Shown here: positions 1 to 64,000 of the stretch, in pieces
Layout of the letters: each line of letters begins with the position of its first letter
How positions within the stretch are numbered: the first letter of the stretch is position 1
Origin: Sthenelais limicola
Lineage: Eukaryota; Annelida; Polychaeta; Phyllodocida; Sigalionidae
DNA: 64,000 nucleotides
NCBI GenBank assembly: GCA_942159475.1
Contig: OW804097.1
Coordinates: forward strand, 50,302,986-50,366,985
Direction of reading: 5' to 3'
Program-made: the position numbers and the translations under genes
Notes under the pieces: generated by a model
Seen by the model: the letters and a program-made list of their open reading frames with translations, nothing else
The model's database searches: none
Told to the model about the DNA's origin: nothing

Positions 1-284
1 AAATCTCTTTCAAGTGTTTGGCTTGCTCGTACTCCCTTTCCGCCCGTAAAAGCAGCTCCTTTCTATATTCTGCTAGAGACTTTCCTACTTCCTTATACCC
101 TTCTGGCCAACTCCCATTTTCTAACTGCACAGGCCCTGGAGGCCGAATTTTCAACTTAGAGCGAAAGCCCAAATTCATTGTTTCCACTCCTGCCAAAAGT
201 GTACCACGACTTGCGAACACCACTCCATAATTATGTCTGAGGACCGCCACTGTCATGCAACTACATTGCATGCTAAGGATGATC
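1..284 (-). pseudogene. env: Retroelement env exon 2, 5' part (copy 1, partial)
   Basis: This stretch is about 95 percent identical to 32890-33173, where the complete exon of the envelope gene lies, and runs off the left edge of the window. On the minus strand it begins after a pyrimidine-rich acceptor (AG at 286-285) and encodes the N-terminal subunit ahead of the furin-like site, which lies outside the window. It is called partial because only the first 95 codons or so are present. The matching short first exon is at 461-480. Confidence 0.75.
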
Positions 285-460
285 CTAAAAACAAGAAGTT
301 AGCCTATTGGTAAAGGCACTAATTACCAAGAAAGTCATACTGCTTGCCTACTGGCCCTTCATGGGCGAAATTGAGATTCCCAAATAATTTGTCATCCCAA
401 TAAGTTACAAGTCCCGAAAGCACAAGTGAATATAAAGTTCTTTACAGAAGAGTAACTTAC

Positions 461-480
461 CCTATCACAAAGCCAATCAT
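461..480 (-). CDS. env: Env signal-peptide exon 1 (copy 1)
   Basis: A 20-base exon begins with ATG at 480 and ends immediately before a GTAAGT donor (GT at 460-459). A second in-frame ATG sits one codon upstream in this copy. The encoded residues are hydrophobic and, in phase with exon 2 at 1-284, give a typical secretion signal. The intron is about 175 bases, with a T-rich acceptor. Copy 2 has the same arrangement at 33350-33369, so the structure is conserved between copies. Confidence 0.6.
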
Positions 481-493
481 CATGAAGATTTTG

Positions 494-802
494 TCAGTAT
501 CTTTCAGGTCCTATATGCAAGTGTATGTTCCCTATCCTCTGATACAAGCGAAGTGATGCTTTCGCCCTGGCTGTGCTGAGCTTAAATATGAAACCAGACC
601 AGTCCAAGACCATTGGGCCTGCCTTGCAATTTTTAGAACACCCCCCAACTGCTTGCAAGCCTCTTGTGGGTGCAAAATGCTTGAGCCCAATTGTTGCGTC
701 TATTTTTATTTCTCTGCCTGGCTTCATTAGCTCCACCCCCTCGGCATTCCAGACCCGTTCATTAACATCTTGGTTCATATTACACTTACCTCTACTTGCC
801 AT
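494..802 (-). CDS. Retroelement small ORF G, 102 aa (copy 1)
   Basis: This open frame of 102 codons starts at ATG 802 and stops at 494, just upstream of the env signal-peptide exon. The product has four cysteines, with GGCSKNCKAGP in the middle, and no hydrophobic segment; I do not recognise it. A strong donor-like GAGGTAAGT overlaps its first codons, so it may be an alternative exon of a spliced transcript rather than a free-standing gene. In copy 2 the frame is interrupted by about 130 extra bases (33498-33634). Being open here is modest support for coding. Confidence 0.45.
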   Translation of the reverse strand: MASRGKCNMNQDVNERVWNAEGVELMKPGREIKIDATIGLKHFAPTRGLQAVGGCSKNCKAGPMVLDWSGFIFKLSTARAKASLRLYQRIGNIHLHIGPERY

Positions 803-913
803 GACATATACGTTTCAAGATGTGAAGACTTAAGCGGCACCTCCCCATCCCTCCCCCAATATGTTACTATTATCGTCCAATAATCATCATGTTGTCTCCC
901 CTGGTTACCAAGC

Positions 914-1177
914 CTAGATATGTGTCTCCCAATATACCCTTCTCTGACCCATCAGACCCCTCACAACGTATTGTACCTTCATTTCACGGCCCACAAAGCA
1001 TTCATCGTTTTTATTTTCTAAGTAGTTACTCCTAAGAACCACATACACCTCTCGCAAAATGACTTCTGACACTGGAGTATCTAGTTGCCGACGCGACAAG
1101 CTTTCCCCTAACCAGGTATCGGATGCGCGTTCTAACAGACAATGCCCATATATAGCGCTTTTGTTTTTCAATTCCAT
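914..1177 (-). pseudogene. Retroelement small ORF F (copy 1, frameshifted)
   Basis: The minus-strand frame starts at ATG 1177 a few bases after an acceptor-like TTGTTATAG. It encodes 87 residues, including YVVLRSNYLENKNDECFVG. Compared with copy 2 (33814-34071), one G is missing in the run near 955, so the frame is lost there, whereas copy 2 continues to a stop beside a GTAAGT donor. Each copy therefore carries a different break: a frameshift here and a nonsense codon upstream in copy 2. The function is unknown. The cysteine-poor, beta-rich look would suit a soluble or surface protein, but that is speculation. Confidence 0.45.
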
Positions 1178-1394
1178 CCATCCCTATAACAATACAATAT
1201 CACATGTCGTGTTTTCCTAGCCTGTTCGCCCCCGCATTTTATAGGGGAGTTATACAATGAACATTGCAACACCCGATGACAATCAATCCTCAAAATAAAT
1301 TGTGTTGGGCAGCAAGCTGCCCCAAATTTTCTTATGAATCATAACGTATGTCTCACCTTTACTCCTGCAGGCATCCAGGTAAGTGGCATATGAG
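1178..1394 (-). pseudogene. ORF E 3' end beyond the foldback insert (copy 1)
   Basis: This flank continues the ORF E reading frame on the far side of the inserted foldback element. Copy 2 reads as about 37 cysteine-containing codons up to a stop near 34333. A GTGAGA donor-like sequence lies within it. The assignment rests on the same insert junction being present in both copies and on conservation between them. Confidence 0.4.
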
Positions 1395-2795
1395 CAATTC
1401 CACCAATTGGTCGACATATGGCTGAAAATTCTTAATTTTTTAAAATTGCTTCTATTGATTTATTATTTTTCGTACATATACTACACATATTGCTGATAAT
1501 ATAGACGAAATTGGAAAGGTTAATAATGAATATTGTAGTCAGGGCAGCTTCGTGGAGTCTGTGACAGGAACTAGCTCATATGGGTACAGAGGAAGTGTAC
1601 ATATTTCTACATAAATTAGGAATAAATAAAATGATATATGCACGTAATCTTTTTAATTATTGTGTACTTCATAGGTCTTCACACACGGGTCATAATGCTT
1701 TTTAGTTTGTGAAAATATTCCAACTAGAAGAAAAGTTACAGCCAAAAAACGATTCAGCAATGGTAATGGTAATGGCAGTGGCAAGAGTCACAGGGCATTG
1801 ACCCTCTGCTACAATAGACATAATCCATTATATTTAGAATTTATACAAAAATATATCACATTATTCCCCTCGTTTTCCTGTTAAGATGACTTGAATACTT
1901 GTATTGGTTGTTTATGAAGGTAAATATACATTCTGTTCAAGTATTTAGAGGCAAAATTATTAGGGAAAATGTTCTCTGTATGTCTACACAATACAGTCAT
2001 GTCAATTATGTCACATAATTTTAATGTCACATACTTTATGTCACCGTAACGTGCCGGCATGTTACGGTGACATCATGCTTTAGCCCTCTTGAGGTGCAAT
2101 AATGCAAAGCAGGGGGATAATGTGGCTGTTTATATTTGAGCTATATGATGACTTACCTTCAGCCATACTTTAATTTTTTCAACTCTAAATATTTCATTTG
2201 TTATCAACTAAAATGTCCGGCACGTTATGGTGACATAACACCTTCCCCAATATATAGTATATGCTCTAATTCCAAAAAAAATCTAAAATATTCCACTATA
2301 TTCATTGTTATATGGAAGAATACATTGAAAACCACCTAAAACATATCCACTTCACCCATCTTGGTGTTTAAATAAATTTTTATTCTAGTTTTAAATAGGC
2401 ACGTTATGGTGACATACAGAATTTCCCCAGACAATTTTGCATTGAAAATCAACCAATGGATTATTAGAAATATATTTTTTTCAAATTATTCAGAAGCCAG
2501 GGTCATGATATGAAATTTGAATAAACATGTAGCCATGAGTGGACATAATTTTTTCTCTCTTTACACCATTTTTTTCATATTAGCAATATTTTCGTAAATT
2601 TTTAGGCAATAAAACAGTGTTTTTTCCCTCTAGAATTTTAAATATTTATGCCAGATATGCAAAAGTAGGGTATTTCTGATGTATTTTCCGTCGGGGAAAG
2701 TGACAGAATTAATTAAAATACCTCCAGACCATGATTTCTGGTTAAAAATGAAAAAATCTGTTTTATAGTCAAATGTCGACCAATTGGTGGAATTA
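1395..2795. mobile_element. Foldback element inserted in ORF E (copy 1)
   Basis: The ends are inverted copies of each other: an arm with ATTCCACCAATTGGTCGACA at the left recurs as its reverse complement at about 2770-2800. The interior is AT-rich and non-coding. It contains a near-perfect 36 bp palindrome (2038-2073) and two more copies of the CACGTTATGGTGACATA motif (2211-2237 and 2399-2417), at a period of about 175 bases. The copy 2 retroelement has a homologous insert at exactly the same place (34449-35935), but the interiors are far more diverged than the flanks. Confidence 0.65.
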
Positions 2796-3311
2796 CTCAT
2801 ATATAGTTCAATTTGCCAGACATCCACGGGTAGTGACAAGTGATACCTGATAGTTGCTTCTGACATCTCTGTTAGTTTGTCTAAAAATTGTACCGTTTCC
2901 TCCAGTGTTTCTGGAAATAGACCCCTCATTCGCAGGCAAAACATATTTAATGTTTCATACAGCAAATCCGTTATAATGCTCACTGAATCCTGTAGTTGTC
3001 TTAACGGCATGAGGGTATGTCGCTCTGTTATATTGACTGACAAGGTGCCAATTGGTTCATAGCGCAATCCTCTCAAGAAATCAAACCCAGCCTTTCGCAA
3101 CCTAACGATGTGCGTTTCTTTTTTGCAGCCTCCTGATCGGCTCAAACTCTGGGTATCGTTTGTGTGGGGGAAGCATATATAACTTCAGGACCCCCATCAA
3201 TAACCAGTTAGCCTTAACCTGTTGGTTTAGAATGGCAGTCATTCTTGCTGCTCTGTCGTTTCTTCTAATAATCTCCGCATTTATCCTCTCATTCCCTCTG
3301 ATCTTGTTCAT
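2796..3311 (-). pseudogene. Retroelement accessory ORF E, N-terminal part (copy 1)
   Basis: This is the copy 1 counterpart of ORF E at 35940-36449. It starts at ATG 3311 with the same basic N-terminus and carries the LPPHKRYPEFEPIRRL motif shared with ORFs A and C. An extra T in the T-run near 3118 shifts the frame, so the gene reads as two overlapping frames (3311-3102 and 3145 onward). The downstream end enters the foldback element. No known domain is recognised. Confidence 0.6.
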
Positions 3312-3398
3312 TTTGCCCGAACTGCCTTAAGTATAACTATCTTCCAATGTCAATGCAAACCCTGCTATAGATCCCCCCAATGGACACACATACTGCGA
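3312..3398 (-). other. Retroelement leader between ORFs D and E (copy 1)
   Basis: This matches the sequence upstream of ORF E in copy 2 (36450-36512) up to TAGATC at about 3397, where the similarity stops abruptly. It resumes at 18343. The break marks the insertion of the 3399-18342 block. Confidence 0.6.
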
Positions 3399-4156
3399 TA
3401 TGTTACGCCGAAACAGCGCTTTGGGTGCGAACTGGCACTCAGACCGCGAGATTCGCTGTCCTGGTGCTGTCACACCTTGCCTTGCTACCCGCTCGGGAGA
3501 CGGCGCGGCCGCTACAATAGCGATATACATGCATGGAAAGTGTGAACGATAACGCACTCGCTATGTATGGTCCACTAATCCCACTAATAATGGATCTAAC
3601 TCATCAGATACTTTCCATATTGTTTTGGCTCTGTTCAGTGGTTTAAATTGCGTTATTCAATTGACAATTATATTAGTTATTAATACATTGTTAAAAGCGC
3701 GCTTCTGGTTTAGAACAATCGCGCCATATTCTACCGCAAATAACGCGCATCAGAACAGCGTCGGTAGACTATTCAGATGGTGTAGCTCTTAGAAAATCAA
3801 GTTAGAACCCAATGTCACTTTTTGTGAAATTTGGTGCGATAATTACATGATGAGAATTGTTAGATATTTTGCATAATGTTGTTGTTGACTTTATCATGAT
3901 AGGTTATAATATAACAAACCCCCAAATAGCGGGGGATGTTGAGCCTCTGCTCCCACACCAAATAGGCAAAATGAAAGAGAGGGACAGGCAAAATGAAAGA
4001 CAGGGACCTTCAATACAAAGTCCAATATTAATAGTGGCACCAGTTGCACTAACAACGTCTTTAAATTTGACGTCTGCGATATCCTTTCCCACGCTCCTCC
4101 CCCCCACCCCCACCCCCACCCCAATACATGCGTCGCCAGTTTGGCGACGCTATACC
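3399..4156. other. Outer left arm of the inserted block, no gene
   Basis: No coding region is recognised. GC content is higher than in the neighbours at 3400-3560. A motif at about 3750-3770 (GCGCATCAGAACAGCGTC) resembles part of the terminal repeat at 4157-4262, which suggests a second, nested copy of the same element family. A hairpin, GCGTCGCC-AGTTT-GGCGACGC, lies at about 4130-4150, directly before the terminal repeat. Confidence 0.4.
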
Positions 4157-4262
4157 CAGTGAACACTGTTGCAGTTTTTTCTTTAATAAATTGCGCGAAA
4201 ATCGGCCGCGATTTTTGCGCGTCAGAACAGCGTCAGATGTTACTCCATGTCGCGCGAGTAGC
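4157..4262 (+). repeat. Left terminal inverted repeat of the 14.2 kb element
   Basis: It is the near-exact reverse complement of 18225-18332, including the shared block AAATTGCGCGAAAATCGGCC and the motif GCGTCAGAACAGCGTCAGAT. Confidence 0.75.
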
Positions 4263-4283
4263 AGTAATAATAAACATGTTATA

Positions 4284-4412
4284 AATCAAGACTTCGTAAT
4301 TTCTCAGTAATAAATATGAATATCAGTAATTTCTCAGTAATAAAATTACATATTTAATATGAATATCAGTATAAATGAATGTATAATATCAGTATAAATG
4401 AATGTATAAACA
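4284..4412. repeat. AT-rich short tandem repeats
   Basis: Repeats of AATTTCTCAGTAATAAA and of ATATCAGTATAAATGAATGT occur two to three times each in tandem. Confidence 0.7.
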
Positions 4413-4435
4413 GAATCGACCCAGGTCCAATTGGG

Positions 4436-4562
4436 GAGATGGGAAGGGGGTGTAAAGGATCGAGGGGATGGGGAACGAAGGTGGAGGGAGAGATGGGGGC
4501 AGGTGGGTGAGGCTGGGAGGGTGAAGAGCCTAGGAAGAGGGAGCTGGGGGGGGGGGGGGGAC
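4436..4562 (+). repeat. G-rich, quadruplex-prone tract
   Basis: More than a dozen runs of three or more G end in a 15-base G homopolymer at about 4546-4560. The short open frames on both strands here are products of base composition. Confidence 0.7.
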
Positions 4563-4810
4563 GGTTTTTGGCATCACCTCTGCCCAATATGGGATGTGCG
4601 TCAATTTGATGATGCCCTCACATTAACTGCACCCTCTGAGACGTCTTTCCCAAATATGGGGCTACATCAATTCCAATCCCAAATAAACGCCTGCCCTGAA
4701 AAAAACGGCAACGACAATAAATAAGACCTCACTTATTCCCGACAATATTCCCGACAATAAATAAGGAACATTCCCGACAATAAACTTTTATTTATCTTAT
4801 TCATTGAAGT

Positions 4811-4945
4811 TATGAAGGCTGCAAACACGGTAGGGAAGGGAATTTATGAAGGCTGCAAACAGGGTAGGGAAGGGAAATTATGAAGGCCGCAAATAGGGTA
4901 GGAAAGGCAAATTATGAAGGCCGCAAATAGGGTAGGGAAGCCCTT
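4811..4945. repeat. Four tandem copies of a 37 bp unit
   Basis: The unit contains TATGAAGGCTGCAAACAGGG followed by TAGGGAAGGGAAA. Copies diverge from left to right (CTGCAAAC to CCGCAAAT). Shorter repeats of GACAATAAATAAG-type units lie just upstream (4720-4790). Confidence 0.8.
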
Positions 4946-5144
4946 TTGAATCCCATTTCCCATTTTTTATAAGCCCCATTTCCCGAATCCCGTAGGTTTT
5001 TCTATTTGCAATTTCTACCTGGAAAAAATAAATCTGCATCTGAACCACCCTTCCCTGAATACCGTAGGCACTTTTAAAATAGGCCCAGGCCCAGGTCCCG
5101 GTTCCCGAAAAGGTATTTTCCCTACCCTGTGCAAACGCTCACTT

Positions 5145-5217
5145 ATGAACATTTGATCGCCAAGAACAAGGGAATTTGATCGCCAAGAACAGTTTCTTGA
5201 TCGCCAAGAACAGTTTC
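5145..5217. repeat. Three tandem copies of TTGATCGCCAAGAACAGTTTC
   Basis: Three adjacent copies of about 21-24 bp are present, the first with a variant spacer. Confidence 0.75.
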
Positions 5218-5827
5218 AGGGACATCAATTATTAACTCCAAAATAGAATGGGTTGGGTGCGCGGTAGAAATCGGAAGTTGAAAATGTGAAAATGGCAGAA
5301 CACAAAGAATACCCGTTACCACGCTTTACCACGCTTTACCGATCTAAATAAATCATGATTTCAAAACGTTTTAAGGCCCGATGAATACACCAAATAAGAT
5401 GATGAGTTGTGAAATATGCAAAATATCAGTTTAGAAGCAAATCTAATTGTAAAACTGGCCGTCAATTAGCCATAAAGCTAGTGAATGTGGCCCAAGCTCC
5501 AAACCAGTCTTATTTCAAAATGGCCAGAATTTGGGATAACGGTTTTTCCAGTACAGAATTTCTCGTCCATTTCCATCACATCTACCGAACCAGTCCTGAA
5601 ACCTCTGATATTTTAGGATGTATGTTAATCATGGGAAATCGTTTCAGGTAAGTATTAGGTGATCGATTGCTAATCTATCTTATATGGACTGATTTTAAGT
5701 TTTGTTTATTCGATCCATGCACGGCCCAGGTCGCCACCCGGGACAGCTGACGGGGACCCATGCATGGGGGCCGGTAGAGCTACAACATGTTTTTCCGTTC
5801 ATATACAGGTGTCCCGGCCCTGGACAA

Positions 5828-6150
5828 CTAAGTGTAATTTTGTAATTCAAATAGTCACAAAAGTGTAATTTTGTAATTCAAATAGTCGGAAATCAGAGTT
5901 CAGAGTTATTCGGAAATCCTTCTGAAATCGGAGTTGTTTTGAAATCGCTGTTCAGAACTCATCTTGAAATCGGTGTTCAGAGTTATTTTGAAATCGGTGT
6001 TCAGAGTTATTTTGAAATCAGTGTTTAGAATTCTGGAGTTATTTTGAAATCGGTGTAGAATTCTGGAGTTATTTTGAAATCGGTGTTAAGAGTTCTGAGT
6101 AATTTTTGCAATCGGTGTTCAGAGTTATTTTGAAATCGGTGTTATTTTGA
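5828..6150. repeat. Minisatellite of about 25 bp units
   Basis: Two copies of GTAATTTTGTAATTCAAATAGTC are followed by eight or more degenerate copies of TCGGTGTTCAGAGTTATTTT. The next 90 bases repeat AGGCTCGTCCTTA-like units. Confidence 0.8.
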
Positions 6151-6624
6151 AAGTTAATTCCATACTCGTCCTTATTTGTGTAGGCTCGTCCTCGTCCTTA
6201 ATTGTGTAGGCTCGTCCTTAAGTCATTAATTCTGTAGGCCTATTTCTCGCCAGAATATATAGGGCCTGTATGATACGGTACGGGCAGGTATAGTACATTT
6301 CATGTTTATGTTTATGGGATTTAATTATGATTTGTTTTGAGATTGGTTTTTATGCATAGGCCTGCCATTTAAGCGGTTCCCTTGGGTGACATGGCCTTTG
6401 GTTTATGCATACTTTTAAGCTGTTGTTCATCAACATCACATATTTTTTCATCACCATCACATATTTTTCATTGATCACATATACTAACTTTTACAGATAA
6501 ATAACGTTGATCCAGTATGCTTGCTTTTCTGCTGAGGAGGCCCTGGGCAAGGGAATGGGATCTTAACATGTTAAGGGCCGAAACCAGACTGGTTGCAGTT
6601 TCCTAAATCCATACAATAAGGTTC

Positions 6625-6716
6625 AATCAAGTTTAAAGGTTCAATCAAGTTTTTAAAGGTTCAATCAAGTTTTTAAAGGTTCAATCAAGTTTTTAAAGGT
6701 TCAATCAAGTTTAATG
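6625..6716. repeat. Five tandem copies of a 20 bp unit
   Basis: The unit is AGGTTCAATCAAGTTTTTAA, with the middle copies identical. Confidence 0.85.
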
Positions 6717-6957
6717 GGTATGAGTTTAAGGTACCCCCAGTCTGGTCCAGAACCAATACAAATAAATTACCATTGGCTGTATAACAACATTTTTATTCAT
6801 CTTAATTGCAGTCCATAATAGTCATATTGAATATCCAAGTCATTCATATTGAATTGAATATCCGAGTCGTTCATGTTGAATGTAAAAGGTAAGTGTTTTT
6901 GGAGGGGGATTTACTTGAAGGAAGGAGGTCCCCATCATCCCTCTCCAGCATTTAGTT

Positions 6958-7030
6958 TAATCATCCCTGAGCCAGGATTTATATAATTTCGCTTAAACTG
7001 AGCCAGGATTTATATAATTTCGCTTAAACT
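6958..7030. repeat. 33 bp direct duplication
   Basis: CTGAGCCAGGATTTATATAA plus TTTCGCTTAAA occurs twice head to tail without a mismatch. Further local duplications follow at 7090-7145, 7275-7390 and 7383-7465. Confidence 0.8.
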
Positions 7031-7536
7031 AACTAAACATTACATTCGTAATAAACATTACACGTTTGTCATGTCATAAAGGAATATATAACGAATGCTG
7101 CTTTATTGTCATAATACAACGAATGCTGCTTTATGCTTTATTGTCATAATACATGTCACATTCGTTATATATTCCTTTATATGACTTTCGTCATGTCATG
7201 TAGAAAGTAATGTAGTCATATATGTTATAACATACATGAGATGACATGACTATGACTCATTCTACACTCTCTCTCATTCTACACTTTCATCATAATTACT
7301 GTATTCTACACTTTCATCATAATTACTGTATTGTCTGTATATATTTCACTTTCGTCATAATACTGTCTGTATATATTTCAGACTGAGAAACACCCCAGGA
7401 TGACTGAGGTTCAACCCCCTGACGACTGAGGAACCCCTTGATGACTGAGGAACGACTGAGGAACATTTCACAATCATATAATTTGAAGGTAAACTAAGTT
7501 TCAAGATAGTTAGCAAAGGACAGCATGGGTTTCAAG

Positions 7537-7580
7537 ATAGTATAGGACAGCTATATGAGTTATAGCTGTCCTATACTATC
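7537..7580. repeat. Perfect 19 bp-stem hairpin
   Basis: GATAGTATAGGACAGCTAT and its exact reverse complement are separated by seven bases. It is a long palindrome in the middle of the repeat mosaic. Confidence 0.8.
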
Positions 7581-7739
7581 AGCCATCAATATTTCAGTCA
7601 TCAATAAACGATATTGATGGCTGTAAATTAGCCGCGGGGGGTTACCCCCACCTTGCTGTCACAGCCAGGCAACAATCCTCAATGGAGAGTCAAACCAACC
7701 AGCCGTAACAGCCGCAGGTGATAAGCCCACCGCGTCTAT

Positions 7740-8310
7740 TTATGCAGATATTTCGGGACTAATTTTTTGGGACAGTATACCGAGAGAAAAGGGCAGTTTA
7801 GACAGTATACAGGCGTATTTGTTGTCCTTCACGGCAGTCATATAGGCAGTATATATATATATCCAGTGATATATCCAGTTTCTCCCACCATATGGACGAA
7901 AAGATTTTTTAAATATTCCTATATTTAGCGTTTTTACAGCCAAATAGAGAATAAACGGGCAGCATTCGATATACACTCCCCCCAATACTCTTGTTACTCT
8001 GGGCGTCCATATAGGCAGTATATATATATCAGGAATTATAAATATTTCTGCGTAGGGACGATTCATTTCATTAAAATATGACATACAAATTGTCTCATAT
8101 TTTCTCCTTTATGTGTGTATATTTACGTATACCAGACTTAGACGTCAGACTTAGACTTCAGAGATTTCGGTGATGTTATGCTAGCATAGGTTAGGGGTGC
8201 ACTACTATATATTACGATGAGTTGGCGTCAGTACGTATACCAGACTTACACGTCAGACTTAAGACTTAGACTTCAGTTATTTCGGTGATGTTATGCTAGA
8301 ATAGGTTATG

Positions 8311-8357
<47 letters not shown>

Positions 8358-11300
8358 AGTAGATATCTAACGACTAGGGTGTGTTTCGTATAGTAGGGTA
8401 CACTACTATATGTTACAATGAGTTGGCGTCAGTACAGACACCTGCAGGGATTTTTATAAATATTCCTATATTTAGCACATTATGTATTATGCGCGTCAGC
8501 CATCATACTCAGGAGTTTTGTTATACTCAGGGCGTGCATATTCAGGCAGAGTTCTGGGACGACATGTTTGTCTCGGACAGTTTTTAGGATGACATTTTGG
8601 TTCACCTTGAGCAGAGTTTTAGAGTTATTAGTCTGAGGATTCAAGTCATACATGAGGTAAAAGATCAGAAAGTCTTATATTCTGCGGAATAAGGCATGTT
8701 AGTTTGAAACGTCTTACGATAGGTAGATACTCGTCCACAACCTATGAATAATAGGTGAGTCATATTTACATCATTCCAGATCATTTGACATCATTCTAGA
8801 TCAGTGATTAACGCCATTTACATTTTTAGGACGGATTTTGGGCGTGTCCAAACAATTTTTTTTCGGCGTCAGTACAGACGGATTTAGAGTTACGAGACCT
8901 AGCAAAATTTTATGCCAGTACTTACTGTGTGATGTACTGATTGTACGACTTCAGAATTTTTAGTCTGATATTTGTATACCGAGAGAGAAAAGGGCAGTTT
9001 AGACAGTATACAGGCGCATTTTAATATTGTATACAGGCACATTTTATTACGGCTTAGGACTTGTTGTTAAGACTTTAGACTTCATTGCTTTCATGAGGTA
9101 TGGACATATCTTGATTTCCGAGTTCATAATCATGTGAAAAATATAATATCAGTGATCGTAGTAAGGGCTTTGTACTCGTAAATAACGATCATTGCATTAA
9201 TTGGGCGTCAGTACAGACGCAGTGTACTATTGTTATACTCAGGACGTGCAATATATATAGGCAGTATAGTTTCTAGTACCTAGGATTTTGAGCATAAATT
9301 CTGGGCGTTGTCAGATTAGAATTAAGTGATTTTAAATTCTTTTGGTGGTGCAGACCTATAGGACATATTGCTCGGTGATGTTATGCTAGAATAGGTTATG
9401 ATTTATATATATATAACAGAGTAGATATCCAACGACTAGGGTGTGTTTCTTATAGTAGGGTACACTATATGTTACAATGAGTTGGCGTCCTTGATACATA
9501 TTCAGGCAGAGTTCTGGGACGAAATGTTTGTTTTGGACAGTTTTTTTGGAATGTTTGTCTTGGACAGATTTCCGACGAACATTGTACTATGAGCGTCGGA
9601 AATAGATGATTTAGGAATTTAGTTATACTCAGGGCGTGCACATTGTACTATATGCGCGTCGGACATAGGAGATTTAGGGATTTAGTTATACTCAGGGCGT
9701 GCATATATAGGAATTATAGATATTTCACACTGATTAAACTGATTCTGATGCACACTATTCCGCGTGTTCATTACCTACTAACATACAATGTATTATATAG
9801 CCAGTGAGACTCCGTTGAATGGAGATAAGTCCATTTGGTATGAAGCTGGTCTATTAAGTCCATTTGGTATGAACCTGGTTTATTGGGAAATAGAAGTCCA
9901 AAGGTACACTAGTCAGAGTAACAAATCCATGGAGTAGTGCTTGGAGTGAAGCATGGGCTATCTTCTAGATCATTTCAGTAGTTCCCATGTGATGATCTAG
10001 AAGATGTACTAGAGAGGCTAGTGTTTTTATAACATCAATATTAGGTACAAATAATGTATATTAACGTATGGGAAATATTGAAGGTGGAAATAGGAAATAG
10101 GGTTCCAACATGATAGGGGGTGCTAACGTTCGCCTTTCAGGCAGAATATTTTCAACAAGGCCTATTTTAGCATCTAATGGGTCGATCTTGTACACCCTCA
10201 CCCTCATTTTGTGTATTAAGATAAAAAAAAAGTATTTTTGCGTCAGTACAGACGCCTGCGGGTCATATTGAAGGTGGAAATAGGGATTTAGGAATTTTGT
10301 TACACTCAGGGCATGCATATAGGCAGTATATATATATCATTTCTTCAGGTATGTCATTATTCTTAGGCCTCGTACAATTCTTTCCTGTTTTACCGTCATG
10401 AACAGTGTTACAATGACTGCAATGACCCATATTGTCGAAAAATTCAAACAAATCCACAGCAAAACTAGCAGAAAAAATTTCTGACGTGCGTGCAGGTCAG
10501 GCGTAGGGCGTAGAGTGAGGAAATGGAGGAGGGGATGGAATATTATGATTATGATGTAACGTCAATAGATGCGGGGGGCGTGGTTACCGCATCGAGTCTC
10601 CAAGGTCTCGGTCAATATAATCGGTGATGGGTCACCTTCCCATATTTCCGCGTCAGTACAGACGATTGAATGTGAGCAGAGTTTTAGAGTTAGAGATGTC
10701 TTATTGGTCTGAGAATTCAAGTCGTACATGATTATGGTTAAAGATCAGAAAGTCTTATATTCTGAGGAATAAGGCATGTTAGTTTGAAACGTCTTACGAT
10801 AGGTAGATATTTCTTTAGGGACATTTCATCTAGGCCTAACTTATGTATACATACATTAACATACATTAACATACATGAGCATATTTGAGATATGGACTGA
10901 TATGGATATCTAACGATATCTAACGACTAGGGTGTGTTTTGTATAGTAGGGTACACTACTATATGTTATCATTAACTATATGTTACAATGAGTTGGCGTC
11001 AGTACAGACACCTGCAATTCTTGGTTCATTTTGCTGTGGACGTCTACATTATATACAATGGGACAGAGTAGATTTGGACGACTAGGGTTGTGTTTCGTAT
11101 AGTAGGGTACACTACTATAATATGTTACAATGAGTTGGAGATGAAGATCGTAATAAACTACATTATTATGTAAAATATCGATCTCAAGATTGTAAACTGT
11201 AAACTGGGGTGTCAAGCATGACTACAAGATATATGTGGGCGTAATAAAGTACATTATCACTGAAAATAGGTGGAAATAGGAAATAGTGTTTCACAAGGCG

Positions 11301-13220
11301 ATATCTAAACATGTGGGTGGACAGGAAGGGACAGGACATAACACCATTATATTTGAGAGGTGCGAATTTTAGAGTTAACTTACAGTTTTGGTGATCCAGC
11401 ATTTTTGATCTAGAAGATGAACTAGTGAGGCTAGTGTTTGTATAACATCAATATTAGGTACAAATAATGTATATTAACGTATAACACATACTTAGACTTC
11501 AGACTTAGACTTGGTGTTAGACTTCAGACTTAGACTTAGACTTCAGTGATTTTTAATTCTTTCGTTGGCCTGTATATATTATATTCAATGGGACAACTGG
11601 CTTGCAGTCAGGAAATTTATAAAATGAGAACCAGAATCCAAGTCGTACATGATGCATTATGGTAATTGATGTATAGATTAGATATGATAGATAAGATACA
11701 TTTGTGCATGAGACTTATTATTTTGACTTATTATGATTATTTTTTTGGCATTCAGTATATTTTGTTATTAATATATCGCGATATTGATGGCATTTGTTTT
11801 AATATGGCTAATTCTTGAGACAGTATACCGAGAGAGAAAAGGGCAGTTTAGACAGTATACATGCGCATTAATTTTAAGACAGTATACAGGCCCATTTCAT
11901 TACGTATAAGACTTAGTTAGGAATTTTGTTACACCCAGGGCGTGCATATAGGCAGTACATATCAGGAATTATTCAATTTGTATTATATTGTACTATATAT
12001 TTTAGACTTCAGTTTGGTCATGTTGCTATATACAGAGTTTTACGTCATTCTAGAACATTTTACGTCATTCTAGATCAATATTAAGTGATTTACGTTATTG
12101 GCACTCTTAGGACTGATTTTGGGCGTTTCCAAACGAATATTCCTATTTCTCTGACTCTCTTATACTAGGGTGTCAGAAACATTAAGGTATTTTATATTAA
12201 GTGGAAATAGATGTAATCGAGTTGTAATTAGATGGATCATTGCATTAATTGGGCGTCAGTACAGACGCAGTGTACTATTGTTATACTCAGGACGTGCAAT
12301 ATATATAGGCAGTATAGTTTCCAGCACTCAGGGCGTGCATATAGGCATATCAGGAATTGTAGATATTTCTGCGTCATGTTACAATGAGTTGGCGTCAGTA
12401 CAGACAGTTAGTTAGTTATTCTTCGACATTGCACTATGACATTGTAGTACTATGAGCGTCAATACAGTGTGTGAGAGGGGGTGTAAATAAGTTATGAATT
12501 AGTTTGATTATAGTTGATGACATAGTTTGGTAGAATTCAGTGTATATGTGCGTCATATACACTGCCCCCAATATTTCATTAAAATCTGATATTTCTCCTT
12601 TATTTGTGTATATTTACGTATACCAGACTTAGACTTCAGACTTCAGACTTAGACTTCAGTGATTTCGGGGATGTTATGCTAGAATAGGTTATGATTTTTA
12701 TATATATAACAGAGTAGATATCTAACGACTAGGGTGTGTTTCGTATAGTAGGGTACACTACTATAATATGTTACAATGAGTTGGCGTCAGTACAGACACC
12801 TGCAGGTCATATTGAAGGTGGAAATAGGATATTTAGTAACTGTAATTTTGTTACACTCAGGGCATGCATATAGGCAGTATATATCAGGAATTATAGATAT
12901 TATAGGAGAAACAAGTTCGTAGAGTTCTGACATTTGTACTATGAGCGTCGGCCTGTATATATTATATACAATGGGACATTGGAGTGTACTAGTAAATGTC
13001 AATAATTAGGACGGATTAGGATTTAAATAATTGATGGTGAATGGAGTTAACAGTTAATATCTATATTGATGGTGTATATCAGGAATTATAGATATTTCTC
13101 TTAAATCCTAAAACAGGAAAACGGTGAAATATGCTACTTAGATACAACCATTAATTATATAACGACTAGGGTGTGTTTCGTATAGTAGGATACACTACTA
13201 TATGTTACAATGAGTGAGTG
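7740..13220. repeat. Repeat mosaic of shuffled cassettes
   Basis: At least three recurrent cassettes are interleaved in varying order. One (ACGACTAGGGTGTGTTTCGT and on to GTTACAATGAGTTGGCGTC) occurs near 8364, 9427, 10917, 11066, 12717 and 13157. Another (ACAGTATACCGAGAG, then GGGCAGTTTAGACAGTATAC) occurs near 7771, 8974 and 11819. A third (TTATACTCAGGGCGTGCATA) is seen about nine times. No open frame above 115 codons is present and none looks coding. The pattern is neither a simple satellite nor a plain tandem array. Confidence 0.75.
8312..8356. repeat. (TA)n microsatellite
   Basis: About 22 consecutive TA dinucleotides sit inside a repeat cassette. A shorter version is at the equivalent place at 9403-9412. 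Confidence 0.9.
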
Positions 13221-13229
13221 TTTAATTAT

Positions 13230-16200
13230 TCAAGAAATGGCACTTCAAGAAATGGCATGCTAGTACAAGCAAAAAATAAAATTTAGAAAAGTGTGCCCCC
13301 CCTAGACCTGCCTTCTGGTACCGCCCCTGAGGTAGGAGAATAAAAAGTATACATTTAACTCCAGACATTGCAAGATCATGGTCAGTTATGAGTTAAGTCA
13401 AGTTAAGTACAATGGGGTGTAGCAAATTACCTGGCAGTGATCGAAATAAAGAATAAAAATAGGTTGCCCGCCTGAAGAATTTCTTGTTGCCCTGAGATAT
13501 TTTCAAGGTGCAAACTTTAGAGTTAACTTACAGTTTTGGTGATCCAGCATTTTTCGTTAAGAACTTATGTTTCTAAATTATTCCGGGTTTGAATCTCCTA
13601 GCTCCCTTGAAGCTCACTAGAGCTTGCTAGAAACAGAATCACAATATCACAGTAGTCCACTCCAGGTATTCATGGAGTATTCCTCAACAATAAGTTCCAT
13701 CCAGGTTAACATGGATTCCTTTGCATAAATTCCTGAAAAGGAAACACAACACAGTATCCAGTGTGGTGATAAGAAGTGAAGAATCCATGAAAACCATTTT
13801 TGGAGTCCATAAGGTGAAGTCGAACCACTACCATTGTACCAATATAGTCTTGAAGAGAACCAATTCAGTCAATCCAAGCCAATGTGTTGGGGCTCCATTG
13901 AAACTTGAAGAAAATGTTGAGAATTGAAACTCACTAGAGTTTGCTGAAAGAAAGCAGACACAGCACAGGTATACAGTAATATGAACAGGTGATCAGGCTC
14001 CGATGGCTGCTCAGGTGGGGTGTCACAGGCAAAATCTGAGAAAAATGGTCATAGCTCCTGCCAGACCAAGATCCTAGGCACTACTAATGGTGCGTGAGGA
14101 GGGGGCTCTTTTATACCAGAGTGACCCCCTAGTGGGCAAATCCTGGAACTACTGTTTGAAACTTAACTTAAAACGGGCTTTAAAATCGTTTTTGAAGGTA
14201 TATTTAAGACTCTTTTCATTAAAAAGAATATTTGACATGATTTAGAACAAAAAATATTGTGTATTTCAAGAGAAAACAGTGAAAAAGTGATGCGGTGACG
14301 CGGCATTCAGTTAGGTATTCAATAAGGCATTCAGTGCCACCACTTAAGGCAGCCGTTTTCTCAGTAATTATGCAAAATTGTTTTAAAATAAATGTCTCAG
14401 ACCCATTCTTGTGTCCAAATGAACATTATAGCCGATTCAGATGTTCTAAATTAGCGATTTTAAGGGATAATTCTGTTTCAAATTTGGCTTGCCTATGTTA
14501 AAGATATGCGTCAAGATGCCAAGATGGCGGACCCTTTTCGGATTTGCAAATGACGAATTTGTGCACCGAAAATTAGCTAAAATAAAAGAGAACGTGTTTG
14601 TTTCACGCTGGATATTTTGTTCAGGCGTTAAGTCCCGTCATATTAAATGTTTTTGCAAAAGTGTAGGTGAATATTAAGGAAAATAACGGTGCCAGCTACG
14701 ACGTGGGTTTCACCCATAGGATTAACATAGGGACATATCTGAATGGAATATTTGGAGATTTTTACATATTTTTGCTTTTAAATGGATGACAAACCTTCTC
14801 GGAGGTTTCAATTGGAGATATCATGCCCTTGGTCTGACTGAAAACGGTAAATTCTTCGAGTAATTTGATGTTTTTGTGTTAGAAATGTCACGCCCATAGA
14901 CGGCCATATTAAAACGATATTCGGCGACGTTCACTCGGCGGATAATTTTTTCTTCCATACAGTGGAAATATCGCGAATATTGGTTATAGACTCGGTACAT
15001 ATGATGTGTATTGTCACGATTTAGCTATTGTCGGTTTTAAAAAAATCTCAGATTGTTTATTTTGCACGATGTTCGATTTCCAAATGTTTTCTCATAGACT
15101 TCAAGGTTAAACTGATTGCCTTGTCAATGGCGGATATTATTAAGCCAGACGAAGGCCAGAAAATGGTCGAGCATGGAGGTGTTTTGAAAACTGGGTCATT
15201 AACGATAGATCTGATAAGGCTACGTTCAAGATAAAGGTGTAATTGTTAAAATGTTTTCATAAGAATGATCTGTAGTCGAGTAAGGTTACTTTGCTGAGCT
15301 TGAAAATGTTCAGGATTTTTACTGATATAGGTATGGTAGCCATTTTGAATTCTTACAAGATAGAAGTCAGTTGGTTCATTGAAAATTATATATTACAGAT
15401 TAATTATAGCATCTTATTGTTTTAAATCTAGCTGGTACGATGTAAAACGAGCCTGTCGATCTGGATATGAAGCCTCATGGCGAAATTATTATTATGTTCG
15501 TCGGAAATTGAATTTTGAATTCGGTTTGAAATTATTTTTTATTACGAAAATTGGACATATAGGGTTAGTATTGGGTTGTGAGGAAATATATTATTTGACG
15601 ATTTTTGATTTTAAATGAATGGCGGACGTTCCCTGATGTTCCAGTTGGTTATATTTTACCCTTGGTTCGACTGAAAAAGGTGTATTCTTAGAGTAATTTG
15701 AATATGAGTAATTCTCCCAATCGGGTGTCATTTGGTTGGGATGTCGCCGTTACGAATATAGCGTCGCTGTTACGTCATAGTTATTAGAAATAAAGAGATC
15801 ATTCTATATTAACACAGTTATTGATTGAATTAAAACTGTTATATTGACAAAAAGGTATTCAAACTTCTAGTTACAACCAGGCGTTATTTTGGCGGCCAAC
15901 ATCGATTCCCTACCTCTGACTTTGTCATTCAATTTTGCTGTCATAATTACTTGGTAGTTCACCTCATTTTTACACAATATTATTGATAAATCGGCGTTAA
16001 TATGGCCGAAATATGGCAAAAATAGGCAAAAATGGGGGTATTTGAAGCATAGGTGGAGGAATGGAAATATTTGCCACAGCCTTCCCAAATTTCGTCTGCA
16101 TAATGCTGATATTCCCTGCTATACGTATGCCAAAGATTGTAGAGATTCAACGAATTTTATTTTTTGTAAAAAATTGGCCTCCTGAAATCAAATGCTGCCC

Positions 16201-16294
16201 GTTTGGGAGAATTACTCATATGGTCGATTCTCATGAAATGGTTCCAAATGGGAAAATGTCATTTTAAAATGTTCCTTGTTTGATTCTATTACAG
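13230..16294. other. Non-coding interior with diverged duplications
   Basis: No gene is recognised. A block at 14750-14870 is repeated, diverged, at about 15600-15710 (both with TTTTAAATG followed by GTCTGACTGAAAA or GTTCGACTGAAAA). CTCACTAGAGCTTGCT recurs at 13612 and 13929. Several AAGATGGCGG-like motifs occur (for example 14520). Confidence 0.45.
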
Positions 16295-16455
16295 AGGCAG
16301 TCAAGAGTGTCCGGCCCACGGAAAAGAAAAACATTGATTCTGTAATACACACAGCCATCTGCAACAACTTGCGATCGGCTGGGTCAAAGGCCAATTATCG
16401 AAAGAAGTGTGCTGACGCTGCTGCCCTAAACGATCAGCTGACTGACGAGATGTAA
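16295..16455 (+). CDS. Orphan terminal coding exon, unknown product
   Basis: The exon opens after a good acceptor (TTGATTCTATTACAG) and reads 53 codons to TAA at 16453-16455. The peptide is hydrophilic and lysine/aspartate rich, with SVRPTEKKNIDSVIHTAICN near its start and NDQLTDEM at its end. It is followed by AT-rich sequence with polyadenylation signals (AATAAA at about 17001 and again near 17692 and 17930). I could not find its upstream exons. Composition and splice context favour a real C-terminus over chance, but the family is not recognised. It may belong to the transposon that carries it. Confidence 0.4.
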
Positions 16456-18224
16456 CCAATGTAAAGTGCAAGAAAATGTGACCAAACAAGCCTTGCGAGA
16501 TATATTAACATAATTTAGCATAAAAGATAATAGTTTATTCTGATTTGCATCACTGTCTGCAAAAGGTTCCTTCGCTGAAACTGTTTCTCTTCCAATAATA
16601 ATGGTTACAAGGATGTGCTTGATCTGCAACATGCAACACTGTATCATTTATCATTGTTTGTAAGGCACATTTGGAAGATATGTGCACCAGATGGCGTTTT
16701 TATGGTTGTATTTGTAGTTGTATGTATGTATATTGTTTCAAGTTCAATCCAGTTACATCAATAAGTCCAATACCTGGAAATGGGTACCCCATTCTATGCT
16801 AATAATAGATCTACCAGGAGGTCGCTTAGTGTGTGTGTGTTGGTACAACAGATTAATAGGAATAATTATTAGGAATTATTTGTAATTCGAAATGAGTATG
16901 GTGTAAACTGTATTTTGGTTATGTGCTGCAATGTTGACATAAGCTGTGGGCCATAGGTTTCCAAGCCTTTATTTCATATGGAAACGTGAGATTTAAACGA
17001 AATAAAATAAAATCAGATCTTCCAGTGTTAATGTACAGTGTCTCGTCCTTTGTATCTCGAGATTACATTGTACAATTATCATTTATTGACATATTACTCA
17101 TTACTGTTTATTGAGTTCGACTGAATTGTTGATGTCACTCTAATTGATTAAGGTGTTCTTCGCGATCAACCTCTTGGAAATAATTTCCTTCCCTGTATGT
17201 ATATCGATCAGGAAATCTAGGTGTATTCCTCGATTTAAGACCAAGAAATCGTGTCTCCTATTTCTATCGTTTTTATGAAAATATGTTGCTCTACCTTGTC
17301 AAAGAAATAATGTTTTTTATTTCTCTCGTCCTTGAATATATATTGTCTTAGTCTACCAAACCCTGGTTCAATTCAACCAAGGCTTGTCGACCTATACTTT
17401 ACTTTATCATAGTAATTATAATGATATTTTCTAAATCGTTGCTAGTAGACTATTGTAATGTATACTTGATGAGGCTGTAATAATCCACCTTTCGGTGAAA
17501 TATTATTGTACCTGAATGTCACTGTATAATATGTGACTGGAGTTGCTTTTGGTGAGATTCTGCTACAGATTAATGCCTTGAGATATAGGCCTAGCATAGG
17601 TCTACCTTTTTATTCAATGTTTTGGATCTGAGTGGAATGGAAGTGTTATGTATGAGACCATATATTATATATTACTGGACTTTGAAATGAATAATAAAAA
17701 GATAAACTGTATATATAATGTAACCATGGTTTTGGTCAGCAGTATTATTCATGATTCTTGCCAAATATGTGACGTCCTAAGCTGGTACAGATAGCAAGCA
17801 GTAATACTTATGTGATACTATTGTATTTTATGAGAAATGGTTGTATTTTGTATTTTATAGTTGTGTTTCCTTTGGCAGAAATGCAAATGGAAGTGTTATA
17901 TCATAATTTGTGACTGGATTGTGAAATGAATAATAAAGGAGTAAACTGTATATAATGTAACCATTGTTTTGTCTTCTCTTGCTTCAATTTCGCCGATTTT
18001 TTCATATAGCATGGTACAGTACAGTACATATATATGCAATATAATAACGGATATAAACCACAATTAAAACCAATATTTTCCGTTTTCACCCTGCCGCCCC
18101 CCTAAAATTATGAACCATAGTAACACCATCCCCGTCCCCCCCCTTGAACAGGACCCTACCACCGCGAAATAACCTGCAATAATGACCGCGCATAACGCGC
18201 GTCACTGCACCGCGTCACGCGCGG
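16456..18224. other. Presumed 3' UTR and non-coding sequence
   Basis: No further gene is seen. A tandem duplication is present: a block with GAAATGAATAATAAA and ATAATGTAACCAT occurs at about 17640-17735 and again at 17888-17970, each with a polyadenylation signal. A GC-rich stretch with many CGCG motifs starts at 18180, ahead of the terminal repeat. Confidence 0.4.
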
Positions 18225-18332
18225 TGCAATTTCGCGCTCCATGGAGTAACATCTGACGCTGTTCTGGCGCGCAAAAATCGCGGCCGATTTTCGCGCAATT
18301 TATTAAAGAAAAAACTGCAACAGTGTTCACTG
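18225..18332 (-). repeat. Right terminal inverted repeat of the 14.2 kb element
   Basis: It is the reverse complement of 4157-4262. Retroelement sequence resumes ten bases later at the point matching 36515 in copy 2. Confidence 0.75.
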
Positions 18333-18342
18333 GGCCCCTTCC

Positions 18343-18587
18343 CATCAGCTCTTCTTATTATACTATATACTTATACCACCCCCACCTCCCCCCCCCCAAC
18401 ATTCCTACTATACCTCCTTGTTGTCTCAGATCGGCTTATTTTCAACCCTCACAGTCTTGCTTCCCCTCCCCCATAGCAACTGGAGACGTTCTCTAATCGT
18501 CCATAACATATATAGGCAGTGTGTATTACATGGGAATGTCCCTCTCGTTCACGGTCCTGTCAGACCCTAATAACTTACCTCTCACAT
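18343..18587. other. Retroelement sequence between ORF D and ORF E (copy 1)
   Basis: This is nearly identical to 36515-36771 in copy 2, with the same C-rich runs. A consensus donor AGAGGTAAGT (GT at 18578-18577, minus strand) lies nine bases after the ORF D stop. Confidence 0.65.
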
Positions 18588-18914
18588 TCAAATATCTGGC
18601 AGCAATTTCTCTGGAAGTATATCACGAATGTTCGTAAAATCCATTCTTGAGTTTATGCATGAGAAAACAAGTCCCCTCGGCAAGCCTGAGTGTTCCTGCA
18701 AGTATGGAATCAGTTTATGCTCCTTTCTATCATTCACACATTCCAACCTATACTCTTCTGCACAGTATACTGCCAAGATATCCATTAATACTTCTGCAGT
18801 TGCTTTCATTAGTTGAGTCAGCTTTTCCGATATCGTTACAGCCGACTGTGCTTGAATGATACTTCTCATGCGGCCTCCGCTTGTCATTATTCGCACAATC
18901 GGCTGACAACCCCT
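18588..18914 (-). pseudogene. Retroelement accessory ORF D, C-terminal part (copy 1)
   Basis: It encodes about 102 residues nearly identical to the C-terminal half of ORF D in copy 2 (36772-37100). The upstream half is cut off exactly where the Harbinger terminal repeat begins at 18915. The preserved part contains the LPRGLVFSC and IRDILPEK motifs that resemble the end of ORF A. Confidence 0.7.
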
Positions 18915-19012
18915 GGGGGGCGTATTACTAACGTCGTAGGATAGGAATTTAGGATAGGATTGTCTAGGATCGTCCTACGTGGGACGGGGGTGTATTACTA
19001 ACATAGGATCAG
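18915..19012 (+). repeat. Left terminal repeat of the Harbinger element
   Basis: The terminal motif GTATTACTAAC occurs twice, 70 bases apart (18922 and about 18992). TAGGATCGTCCTA (18965-18977) is one of several near-palindromic subterminal motifs also found at the right end. Confidence 0.75.
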
Positions 19013-19088
19013 GGAATTTAGGATGGGAAACGTTCGAAAGTCTGGGACAGCACTAGAGGTGTCCTATAGATCGGTAGGATTGCAAAAA

Positions 19089-19301
19089 ATGGCAGCGTTG
19101 GAGTTTTTCTTTAATAATGGAGGGAGGAGGGAAAGGGTTTTTCACCGCAGAGTTGCAAACATACAAAATCTGAGAGAAGACGAGATCGTCAAGGACTGGC
19201 GGCTGGACCGTCAGTCCATACAGCAGCTTGTGAGAGGCTACAGCGACTCCCAATGGGCAGTACAGTCCCGTCGTTCACATGCCATAAGTGAAATGACCCA
19301 G
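19089..19301 (+). pseudogene. Harbinger transposase, N-terminal exon
   Basis: The frame from the ATG at 19089 (open from 19023) encodes 71 residues before a GTAATG donor at 19302. It contains RRERVFHRRVANIQNL and a following DDEL/RLSRE-like region (REDEIVKDWRLDRQSIQQLV), the hallmark of the HARBI1 transposase N-terminus. It ends in a motif like the family's HALSPEVQ. The phase 0 junction fits the exon at 21295. The catalytic DDE region that should follow is not found, so no functional enzyme is expected. Confidence 0.7.
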
Positions 19302-21294
19302 GTAATGTTTACCTCTTTAATTATTTGTCAATATTATCAGTTTACTTATTAACTTACTCTTTAAAGGAGGCTCCGCTTTCTCCACTATGTATTTATACAT
19401 TTTCTCCACTATATATCCATTTTTATGCGCATGCCGTTCGAGAGATGTATGCAGGGAGACAGTGGTGTTTGTTTAGTTTAGTACCACACGCAACAGAATC
19501 ACATATTAGCAACTATAATTGTGACAAAAACACAGGACACATTTGCTTACATTTAAAAGAGATCTCTATAACTCGGAATACTAGGCCTACACTTCCCATT
19601 TCCTACGAACTTAAATTCTCGATGTTGCAGCGATGTTTCATGACGCTGTCCAAGTGTCATTGTGACGTCCTATTGCGCCATGAGTGACGTTGGTTACGGG
19701 TGACGGCAACGTCCTCCACACTTTTTCCCGCCTCAGTGGGATCAGTATATTGTATATAATTGTCTAATAAATATTTAATAATAAGCTCTGGAGGACTCGC
19801 ATTTTGAACATTTTATTGGCCAAATAATGAGTTGTTACTTACAGAAACTTGTGCAATGTACACAGTGGTTTCCTGAAAATAAAATTGAAAACACAACTAT
19901 TATATTTTGGGGAGACAAGGGGGGGGGGGGGTTAGGGGGTAGGAGGACAGGGAGGGAGAGGGAAGTGGACAGAGAATGTTCAATGCTAAGATCACAGGAT
20001 GGAGAGCCTCGTTGGCAGGATATATTGAATCAAACCTTTTTTTTTTTGAATAAATAAAAATCACAGGATGGGAGAGTGAATCGTGAAGAGCTGTGACAAA
20101 TAATGATAATTAATGGTTTGGAGAATGTCAACATGGCACTCATCTTTTTTCCTATACAGACCCTTAATTTACCCCAAATCGTAGTTTTTAGTTGGGGACA
20201 TGGTCAATTTTAAATGATCGCAGCTTTTTTTTTACCCCTGCAACGATTACTTTTTATTCATTGAAACTATAACTCATGACCTTGACTATCTGTGTTAAAA
20301 AAATGGGGGAGATCGCAGTGTTTGTTAATGAGTTACATAGCAAAACATGGAAAAATATCTGATTTTTCCATAGACTTCTATACTTAAGCTTCAAGTCGGT
20401 GAAATGGTCAACTTTAAATGACCACAACTTGTTTTTTTACCCCTTCGGCGATTACTTTTTATTCATTAAAACCATAGCTTATGTATAGGCATTATAAGTG
20501 TGCTTGGTTTTCTGATGTGGTATTGGGTTCATGTGAAATGTTTCGATTATCATACTATTGGAGGGTAATGAAAGTCACCCTCCATGCCTCCCCCCCCCCC
20601 CCCCCCAATATTTTATCTGTTCAGCAGCGCCTGTCAACACAAGGAGGATCATTTTAAATGATCATAAGAATACATTGATATGAGTGCAATTAATTCCCAT
20701 ATGTTTCTATGAATATATATAACTATTACTGAATACAGATTACCTCAAACCATCGTAATTGTGTGTTGTGACATAAAATCGGGGGACATTAGGTATGAGC
20801 TTTTTCCAGTGGGAATTTAAATACCAAGAAAAAAATTCTTCTCAAGAGTTAAGAATGTATTCTATAGATTTATGATGGTCTTACATATAATTTCTTTTCA
20901 TTAAGTATCTTTTTGCAGCTGTAAATATTGAATATCTTCCTACGGAGATTCTATTTATAAGGGGGTTTCCTCCTGGCCGAAACCTTTTAATAATGAAACT
21001 TTTTAAAAATAAGCTCTCAGTCCCGACATATACTAAATTGGGGGTTTTAATTCATTCAATCCTTTAATTTATCTCTCTTCTTCGGATCCTTTTTTTAAAA
21101 TGAGATATGTGCTCATTCAGGGGGAGGCAGGGGGGAGGGAGCATGGCCCTTCTAACCAATTCGCTTCCTATATCATTAAATAGATTACTTGCAAATTGCA
21201 GATTGTGTCAAGACAGTTCAAATTATATTGCGCAGTAACTTTGCTCCCGGGAGTAACATTGTACACTATACTAAATATGTCAAAATTCTTTCAG
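19302..21294 (+). other. Intron 1 of the transposase gene
   Basis: No coding sequence is recognised. A block of about 100 bases (GGTCAATTTTAAATGATCGC and onward to ATTACTTTTTATTCATT) is present at 20190-20280 and again diverged at 20400-20490. A third distant relative begins near 22325. Homopolymer runs (G at 19919, C at 20590) account for the small open frames. Confidence 0.5.
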
Positions 21295-21345
21295 GTTCTT
21301 ACAGCACTTGCTGAGCTGGGAGCTCATGAAATGATAAATTTTGAG
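21295..21345 (+). pseudogene. Harbinger transposase, second exon
   Basis: A 51-base exon lies between a TTCTTTCAG acceptor and a GAGGTACAG donor. It encodes 17 residues starting VLTALAELGAHE, which matches the VLAALRFxATGS segment that follows the N-terminal exon in HARBI1-like transposases. Confidence 0.6.
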
Positions 21346-22945
21346 GTACAGTTCACCTTTGAAAAATTATTTAGATTTCAGCCTCATAAAGACAAATGCA
21401 ATACGTAGGCGGCAAAATAAGAATTGCGGGGGTCATTATGTGCTATCAGCGCCGTGCTTATTGTGCACTTCACCACTGACTATAGTCTGTTTCAATGGTT
21501 GTCTTAAGTTGATTTTACCACTAGTCTGTTTGATTATTTAATATAAATATGGCAAAATATGTCATTCACCCATGCAGCAACTTTCACATAGACATGAGTA
21601 TTTCTAGTTGTGATATTTTGAAAGTTATATACACAAAGTGGCGATTTTGGAAAATATTGCATAGGGCGCTCTACAGCCCAGTCACTTGAATGGGATGTAT
21701 GTATGCTCAGCTATGAAAGAAACTACTTTTTGTGCGAGTGGGATTCTGAAGGAATAAGATTAATTAGAATCAATTAGACAACATATTTCTTGAATATTGA
21801 TAGTTCAAAATGTTTTTTCACAAGAATTTCCATACTTTTACTTTGTGAAAGGGTGGAATAAATCCAGAATCCACCTTGGTGGATTCCTTCTATTTCTCCT
21901 TATATACATATGGACTGTAGATATATCTATCTATATCTATATCGTTCCTATATGGGCGTGGACATATGGGACTATAGGTGATGATCACATGACCCCTCTC
22001 TGACGTTGAAGCTTATTGCGCAACACTTGCCTGAACATTTTTTTTCTCCCTAATGCCGGCCCTTGGCAGGTACTCCAACCTCACGGGTCTCGTTGCAATT
22101 ACACTGGGGGAGTAGATATCGTACCTTCAAACTCTACTTCCAAAAATATATCTATTTATAGAAGGAACCCACCAAGGGTGTAGGCGGGAAAGAGCATACA
22201 CCCCAAGGTGCAGGCAGTGTACAGCTTAAGGTATAGGGACGACACATCAAGGGTGGAACCAATATATTCTCCATGATCAAAAATACCACATTTTCCCATA
22301 TATCTGTTATGTGCTGCTAGTGAAATCGGGTGACATGGTCACCTTCAGTTCAGATGACCACAACTTTGATGGAAAACGGCTTGTAAATCAATGACAACAA
22401 AATAGTAAATAGATCATAAAGTAATTTCTTCATGTAAAATCATACCAATACAACATGATACAAATATTATTGTTTGGAGAAAATGAGACTAAATTGTAAA
22501 CAGACTTGTGCATTTCACTAAAGCGTCTTGTCCATCTTATATCTGGTCTGGCAAATTTAAGTATAACATCATATTGTGTAATACTATGGCCCGAATACAG
22601 ATGTATTAATACTAAATAAATGCAACACGCATTAATAACATTTATAAGCAAAAATAGTCTTCATCGAATGGTTTAGACAAGATATTATTACCTGGGCCAT
22701 GATGAGAATTTAAGTCAGTGGTTCAAGTCCCCAGAAAATGTACAATTCGCCTTCATTGATTGCTTCTCTCAGACATTAAAATTATAGTCTGTATTTCGGA
22801 TTCGTGTATAACCTAAAATTTCACCTTTATATATGAATAATTTTAAATAATTTTAAACCTTACAATAAATATGTGCCCCCACTAACCATACATTGGGACA
22901 CTGTATATATTAATAAATACATTCTTCACATTATTTTGCTTCCAG
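21346..22945 (+). other. Region where the transposase DDE core should lie
   Basis: No exon with DDE-superfamily character is visible in any plus-strand frame. The sequence is AT-rich and includes short duplications (ATATCTATCTATATC at 21918). The central 200 or more residues of the transposase have apparently been lost. Confidence 0.5.
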
Positions 22946-23029
22946 GAAGAAGAACCCATTCCAGCTGTACATATTGATGATGGGGGAAGGGGACAGCAAG
23001 TGAGGAGAAACCTCGTCGCCACATTTTAA
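22946..23029 (+). pseudogene. Harbinger transposase, C-terminal exon
   Basis: After a TTGCTTCCAG acceptor, 27 codons run to TAA at 23027-23029. The peptide ends GRGQQVRRNLVATF, the usual GxxxRDxLVxxxF end of HARBI1-like transposases. It is the only part of the C-terminal half that remains. Confidence 0.65.
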
Positions 23030-24851
23030 GTTATTGAAACTGTAATTATTCATAATTTACATATATTATTTATAAATATGTAACATGTACAAATTGTTTT
23101 AAACTCGTTGGTATAACACTAAGTAAATAAGTACATCATCCTTTGTAAATGTTAATGGGCGAGTGTTCAATATGTAACAAATCAATCTGAGTAAAAGCTT
23201 ATGAGTTGACACTCGTTGGTTAAACTAGTCACATCGATTCCATTAAACATAATATACGTTCCTACCCAGTTTGAGTAGAACAGCTGACTTAATTATTGAG
23301 CATAGACAGCTGTCAACAGTAAGGTCGTCAGTGGAGATAATGTACATTATATCCCAATATATAGCTTCAAGAGAATTCTCTGGTAGTGAAGTATACAGGG
23401 TACAAACAGATTTGCAATATATTTGCAATATATAATCCAACAGTTATAAACGGAAACACAGTGAGAAGGTAAAGTTAAAGCACAATGTAATAATTTATAT
23501 ATAGGCGATTTTAGTTTTCAAACTTGTATTTAGACATAATGTACTTATACCATGTACAAATTTTATACAAAGCATCGGATCTTGATGTTATCTAGACCTC
23601 TTGATTCTGGGCATCACCACTGAAATGTAAAATATATTCATCATGCGTATGTTGCTAAATACAGTTTCACTTCATAGAATCGATATGGATACTTTTGTTC
23701 TTTTTCTACCATTTATTATTTCAGTAAATACTTATAAATTTAGGAATTAATTCAGGATACAAAGAAAACCGTTCTTTGAAACAAGACTGTTTTAGTTAAT
23801 TTGTATAAACCTTCTGAATAAAGATTTTGTTTTAAAAAAAATATCAATAATTATGTTATACATATGAATTATTATTTTTTTCATTCAGTTGATTAAATGA
23901 AACATCATGTAAATAAGTCTTTGTCATTTAGCTTATAGTGAACCATCACCACGGGATGTTGAGGCTATAAAAAAACTTGTCAAAAGATTTTAAAAAAAAT
24001 CAGCGTAATCGGCGTAATCACTGGTGACAATTTTAGGGCCGCTATGTACTAAGGTTATAGGACTCAATGAAAAGTTCACATTTCCCTAAGTGCAAAATGA
24101 ATATGCACATATCTTATATCAAATGGAAGCTCTGGAACTCAGGAAATCGATTATAGGTGTGGGCTCACTGTTAAATACATTTATCTGGCTGAAATCGGCG
24201 CGCGTAATTAATTGGTGTAATCACCGGTGACAATTTTAGGGCTGCTATGCACTAAGGTTATAGGGCTCAGTGAAAAGTTCACATTTCCCTGAATACTTTA
24301 TCAATCTGCACATATCTTATATCAAATGAAAGCTCTGGTACTGAGGAATTAGATTATAATAGTAAGCTCCCTCTTAAAGACATTAAACCGACCGGATTCG
24401 GCGCGTGTAACTGGTCATCGAAATACAAATTAGGGGCGTATTTTCTCGTTGACGCAATTTGTACAGTTCTATTATTTAATTCTTATTGAACATTAAGTTC
24501 CCCAAAGAAAAAAATTAAATGCAATAGATAAGCTATATCGGTATACAAATACAATTTATTTGGAACAATGCTGATATGTCATAATTAAGCGATTTCCAGT
24601 ACAGGAATGTTACAGATTAACAAGAGGTTAGAACTACAAGTGTGATTTAATGGCTCAAGTTTACACTTAATTTTGTATCCAACAAGCAGCCGCAGATTTA
24701 GACCAATCAGAGACATGTTTACATTGCAGTTACATCAGCGGCCACGCCTTTTTGTTCTAACGCATACAGAATCTACAACACTATTAAATGAGTGTATTCT
24801 TCACGTTTGAAAGTGAATAACCCATTCAGTCGCAGTATAAAGCATTATGAC
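23030..24851. other. Intergenic region between the convergent Harbinger genes
   Basis: The two genes converge here. The main feature is a diverged tandem duplication of about 200 bp: unit 1 at 24000-24186 and unit 2 at 24187-24405, both with GGTGACAATTTTAGGGC and GCACATATCTTATATCAAATG. No coding region is seen. Confidence 0.55.
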
Positions 24852-27800
24852 CTACGTTGTAAGTATTATCCCTGCTGTGTGGGCTTCAATTTCCATCCGA
24901 TCCCTCTGCACGGCCAGTATTCCCCGCAGGATTTTTGTCTGCTCCTCCATGGCCTCTGACATTCGGGCATAGTGCGCCAGCATTTGCTGTCGGTCCTCCT
25001 GCAGTAAACAGTGGTTGGGTTAATGTCATACATTATAAAATCATTATTTAATGTAGAACCTCAAATAAGCATACATAGAGATAATTTAAGACAGTTTAAT
25101 AGACATCTGTGTAAACATTCACACATAATATTGGGCCCATGGAACGGTGGGTACCATACATATTGTCCAATATTTTATATCAGTGTTTTTCTCCAGAATA
25201 ACCTTCTCTAGAATAACTAGGTACATCACCTATAGGAGGATTAACATTACTTGTTGGGTAAATGGACGACTAGGCAGGAAAAACAGGGAAATTATACTAG
25301 CATGTGTTGTTGTGCTGTGCTGTGCTGCACATACGAAATGATTACTATCATGGGGATAGATTTTTTTATATATTATCATTTTGAGCGGAAGTGATTGTAA
25401 CCAACAATCAAGAATACAATATTATACCCAAGTTGGGTGTTGTACATGCTGCAAATGAGTGGATACCTGCCATCGTATCTGGTTGAGTGGATCCACGCAC
25501 AAAAATACAAGCATGTTAAAACTCTGAATTCCCCTATGTGAGATGTGTTGGAATACCTACATTCTGGTCACCACCTTTCCGCCTCTTCTCTGGAGGTGCC
25601 GCAACTTCAGGTTCTAATGATGAAATTCATAACACTTAACTACTTAAGGGTAGCCAGGACTGACAAGCTGTTTCTTTTCAATTTATTTTCATACACCAGG
25701 GAATTACATTCTAAATATGCATAAATAAAGGAGCATTTGGTCTCATTTGGTGTGTATAACTATCAGGATCTGTCTATTATAACGTTTTCTTACCTAATCA
25801 AAATTATATTTCATGTCTCAGTATACTTGATTACTGACTTGATTAATAAAACAATCCTTACCTTCACAAACAGTTTCCTCTGGTGTGGCACAGGCCTCTT
25901 CTCCATTTGGTACACAAGCATCTTCTTCTGGAGCTGTTGAATTGAATTGAATTGAAAAATATTTTATTTGTCAGTAATATAGTAACATTTACATTGAAAA
26001 AGACAAATTGGTTGACAGACTTCTGGGACGATCCCAGTTCTTCCAGGCGTTTCCATGTTTTTGAAGATAAACTATGAGTAAGGCTAGTAGGTATACATGA
26101 TTTCAAATCAAGTTAATCACTTAGTTAATTAATTACATAATTAACTATTACATAATCAACTATTAATTTCCGTTGGTCTACTTTACACATAGGTTAACAT
26201 TTTCTATCAGCATGACTGTGAAGTTTGCTATGGTAACCATACAATACAGTACGATTTTTAACATAGTATGACAAGAACAATAATAATATTAATAATAATA
26301 ACAACAATAATGCAATATAATCGAGACTTATAGGCTTGCATATTGAGTTTCACTCAGTACAAAGTGATATTATATGATATGATATGTTTTTGGTCATAGC
26401 TGGAGTCATACAGTACAGTATGAATTATAGATATAATATGGCCGCAATGACAATAATTAATGCAATAAATCGATTCTACAGGATTCATTGTTTTTAAATC
26501 AGGATATGTAAGTTCATAATATTGAGTTTCACTCAGTACAGAGTGATATTATGACATAGATTTCTGGCCATAGCTGGATCGATATACTTCTGTCCAAGCT
26601 TTACATTCTGGCTGTGAAGTTATTGGCTTAATTAAAAGATTGTGATTTTATTTCATTATTTTGTCACCGTTTCATTTTTCTACACAGGCATCTTTTTTTA
26701 TCATAAAAATGTGTATTAGAAGACAACCCTATTACAACCCTGACTTTGTGTTTTTTTGTGTATTGGACTGTTGTCTAATATGGTGCGAAATCCTGATTAT
26801 GATCTAAATATTCTTCTAGATGATAAAAAATGGTAGGGGTCTTTGTTAAGTACAGCTACCAGTACACAAAGTAAGGAAACAGTTTGAACACAAGTTGCTG
26901 GGGACAGTTGATAGAGTATCATTTTTATGGTGTTAGTATTGTTTCCTTTAATGTAAGCATGAAAGATTACTAACAGATCTTACCTATCGTATCGTCTTGA
27001 CACATTTGCTGCCTCAGGCCCAATGTTCTGTAAGCCCCAGGAACACCTAGGACCAATTAAATTAGATAATTGTATAAAATTTCATATACTCCAGTGAGAA
27101 ACATTTGCTACACGTTTCTTTATTCAAGAGTTGACGATGACAAGAGCTGCCCAGAGGAAAACTATTTGAGATGCTTACCAGACTTTAATACCAGTGATAT
27201 CATCTGCTAAATGATGAATCTGCTAAAACGTCATGATCATAGCATGTATGACTGGCTTGAAAGCGGATAGAATTAAACAGTAAACAAATTTTATCAGTTA
27301 CAATTGAATACCTCAATTTTATTAGGTAAATGATTAAGGGTTTTGAGATTTCACTGTTATTATACTTTGAAGATGGGGAGTAGCTGGTAGATAGGTATAT
27401 AATATTGAGTCAGTTGGTGAGTAGCTCATAAAGAACAGGTCTTAAGCACAAGTACACAACAAATATGACTAACATTTATTCTCTACATCAAGACTCACAT
27501 GCTCAGCAATATGCAGACACACAGAGGGGGCGTGGTACTACCCATGATAGGCTGCACTATCAAGCATGAGTTATCGGGGCGGAGTCCATGCCATACAGAT
27601 GGATAGCATCGCCATATATATGACCTGTCACACCATTCCAAGCTATGATTGGTGCTGTACATCTCTAAAAGCAGCTTCATTTTCTTAATCGCATTACTTG
27701 TAATTGAACTACCATTTAGTGAGATGACTAGATCTCCTTCATTACAATAATAATGGGCTTTTTTCTTGTCTGACATACCTGTCACAGCCACTGGGCCGAT

Positions 27801-28970
27801 GAGGGCTATTACCCTCCTCTCCCACTCACACAGCTGGGTGGGACAGGGACCATTCCCCGTCTTGCTTTCATGCCTCCTGATCTTGTTTTCCTAAGTGATG
27901 AAAACATGACGTAATTATCATAATCTTCTCTTTCATGAGCATTAGTATCAGAGTATAAGACATATTCTTGTGGCATGAGTTTAGAATTTTTTACATCAAT
28001 GCTGTGCAAAAAAAACATTGTGTTATACCTTGTTGTGTCATATCAATAAGTTTCAAATTATAAAGGCTGGCCCACAACTAATTAATCCTGCATTTCTATT
28101 GGCCACAACATTCATGAAGAGAAACGATAATATTGGTTAATTCTACAATAAAAATAAAAGTAAAAATGTTTGAAACACCTACTTTCAGCTTAGTTTCGGA
28201 TTGCATTTTGATCCATTTTTTTTTTAGCTGTTCCAATGTCCTCTGCCCGCCAAAGGCGTTGACTTGAATTAAAATACCTTGCCAAGCCTGTGGATATATT
28301 TATATATATGTTAAAGCTATGAAAATAATCCAGATATCATTTTGAGATAAAATTAAGATTGATAATTTGTGATTGATATTTAAGACATGGGGTAACAGTG
28401 GACAAAACAGAATGAATAATTTCTGATGATTTACTGTATATTTACTTATAAATGTCCGCCGCCCCTAAAACAAGAAAATTAAAAATTATGTACCCTCATT
28501 TTTCGTTCTTTTGTGATGGTGGCCGAAAATGAACCGTTCAGGAGGTCACATACCCCTTCCTCCTCCATGGCATTTACTATTGTCATTTTCTCATCCAATG
28601 TCCAGTTGGGACTTTTTGGCACGGACTAAAAAGAAATACATTAATGATTTGAAGTTCTAAAATTAATCAATTTGGATGGACTAAGAAATATCTCAGTAAC
28701 ATGGCTTACACATATCATTTTACTCCACGATCATTTCTTACACCCTGGAAGACCCTACATTATGTGCATCACCATCTTTTATACACATATCATTTCTTAT
28801 TAAGATAGAATGTAATGAGAGTAAAGTACAACCCCCAATAGTCATATTAATATTAACATTATTACTTGACAGATTTCATGACAATACCTTTTTAACATTA
28901 TTATTTAAGACATTTTAAGAAAATATGACCATACCGTTTTTTTGGGGTCAACACACTGGTTCGCTTCCAT
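24852..28970 (-). CDS. Myb/SANT-like DNA-binding protein of the Harbinger element
   Basis: Seven exons on the minus strand join in phase to a 218-residue protein: 28935-28970, 28494-28625, 28183-28287, 27779-27890, 25862-25933, 25561-25613 and 24852-24998. All introns are GT-AG. The N-terminal half has the trihelix/Myb-SANT signature (WTLDEKMTIVNAM, AWQGILIQVNAFGG, then LEQLKKKWIKMQ). The middle has HESKTGNGP and a conserved WERRVIALIGPVAVTG. A basic KRRK segment suits nuclear import, and the C-terminal helix (ARMSEAMEEQTKILRGIL) suits dimerisation. Family members bind the element's subterminal motifs and bring the transposase to the nucleus. No stop or frameshift was found, in contrast to the ruined transposase. 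Confidence 0.8.
26337..26585. repeat. Diverged tandem duplication in a Myb gene intron
   Basis: ATATTGAGTTTCACTCAGTA followed by AGTGATATTAT and GGTCATAGCTGG occurs at 26340-26405 and again at 26520-26575. An A/T-rich SINE-like tail motif (AATTGAATTGAATTGAA) lies at 25938. Confidence 0.6.
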
Positions 28971-29145
28971 ATTCTGTTAACAAAAAAGTTTAGTTTGATT
29001 GTAGGCATAATAACTCTCTCTTCATATCCCCACTCGCTGCCTCTCTATCTATCTCTCTATCGCTCTCTTTATCATCATGGGTTGTTACTGTCTTTCTATC
29101 TGACTCTCTCTTTCCCTGTTTGCCCCTCGAATGTGAATTTATCTC

Positions 29146-29455
29146 TCCGCATAGTGGGGAGAGAGGAGGGAGAAAGCATGGAGAGAGGGAGCGGGAGCGG
29201 GAGAGAGATAGGAGAGAGGGAGAGGGAGAGGAGAGACAGAGGAGGACAGTGGCGAGAGCTAGAGGGAGAGGAGAGAGGGGGAGGAAATAGAAAGGCCCAA
29301 GGGTGAGAGAAAGAGTGTGGGAGAGAGCGGGGGAAAGCAGGGAGGGAACGAGAGCAGTGAGAAAGAGAAGAGAGAGAGGTTGCTGGACAAAAAAAAGAAG
29401 AGAGAGAGGGAGAGCGGGGAGAGGGAAAGGGAGAAAGAGAGAGCCCCCCCCCCAC
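29146..29455. repeat. GA-rich purine tract
   Basis: The plus strand is about 300 bases of nearly pure purine with GAGAGAGG units, followed by a C run and (CA)n. Open frames on both strands here (up to 157 codons) are serine/leucine or arginine/glutamate low-complexity products and are not genes. Confidence 0.85.
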
Positions 29456-29470
29456 ACACACACACTTAAT

Positions 29471-30229
29471 GCTAAAAAGTGTACACTTTTTTGTTCCCAA
29501 TTTCATGGAGAAAGGGGTCATTTTTCACGACCAAACGTGGTGTAAAATCTCTTTTAACTGGTTCAGTTCTGGCTCAAAACATACATCTGTGTGTGTTGCA
29601 TTGATTAATTAAGTGATGTCCGCATAATGCTGGAAAAGGGGGTATTTTTTTTTACTCACTTTGTGGCACAGAAAAGCATATAATTATGACAGAATTTCCG
29701 CGTCAAGGCAAAATATTTTTTGTTTGTCCAATCAAAGCAATATATTAATAATATTTCATCGGCAGAGCGATGTATAGCCTAGTAATTGGGGAATGATATG
29801 TTATACCTTATTGTGTCTTGGTCCTGGGTATGACCATAAAGTGCCTTTCTGTCTCTTTCTCTCTCTACCTTCTTCTCTATCTCTCTTTCCTGGGTATGAT
29901 CATAAACTGCCTCCCTCTCAGCTCTCCCGCCCTTGATATAATACTTCAAAGTGTTGATAAGGGCGTAAAGCAACCAATCTCACTAACTCACCTTATTGTG
30001 TCATATATCTATGGGCACTTCTCATGAAACGTCACTGAATGCTAGATACATATGGGCACGGAATGTAGGCAAAAACAGAGGGAATTTATATTTGTTTGAC
30101 TCGAAAAACGAAGGCAATTTTTAGGAGAATTTTTCAAAAAGGAGGGGGGTAAAAACTAAAATGCTTTGAAAATTCGTGGAAAGGGGATACTTTTCAAAGG
30201 CTGGAACAAAAAAGTGTACACTTTTTAGC
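29471..30229. mobile_element. Miniature inverted-repeat element, 759 bp
   Basis: The ends are perfect 27-base inverted repeats (29471-29497 and 30203-30229) with the core AAAAAGTGTACACTTTTTTG. The interior also has CCTGGGTATGA repeats and a GA/CT-rich stretch and does not code. It is inserted in the Harbinger right half. Confidence 0.7.
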
Positions 30230-31030
30230 CCTGAGTGGGGGGCCCGGGGAGAGAGGAAGAAAGCAGGTAGAGTGAAGGAGAGAGGAGAGAGAGACAGAAA
30301 GAGTTTCCCAACTTATTACTATTAGAGTACCACAGCTATTCGTAAGAGGAAGATAGCCTACCCAGTCAGTTACATTAATATTCTCGGTAATCAATTTAAA
30401 CAAACTTTGTTTTGTTTAAACATACTCCAGCATTAATGATAGGTTATGCCTACACTACAGCAACTGTAACATTATGACAAGTGACGTCGTAGCCACAACT
30501 GCATATATATATGAAGAAATTACAAACTGGCTAAAAATGATCAATTTTGCCCGATGATATCTCTAGTCAGCATTGGCATAGTGTATTAACCAAAGTACCT
30601 CCCCCCCCCCCCCCACCCCCAACCAACCAACCAACAAGCATCAATTTGTGCGCAACAAATAGGTGATCTGAAGATAATAAAGGCTAAGACTAAACGAAAC
30701 ATGCTACAGCTCTGACTGTGGTGTACAAGAGGGTCGTCGGAAAGGCTAAGCCTAACCCAGCTTGTTATTCCCAATGTTATTCCCGATCGGTGTTTTTGTG
30801 ATAAATGTTGTGTTTCTGCTGATAGTTTTTCAAATATATAGTTTGACTAGACAGATCTTCACATTTTACATCGAATACATATGTTTAAAGCATCTCTAGC
30901 GTGGTTAGTAACATAAAATAGATCAGAATAACTCACCTTTCAGACGTTGACTCTGCGACTTACTGGCTGCGTAGCAGACGATCCTTATGTCAAGGTGAAG
31001 GTCACCAGGCTGTGTCGCTTGAAATCTTTG
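30230..31030. other. Harbinger 5' side, non-coding
   Basis: No gene is recognised. Poly-C at 30599-30616 and (CAAC)n follow. The region upstream of the Myb-like gene start should include its promoter, but no element can be named with confidence. Confidence 0.4.
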
Positions 31031-31039
31031 CCCCAAAGA

Positions 31040-31209
31040 ATCTTTTCCCGCCGTAGGATCGTCCTACGGCGGGTAGGATCTTCCCAGGTAGGATTGTGGT
31101 AGGATCATTTTAGTAATACAGAATTTAGGATTATCCTATATTGCGACAATAATCCTAGCCATAGGATCATCCTACTTTAGGATCATCCTACGTTAGTAAT
31201 ATGCCCCCC
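31040..31209 (-). repeat. Right terminal repeat of the Harbinger element
   Basis: It carries the inverted terminal motif (31188-31209) and a cluster of palindromes: CCCGCCGTAGGA-TCG-TCCTACGGCGGG at 31048-31074, TAGGATTATCCTA at 31126-31138, and TAGGATCATCCTA at 31162-31174 and 31178-31190. Confidence 0.75.
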
Positions 31210-31979
31210 AGTATTGTACCATACGATGGCCATTCTCCCGAACCACCTGCCTCCTTTAATTCTGGGTCCAGGCCGGGGTCTTGTGTACCCCAGTCGATTG
31301 TCCCCCAACTATCTTCAGGAAACAATTCTAGGGTGGAACCGATTTTTCCCGCCATGGTCCCCTTTAGGGATCCTATTATCACGAGCATTCTGAAAATTCT
31401 ATATGAAAGATAAATGGTCAGCAAAACATGTAATATTTCTATCAACCAGAATATTAGTGGCACCTGCGGTGTCTCTGTTAGATCTGTTAGATCTTGCCAT
31501 GCCTTATACTTCCATTCTCCCTCTTGCTCTATGTTATGCTTAATTGCTCTCATAACCTTGTTAACCTCCATTCCCTTTGCGAACTGCTGGGGAGACAGTG
31601 CTGTGAGCATTTGTCCCAATTCCCTTCCCGTAGGTAGGTTCAAGTGTACTAGAAAGATAGTGAGGCTTTCTCCTGAAAAGTTTCCCACTGGTATTCCAAA
31701 GCTTTTTGCAAAGGCTAGATTGAAGCCATGCGCCACTGAGACCTCTACCCTGCTTAACTCTCTACATGTTAATTCTTTGGGTCTTAATCTATGGTGATTT
31801 ATCTGCAGGATGCATCTGCAGGACACTTCGAACACAGAGATCCCTACTATATTGACCTCCCTTGTTTCGTTATTGCATGTCATCAACCCTTTAGGCCCCT
31901 TGTTTATAAGCAAGTACGTTGATCCGGCCACATTCTTAACAACGTCTGGCGCCATTTTCTCTAAGTATATGTCAAACAT
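31210..31979 (-). pseudogene. env: Envelope, C-terminal part with membrane anchor (copy 2)
   Basis: This frame encodes the end of the F-like fusion subunit. A cysteine pair in the context GLMTCNNET and EVSCRCILQ resembles the C-rich loop of errantivirus and baculovirus F proteins. A hydrophobic segment of about 25 residues (31400-31480) then gives the membrane anchor, and a tail of about 60 residues follows. The last codons run into the Harbinger repeat, so the natural terminus is lost. The frame differs from that of the upstream env part, so one frameshift lies near 31985-32010. Confidence 0.6.
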
Positions 31980-32008
31980 GCAATACCTAAGAATATTAGC
32001 GCTATGAT

Positions 32009-32288
32009 CTATAAGAGAGTGATCATGCAGTCCTCTTCTTTTCCTGAATTGTCTATGAAGTTAAATGGACATATGTAACTATCTTTTTTAGTACATTGCG
32101 TTAGTTCAATTGCATCTACTTCCATCAGTTCTCCTGACCTTCGTTTGGCTAGCATGCGTTGAGTGGCTGATCTCAAGCGTGTGCAATCTTCTCGCGAGGC
32201 GTTGTGCACATGTAATGGTGTATCAAATATTTCCATCTCGTACAACTAGAGGGGTTCTGATTCTTCGGCCAGAAAAATTGGCACTAAT
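32009..32288 (-). pseudogene. env: Envelope, central part (copy 2)
   Basis: This is the same reading frame as env exon 2, separated from it by two in-frame TAG codons (at about 32288 and 32237). It encodes a middle part with ICPFNFIDNSGKEEDC. It ends near 32009, where the frame shifts. A 51-base intron between the two TAGs is conceivable (GTATTA to CTCTAG) but shorter than typical animal introns, so decay is the better reading. Confidence 0.5.
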
Positions 32289-32290
32289 AC

Positions 32291-33173
32291 CTAGATGGTG
32301 TCATTAGCCCCAAACTGCACCCCAACGTTCTTATTCCAGTCGATGTATTCTTCTAAAATGCCCAAAGTGCTATTATCCCCCAATGCCTGGCTTATTCTTT
32401 CTTCCCATCCACTTTCCATAAATTCCTTGGCAAGCGACTCGTGTAATTTTCCTTCTCTAAGTGTCTCCAAAATATTGCCTATTATTGTTATATCCTCAAT
32501 ATAGTTTCCTATAGTAAGACACCCCAATATGGACCTCTGGAGTTGTTGTTGGACTATCCCCTGTAATTCTATATCCCCATACATTATGTCTGATAATTGT
32601 GCCGTTTTATTGGCGAACTGCAACCATCTCCCTTCCAATTCATCCATTGCACTGATAGATTCGTTTACATGTGATCTCAAGAACCTAAATATAATGTTGG
32701 AATTGGCCACCAACTTCATTAGAGCCTCGTCCCGTAAGTGTGGGTTTCTTATAATCCCTGGTGCAAGCCTGTGAATAATGTGTCTTTCTACCTTTCTTAG
32801 GTCTGAATTACTTGGAATATCTAACAGATTTCCTAGTGCTTGCCCAAATGGAGATAGTAAATTTCTTTTATTTCTTTTTGAGCGCAGCAAAATCTCTTTC
32901 AAGTGTTTGGCTTGCTCGTACTCCCTTTCCGCCCGTAAGAGCAGCTCCTTTCTATATTCTGCTAGAGACTTTCCTACTTCCTTATACCCCTCTGGCCAAT
33001 TCCCATTTTCTAACTGCACAGGCCCTGGAGGCCGAATTTTCAACTTAGAGCGAAAGCCCAAATTCATTGTTTCCACTCCTGCCAAAAGTGTACCACGACT
33101 TGCGAACACAACTCCATAATTATGTCTGAGGACCGCCACTGTCATGCAACTACATTGCATGCTAAGGATGATC
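32291..33173 (-). pseudogene. env: Envelope exon 2: surface subunit, cleavage site, fusion peptide (copy 2)
   Basis: The exon starts after a T-rich acceptor (AG at 33175-33174). About 80 residues in, a dibasic furin-type site (RSKRNKR) is followed at once by a hydrophobic LLSPFGQALGNLLDI segment and an acidic/helical stretch. This is the layout of F-type class I fusion proteins of errantiviruses, BEL elements and baculoviruses. Helical heptad-like sequence and three N-glycosylation sequons follow. An in-frame TAG ends it at 32291. The role inferred is membrane fusion and entry. The match is by pattern and not by alignment search. Confidence 0.65.
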
Positions 33174-33349
33174 CTAAAAATAAGAAGTTAGCCTATTGGT
33201 AAAGGCACTAATTACCAAGAAAGTCATACTGCTTGCCTACTGGCCCTTCATGGGCGAAATTGAGATTCCCAAATAATTTGTCATCCCAATAAGTTACAAG
33301 TCCCGAAAGCACAAGTGAATATAAAGTTCTTTACAGAAGAGTAACTTAC
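33174..33349 (-). other. Short intron within env
   Basis: It spans 176 bases with GTAAGT at the 5' end and CTTATTTTTAG at the 3' end. The same boundaries are in copy 1 (285-460). It divides the signal peptide from the mature envelope, so the two exons stay in phase. Confidence 0.6.
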
Positions 33350-33369
33350 CCTATCACAAAGCCAATCAT
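33350..33369 (-). CDS. env: Env signal-peptide exon 1 (copy 2)
   Basis: ATG at 33369 opens a 20-base hydrophobic coding exon ending before the GTAAGT donor. It joins exon 2 in phase (GG plus G). Both copies preserve it. The start is chosen because it is the only one giving a secretion signal in front of the F-like ectodomain. Confidence 0.6.
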
Positions 33370-33812
33370 CGTCAAGATTTTGTCAGTATCTTTCGGGTCC
33401 TATATGCAAGTGTATGTTCCCTATCCTCTGATACAAGCGAAGTGATGCTTTCGCCCTGGCTGTGCTGAGCTTAAATATGAAACCAGACCAGTCCAAGGGC
33501 TTGTTCCGTCCCCCCTCCCTCTCCAAGCTTTCTGCTCATCCCACTCTTATGTCAGGGTACGATTGTCCCAGCTCCTGACCTGCCCCCGCTAGAGGAGATT
33601 CTGCATAATCACCACCTAGCCCCCTTAGGTGCATGGGGCCTGCCTTGCAATTTTTAGAACATCCCCCCAACTGCTTGCAAGCCTCTTGTGGGTGCAAAAT
33701 GCTTGAGCCCAATTGTTGCGTCTATTTTTATTTCTCTGCCTGGCTTCATTAGCTCCACCTCCTCGGCATTCCAGACCCGTGTATTAATATCTTGGTTCAT
33801 ATTACACTTACC
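33370..33812 (-). pseudogene. ORF G region, disrupted (copy 2)
   Basis: This is homologous to the open 102-codon ORF G at 494-802 of copy 1 but has about 130 additional bases (33498-33634) that break the frame. The extra segment is C-rich with no clear splice boundaries. Either it was gained here or copy 1 lost it. Confidence 0.45.
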
Positions 33813-33813
33813 T

Positions 33814-34236
33814 CTACTTGCCATGACATATACGTTTCAAGATGTGAAGCCTCAAGAGCGGCACCTCCCAATCCCTCCCCCAATATGTTTCTATTATTAT
33901 CATGTCGTCACCCCTAGTTACCAAGCCTAGATATGTGTCTCCCAATATACCCTTTTCTGACCCATCCAGACCCCTCACGACGTATTGTACCTTCATTTCA
34001 CGGCCCACAAAGCATTCATCGGTCTTATTTTCTAAGTAGCTATTTCGAAGAACCACATACACCTCTCGCAAAATGACATCTCACACCGGAGTATCAAGTT
34101 GCTGACGCGACAAGCTTTCCCCTAACCAGGAATCGGATGCGTGTCCTAACAGACAATGCCCATATTATTTTATCTATCCCTATATTTCATAAAAACAACA
34201 TATAGCGCTTGATTTGTATTCCAATCCCAACCATCC
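33814..34236 (-). CDS. Retroelement small ORF F exon (copy 2)
   Basis: The exon follows a good acceptor, TTGTATTGTTACAG (about 34237), and ends with TAG directly at an AGAGGTAAGT donor (GT at 33811-33810). The 85-codon open part from ATG 34071 includes YVVLRNSYLENKTDECFVG and YWGRDWEVPLL. One in-frame TGA upstream of that ATG is not present in copy 1. No known domain is recognised. Its position just ahead of env, with its own splice sites, suggests an alternatively spliced accessory exon. Confidence 0.45.
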
Positions 34237-34332
34237 CTGTAACAATACAATATCACATGTCGTGGTTCCCTAGCCTGTTCGCCCCCGCATTTTATAGGGG
34301 AGTTATACAACGAACTTCGCAATACCCGATGA

Positions 34333-34448
34333 CTAGACTGGACAATCAATCTCCAAAATAAATTGTGTTGGGCAGCAAGCTGCCCCAAATTTCTTATGAA
34401 TCATAACGTATGTCTCACCTTTATTCCTGCAGGCATCCAGGTAAGTGG
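34333..34448 (-). pseudogene. ORF E 3' end beyond the foldback insert (copy 2)
   Basis: About 37 codons (including YLDACRNKGETYVM) up to a stop at 34333 continue ORF E on the far side of the foldback. A donor-like AAAGGTGAGA lies inside. The same junction exists in copy 1. Confidence 0.45.
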
Positions 34449-35935
34449 CATATGGCCATTTCCACCAATTTGACAACATTTGGGCCCCTAGACACCCCCA
34501 GAATACCAAAAAATAATTTTTACTTTTATCAGTTGATTTGTTATTTTCTATCAACCTCATATATATGCACATTAAACTGTCAAGTTTGGAACCATTCTGA
34601 TTATTAGTAATTTTTCTACAGGGGGGTCGAAAAATAGATCCCAAATATGAAAAAATGCCAAAAATAGCATGTCGAATAATGGTACATATTTCTACATAAA
34701 TGAGGATTTAAATTAGAAATAGATAAAACAAATATGCACATAATGCATTGAACTATTTTGTACTTGATAGGTCTCGACATAAGGATCATAACACCTTTTA
34801 TTTGGTGAAAATATTCTAACTAGAAGAAAAGTTATAGCCAAATAACCATTCTGTAATGGTAATGATAATGGCAGCGGCAAGGGTGACAGGTCATTGACCC
34901 CTCTGCCCACATTATTATGCATGTATACACATTATATAACTCATTATAATTATTTAGAATATATATAACATTCATTACCCTCGTTTACTTTTTTAAGTTA
35001 ACTTGAATACTTGAATTGATTGTTCCTGTTCTGTTTAAGTATTTAGAGACAATTTCTTTTAGGGTAAATGTTCTAATATTATATATATATGTTAGGAATA
35101 TAATTTCTGACATTTAGTGACGGTAGACGTGACGTAGACAACGTGACGAAGACGACAAAAGCGTGACGAAGATTTTTTTAGCATTTTCCCTTGAAAATCA
35201 TTTAAAAACGACTCGGAAATTCTTAAGTTCAGTCTACATAGATTGCTATTAAGCAAAGTTAATAATAAATGTCAAATTTAAAGTTTATTATTAAATTTAT
35301 GCCTTGTAAGGCTCTACAAAACCCTAAAATAGGTGTGACGAAGACGACATGGGCTAGGGTACCCACCCCCTTTTGCTGCCATGTTATTTCTCTGCTATTA
35401 TTCAAGAAAAACTCAAATCAATACATCTGATGTTGTATATCTATGTAATCCCATGCATTCTATCATTATTCATCAAAATTTGATATATTTTTTTTTTATT
35501 TATTTATTTGTTCCACCTTAGGCACACAGCGTGACGAAGACGACATGGGGGGGTACCCACAATTTTTTTTTTAAATTTTGATGGCTTTTGGCCAAAAAAA
35601 TTTTTTTTTTGCATTTTTTTTTTACACAGATCATATTCACGTAACCTACTATCACAACATATAAAAAAAAATGTTCAATTTTGAAGATTATTTAGAAATT
35701 TAGCAATTCCACGGACTAATGGCTGTTAAAAAAAACGATTTTTGCCTCCAAAATGGGATTTTGAAATTAAAAAAAAAAAAAAATTGGGCAAAAAATGCCA
35801 AAAATGTTGTTCCACAGGTTGGTAGAACCATCCAATCAAAAAAAAATATCAAAATAATGATAATAAACTTGATTTAAGCCCATTTTACCCCTTTCCACGG
35901 TTGGGGGCCAAATGTTGTCAAATTGGTGGAATTGG
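34449..35935. mobile_element. Foldback element inserted in ORF E (copy 2)
   Basis: Its arms (CCACCAATTTGACAACATTT at the left and the reverse complement near 35915-35925) bound an AT-rich, non-coding interior. Three copies of GTGACGAAGACGACATGG-like motifs lie at about 35150, 35334 and 35531, at a period of about 180-200 bases. This mirrors the three-motif layout in the copy 1 insert but with a different motif sequence. The left part of the interior aligns with copy 1 at roughly 70-75 percent. Confidence 0.65.
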
Positions 35936-36449
35936 CCATATATAGTTCAATTTGCCATACATCCACGGGTAGGGATAAGTGATACCTGATAGTTGCTTCT
36001 GACATCTCTGTTAGTTTGTCTAAAAATTGTACCGCTTCCTCCAGTGTTTCTGGAAATAGACCCCTCATTCGCGGGCGATACATATTTAATGTTTCATACA
36101 GCAAATCCGTTATAATGCTCACTGAATCCTGTAGTCGCCTTAACGGCGTGAGGGTATGCCGCTCTGTTATATTGACTGACAAGGTGCGAATTGGTTCATA
36201 GCGCAATCCTCTCAAGAAATCAAACCCAGCCTTTCGCAACCTCACGATGTGCGTTTCTTTTTGCAGCCTCCTGATCGGCTCAAACTCTGGGTATTGTTCA
36301 TGTGGGGGAAGCATGTAAAACTTCAGGACCCCCATCAATAACCAGTTAGCCTTAACCTGTTGGTTTAGAATGGCAGTCATTCTTGCTGCTCTGTCATTTC
36401 TTCTAACAATCTCCGCATTTATCCTCTCATTCCCTCTGATCTTGTTCAT
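35936..36449 (-). CDS. Retroelement accessory ORF E (copy 2)
   Basis: It starts at ATG 36449 (context GGGCAAAATG) and reads about 170 residues before entering the foldback; the original C-terminus lies at 34333-34448. The protein is basic and helical, with YMLPPHEQYPEFEPIRRL near residue 50 and LFPETLEEAVQFL near residue 130. The first motif aligns with ORFs A (FLAPSAECYGQCPDRRL) and C (MLLPSAIKYPEQLPEHRL). No database family is recognised by eye. The role is unknown, and position between pol and env suggests an accessory protein. Confidence 0.6.
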
Positions 36450-36771
36450 TTTGCCCGAACTGCCTCAAGTATAACTATCTTCCAATGTCAATGCAAACCT
36501 CGATGTAGATCTCCCTTCCCGTCAGCTCTTATTATACTATATACTTATACCACCCCCATCTCCCCCCCCCCCACCCTCCCCAACATTCCTACTATACCTC
36601 CTTGTTGTATCAGATCGGCTTATTTTCGACCCTCACAGTCTTGCTTCCCCTCCCCCATAGCAACTGGAGACGTTCTCTAATCGTCCATAACATATATAGA
36701 CAGTGTGTATTACATGGGAATGTCCCTCTCGTTCACGGTCCTGTCAGACCCTAATAACTTGCCTCTCACAT

Positions 36772-37344
36772 TCAAATATTTGGCAGGAATTTCTCTGGAA
36801 GTATATCACGAATGTTCGTAAAATCCATTCTTGAGTTCATACATGAGAAAACAAGTCCCCTTGGCAAGCTTGAGCGTTCTTGCAAGTATGGAATCAGTTT
36901 ATGTTCCTTTGCATCATTTACACATTCCAACCTATACTCTTCTGCACAGTATACTGCCAAGATATCCATTAATACTTCTGCAGTTGCTTTCATTAGTTGA
37001 GTCAACTTTTCCGATATCGTTACAGCTGACTGTGCTTGAATGATACTTCTCATGCGGCCTCCGCTTGTCGTTATTCGCACAATCGGCTGACAACCCCTGC
37101 TTTCTGCATAAATCCTACATCGTTCTTTCAAAATATAAATATATGTGTCCCGTTTCAATCGCATTTCAGGTTGCAAATACGCGGTACCACCCCTCTCCCT
37201 AGGTTCGGTAATAAAATATCTCATTGCTCTGACCAGCATAATTCCTACTTTTTTCTTTTGTCTTCTTAATATCCTCATTTCTTCTTCTCCCAATCTTTCC
37301 TTTTCCAAGCGACATTTTTCTCTCGCTAATTCTTTTGTATTCAT
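36772..37344 (-). CDS. Retroelement accessory ORF D (copy 2)
   Basis: This is an intact frame of 190 codons from ATG 37344. The N-terminus is a highly charged helix (KERLGEEEMRILRRQKKK). ITEPRERGGTAYLQPEMRL follows at about residue 50 and aligns with the first shared motif of the array. SLPRGLVFSCMNSRM and IRDILPEK near the end align with ORF A (FIPADLIHMIMTEE, IKRLCP). The stop is followed by a donor-like sequence (consensus GGTAAGT in copy 1, GGCAAGT here). The C-terminal half is conserved in copy 1 (18588-18914). Function is unknown. Confidence 0.65.
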   Translation of the reverse strand: MNTKELAREKCRLEKERLGEEEMRILRRQKKKVGIMLVRAMRYFITEPRERGGTAYLQPEMRLKRDTYIYILKERCRIYAESRGCQPIVRITTSGGRMRSIIQAQSAVTISEKLTQLMKATAEVLMDILAVYCAEEYRLECVNDAKEHKLIPYLQERSSLPRGLVFSCMNSRMDFTNIRDILPEKFLPNI

Positions 37345-38323
37345 GATGAAATCCCCTCGAATATTGCGCTTGTTCAGTGTGCCACAACTTCGACAGACCT
37401 TCTAGCGTCCCGGTATATCAGGCACCCTCTCTTCTGTTTCTTTTTTTTCTCATTATCTTTTATTACCCCATAACTCTTTTAGTAGCCATCCCCACCCATT
37501 TCGTTCAACTCATGTGAAATTTCTCCCATAATTTGTTATGAGTTGGTCTTTCTCTCCCAGTCATATCCATAAACAGCGGCGCGTTCCTGCCCCTTCTCTG
37601 CTGATCATGTGACCCTTTCCCCATGACAAGATCTGGTTTTAACTGCGCGCAACTATCCCCCTGTCTATACCATTGCATATGCCAGACTGGGTTTTCAATC
37701 TCAATTTTCGCAAGTAACCATAGCCGAATATTATTTCATGCCTTTCTTCTGACAGTCCCATGGGTTTCGCGATCACATATTCGTTGTCTTAACCTTTATT
37801 AACTAATTAACCCAGAGCGCTAGCGTGGACCCTGGCGCAGAAATGTTATGCTCCTTTCCCCGACAATCATATTTTACACCAACATTCTTGCTTATTCTCA
37901 TACCAACAATTGTTTGAATGCATATCAGCGGAGCATCAATCACGTGACATGTCAGTACTAACTCACAACAGTCACCTATGTGAGATAAGCCCGTCTGCTA
38001 TCATAAATGGGTCCCGCCTAATCACATCCAAGCATCGGGTTTCATGAATTACTAAGTTTCTACAAGATTATACATTTCATTTCATCATTTTCCCAATGGC
38101 CCAATCATCAAGTTTCTCGAATTACTGAATCATTTATCATAGATTACACTCTCCCTTTTGCCACATCCCACGATCCCATTCAAGCCAGTTCGTGACGTCA
38201 CCCATCGCATTAACAGCTTGAGTATCTGATTCAAATGTATTACATTACCTACTCTGCTGATGGTGCGTTATGCCAACTTCATTATTAAAATTCTAGAATC
38301 ATACTTACTGGAACAAGTAACCA
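37345..38323 (-). other. Spacer between ORFs C and D
   Basis: No reading frame of note is seen. The plus strand is pyrimidine-rich near 37430-37500. A GTAAGT donor (GT at 38308-38307) lies shortly after the ORF C stop at 38324. Confidence 0.4.
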
Positions 38324-38863
38324 TCAGGCATCCAACCACGTGACCGCACTTCCAATCCTAATTACTTCTTCTAATGATGTCTTCACCTTCCTTCTAGAGA
38401 AACTAGACATTGCCATGATCCTTCTAATATCACAATCTTGGCGGTTTCTTCTCTGCCAGAATCGTCTCCTTAAGTAATTGGTTGAATAGTGGTTAAGCAC
38501 CACCGTCAACATCCTGTGGATTTGGTGCAAAATTGCTTTTACTCTCTTTTTAATATCCATCTTTTGCAGACTCCTATTAGAAAATAACTTCCCAGGTTTC
38601 TCCCCTAGTTGTTGTAGGAATCTTCCACAGTTTTCATAGATAGCTAGCAAGTGCCATTCCACCTCTAGTCGATGTTCGGGCAGTTGCTCGGGGTATTTTA
38701 TCGCTGATGGCAGCAGCATGAACTTATATATTTTAATATATAATATTGACGCATCCTTGACTGCCTTTCTATTGTATGCAACCATTATCAATGTCCAGAG
38801 CTTTTTGCGTGTGTCGTCAGACAGCGCACAGCTCCCCTCTTTTCGTCGGCCAGTCAAAATCAT
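38324..38863 (-). CDS. Retroelement accessory ORF C (copy 2)
   Basis: This is an intact frame of 179 codons from ATG 38863. It carries MLLPSAIKYPEQLPEHRL followed by EVEWHLLAIYENCGRFL, the clearest match to ORF A (FLAPSAECYGQCPDRRL, NEWYLWHMY). Basic residues are clustered near RRRFWQRRNRQ. It has no cysteine motif, signal peptide or membrane segment. A CAGTAAGTATG donor follows 16 bases after the stop. The product is not recognised; a nucleic-acid-binding role would suit the charge but is only a guess. Confidence 0.6.
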   Translation of the reverse strand: MILTGRRKEGSCALSDDTRKKLWTLIMVAYNRKAVKDASILYIKIYKFMLLPSAIKYPEQLPEHRLEVEWHLLAIYENCGRFLQQLGEKPGKLFSNRSLQKMDIKKRVKAILHQIHRMLTVVLNHYSTNYLRRRFWQRRNRQDCDIRRIMAMSSFSRRKVKTSLEEVIRIGSAVTWLDA

Positions 38864-40257
38864 CTATTTCCATCTTCATGTCCCCTCCCCCCCCTCTGCC
38901 CATACGATCAACTATCATACCCCCTGTCTTTCGTTGCATATTTTCTCCATGTTTTATTCCTGCTCGATCGCCCCTCCCCCCCCCCTCCACGCAGTTATCT
39001 TGTAGTGTTCTATAACCGACCAGGCCATATTGCTATGGAAACGCTTTGCTTGTCCCCGTATATACGGTATTATTGTTTTTCTACCCTCACCTCTCTATTC
39101 GTATCCCTGCACCAGGTCCCAAAAGACATCCTGGTAGATTACTAATTTATCCCTTAGCCACTAACTCTCTTTTCCTCATGTTTCTATTTTTCCCTGTGTG
39201 TTACAAGAAAAATTAATAGTGATAGATATACAACTTAACAATTAATATCTTACTACGTGTGATACTTTTTAAATTTTTTCTTACTGCGTGTGATACTAGA
39301 CATAGATTCGCCACTTAGCAGATCCATTTCTGCCAGTGATCCTAACTTCTGAAAATATCAGTTGTATATGAATTCAAAATCTACCCGCCCAACAAAATAA
39401 TCTTTTATCTTCCAGAACCCTTACTGCTTGTAATTTTAAATACCTCTATTGTCACCAGCAGGTCTATTTCGTTGTTCACACCAACTTTTCTTTTGAAATA
39501 TCAGTTATATAGGGATTCACTGACGCAAGTTGCCGTTCTCACCACAAGCAAAGGTGACTCACCCATTAATTCTCAGTCTAATCTTACCATTCATATATTT
39601 TTCTAATTTATGATCAATACGAACATTCCTCGCGTCGACCGAGCTCCCCCTTATCTCATTGTTTTTGCGCGAGGCCCTGGTCCTTTCTGATGACCTGATA
39701 ATGAGCGTTCTTCACAAGCACCTCCCCTTTTGAGCCCTTTTCATTACGTCAATCAAATATTTTTTATTTAAATGGCACACCTCTTTTAACCAAATATGGG
39801 GGGTGTCCCTTTCCTGGTTTTATGATTCACTTGATCAGATCCTGCAGCCTTCATTAGACCTCAGGACTACACTAGTGAACTTAACCAACTCTAACTTACA
39901 AGACATTGCCATGGATCCCCGAGAACTCCATCTCATAATTGACGACCAGGAGGTGGTGGTGGTACGAGAGAGGTGGACATTGTCTGACCTCGGCCACCTC
40001 CTGGTCCACGGACTATTACTAAAAGGGTCAAGGTGGGCCCTTCGATTCGCCATCGACTACTTCAGAAGGCCGCCTTAGTTTTAGTTTTAGCCATAGTTCT
40101 TCAGTTAACTTAGGTTAGTGTAGGTAGTTACCCTTATTTATTCAGTTATATTAAGTTACTATTTATCCAAGATACCTGCATCCCAGACCCAAGTCAATCA
40201 CCTATAGCATCCATCTCTTCCTGCCTACTACTTAAAGGTGAGTTCCTATCTTTACCC
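38864..40257. other. Spacer between ORFs B and C with an antisense ORF
   Basis: It contains poly-C tracts at 38880-38895 and 38970-38990 and AT-rich sequence. No minus-strand coding is seen. The only feature of note is a plus-strand frame at 39803-40078, listed separately. Confidence 0.4.
39803..40078 (+). CDS. Antisense small ORF, 55-91 aa
   Basis: This plus-strand frame from 39803 (or from the better-placed ATG at 39911) ends at TAG 40078. From 39911 it reads MDPRELHLIIDDQEVVVVRE and then a leucine-rich, tryptophan-containing stretch. GC content and codon variety rise exactly over this frame. It runs opposite to all neighbouring retroelement ORFs and has no recognised relative. It could be an antisense accessory gene, part of another small insert, or chance. 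Confidence 0.3.
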   Translation: MSLSWFYDSLDQILQPSLDLRTTLVNLTNSNLQDIAMDPRELHLIIDDQEVVVVRERWTLSDLGHLLVHGLLLKGSRWALRFAIDYFRRPP

Positions 40258-40830
40258 TTACCTGCCTACCTTTGTCAATACCCATATATTTCTCATTGTG
40301 TGGACCATTATATACCCTGAGGGACGCATGTAGTATGTCAATGATACGATGTAGTAACCATGATACTCACAGAAGCGCCGACATTTTGACACTGGTATCC
40401 ATTCTTCGAGCCTCTTGTCCTTCCAACTCCATTGTTCACACATTAATTCTCCCATTTCAGTTTCTGTTATTCCTGTATTGCTTGCCAACAGTCTAATTAT
40501 AGTATCCCTATGGTAATTACATGGCCGCATTCGTAGCATAGTACGGATGAAGAAGCATGTCATCATTGACATGTATATGTACTGTTGCTTTCGCGTGCGA
40601 AGGTGCCAATTCATATGATTGACAGCCCTTCTAGCCATTCTGTCAGGCATTTCTTGCGCCAAGAATCGAGAAGCCTCCCACCATAGATCCCTTAAATGTG
40701 ATTCCATTTCAATTCTTCTCCTAGCACTAGCTCCCCTAAATCTCAGGTGTTCTCTCTGCATATATAGGCGCGCTAATCTCACCACCATTACAATGTGAGT
40801 TTTTTCCTTCCTGGTAATAGGATGCGACAT
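40258..40830 (-). CDS. Retroelement accessory ORF B (copy 2)
   Basis: This is an intact frame of 190 codons from ATG 40830. A plausible acceptor (GCTGTTCTCAG) lies about 45 bases upstream. FRGASARRRIEMESHL at about residue 33 takes the place of the shared motif, with weaker similarity than A, C and E. The C-terminus reads IWVLTK directly before GTAGGC and CAGGTAAGG donors, like VWVIVR before GTAAGT in ORF A. It is rich in Arg, Met and Trp. Function unknown. Confidence 0.6.
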   Translation of the reverse strand: MSHPITRKEKTHIVMVVRLARLYMQREHLRFRGASARRRIEMESHLRDLWWEASRFLAQEMPDRMARRAVNHMNWHLRTRKQQYIYMSMMTCFFIRTMLRMRPCNYHRDTIIRLLASNTGITETEMGELMCEQWSWKDKRLEEWIPVSKCRRFCEYHGYYIVSLTYYMRPSGYIMVHTMRNIWVLTKVGR

Positions 40831-40930
40831 TTCCTCACTGATAACCTATGCTCAATGTTGTTCTCTTTCTACTGAGAACAGCTTGCATGGTCCTACCCCT
40901 TTTAACTCCTCCCTTTTGCTTGAAAACACC

Positions 40931-41458
40931 TTACAGAAATGCCTTGTGTCTATATCGGCCGTCTGCAATAGTCTGAGTAATTTTACTTACCCTCACGATC
41001 ACCCAGACCCCTGGACACAGCCTTTTGATGTCGAGTATATCTATTTCTTCCGTCATAATCATGTGAATTAGGTCTGCTGGTATGAAGGTGAGGCCACAAA
41101 CGTATTGATAGAGTACCATCCTATCGCATCGTACATATGCAAGTCGCTTCTGTTCTACCTCCAGGGACAAGATGTTCATTATTAGTCTTGGAATCAGGAC
41201 ATGGGCAATAAACTTATGTTGTTGGTATCTTGTTCTAGAGAGCGGGAACACATTTATAATCTGTCTTAATTTGTCGTTTGTCAACTTTAAATCCGAATAC
41301 ATGTGCCACAAGTACCATTCATTTGCCAGTCTCCTGTCTGGGCACTGCCCATAGCATTCAGCTGAGGGCGCGAGGAATATTCTCAGCAACCTAATCAGTA
41401 AACGTTCTACGTCAAACATATCCTGTACCCTCATGGCTGCAATGTGGAGCGTGTTCAT
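40931..41458 (-). CDS. Retroelement accessory ORF A (copy 2)
   Basis: This is an intact frame of 175 codons from ATG 41458, the first ORF after integrase. FLAPSAECYGQCPDRRL near residue 30 and NEWYLWHMY next to it are shared with ORF C. The C-terminal FIPADLIHMIM and IKRLCP are shared with ORF D. A consensus donor, GAGGGTAAGT (GT at 40990-40989), sits within the last 20 codons, so splicing would give a different C-terminus. It is basic and largely helical, with no signal or membrane segment. Function unknown. Confidence 0.6.
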   Translation of the reverse strand: MNTLHIAAMRVQDMFDVERLLIRLLRIFLAPSAECYGQCPDRRLANEWYLWHMYSDLKLTNDKLRQIINVFPLSRTRYQQHKFIAHVLIPRLIMNILSLEVEQKRLAYVRCDRMVLYQYVCGLTFIPADLIHMIMTEEIDILDIKRLCPGVWVIVRVSKITQTIADGRYRHKAFL

Positions 41459-42561
41459 CGTAACTCCTCTGTTAGCCTTTTCCTTCGCAATTTAACACAG
41501 CCTATTACCGCCTCTCTTAGGCAACTACTATCCTCCCTTATTTAATTACCTTCCCTCCATCGCTTCCCGAGTTGCTGACATATTTTAGTTCTTTATTTCT
41601 TGCTCGCGGCCTGATCTATTCATGCAACCAGTCGCTGCATTCTCCTCTGGCTTTTCTTTCCTGCTTCTCCTAACACTAACAATTCTGCCCATGTCCCCCA
41701 GCCTTTCTGATTTATTCTGAGTATCTAACATTTTTTCTTTCCCATTACAATTCCTTACATAAACAATTTTACCCTTTAATTATGATAAATTAGCCACCTT
41801 TTCCACCCTTTTTTCTCGGACAAGCAAAGCTATCCTTCTTTACTTTTGCCATTTTTCTTCCTTTTTATCTTACAGCACCTGATATACTCATTTTTACCTT
41901 ATGACAATACTAGGGTAATTACTTTCACCCTTTTTCTCGGATAAGCAAAGCTTTCTCACTCCCACCTTATGACATAGCTCCCGCAACCCATTTAACTTCT
42001 ATTATCGTGGTGTGAACATGAGCCCAAACAGGAGCCATGTTTTTGCAGGCATCAAATTAAACCCAATCCCTCTTTTTCTCTACCCGAATGTACCCGAGTT
42101 ACACGCGATAACTCCCTCCGATCAAGCGCGGTCCGCTGCCTTGTTTATACTATTTATAGCCAGTTTCGTACGAAACCGATACCGCTCCTCTTCTTACTCC
42201 GAGTCACCGTGTTACTTATTTCCTCGTACTTCCTTTAATATAATTCTTTGGCCTCTAACAATTCCCCCTTACCATACCCCTCTTTTTATTCGGAGACACA
42301 TACCCTACCAGTTCCCATTATTCTAATTCCATTCCTCATCGGTCTTTCTTTTATCAGTTCCCACCTTCCCGTTTCACTCCTCCCCAACCCTTACGTGTGA
42401 CAGACTATACTTCCTGCGCGCTCCGTGGTTATAGCCGTACAACCACAACAGCTGTTCAACAGTCCATTCGCTCAAGCCTGATACATTATATATTGTTAAC
42501 TCGCCCTTGCCAAGGCATTATGTACTGCAATTCTTTTAACATGACAATGTCACTCACCCCA
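41459..42561 (-). other. Spacer between integrase and ORF A
   Basis: No coding frame is supported. A TTTTCTCGGAcAAGCAAAGC-type sequence occurs at 41811 and again at 41932, about 120 bases apart. The plus strand is C/T-rich (minus purine-rich), resembling a polypurine stretch, but no LTR match was found here. Confidence 0.4.
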
Positions 42562-44337
42562 TTATAGATCTTCCTCTGTTTCATTCTCAGGCCAATGGTG
42601 GCCTATTTCTTCTGTGCAGGCGATATCCTGCCACCCTCCTTCTTCCACGGGGCCCTCTTCTTCGTATTCGTGTAATGGTACCAAATCTGGGGACAGCAGT
42701 CTTTCCATAAAATGGCTTGTCCTAGCTATACTTACCGGCTTCAGGTGAGAGACATGCACCGGCCTTGGCAGTGTCACTCCAGTGTCCATTCTTCGCAGCT
42801 TAGTAGTGCACCCTGTGGGCCTAGCACAAACGAAGAAGGGGCCACAGAAATTTTTCTGCAGCTTGTATGCAGTGCCGGGCTGGAGGAGTCGATGAACCCT
42901 CATATATACTAAAGAACCCGGCTTCAATTTATGTGCACTAGCCTGCCTGTCATAGTATTCTTTCATTTTAGCCTAAGAAGTTAGCAGCGCCTCCTGAGCG
43001 AGGTCCCCATAGACTTCCTGTTTCTCCACGACCTTGCCCAACTGCTCCAAAAGGGGTCTCATTTCTCCCTCATATTCCTTCAGCACATTTTCGTGGGGCA
43101 GTCGCGGGAACCTTCCATACATGAGGAGATATGCTGGATAATTTGTTGTGCTAGAGTCCGACGCATTTATTGCAAAAACCACCGGCGCCACAAAATGGCA
43201 CTAATTCTTTTGTGCCTTGTCCACATATGCCCTCAGGGCTGTCTTCAAGACTCTATTAAGGCGTTCTATTTGACCTTGCGAGCGTGGGTAATATGGCGAA
43301 CCAAATACCTGTCTAATCCCCATCACAGTACAGAAATTTCTGAATAATTTGCTCGTAAATGACGAACCGTTATCGCTGAAAAGGGTACATGGTACCCCCA
43401 AGACAGCCACCACATGCTCAAAGAACTCAGCTATCAAGGTCTCCGACCTTATATCCTTTGTCGGCCAAGCCACACAGAACCTTGTAGCCACGTCACAGAT
43501 TGTATGCACGTATTTATAGCCCCTGTCTGACTCAGGCAGTGGGCCTATAGTGTCAATCTCGATGGCTTCCCATGGCACCTGTGATAGTTCCTTCACAGTC
43601 ATTGGCACTTTGATAGGATTATGATTTGGTTTCACCTCCAAACACTTCCTACAAGATCCAATATACTCGCTTATATCTCTAGCCATAGAGGGCCAGTAAT
43701 ATCTCGACGAAGCTATGCTAAGCATCTTTTTTACACCCAAATGTGCGCCTAAACCGACGTCGTGTATTTGGTGCAACAATTTCTCCACCATTGACTGGGG
43801 AACCACTAGCTGGGCTCTCTCCTCTATTTGGGCCTTTTTTGTTCTTGGAGGCACCCTGTACAAAATCCCCTTTGATAGCAAAAAGCAATCATGCTGCAGC
43901 AACACTCCCCTGGCTCTCGCGTTGTCTTTGGGAAGTTTTTCCCTCTCTATGTAATTTGTCATATCACTGCAAAATTCGTCAGTGATCTGTTCCTTCTCGA
44001 ATACTTCTCTTGTTCCTAGTGCCCCATATTCTGTGATAAGTTTTTCATAAAAGGCTGTCTCAGTGATTTGCACCTCTCGTGCCCTTACCCCTTTTCTTCT
44101 TCTTTCTTTTTGATACTTACCAACCAGTGATGGGACTCCAAGAGTTTTCCTCCTCCTAGAGATACCTTTGCTAATGAGGGTTTCCCCCTCTGGTGTTTCC
44201 TCCTCTGCTATTTCAGGCAGTGGCACCTCCGGGTCATTGTCAGGCTCGCTCTCCTCCCTTGTCGCTGTCACTGTGGTATGGGAAGCCATCATCATCCTTT
44301 TCGCCTCCCTCTGTGTCCGGCTCCGGCCTTGCTGCAC
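42562..44337 (-). pseudogene. pol: Integrase (copy 2)
   Basis: The frame contains the HHCC zinc region (HDVGLGAHLGVKKM, then SCRKCLE) and the integrase core: D in IDTIGPLPES, D in LFSDNGSSF and E in QGQIERLNRV. C-terminal sequence ends in an HVSHLKPVSI motif and an acidic tail. Two in-frame TAG stops, at about 43198 and 42967, break it. The frame also differs from that of the preceding RNase H part, so a frameshift lies between 44240 and 44337. The family role is insertion of the cDNA. No chromodomain is seen. Confidence 0.8.
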
Positions 44338-44650
44338 TCACCTGAATAATAGGAGTGTCATCCGTCTCGTCTCGCCTTTTGTTTCTAAGGCGTCCATTTT
44401 TCAGGATTGACGGTCTCCTATACTTTCTAATAGGCGATGCCTCTAGTATCTCCTCCTCATTGTAGAATCGGATGTGATTTACTGCCTTGAACCTTACCTG
44501 TCTTTGTTGTCCCCCGTGCTCTTCTCTAGCTGTTATGCCATCCCCAAAATATGGCATTCTTGACAAAATATCGGCCGTGATGTTACATTTTCCTTTGATG
44601 TGTTTCATCGTGAAGTCAAAATTGCTGAACCAGTCGATCCATCGCGCCAT
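44240..44650 (-). pseudogene. pol: RNase H C-terminal part and linker (copy 2)
   Basis: It reads MARWIDWFSNFDFTMKHIKG then NITADILSR, the conserved end of the gypsy RNase H domain, followed by a charged linker towards integrase. It is out of frame by one with 44652-44979, because of a one-base change close to 44655. Confidence 0.7.
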
Positions 44651-44651
44651 T

Positions 44652-44977
44652 CTACCTGAGATCCTGCTTAGCGTTTAGTGCCAACAGTGCCGCATGATCA
44701 GTGTATACATCGAAGTGGCTGCCTAGTACATAGTGCTTAAACTTGTGCATGCCATAGCGGACCGCTACCAATTCCTTCTCTGTAGCAGAGAAATTTTGTT
44801 CTGCCGATGACAGACTTCTTCCTGCAAATGCAACAGGTCTATGGAAATAATTATCGTGCAACTGGGTCAACACGATGCCAATACCTACGCGGGAAGCATC
44901 ACACCAGATGGTGAACTGTTTCTCATAGTCTGGATATCTTAGGACGACATCCTCACACATTGATCGCTTTACAGCTT
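44652..44977 (-). pseudogene. pol: RNase H N-terminal part (copy 2)
   Basis: CDASRVGIGIVLTQ, RPVAFAGRSLSSAEQNFSAT, EKELVAVRYG and YTDHAALLAL are the standard gypsy RNase H motifs, including the catalytic D-E-D. The upstream end is separated from the RT part by the 44981-48744 insert. Confidence 0.8.
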
Positions 44978-44980
44978 TAA

Positions 44981-47900
44981 TAGTCCGGAGGTAGGAGGGG
45001 TGAACCTTGCGTTTTAGGGCCATACGAAGTTTTTTGATTGATTCTAAATCTCCAAAATCTCCTGATTCCAAATCTGCCGGGTGCCACTCTGTAACCCTTG
45101 AGGAAAATTATTTATCGACGTTTTAAAAAAAAAGTTAAAAATATTAAATTTAATCAATAAAAAAAATATTTCAATGTCAGTATCCACTATAATTGCATAA
45201 TTATGATGGAACATGAACTTTGTAAGTGGAATTAAATATATACCAAGTTAGAGAATTCATCATGACCTCTAAAGGTCATATTCAAAGGTCAAAGGTCAAG
45301 GTCAAAGGTATTATTTAAGGTTTTTTGCAAATAACTATGAGAAAAATCGTCTGACATCTTAGATCGAATAAAGATATATAGAGCCACACACCTTTCCCGA
45401 CTTGGCGCGGGAAAAAGCGTTGTCAAGCACTCAGAAGTACAACGCGCGTTACTAACGTTGCATGAATAAGAAGACCTCACGATGCACATTATTGCGTCGT
45501 CTCTGGCATAGGGCTAGTCCATACACGGAGCTACGCAACATTTGCGCCAACAAAACAAAGTTTGTATTGGTCTCTCACGTCATCAATTAAAGTAATACAT
45601 AAACATGGTTCATACCAAATGCAAGCTTAGACATTTCTCTTTCTGATGGTGTATAGGGTTAGGCAATTATTTTATATATTAATGCCTTAGAATGCTACAT
45701 TAGACAAGCCAGTTTTGCACGACGATCGGATTTTTGTCATTGGAGTCAATCCCATACTTGTCAAGCAGCAGGGGAAAGGCCGAACATTATTAACAGTGCA
45801 GTTTCCCTCATATCGTCCTTATTTAAATACAAATGTTGATGAAATTAAATATATAGGGGTAGAAAAACATGCTCTTTCAGAATTTAAACATCTTGGTAAT
45901 GTATTTGGAGTAGAGATAGCGTTTTTTAGCGTAATATTTAAGCGTAATTTCCCCATGATGTCCCTGCCAAAACTCAATAGGGTCAGGTCGTCAGAAAATG
46001 TACAATGGTTGGCTCTACGCATTTAGTAAATCTTGCTAAATTACTTGAAAAATGAAAAATACTAGCTACACTAGAGTATGTTTGGTGTTACATCGATTGC
46101 ACGAATGTGCTTGGTTATGTAAAACTGTATTTTGAATCTCATTTCTTTCTCAAATCTCCGCCATGTGCCTGCCGCAACCTAAATAGGGTCAGGTTGTCAG
46201 AAAATGTACAATCGTTGGCTCATATATGCCTTATTTATAAAAACTGACCTTGATATAAATACAGTTTATGGGGTAGAAAAGCATGCGCTGTCCGAATTTC
46301 ATGTTTTTGGCAATTTACTTCGAGTAGAAATAGCGATTTGTTATCAATATGTGGGAGCGTGCGTGTGCGATGTGTACGCAAGTGCGTCGGAAATTCAGGT
46401 GGAAATGGGCAGAATGGGGTTTTCCTTATAAGGGGGCGACGCGGACGCGCAAAGAACAGGCGGCAAAAACTGGAACCTATATAAGGTTTCCCAGTACAAG
46501 CACCTTCGGCGCTCATACCGCCTTCGGCAGGGGAAACCTTAAAAAAACATCCCACTTACAAATGGGTGCAGCTTGGATTTCAGGTGTGAGGCCACCAATC
46601 TATTTCTTCTCATGTAAACTTAACCCTATTGTCATCAATTGTAATATCTTTGGATTTTAGTATACAAAGCTATAGTTCATCTAAATTATCATGTTCAACA
46701 GGTCCTGTTCAACAGTAGTTGTTTGATATAGTTGTGCAGCAGCAAAATAAAGCTGTGCACTATTTTATAAGTGTGAAGGTGATGAGCTCTCTTCAAATGA
46801 CTTCACCAAATCATCTCTGGATAGATGAAGGAAGTAAAGATTAGTTTAATAATAATATTTAATATTCCCTGTTTATAAGCTGCGCTCTGTGTATGGGCCT
46901 TCCCAGTAGTTGAATAAAAGTATTAAAATACAAAAAATAATAGCCAATATGGGATTTACATGTGCCCTTGTGCAAGCTGATTCTCAACATACTGACATAC
47001 AAATATTTAGCAGCACTAAAATAGGAAGAATATTTTCAAGAATGCTATTACTTCTATCAGGGAGGTATATACAGAGGGAGTAGAAACGAGGATTATGCTC
47101 AACTGGCATATAGTAGAAAGTAATGCCACTACTACGGTCCCCCTCTCTCCGCACATTTCCCCCACTCCCCCTTTTGCCTCTGTCTCTCATACCTGTTTTT
47201 CTCTCCAAACCCTATCCCCGATTTCCCCCTCTCCCTTGCCTCTTCCTCATGCTCCCCCTCCTTCCTTTGTCTCCCTTCCCCTACATCATCTCCCTTCCCT
47301 CTTTTCCCTCTCCTTCTTCTTTCCCTTCCCCTCTCGTATTTTCCCACCCTCTCCCTTTTACTCACTCTCCCCTCCTACATCCTCTCCCTCCTCTCCCCCT
47401 CTCCAATACCCCGACCCCTCTTCTTCACTCTCCCACTCCTCTGCATGTAGTGGCAAATGACCCCCCTCTGGATTTCCAAACCTGTCCACCCCTAGACAGA
47501 AATATTGGACTGAATGATTATCAATTAACCTATTGAGAAATATGTATAATGCATAATGCATAATGGAATCAAATCACATATAATGTGTAAATTGAATTAA
47601 TAAATTGAATTCGAAATTCTACAGTTAGTTCTCCTAATCCTTACATTACGAACTGTTGTCAGGCAATTATTCTGAATGATCTTCTTGTCTGATGACATGT
47701 CTACCACACTATACTCCCAAATTGTAGTACTGGAACTATAAATGTTTTAAATATCAAGGAAGCAAGGTCTCTCTTAATTAAATGCCTTATTATGCCTCTG
47801 TAATATACTAGCAATACTAATGCCAATAATGCACTATACTGGTTCATGTTATAGATAACAAAATTATCTCTGTAACCCCTAGATTAAAAAATGTTTTGCA

Positions 47901-48744
47901 TTGTAGTCTTAGTTTGTAGTAATGTGGTATCAGTTTTTGCATGAACAATTACAGAATCAGACATCCTTTCATAGTGATTAGTTCTTGTCATAATGCTATC
48001 AGGAATAATTATTTTGATGATTGTGCACATTAACATCTGATTCCTTTCATTATCGTCAAAAGTGCTGACCCCATCCCTTTAATTGCTATAAAACCATAAA
48101 AAATTCAATTTAATTCAGATACTTGGTTACAAAATATCAATTGAAAGATCCTAGAACAATCATTTCATGTGTTTAGCTCTATCTATAACAGATACTCAAC
48201 TATGCTTCCAAGAAACAAGGGCCTACTTCATTTTCCGGCCAAAACACAAAATTGTCTCATCAAGTAATTGTAATAGGACTTCTGAATGTAGAATCAAGTA
48301 ACTGGTATCAATCAATAGGAAATAATGTACCCTAAAATTAATTTAATTTGATCTAAGATGTCAGACCATTTTCTCCAAGAGTTATTTGCAAAAAACCTCA
48401 AACATACTTTTGACCTTGACCTTTGACCTTTGAATATGACCTTTAGCGGTCATGATGAACTCTCTTGACCTTGAAATATGCAATTCCTCGTTCAAAGTTT
48501 ATTTTCCATCAAAATTATGCAATTACAGTGGATATTTAGGACGAAATTATTTTTTTAATTATTAAAATTAATTTTTTTAACTTTTTTTTTTCAAATGTTG
48601 ATAAATAATTTTCCTCAAGGGTTACAGAGTGGCACCCGGCAGATTTGGAATCAGGAGATTCTGGAGATCTAGAATCAATAAAAAAACATTGTATGGACCA
48701 AAACGCAAGGTTCAGCCCAAAAATGGGGTTCTGCCTCCGGACTA
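44981..48744. mobile_element. 3.76 kb element with 400 bp inverted repeats, inserted in pol
   Basis: The ends read TAGTCCGGAGG and CCTCCGGACTA. Inverted repeats of about 400 bp (44981-45375 and 48345-48744) match at roughly 80 percent. The duplicated target is TAA on both sides (44978-44980 and 48745-48747), and removing element plus one target copy leaves the pol frame uninterrupted there. A 3 bp TWA target is typical of PIF/Harbinger elements. No transposase is seen, so it is non-autonomous. Interior repeats of about 205 bp occur around 45780-46400. Confidence 0.75.
45376..48344. other. Interior of the 3.76 kb element, non-coding
   Basis: Diverged repeats share GGTAGAAAAACATGC (45857, 46270) and GGTCAGGTCGTCAGAAAATG (45983, 46186). 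A C/T-rich stretch at 47130-47460 gives low-complexity open frames on both strands. No protein family is recognised. Confidence 0.55.
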
Positions 48745-48747
48745 TAA

Positions 48748-49567
48748 AGGCTATATCTGCTTCAGTATTCCACTGAAACTGCTCCCTGCGACCCAGCTTC
48801 TTGGTCAGCTGATACAGAGGAACCATCCTGTCTGCAAAGTTTGGAATAAACGACCTGTAATAATTTGCCAGGCCATTAAAGGCTCTCATTTCCCTGACAG
48901 TTTTTGGTATAGGGTATGAACGTATTATCCGGACCTTTTCCGGGTCGGGCTGCAGCCCATCCTTTGTAACCACAAACCCCAGAAATTGCATAATCTCATA
49001 CCCAAATGCACACTTTTCAGCTCTAAATTTAAGTTTTGCCCCCCTGAAAGCCTGCAAAACCTCCTCAACGTCCTGCATATGCTCCGACCATGTAGGTGAA
49101 GCAATAATTACATCGTCCATGTATGGCAGGGCATTCGGCACATATTTTAGCACGCTCTCGATCACCGAATGAAATGGTTTAGGCGATGTTTTTAGGCCCA
49201 TTGGCATGACCCTGTACTGGTAGACCCCCTTCGGTGTGACAAAGCTTGTCTTAGATTTATCTTCAGGCCTCAGGGGCACCTGAAAAAATCCTGAATGGCA
49301 GTCCAGTTTTGAGAAAAATCGTCCCCCCAGTCCTCCGACATTTTCCAGCATTTCATCTGCTGAAGGGAAGACCCTACATTTGTTTTTTATGCATTTATTG
49401 ATTTCACAATAGTCGATGACCAAGCGATAATTTTTGTCCTGTCTCTCTGCTGCCTTTCCCTTCTCTACCAGAAAACATGGTGCAGCGAACTCCGACTCGC
49501 CATTCGATTTTTCAATAATGCCTAAACGCATTTGCTCCTCCAGCATTGTCTCCAATACTTTTGTCAT
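48748..49567 (-). pseudogene. pol: Reverse transcriptase (copy 2)
   Basis: Motifs in order are RLGIIEKSNGESEF, RLVIDYCEIN, FFSKLDCHSGFFQVPL, FVTPKGVYQYRVMPMGLK, ALPYMDDVIIAS, KCAFGYEIMQFLG and ADRMVPLYQLTK. This is a full gypsy-type RT with YMDD. Upstream, it is joined in frame to the protease part except for one TGA at about 49579. Downstream it is interrupted by the inverted-repeat element. Confidence 0.85.
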
Positions 49568-49579
49568 ATGAGGGTTGGT

Positions 49580-51046
49580 TCAGTATGGGTTTCTGATCGG
49601 CGCCATGTATTTCTCTTTTAATTCTATCTTATGTGCGAATATATCTGTCGTCGAGATCGGCGAATCCTTTGTAGCGAAAACCGATTGATATCTTTGCAGC
49701 AGGCTTGCCATACTCAATTTCTGCTCCGCCGTCAGCTGATCGCCTAGAGTATATTCAACGTTTGCTCGTTCACGCGTTGTCATACCTACCTTGTCATTCT
49801 CCATAGTCTGCTCGGCCGTTTTGGAGATGCTCGTTCTCATGTAGTCCTCTTCGTCGACCACAGAGAAGGCTGCTAAAACAGAACCCTTTCCCAATTTTAT
49901 TGCTGTATTTGCGGCATTAAATAGGGTGATTGGTATGTTATTTCCCCCTTTTTGAGGCCTAACTAGGGCCCTTTTAACCGCAAATGGGACCTGCACACAT
50001 CTTTTCAAATTGTCAACTACCCCCACTGTATGATTTAAATTTTGATGGGTTGAAACCACTGCCATGCAAGTAAATTCGGATTTAGGAGGTATTAATTTTG
50101 GCTTGGTTAATCTGACGGTGTAATGGTCAGGATCCTGCATTCGAAAGTCTATCTGGGCCTTTCTTGCTTTCAAAAAGTCAACCCCTATGATACATTGAAG
50201 GGAAAGGCCCCTCACAACATAGAACCATGCATTAGTATGGGCTTCTCCAATGTTAATGGACAACAACACCCTTTCTTTCGCCCTGTGGCGCCCCCCATCG
50301 GCTGTGTATATAACCAAATATGTCTGTACACGGCGAAGCAGCGCACCCTTTTGCTGCACTACTTGGTTCAGCGTGTCAGTTGAGATACAGCTAATACTAG
50401 CACCCGTGTCTACCAGGCAATTAATTTTTGGCGACCCAACTGTACAAATTGTTCTGCAGTTTTCCAGCTGAACTGTCACTTTTCCCGTGTCACTATCTTG
50501 GAGTACCAGCTGTGAGGAACGATCCTTGCCCCCGTCTGATTTCTCATTGTCATCTTGTGTCACCTCTATGTGATTTTCAAAGGACATTAATCCCTCGCTA
50601 TCAAGCGTCTGAAGTTCCGATTTCTGTGTTGCTCTATCCTGTTCATACTCTTTCTTCTTTTTCTCCTGTATCTTCCATCTTCTTTTTTGGCTCCATCTCT
50701 TCCTTATAGCTCTTGCTACATCCCTTTCTTTTGAGGCCATCTCCTGCACCTCCATCGTTCCCTTTTCCTCTTCGCTTCCCGAATTAGTAGCACTCATCGC
50801 ATTATTCTTATATACTTCAGATCGGTCAATCCCCTCTGCCGGTGTGAAAATTCTGGCGATAAACTCCGTCCTTGACTTTACCTGTCGTTTTTGGTGGTTG
50901 GACTTGTATCCTCTTACTCCTGTCCCTTTCCTGGCGTCTTTCCCCCTCCTCTCTTCTCGGAGTCCATTCTCTGTCATCAGGAGATTGATGATCCTGGACC
51001 CTGGGACGCGTATTGACATTACTACTCTCACTAGGAGTAATATCAT
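49580..51046 (-). CDS. pol: Protease and pol N-terminus (copy 2)
   Basis: NCLVDTGASISC is the aspartic protease active site, and LQCIIGVDFLKARKAQIDF is the second conserved block. The N-terminal 150 residues are charged and may include the gag-pol junction. The frame overlaps the capsid frame by 221 bases in the +1 register, so expression would need a frameshift, as in Ty3. The end (KYMAPIRNPY) is the start of the RT region and stops at a single TGA in frame with RT. Confidence 0.75.
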   Translation of the reverse strand: MILLLVRVVMSIRVPGSRIINLLMTENGLREERRGKDARKGTGVRGYKSNHQKRQVKSRTEFIARIFTPAEGIDRSEVYKNNAMSATNSGSEEEKGTMEVQEMASKERDVARAIRKRWSQKRRWKIQEKKKKEYEQDRATQKSELQTLDSEGLMSFENHIEVTQDDNEKSDGGKDRSSQLVLQDSDTGKVTVQLENCRTICTVGSPKINCLVDTGASISCISTDTLNQVVQQKGALLRRVQTYLVIYTADGGRHRAKERVLLSINIGEAHTNAWFYVVRGLSLQCIIGVDFLKARKAQIDFRMQDPDHYTVRLTKPKLIPPKSEFTCMAVVSTHQNLNHTVGVVDNLKRCVQVPFAVKRALVRPQKGGNNIPITLFNAANTAIKLGKGSVLAAFSVVDEEDYMRTSISKTAEQTMENDKVGMTTRERANVEYTLGDQLTAEQKLSMASLLQRYQSVFATKDSPISTTDIFAHKIELKEKYMAPIRNPY

Positions 51047-51650
51047 AACCTTTCATTGCCAGGGAGGCTATCATTGATTGCGTGGATCCCACCAAATGAA
51101 GTCTCAGAGCTTTTTCATTCTGTACATCTAGCAGCTCATGTTTAATCGCTGCCCCTCTAGCTTCTTCGCAAGTACGAGGAGCTTCTGTCAGAACTCTTTC
51201 TGCCAATCCGTCTTTGAGGCCTGCTATGAATGCTTTCAATTTCTCATCCTCACGCAGAGATGTTCTAGCCAACAACACCAGCATAGCATCCGCATACTTT
51301 TCCACACTTTCACCTGTTTCCTGTCGCCGACGCGAATAGTCATCTTTCACCTCACTGTATGGCATCTCTTGAAATTTACTCAGGAATTTGGCCTTGATAT
51401 CTGTATATGACACTGTGCCCCTCTTTCTGGCTGATACTGAGGCGACCTGTTGGTAATAAGCTTTGGCCGATCCCTCCAATCTTCCTGCTAGCCCCTGGAG
51501 CCAGTATTCCTCAGGTATGCCTAGGGCACTTGCATATTCCTCATATTCCGTGAGGAATTCTGATACATTTCTAGTAGCCGTTGAGTGACAAAAATTCTCC
51601 GGCCCGATAATGAAATGTCGCATTGCTGCCCCTCCCCCCCCCCCCCCCAT
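50826..51650 (-). CDS. gag: Gag capsid region (copy 2)
   Basis: It begins inside a G homopolymer (about 14 G on the minus strand) and reads a retrotransposon capsid: WLQGLAGRLEGSAKAYYQQV, KFLSKFQEMPYSEV, RRRQETGESVEKYADAM and KLKAFIAGLKDGLAERVL. The C-terminus is basic and arginine-rich, without a CCHC zinc knuckle. It lies one frame away from the N-terminal gag part across the G run. A slip of the homopolymer would unite them. Confidence 0.75.
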   Translation of the reverse strand: MGGGGGGAAMRHFIIGPENFCHSTATRNVSEFLTEYEEYASALGIPEEYWLQGLAGRLEGSAKAYYQQVASVSARKRGTVSYTDIKAKFLSKFQEMPYSEVKDDYSRRRQETGESVEKYADAMLVLLARTSLREDEKLKAFIAGLKDGLAERVLTEAPRTCEEARGAAIKHELLDVQNEKALRLHLVGSTQSMIASLAMKGYDITPSESSNVNTRPRVQDHQSPDDREWTPRREEGERRQERDRSKRIQVQPPKTTGKVKDGVYRQNFHTGRGD

Positions 51651-53049
51651 TCGATTTCGCCGACCATCTTCCTGTCGCCGCTGATGCTAATGCCGGGTGC
51701 ACATTAGGCAGTCTATACATTTCAGTTATGTCGCCCGAATCCAAGGAGCAGATTGTGCTGCCAGCCCCCGGCTTTGCTGGCTGTTGGGCTGCTGTGCGAG
51801 GTGTATTAGGCATTCTATTTTGGTGCTGCTGGTCTCCTTTTACATCAGTCAGAGTTTTGACCAGCTCTGTCAGATGTTTTTGGTCTTGTTTATACAGCAT
51901 AGACGCGTCTCTAAACTGGGCACTCTTCTCCTCATGTTCTAATTTTAGCTTATCCATTTCTGATGCTAGCCAGTCGGCTCTTGCCTCTCTCATAAGGTTT
52001 TCTCTTTCCATATCCTCACACCATTCTCTATTTCTGGCCTCTCTTTCCTCCTCCATCTCCTGTCTTGCTATTTCTGCTCTCTCCCATTCCTCTCTGTCAC
52101 TCTCCTCTTTTCTGTCTACTCTGGCTCTAGCTCGCCTTTCCTCCTCCAGTTCCCTTTTTAGCTCATCCAGCTCCTTGTTGTGTCTCTCTCGTTCCTTCAC
52201 TATACATTCGGCCCTTTGCTGATCCCTCTTCTCCATGTTTTTCTGCGTATTCCTCCAATCGTTTTGTAATGCAATGATTGTATTTTTGTTCTCTGTCTCG
52301 GCCGCTTTTACCCTCTGTCTTGTGCCGTCTTCCCATGCTACCTTTAGCGCATCAATTCTAGCCTCATATCTGTCTTCTGCATCTTTTAACATTTTGTTGT
52401 TGGTCCGTTCCCAATCGCTTCTCATATCCTGAACTGCTCGTAACGTATCATCTTCCGCCGTTTTAAGAGTGGCCTGTGTCCTTTGTAGTTCCCTGCTAAC
52501 TATGTCCACACTTTGCCTGAGCAATTCTTCTTTGGCTCCTTGTGGACTTAAATAATCAAAGTTGGGATTGAAAGGGAGCGGCACCAAGGGGTCTGAATAA
52601 TAGGGTGGTTTCTCAGCTCCCCACGCCACTTCTGGTAATAAAGGTGCTCTAGGGTCATCACAATAATCATGAGCAAAAGGATTGTTGCGTTTTGGCTTAG
52701 CGCCCCCCACCGCTCTGCTTTCTGTGTTTAAGTTGGCGTAACTTGGCAGTTCATGAACAGAACATTCTGGTGACGAGTCTTCTGTTGTACTTTCCTGTTC
52801 TGTTTTCACCTCCCTATTGACATGAACCCCTACACTAGGTTTTGCAGATGCCTTCATTCTTGCCAGTCTTTTCTCCATCAATTTTGCAAGATTTTTGATT
52901 CCATCTTTAATTATGGACACCTTTTCCCTCTCTACTTTGTCAATCCTTTCAGTTGTTTCAACAAAGTTTTTCGCACTTTGCGTTATCCGATCATTATTCT
53001 TTTGTATTTCCTTCACCAGATCCGCTACAGAAGAAGTGTTTTCCGACAT
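51571..53049 (-). CDS. gag: Gag N-terminal coiled-coil region (copy 2)
   Basis: The frame has 492 codons from ATG 53049, 30 bases downstream of a leader donor. Residues 170-400 form a very long charged coiled coil (ERHNKELDELKRELEEERRA, EEWERAEIARQEMEEEREAR). A GGGGG run precedes the stop, in the homopolymer shared with the capsid frame. Such a long coiled coil before a capsid domain is unusual for gypsy gag and might drive assembly. Confidence 0.7.
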   Translation of the reverse strand: MSENTSSVADLVKEIQKNNDRITQSAKNFVETTERIDKVEREKVSIIKDGIKNLAKLMEKRLARMKASAKPSVGVHVNREVKTEQESTTEDSSPECSVHELPSYANLNTESRAVGGAKPKRNNPFAHDYCDDPRAPLLPEVAWGAEKPPYYSDPLVPLPFNPNFDYLSPQGAKEELLRQSVDIVSRELQRTQATLKTAEDDTLRAVQDMRSDWERTNNKMLKDAEDRYEARIDALKVAWEDGTRQRVKAAETENKNTIIALQNDWRNTQKNMEKRDQQRAECIVKERERHNKELDELKRELEEERRARARVDRKEESDREEWERAEIARQEMEEEREARNREWCEDMERENLMREARADWLASEMDKLKLEHEEKSAQFRDASMLYKQDQKHLTELVKTLTDVKGDQQHQNRMPNTPRTAAQQPAKPGAGSTICSLDSGDITEMYRLPNVHPALASAATGRWSAKSNGGGGGRGSNATFHYRAGEFLSLNGY

Positions 53050-53078
53050 TTAACCAACTTGTATACTCACCCCAATCC

Positions 53079-53080
53079 TT
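53079..53080 (-). promoter_or_regulatory. Leader splice donor upstream of gag
   Basis: GGGGTGAGTATAC on the minus strand is a near-consensus 5' splice site between the LTR and the gag ATG. This is where retroviruses place the major donor for subgenomic mRNAs. Confidence 0.45.
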
Positions 53081-53097
53081 TGCACACTTGATCCAAT

Positions 53098-53115
53098 CCC
53101 GTGGTTCTCCAACCA
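53098..53115 (-). promoter_or_regulatory. Candidate primer-binding site
   Basis: TGGTTGGAGAACCACGGG on the minus strand starts with TGG, one base after a CA-ended stretch. It would pair with a tRNA 3' end ending in CCA whose T-arm reads CCCGTGG. I cannot name the tRNA. Confidence 0.4.
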
Positions 53116-53116
53116 G

Positions 53117-53515
53117 TGTTGCGCGCATAGCTTCTGATCTTTGTGCTATTGGACGGTGCTTCGGGACCAGGGTGAATATATTTAGCCAGACGTTATACAT
53201 TCTAGGGTAGTCGGGGCTCTATGTCTTAATCCTCATTATGATTCCGTGTTGTGCATTATCGGTGGATAAGTGTCTATATCACGTAGATGGTCATTGTAGT
53301 AGTCGTATTCGTATGGTAGCATTACTTGTCATATCGAGTTTAGCAGTTTAGAGGGTTCCAGTATAAACAACACAACACGAAGAGTTCTAGTTACGCCACT
53401 ACTTGTATATTGTACCTTATCCTGTACATAGATGATGTTCCATCTATGATGATGTTCCCCGTATATATACCCAGGTGATGAGTGTCGGGTGTCCCCATTG
53501 GTGGGCCCTTACCCT
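53117..53515 (-). repeat. Probable 5' LTR
   Basis: It ends in CAACA next to the candidate primer-binding site and contains a TATA box (GTATATATAC, 53461-53470) about 345 bases before that end. The second LTR is not in the window, so the outer edge is only bounded by the foldback that begins at 53519. Confidence 0.45.
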
Positions 53516-53518
53516 ATA

Positions 53519-54065
53519 ATATATCCCCGGTCCCCGCACTCATATACAAAAAGTAGGACATATGCTCGTTCCACCTATCAGAAAACATACCCTTTTCCGC
53601 GGATTTTGAGCTGAAAAAGTACCCCTTTTTCCATGAAAACGCTGACTTTTTAGCCCTAAAAAACACCCCTTTTTTCTTAAAAATGCTGACATTTTCACAT
53701 TCATTTGCTTTCCCAGAAACGAGACTTAAAACAGAAGTGACCAACCCACATGTAATAGATGCTGCGAGTTTCCTGTGTTAAGAGCAATTTAAGATCAAAT
53801 AACCAAGACCCACACTGCAGAGCGAGTTTGCTCCCCTGATTATCACTATCATAACTTTCCCAAGCAAACACAAACAAACTTTTCACTTTACCAGCTGAAT
53901 TAACACCCCTTTTTTCCATTTTCGCGAAGTCATCAAGAAAAAAGACCCCTTTTTTTAGGTTTTCAGGGACATGCGAATTTTCCCCAAAAGACCCCCTATG
54001 TCCGCGGAAATGGGAACGAGCATGCGTGTCATTATGTGTAGGGAGTGCGGGGACCGGGAATATAT
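53519..54065. mobile_element. Foldback element of 547 bp
   Basis: The arms (ATATATCCCCGGTCCCCGCA, then ATGCTCGTTCC and TTTCCGCGGA) recur inverted at 53985-54065 with some divergence. The interior repeats CCCCTTTTTTC and TTTAGCCCTAAAAAACACCC-like sequence, and carries only composition-driven frames. It abuts the LTR. Confidence 0.65.
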
Positions 54066-54876
54066 CCCTTCCTAGCCCCTCCCATCCCCTGGCGCATGCC
54101 TTGTTCAAAGTTAAATGTCCTACCCTACTACCCATCCCTGCTGCCCCCTCGTGTTAACCACGGTTACTACAATAAGTGTCAAGTTGTCCCCCGAGTCCAT
54201 ACACGACCACTGCGCCACAAGTGAAGGCCTGAAACTGCGTGATGCCCCGAGGGCACGGGGCACACTGACTGAAGCCCGAAAGTAGTCCACTATTCCTATG
54301 CCCAGCTTGGAGCTCACTGCGCCCGCAGGGCGCTCACCGGTGCGATCATTACTCTCGTGCCCTCGTTCTGGTCATTCAATATGGCGGTGTATGTGTTGTT
54401 TCACCAGAGTCGGTAATAAACAATCCTCGTTTGTGGGATTAATTCTCCCTATCCAAGTATGACATTACATTCGGAGGAAGATACAACACATGGGAAGGTA
54501 TCTCATTAAGAGAACCGGAGCGATCTTTGCAAAGGATGGATTCTAAGCCTCGTATAACCTAGTGTTGGCTAAGATAACCCGATTTCGACGGTTTGTAAGG
54601 CACTAAGGGTTTGTAAACAACTCCAGTGAGTTTGGTCACAGAGGGACGCGAAATCAACTTTTAACCGTAGGCGTAGTCTTAGGCCCGGTTCTATGAAAAA
54701 GAAAGTGCATCACATCAGATAACCTTCTAGGGATCCATTTCCGAACCCTCTGGCAGGCAAGTGGTCGACTCATTGTTGGATTAGTTGTCATATACCACTG
54801 CCAGAATTAGAAAAAGCTGGCTCTAAAGACTAAACTATACTATCATCCTGACGCCTAGTTTTTAGTTGATACAAAG
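54066..54876. other. No gene recognised
   Basis: This is GC-richer sequence up to 54400 with an AATATGGCGG motif at 54379, then AT-rich sequence. A 35 bp stretch at 54838-54872 recurs inverted at 62416-62452. Confidence 0.4.
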
Positions 54877-54880
54877 TTAA

Positions 54881-55470
54881 GGATGATCGCGGGTATTTCT
54901 CAGTTGCCAAAAACGGCGGGGATTTTACGACATTGACCATGTTGATATTTTTTTTTTTTTTTTATCATTTCTTAGGTTAGTGATGTTCAGTTATTAAAAA
55001 GAAACACTTCTGACTTTTGAACAGATTAGTATATGTTTTTTTTCTTGTTTGTTATTGTTTTACAACACCGTAAGCCACCTTGTTTACATGAAATTCAAAG
55101 CTAGTCCAGCTCTCAATCACTGCACTGTCAAGTTTGGGGGCCTCCAGCTCCTAAAGTAATCTGGGGACCACCCGTTTACTTGTTATTTTCAGAAAGTATA
55201 TCCCTTAAACTATGATATACTAAAAAATTAGCCAACTCTAATTACAATTTATGGTTTAAAATGGATAAAACGTTTCAAAAACGCCCTTTTCTCCATAGAC
55301 GGCCATATTAAATTAATTAAATAACTTTTTATTTTCAAACGGAAATAGCAAAAAATCTAGTCTGGGGACCCCCCTTAAAAAAATTATATTTGAAATCAGC
55401 ATGATTTGGAGTACAAAGTGTGAAAAAATCAGGCTGATCTATTTACTTTGGGAAATACCCGCGGTCATCC
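54881..55470. mobile_element. TTAA-flanked miniature element, 590 bp
   Basis: The termini GGATGATCGCGGGTATTTC and GAAATACCCGCGGTCATCC are inverted copies and are flanked on both sides by TTAA (54877-54880, 55471-55474). This target suggests piggyBac- or Kolobok-type mobilisation. No coding capacity. Confidence 0.65.
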
Positions 55471-55831
55471 TTAACCGCTGCAAGAGATTGTTGTGTTTAT
55501 TTGTATTTGTATTTCTTTATTGACAGCATTTTACCAGGTGCATGATGATAATTCTCAGCATGTCTTAAATTTTAGAAAAATAATATATCGAATCAAGTGT
55601 TTAATGTTAACATATATTCGGCATAATCACTAGGTGTCGTCGCATTCACAGAAGTTTCGTTGCTTATATCAGAGCCATTAATACTAGAGTTGGGAAGCCC
55701 CAGTACATAGCTGTTTGCGCTGCCTATCTCGGCTAATTTAGTTCACTCATAGCATGTAAGGTGGCGCTAGTAGCGGCGCGTTGCGCCCCTAGTGAAGTTT
55801 TTGTGCAAGAGTGGAACTCTCCTGCGTCTAA

Positions 55832-56101
55832 GATTTGGTACATGAAAACGATTCATTTGGTAGTTCATTTATGCAAATCTATGAATTATTGATGAATCTG
55901 GGACATGTTGCGGACTGCGGTCAAAATTTTTAGGATACCAAAAACCCAAAATGTACACTATGGTAGGGGGGTGCATTGACTAATTGAAAAACATCTGGAC
56001 ACTCTAAAACTAGTCTATTCCTCTCTTCCCAGCCCATATCCTACCAACAAAAGAGACCTTTTAGCTCTAGAAGCATTCACAATTTCTTGGGTGTGACACA
56101 A
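55832..56101. repeat. 270 bp direct repeat, left copy
   Basis: Nearly identical (about three differences) to 57218-57486, in the same orientation. The pair encloses 1.1 kb. Confidence 0.85.
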
Positions 56102-57217
56102 AGTACTGGGACTGAGATGGCCGCGGCCTCACTGCCCCAGCAGTGGCAGTGATAGTGTAGGTGTTCCTATCTTAATTTAGTTCTGGATATAGTTATAATC
56201 TTAGCATTACTGTTAGCTCATTTAGACAAGTCATGTTAGCTTTAGGTCGAACTATGGGCTTTTGATCTATAGCCCCCGTCTTGGGATGTTACCTAATTCC
56301 TTCGCCTGGCTGTGTTACTTCTTCGCTCGCCTATTGTGTCCAACCAATTATAGTCAATTAGAGTGTCTCTATAGGTCTGTGCGATAGAATTCTGGCCCTA
56401 CATACCATTCTCGGAATCAAAATACAAACTGAAAATCTGCAGTGCTAGATATTTATTTGGAGTGAACAATTATAATGAGTGAATATACACCAATCCTAAT
56501 AATGTCCTGGTGAGCCCTGAACAGATGTAACAATACCCCTTGCTGGGAGGTGTGAGTACCACTGAGTGTGTTTCCCTCAATCTCCCCTGGCCAAGCAGTA
56601 GGATATTCAAACAAGTATACAGTAAAAAGGTTCTACTTAGCTGGTGAATGTGAGTGGAGACAAGTCTGGCTAGAAGAATGCCCAAAGTACGAATCTATCT
56701 CCTTGAGAGGCAGTGTATATAAAGTCTGGAATGTTAGTCTGAATAGAATGTCCTGCATTCCATGAATCCTGGATAGTTTTCCTCTGTGGTTTCAGCAGGG
56801 AGTCTTGAAGCTGAGGCAGATCTCTGGAGAAGTTCCCTCCTCAGTCTTATCTCCTCTTTTTTATACAACACCTCTCCTCCTCCTCCAATTGGGACTTGCC
56901 AACTCATCCCCCATGTGGGGCTGCCGCATCACCTACCCACGTCATTGCGCACGTCATTCACCAGCAGAATCAATACTCCTAATTAATCTACTTAGCCACT
57001 TCCGTAAACATGTACCTCAAAGGGTCACTCAATGGTCAAGCTGCCTTAAAGCTGTATTTCCTACCTATTACAAGCTTGCCCTGATCTAAACAGTATTTTA
57101 ATAGAAAACAGATATTTTCTTAAATAAATCAGGACTCACACCAACAATAATATGCTGAAATCAACATTCCCTGACAATACATATGCCTATATTCTTTTAA
57201 AAATTAGTTTATTTTAT
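56102..57217. other. Sequence between the direct repeats
   Basis: Open frames up to 94 codons exist (56805-57089) but show no recognised motifs. It may be the body of a small LTR-like element or a spacer created by segmental duplication. Confidence 0.4.
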
Positions 57218-57486
57218 GATTTGGTACATGAAAACGATTCATTTGGTAGTTCATTTATGCAAATCTATGAATTATTAATGAATCTGGGACATGTTGCGGA
57301 CTGCGGCCAAAATTTTTAGGATACCAAAAACCCAAAATGTACACTATGGTAGGGGGTGCATTGACTAATTGAAAAACATCTGGACACTCTAAAACTAGTC
57401 TATTCCTCTCTTCCCAGCCCATATCCTACCAACAAAAGAGACCTTTTAGCTCTAGAAGCATTCACAATTTCTTGGGTGTGACACAA
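57218..57486. repeat. 270 bp direct repeat, right copy
   Basis: See the left copy at 55832. It ends in GTGTGACACAA like its partner. It does not start with TG or end with CA, so normal LTR status is doubtful. Confidence 0.85.
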
Positions 57487-57699
57487 GTGTTATCATAATA
57501 TATACATATATGTCGGATCTTATATTGGAGAATGAATAGGTGATGTCTGAGTCTGAGTCTGAAGATCAGTGTAGAGATTCCTTCTATGTTGCTATAGGTA
57601 GATGTATATATTCTAAGTCAAAACTGTAACTATCAATGACAAGACAACTAGTTCGATTCCATAGTGGTTCTGTTCTTTTATTGGGACTAGCCCCTATAG

Positions 57700-57769
57700 T
57701 TTATTTCACTGCCATCTAGTGGAGATGAGCAGGAATAATTGAGATGTAGGTCACTAGATCGGACAGTTT
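57700..57769 (+). repeat. DIRS left terminal repeat
   Basis: Its right part (GATGAG, then GAATAATTGAGATGTAGGTC, ACTAGATCGGACAGTTT) is inverted at 61685-61728. Its left part (AGTTTATTTCACTGCCATCT and the following TAGTGGAGATGAGCAGG) is inverted at 61394-61520. Confidence 0.8.
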
Positions 57770-58228
57770 ACTTCCGTCGCTTGAAAGGACAGTTTTGCAG
57801 AGCAGTGTGCTCGCTTCAATTCATACAAATCTTCGATTAAGGATATTATTCGCCACTGGAAAGTAAGTCCAGGTGTTCAGACTGGAAGACAGTGGGTCTT
57901 CCGGTCTAAGAAAAAATCGTGATCTTGCCGTCGAGCACGACATTAAGGCAGACTCGATAGGCTCCTGTGACTCCTAGGAGGACTCGGGTCAGCCATTGCA
58001 ACCTCCTTGCTCGGTCAAGCCACAAAGCTGACCTACTTGAGAGTGCGCATGCGCTTTAGGCCAAGAGCCTGCGCAAACCGATCTCACCGTTCCCAACGTT
58101 CTTTCAAACCTCAGTGGCTTCGTAGAGCAGTGCGCTCAGAAACGATCAAGAGACTTTTAAGTGATTCCAGTGGGATACAAATCACAAGACTTTATTAAAT
58201 TGTCAACAGGCCTGAGTGCATTCTCAAC

Positions 58229-59326
58229 ATGGCAAACGCAAGAAAATCCCGGTCTAAACAAACCGAGGATGAGACAGAAAAGCCGAAGACTCCAGAGAAA
58301 GTGAATCCTGGATCTAGTAAAGATGGCGATGGTGATGACCACTTGGGCCGTTACCTGAAAACGCTGACCAAGGAACAGCGAAAGGAGTTTGAGGATCAAC
58401 TCAAGGAAGCCTCAGGAAAAGGCAAAGGCAAAGGCAAACGTACATCCTCTGATGTGGAGGGGAGCGATGAAGGAGAGTACTTTGAAGACAACTCCGATTC
58501 ACCACAAACTGAAGCGCAAGAGTTTCTAACAAGTTTTTTCAAAACTGTGGTCAAGAAAGAGGAGGTCGGGCCGTAGGTCCACGCAGACCTAGTGTCCATC
58601 TTGGAGCCACTGGCCTCAGGAAAGTTTGATTTCCAAATAATGGACGAAATTAGGAAAGATTACCCTAGACCTAGCAACTGTGATAATCTACAGGTTCCCA
58701 AACTTCCTAATAACATTAAGGAGTTACTTAGTCGAGAACATAAGGACAACGACAAAATCTTGATCAGGGGACAAGAAGCCCTAATCTCAGCACTCACGAT
58801 CTTAATAGGAAATATTGAGTTGCACATGAAGTACAAGTCAGGCACTCCCTCTGAGACTACATTTAAGTCTCTGTCCAAAGCCACAGCACTGATTATGAAG
58901 GCATTCACAGATGTGACTAAGGCACGCAGAGAAGTTCTGAAGGTGGACACAAACCCAGAACTGAAGGAATTGTTTGATGACGACAAAAATCCATCAACAC
59001 CACAATGCCTGGCTGGAGACAACGTCTCTACCAAAATAGAGGAACTGAAGAAATCACAGAGAATGATTTCTTTCTTGGCCAAACCCAAAAAGGCTAAGAC
59101 CTCTGAGAGCACGGGCCCCGCTTTATTTGGAAATAGAAGGGGACGCGGGGGTTATCAAAATAATCCCGGGCGAGGAGGCCACAACGGAGGAAACAACAGC
59201 CGGGGTGGCAATCGAGGCTCGTACATGGGGAAACCTCGTGGAACGAGCAATGGCAGGGGTGGAGGAACTAACCAAGCTTTGACAACCTCAACCGGGCAGG
59301 GTTTTGCCCAAAAGGGGACTCAGTAA
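58229..59326 (+). pseudogene. DIRS ORF1 (gag-like), one in-frame stop
   Basis: From ATG 58229 one frame runs to TAA 59326, interrupted only by TAG at 58574-58576. The first 115 residues are acidic/basic and disordered. The second part (244 codons) contains a helical region (LPNNIKELLSREHKDNDKIL) and a C-terminus rich in RGG and GRGG repeats, typical of RNA-binding DIRS gag proteins. It overlaps ORF2 in the -1 register. Confidence 0.7.
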
Positions 59327-61356
59327 CCGCTGAGGCCCCCCTTGCCACCAAACCAGTCAAGCAGCAGAAAAATGTAAGTGCTAGTTTCTGTGACAAACTT
59401 TTAAACCCAGAATTGTTTAAAGCGGGGAACACTAAGAACTGTTTACCCAAATGGAGGGAATTAACGTCCGATGCTTTCATTCTGATTGGGGTTTCGGGGA
59501 CGAAGTTGGACTTTGATAAGATCCCTAAACAGACAGTCAAACCGAGACCTTTGAGGCTTAGTGATAAGGAGCAATTAATCCTGAATTTAGAGTTAAAGAA
59601 ATTGCTAAACAAGGGTGTGATTGCGAAATCTCACGAAGAGAAGGGACAATTCATTTCGAACGTTTTCTTAAGACCTAAACCCAACGGGGAACATAGGATC
59701 ATTCTCGACCTATCTAAGCTTAACAAGAACATCACTTATGAGCATTTCAAAATGGATTCTCTTAACACTGCAACCAGACTAATGTCGCAGGGATGTTTCA
59801 TGGCGTCAATAGACCTTAAGGACGCATACTATACAATTCCCATCTACAAGCCACACAGAAAGTGGCTTAAATTCTACTGGGGGGAGGAATTATACACGTA
59901 CACATGTATGGCTATGGGTTTAGCACAAGGGCCTAGATACTTCACTAAATTCCTGAAACCAGTGTTTTCGCAGTTACAAAGTCAAGGGTTTACATGCTTT
60001 GGCTACCTAGATGATACTTTCATAATGCATGAAACATATCAAGGATGTAAGGATACAGTAAGGGAACTAGCAATTCTTTTATCAGCGCTAGGGTTCACAG
60101 TTAATGTGAAGAAAAGCTCTTTTGAACCGACAAGAAAGATCCAATTTCTCGGTTATATTTTAGATTCGAAGACTATGACAGTCACCCCACCTAGTGAGAA
60201 AACAGACAAGTTTTGTGACAAAGCCAACCGACTTTTGAGAACTGAGTTCCCAACAATTTGCGAGGTGGCGTCAGTGGTAGGACTTCTCATAGACCTGACC
60301 AAAGGGGCTGAATACGGAATCATGGGACATTCGAATGATAGCATGGAGGTTCTAAAGCAACACTGGCTTAGAAGAGGCATGACACCGGCAGCTGTCGGTC
60401 TAATGATGAAATCATGGCGACCGGGCACGATCAAACAATATAATTCTTCACTCAAAAGATGGAGAGTGTATTGCCTAAAACTTAAGGTAGATTACATGGA
60501 AATCAACATACCAAGAATTGTGAATTTCCTAGCGTCGCTTCACTTTGAAGGACTGTCGCACTCCGCAGTAGGGACAGCCAGAAGTGCCCTCTCCAATTTC
60601 CTATCATTAACTAATGATCAGAAGGAATTACTGGGCAGTCACCCATGTTTAAGCAAAGTCATTAAAGGCGCATTCGAAAGTAACCCGCCTAAGCCACATT
60701 ATAAGGATACGTGGGATGTAAATAAAGTTTTGACACTTTTCAAGAAGTGGGGAAAGAATTCCAAACTTTCACTCAAGAACCTGTCGTGGAAATTAGTAAC
60801 TCTTTTAGCATTAGTCACGGCTCAAAGAAGCCAAACGATCCACGCTATGACTATCTCGGGTATTACCCAAGAACCGGATCGAGTAATAATCTGCATAGGT
60901 AGTTTACTTAAGCACAACAGGGAAGGAAAACCCCTTACTACCCTAACAATAAATAAGTTTAAAGAGGACACCAGGATTTGTCCAGTGAGATGCCTCAATA
61001 CATATCTTGAGAGCACAGAACAATTCAGAACAACAGAAGACCAGGTCTTCATCTCTTACGGTGGCACTCATAGACGAGTGGCAAAAGATACAGTATCCAG
61101 ATGGATAAAGTTCACCCTTGCTGAAGCAGGGATTGACACTAACATTTACAAAGCGCACAGCACGAGATCTGCTAGCGTATCTAAAGCAGCCAAGCTTAAA
61201 GTACCAATAGCCAATATTTTAGAAAAGGCAGGTTGGTCGAACTCGGATACGTTCGGGAAGTTCTATGAAAGGAAAATTTCAGACAAGACTGATATGGCCA
61301 AATCCATTCTAGAGGATAGCCTGTCAGCCAGAAGGAAGAAGAAGTTGGAGAATTAG
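59300..61356 (+). CDS. DIRS ORF2: reverse transcriptase and tyrosine recombinase
   Basis: The frame is open from about 59300 to TAG 61356, so it begins inside ORF1. RT motifs are FLRPKPNGEHRIILDLSKLN, MASIDLKDAYYTIPI, MGLAQGPRYFTK and GYLDDTFIM (YLDD). The tyrosine recombinase half has the catalytic R in TAQRSQTIHAM, HxxR in KAHSTRSASVSKA, W in AGWSNSDTF and Y in GKFYERK. The segment between CEVASVVGLL and the recombinase start (near 60290-60330) lacks the RNase H domain that DIRS elements have there. The frame stays open across that gap, so the loss is an in-frame deletion. Confidence 0.85.
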
Positions 61357-61393
61357 ACAGGTAAATTATTTCCTGATAAAACTAAGCTCCACA

Positions 61394-61522
61394 GTCTCAA
61401 TTATTCCTGCTCATCTCCACTAGATTTTTTTTTTTTTTAATCAGTTTTATTTTCGCACGAAATAACATGAAAATTTTGCAGAGCTAACTGCCGCATACAT
61501 AGATGGCAGTGAAATAAACTTT
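61394..61522 (+). repeat. DIRS internal complementary region
   Basis: 61394-61425 is a perfect reverse complement of the left end's TAGTGGAGATGAGCAGG segment. 61502-61522 is that of its AGTTTATTTCACTGCCATCT segment. About 75 bases with a T run lie between them here but not at the left end, so a small insertion is likely. Confidence 0.75.
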
Positions 61523-61760
61523 AAAAGTTAAATGAGACTTCCCTTCTAAAGTTGATATTTGACTAGAAGTTTATGATTGTACTTCTAGTGGTGATGAGGG
61601 AATAATTGCCCGCCGACCCACCCTTAAAACAAATATCACAGTATACTTATTAATTAAGTTTCATCAGGAAATTTATAGCTATAAAAACTGTCCGATCTAG
61701 TGACCTACATCTCAATTATTCCCTCATCAACTTTAGAAGGGAAGTCTCATTTAACTTTTA
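61523..61760 (+). repeat. DIRS right terminal repeat
   Basis: A perfect 34 bp inverted repeat (AAGTTAAATGAGACTTCCCT and on, at 61523-61556, returning at 61727-61760) frames it. The inner part matches the left terminal repeat inverted. Confidence 0.75.
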
Positions 61761-64000
61761 AATTATAGCCTATCTATATCACATAGAATTATCATAGATC
61801 ATGTGCACAGATGAAGAGGTGGAGTCCAGTTTACAATGTATTCCTGAGTAGGCCTATGCATAGCCCCTCCCCCTGTCTGTATATATATATATATATATAA
61901 CTCCCATTGGCCTGGTGTGACTTATCTCTGGGCTATAGATCCGAATGCTGTGTGATGGACAATTCCACTCCATCACAAAACAAAGGCAGGCAGGGAAACA
62001 CACATTACAGAATGAGCGTAGTGGTTGCCTGAATTGTTGGCGAGATTATCAATGGTTATCAAGCACAAATCACTTTTATTTTGTACCTCTAACCTGCCTG
62101 CAACATTCATAAACACATAAACGCAATCCTAGTACAAGTAATTCATCAAACACTTAGTTGTTCTCTTGTGTTGTGGGAGTAGAAATGAAGGTTGCTTCCA
62201 AAACAAAGATGGCGGCGATCCAAGATGGCGGCGCCCGTCAAACATGCGGTAAAGTCGCGCGAAATCTCGCCGAGAATGAGAATAGTACCGATCTGTATTC
62301 GTTTCCCAACCCTTTGGTATAATGGCCCTGCTTATATTCAACGTTAAGCATTGTCATCAGGGGTAGTGGCGCCACCTGGTGGCTTGAATTCGTACCAACT
62401 CCCTTTCTTCCCTGATGGTATCAACTAAAAACTAGCTGTCAGGATGCTAGTGGGGTATAACTACTGCCTATACTGACCTAGGACCACACATTTAAGGTTA
62501 GGTTTACAGTGTGCGACATAACCGCTGGTCCGACGGACCCAGTCTATGAAAAATGGCAGTCGGGCCATGAACTTTTCAAAAGCACTGGTCCGACTGGCCA
62601 TGAGAAAATTGGGAGGTCTAATTTCATCAGAGCTGTCCCTTATAATTAAAAAATCTCGCCATAGGTTCCATAAAACTGGGTAAGATTACAAAGGAATAAT
62701 TATTATAAAAAGCTCAGTAAATAGAGCTATTGCATATTGATGAGCCTCTAGTTTTTCATTCCTCCCCAACCCCAATTCCTCCCAAACCTTAAGGTTTTTA
62801 AAACCACAAACTCAAAATTACTCACTTTTTAAGGACCGCGGGAACCATGTATCCAGATCACCCAGATAGAGTATTAAATACTGATTAATTAGATACTTTA
62901 ACCTGTTCTTCTGGGAGTAAAAACTACGGTTTTAGGTAAATTTGAAGCTTTTCTGAAGTGTGAACAGTGACTCTCGCACTTGAATGTTTATTCAGATTCT
63001 ATTCATAGGCCTATACCTGGAAATATTCCTATATGGTATACATACCATAATTATTTAAAGGGAAACCAGGTCAAATTTACATGATTCTTGCTTGAAATCT
63101 GTAAGATTTTGGTTTGAATGGGTTATTCAGGAATTATGAAAGTCAATGATGAGGTTAAATTACATCCAGAACACACCATTTGACTCCTAATCTTGTTTAA
63201 ATTTCGGGGTGGGGGGCATGTCCCCCAAATCCCTGGAAGTACCCAGTACTAGGATTTTGGATCCTCACAGCAGGGTTCGCGAAACACAGTACCAGAATTT
63301 GGTAAGGACTTGTAGATACTACCTAGCCACAGTGCTCCTCCTGTGGGTGAGTGGAAATTTTGGGGCAATTTAGACCCTTGTTAACTACTCTAAAGGCCTG
63401 CCGAAATATTGCATTTATAAGGTTTGAAATTAATGCTCTGGTCATGCATTTTTGCTCGGAAAATTCCTAGCCGTGGCCAGTGATAGAGCCCATATACAAA
63501 GTGAGCTATATACACCAGCGATTTTGATGACGAAATGGATTTAGAGTCACTCTGACTATTAAATGGGTAGTTTCCCACACAGTATTCGTCGAGGAAAAGA
63601 TCTTATTTCAGTTGAAATAAATATTATCTTCATGCATTATTCATGTGTATTCATTTTACTTGTCTTTTAATTTTTGAAGAGATAAAGGAAACGTATGTTT
63701 GTCTATAATATTTAACATGAATAAATAGATTCTTTGGTTTCTATCAATGAGGTATTGTAAATGTTATTCGATACATTACTTAACCCCCTATCCCTGCCTC
63801 TACCTTGCAACAAAAGATGCTGAAAAATGCCGAATTGAGAGACTTCCGGTCGAGAGAGAAAGCATAAAGACGGTTTGGCAGTGCGCCCACCCTTTTTCCT
63901 TTTCAGATCCGGCAGTATTTTGGTACAACTCAATACAAGTTGCTCAAAGTGTGTATAAATGCTCAGGGAAGACGAAGAAAGCGTGGACTAAGCAAGAATC
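61761..64000. other. No gene recognised
   Basis: This is AT-rich with (TA)n at 61882-61900. A promoter-like GC-richer patch at 62200-62275 has two AAGATGGCGGC motifs 16 bases apart. Open frames are short and unconvincing. Confidence 0.4.
62368..62383 (+). promoter_or_regulatory. CTCF-like site
   Basis: GGCGCCACCTGGTGGC differs from the core GCGCCCCCTGGTGGC of the vertebrate/fly CTCF motif at one base. It is also nearly palindromic around CCTGG. Bilaterians carry CTCF, so use as an insulator site is possible. Confidence 0.35.

What the first reader, a model, noticed from the sequence alone, without database searches (positions are those of the whole stretch)
35936..41458. Tandem family of five small paralogous ORFs between pol and env
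ORFs A, B, C, D and E are 175-191 codons each, all on the minus strand, basic and helical. They share a proline/RL motif (FLAPSAECYGQCPDRRL in A, MLLPSAIKYPEQLPEHRL in C, YMLPPHEQYPEFEPIRRL in E, weaker in B and D) and a C-terminal LP..LI motif in A and D. Five duplicated accessory genes in one Ty3/gypsy-lineage element are not something I know of. D and E are conserved in a second copy.
Basis: partly seen in the sequence, partly recalled or inferred. Interest (0 to 1): 0.9.

Follow-up and report, generated by a model that had tools for sequence, protein, structure and literature searches.

The report
Giant retrovirus with five duplicated genes
A eukaryotic genome, probably an animal's, carries many copies of an unusually long retrovirus-like element that holds, between its replication and envelope genes, five small genes copied from one ancestor and kept working by natural selection, for a job still unknown.

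Summary
Confirmed and extended. A-E are five real ORFs (175-191 aa, minus strand, 35874-41458), paralogous over most of their length: a profile of four families against the fifth gives E = 1e-8 (A), 2e-4 (B), 5e-13 (C), 7e-6 (D), 4e-10 (E); 0 of 61 controls each. The unnamed 1.13-Gb host assembly lists 150 B places, a capped list. Of 20 stretches fetched, 15 hold all five genes, all 15 in the order A-B-C-D-E. Median dN/dS between copies is 0.09-0.25. One copy has matching 698-bp LTRs, a 4-bp target duplication and a span of about 21.3 kb. A 23-nt sequence between integrase and A, resembling the tract before the 3' LTR, occurs 150 times exactly in the genome, its reversed control 0 times: a likely central polypurine tract. 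No known family or fold matches. This is a recently active, env-bearing Ty3/gypsy provirus organised like a complex retrovirus. Function is inferred only: basic, soluble, helical proteins, perhaps subfunctionalised RNA- or host-factor-binding accessory proteins.

The parts
40931..41458 (-). ORF A, accessory paralogue, 175 aa
40258..40830 (-). ORF B, accessory paralogue, 190 aa (151 aa in the abundant young subfamily)
38324..38863 (-). ORF C, accessory paralogue, 179 aa; alignment with most other copies begins about residue 22-27, so the true start may be an internal Met
36772..37344 (-). ORF D, accessory paralogue, 190 aa
35874..36449 (-). ORF E, accessory paralogue, 191 aa, the most conserved of the five
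41927..41962 (-). Central polypurine-tract-like element (a second, less exact copy near 41807-41834)
42562..44337 (-). Integrase (H2C2 zinc finger, core domain, C-terminal part)
44652..45107 (-). RNase H
45372..48343 (.). About 3 kb flanked by inverted copies of RT-region sequence (44970-45372 / 48343-48755); breaks pol in this copy
48536..49579 (-). Reverse transcriptase
49580..51052 (-). Protease-containing ORF
50826..53049 (-). gag: long N-terminal ORF (51571-53049, no Pfam hit) and capsid ORF (50826-51686)
53150..54171 (-). Diverged 5' LTR (outer end about 54171; inner end estimated by me); no 3' LTR found in the window
33343..33779 (-). Conserved block upstream of env: TATA-like site, short ATG-containing stretch, GT splice donor at 33349
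31188..33187 (-). env, spread over different frames and broken in this copy; candidate splice acceptor at 33174
1..3377 (-). Second copy: env start and E (E frameshifted)
18336..18915 (-). Second copy: D-E spacer and the C-terminal part of D

Best explanation
Shown: A-E are accessory genes of an env-bearing Ty3/gypsy endogenous retrovirus family; one copy with both LTRs spans about 21 kb. The genes share one ancestor, were duplicated before the present subfamilies split, and each is held by purifying selection. Inferred: a basic, soluble, all-helical protein was duplicated in tandem and the copies took over separate steps of replication in the cell (RNA binding or export, assembly of the long genome, contact with host factors), so the element works like a complex retrovirus. 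Also inferred: an internal polypurine tract gives a second start for plus-strand synthesis of the long genome, and env has its own promoter and an intron.
For: Pooled-profile paralogy over 136-159 columns for all five. Each family monophyletic in one tree of 39 sequences, support 0.98 (A), 1.0 (B), 0.995 (C), 0.999 (D), 0.61 (E). All five in one order and strand in 15 of 20 fetched loci; all five ORFs of 140 aa or more in 9 of 20. dN/dS medians 0.09-0.25. 97 of 109 listed integrase places have a listed B within 15 kb downstream, 91 within 3 kb. 66 of 109 integrase places lie in an open frame of 1580 aa or more (my count by eye). LTRs of one copy without a difference over 698 bp. All 30 sequences computed, one of them a 100-aa fragment, are basic (pI 8.3-10.6), with no 19-residue hydropathy window above 1.63. 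Central-tract motif: exact 20-mer in 17 of 20 loci, one mismatch in one more, absent in two; 0 of 20,000 shuffles match the 3' tract as well; 23-mer 150 times in the genome, reversed control 0. TATA-like site conserved in the window and six loci, splice donor seen in six of these seven rows. Minus-strand purine excess in accessory spacers (0.63), accessory ORFs (0.57), gag-pol (0.59) and env (0.58) against 0.50 in flanks, as for one transcription unit.
Against: No function is shown. No Pfam, NCBIfam, PHROG, PDB-sequence or fold match supports nucleic-acid binding or any other role. The E model is only moderate (pLDDT 69, pTM 0.68) and the B model poor (pLDDT 55.8, pTM 0.47). Most pairwise family profiles are weak, so B and D rest on the pooled profile. 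Five of 20 loci lack one or more genes in the fetched stretch, one of them (L023) in the young subfamily. No acceptor above my threshold lies between integrase and A, C and D, or D and E, so the mode of expression is open. In the two window copies the D-E spacer is as conserved (97.6%) as the genes. The central-tract and promoter readings rest on conservation and likeness, not on an experiment. No relatives from other species could be searched.
Confidence: 0.6

Rival explanations
1. A-E are antagonists of host defence, duplicated so that each targets a different restriction factor (works like Vif/Vpr/Vpx or similar adaptors).
For: They diverge much faster than integrase: 46-74% identity between the window and the L024 copy for A-E, 88% for the integrase of that copy. 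Tandem duplication and divergence is usual for such genes (general knowledge).
Against: Whole-gene dN/dS is low, medians 0.09-0.25, so no sign of continuous positive selection at gene level; site tests were not run. No degron or E3-adaptor domain found; F-box and SOCS-box likeness was no better than shuffles.
Confidence: 0.27
2. A-E are structural virion proteins, a layered inner coat needed to package a 21-kb genome.
For: Basic, predicted helical, five related subunits; unusually long genome.
Against: No match of the E model to any viral protein at E 0.001; gag N-terminal and capsid ORFs are already present.
Confidence: 0.13
3. A-E are chance or decayed ORFs with no function.
For: Nearest copies differ with dN/dS of 0.6-1.1 for A and B; the two-copy test inside the window alone is weak (P = 0.054 for D+E), and the spacer between D and E is as conserved as they are.
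Against: Open frames kept across subfamilies with saturated synonymous sites; no shuffle of 1000 gives an ORF of 170 aa; significant paralogy.
Confidence: 0.01
4. The cluster is a host gene family taken up once and carried as passenger.
For: No viral family matches.
Against: A full cassette at the same place in 15 of 20 loci and selection at each gene. Whether single-copy host relatives exist could not be tested, because the 150 scored places of the B search are filled by close copies.
Confidence: 0.06

Closest known systems
Errantivirus-type env-bearing Ty3/gypsy elements (Metaviridae)
   Same: Ty3/gypsy-type gag, protease, RT, RNase H, integrase and a downstream env-like gene with a basic cleavage-like site and a hydrophobic segment, the latter two judged by eye
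   Different: Known ones have gag, pol, env and at most few extra ORFs (general knowledge); this one has five paralogous genes between pol and env, spans about 21 kb in the copy measured, and its env pieces have no Pfam match above cut-off
Complex retroviruses (lentiviruses, spumaviruses)
   Same: Several small accessory genes around pol-env and an internal polypurine tract (general knowledge); integrase best PDB match is foamy virus, 1e-29 against 4e-17 for Ty3
   Different: RT is closest to Ty3; only one RNase H match seen, in a copy interrupted there; accessory proteins match nothing in Pfam or PDB above cut-off
Walleye epidermal hyperplasia virus orfA/orfB
   Same: Two accessory genes of one kind in one retrovirus; [quoted passage not shown]
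   Different: Two copies of a captured host gene, against five copies of a gene with no known relative
Burro giant gypsy elements of planarians; foamy-like fish elements
   Same: Giant LTR elements with extra ORFs; Burro has env homology (passages of PMC6431247)
   Different: Burro extra domains sit largely in one huge polyprotein with recognisable BIR, ankyrin and BCL2-like motifs; no tandem paralogue array is described in the passages seen
Cer1 CERV (C. elegans)
   Same: An LTR element with an extra regulatory protein, needed for genomic RNA export (abstract of PMC10309623)
   Different: A single gene in the abstract; no sequence comparison was made here
MDG1-group elements of Drosophila (sORF1, sORF2)
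   Same: Small accessory ORFs under low dN/dS in Metaviridae (passages of PMC11952523)
   Different: Upstream of gag in most, sORF2 a short membrane protein; A-E show no membrane-like segment
Additional ORFs of plant Retand/Ogre and of bdelloid rotifer elements
   Same: Extra ORFs downstream of pol (abstracts of PMC11963269, PMC7264820, PMC5408684); capture between pol and env is mentioned in PMC6431247 (passage)
   Different: In Retand antisense; none described in what I saw as a five-member paralogue family

Membership tests
Ty3/gypsy (Metaviridae) LTR element | pol order protease-RT-RNase H-integrase with Ty3-like RT | tested here: met
   Pfam matches in that order; RT best PDB matches are entries 4ol8 and 7q5b, the latter named Ty3-G
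Ty3/gypsy (Metaviridae) LTR element | LTRs with TG..CA ends and a 4-6 bp target duplication | tested here: met
   One copy: 698-bp LTRs, TG..CA, TTAT duplication; the window copy itself shows only a diverged 5' LTR
Retroviridae | Second RNase H domain with a degenerate tether | tested here: inconclusive
   One RNase H match found; the RT-RNase H junction is interrupted here by the 3-kb insertion; intact copies were not examined for it
Errantivirus-type env | Env related to baculovirus F / gypsy Env | tested here: inconclusive
   No Pfam match above cut-off for the two env pieces, no PDB sequence match for the first; the likeness of cleavage site and fusion-peptide region is by eye and recalled
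Troyka | CG..CG termini, 3-bp target duplication, no env | tested here: not met
   TG..CA, 4 bp, env present; definition from abstract and passages of PMC12440569
Known retroviral accessory protein families | Sequence or fold match to a described accessory protein | tested here: not met
   No Pfam hit above cut-off, no PDB sequence match at E 0.001 for the family profile, no Foldseek match at E 0.001 for the E model
F-box / SOCS-box / HTH proteins | Domain match | tested here: not met
   Pfam scans of the five C-terminal parts empty at E 10; recalled consensus strings score like shuffles, lowest P 0.04 of 15 comparisons

The most novel reading that the evidence does not exclude
Complex-retrovirus organisation (a set of dedicated accessory proteins, a central polypurine tract and separately controlled env expression) evolved a second time, in the Ty3/gypsy lineage of a probably non-vertebrate host. 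Here the whole accessory set came from five-fold duplication of one new protein family in a provirus that was moving recently.
Probability: 0.45. Interest if true: 0.9.

Novelty: new variant of a known kind. Interest (0 to 1): 0.76.

Why it matters
Accessory gene sets are known mostly from vertebrate retroviruses (general knowledge). A five-member paralogue set, selected and multi-copy, in a Ty3/gypsy-type element lets one ask how complex retroviruses arise by duplication, with more than a hundred copies as a natural record. It also gives an unstudied protein family, a candidate central polypurine tract outside Retroviridae, and an example of how a 21-kb reverse-transcribing genome might be handled.

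Tried and rejected
F-box, SOCS-box and helix-turn-helix readings of the C-terminal part: suggested by eye, rejected. Match to designed Bcl-binding proteins in PDB (E 0.64): noise. Fold searches of the E model: nothing at E 0.001; the best rows have E above 1. The B model was not searched, being poor. Relatives in viral contigs for C, D, E, env, RT and integrase, of E in prokaryotic genome contigs, and of integrase in phage records: none; A and B were not searched there. Search for an LTR pair inside the window: none. Splicing to each small ORF: with a splice-site matrix recalled from textbooks, donors are frequent everywhere and no acceptor above threshold lies between integrase and A, C and D, or D and E. 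A sixth paralogue: none in the 20 loci, four flank pieces and the window; only six weak fragments (E 8e-7 to 0.016), most beside a known gene, two unexplained between E and env of the two window copies. A claim of selection from the two window copies alone: too weak, replaced by the genome copies.

Papers: searched (searches were bad requests). Seen as abstract: PMC11963269, PMC7264820, PMC10309623; abstract and one section: PMC5408684; abstract and passages: PMC12440569; passages: PMC9040795, PMC4299795, PMC6431247, PMC11952523; a term search without hits: PMC12992720. None of the listings or text seen describes five paralogous genes between pol and env; this is a statement about those searches only.
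Full report
What is there. The window is eukaryotic: it lies on contig C4 of an unnamed 1.13-Gb assembly of 161 contigs. That the host is an animal is my inference from the kind of elements present; no call names it. On the minus strand from about 54.2 to 31.2 kb lies a Ty3/gypsy-type provirus: diverged 5' LTR, gag, protease, reverse transcriptase, RNase H, integrase, five small ORFs A-E, env. This copy is dead: pol is interrupted by about 3 kb flanked by inverted RT-region sequence, and env is spread over different frames. The five small ORFs are nevertheless open. In 1000 dinucleotide shuffles of the region the longest sense ORF was 169 aa.

Are they paralogues? From the window alone, leaving each ORF out and searching with the other four recovers A (1e-5), C (6e-9), D (2e-5) and E (2e-9) from 1579 six-frame pieces; B was doubtful (0.084). 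Pairwise Smith-Waterman against shuffles agreed: C-E, A-C and A-D strongest (P 1e-5 to 1e-4), A-B none. With representatives from genome copies, HHalign of four pooled families against the fifth gives A 95.6% (1e-8), B 50% (1.6e-4), C 98% (5e-13), D 84% (7e-6), E 97% (4e-10), over 136-159 columns; 61 controls per family (60 column shuffles and one reversal) never reach the observed score. Single family against single family is clear only for C-E (85%) and fair for A-C (47%); the other eight pairs are below 6%, so B and D rest on the pooled profile.

Is it one element, and is it selected? B has 150 listed places at 60-100% identity, the list being capped (224 candidates, 150 scored). I fetched 20 stretches across that range. 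A and B were found in 20 of 20, C in 17, D in 16, E in 15, a C-terminal integrase piece in 18 and env in 12 within 9.9 kb; the 15 loci with all five have them in the same order and strand. The five loci without the full set are L010, L012, L014, L015 and L023; L012 has integrase only far downstream of B, perhaps from another copy. I did not examine why. In 9 of 20 all five ORFs are 140 aa or longer. Of 109 listed integrase places 97 have a listed B within 15 kb downstream and 91 within 3 kb; 12 do not (with 148 of 150 B rows). Median dN/dS over pairs with dS 0.15-2 is A 0.21 (82 pairs), B 0.11 (97), C 0.25 (40), D 0.17 (50), E 0.09 (39). The ORFs used were those of 140 aa or more, which favours intact copies, and pairs share history, so these are not independent. 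Among printed pairs with the window at dS below 0.1, A gives 0.61 and 1.11, B 0.73-0.99, C 0.18, as for relaxed decay after insertion. Inside the window, D+E of the two copies give 17 synonymous and 21 non-synonymous changes, only marginally more synonymous than a neutral simulation (P = 0.054), and the spacer between them is as conserved (97.6%).

Between the window and copy L024, synonymous sites in A-E are near or beyond saturation (dS 2.35 for B, not computable for the others), and the aligned DNA falls on the five ORFs, the start of env and seven stretches that hold non-coding sequence, the longest just before env. Protein identity is A 64, B 64, C 46, D 56 and E 74% against 88% for integrase, so the accessory genes evolve faster than the enzyme but under constraint. 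Each family is monophyletic in one tree, E with support of only 0.61, so the duplications most likely came before the subfamilies.

Anatomy beyond the finding. In a C5 copy the two LTRs align over 701 columns with one mismatch, which by the printed context lies just outside the TG start; that leaves 698 bp without a difference, starting TG and ending CA, flanked by TTAT on both sides. The span is about 21.3 kb (length computed by hand from the coordinates). About 2.9 kb lie between the end of the env frame and the 3' LTR, with no sense ORF above 120 aa. Two copies are 99.8% identical over 3 kb of this end of the element. Around integrase, 66 of 109 places have an open frame of 1580 aa or more (counted by eye). 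The family was therefore active recently. About 450-500 nt before A (631 in L013, whose A is broken) stands a motif, exact over 20 nt in 17 of 20 loci and with one mismatch in another; the two that lack it also lack the nearby integrase end. It matches the sequence just before the 3' LTR of one copy in 20 of 22 aligned columns, a score that 0 of 20,000 shuffles reach. Its 23-nt form occurs 150 times in the genome, against 0 for the same string reversed (only the first places are listed, the counts are whole). The simplest reading is a central polypurine tract, as in lentiviruses (recalled). Before env, the window and six loci share a block of about 380-440 nt with a TATA-like site, a short ATG-containing stretch and, in six of the seven aligned rows, a GT donor (the L021 row ends before it); a candidate acceptor at 33174 follows in the window. 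This suggests that env has its own promoter and an intron. TATA-like strings also stand before A, D and E in several copies, but I did not test them against chance.

How it most likely works. The proteins are basic in every subfamily looked at (30 sequences, one a fragment; pI 8.3-10.6), have no membrane-like segment (highest 19-residue hydropathy 1.63), and the two modelled are predicted mostly helical (E: pLDDT 69, pTM 0.68; B: 55.8, 0.47, with two low-confidence strands). They match nothing in Pfam, NCBIfam, PHROGs, PDB sequences or two fold libraries at a meaningful level (folds for E only). Duplication, one fixed order and constraint on each copy argue that each has its own task; five of the six young copies fetched (L024-L028) keep all five genes, L023 shows only A and B. 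With positive charge and a 21-kb genome, RNA handling or assembly is my first choice, as for CERV of Cer1 (abstract); host-factor antagonism is the main rival. The steps up to selection and co-mobilisation are shown; the biochemical role is inference.

Compared with what is known. Extra ORFs between pol and env or the 3' LTR are known, as are giant LTR elements, small accessory ORFs in Drosophila elements and a pair of cyclin-like genes in a fish retrovirus. A five-member family of this kind was not described in anything I saw in the listed searches. I call it a new variant of a known kind: an env-bearing Ty3/gypsy provirus with a new accessory gene family.

Noticed in passing
4155-18334: About 14-kb stretch bounded by 103-bp terminal inverted repeats (97% alike), with many internal repeats and no stop-to-stop frame above 122 aa, inserted between E and D of the second copy; 777 bp of unexplained sequence lie before the left repeat.
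   Followed up: partly
58199-61356: DIRS/Ngaro-like element on the plus strand: reverse transcriptase and tyrosine recombinase in one 694-aa frame (Pfam RVT_1 and Phage_integrase).
   Followed up: partly
55829-56101 and 57215-57486: 273-bp direct repeat, 98.5% identical, about 1.1 kb apart; possibly a small LTR-only element.
   Followed up: no
31050-31190: Cluster of AGGATnATCCT-like palindromes just downstream of env in this copy (seen by eye).
   Followed up: no
40984-40992: GGTAAGT near the 3' end of A is present in all seven aligned rows, a possible splice donor inside A.
   Followed up: partly
34490-35870: AT-rich stretch between E and env, far less conserved between the two window copies than its surroundings, with a very weak E-like fragment at 34404-34487 (E 0.008).
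   Followed up: no
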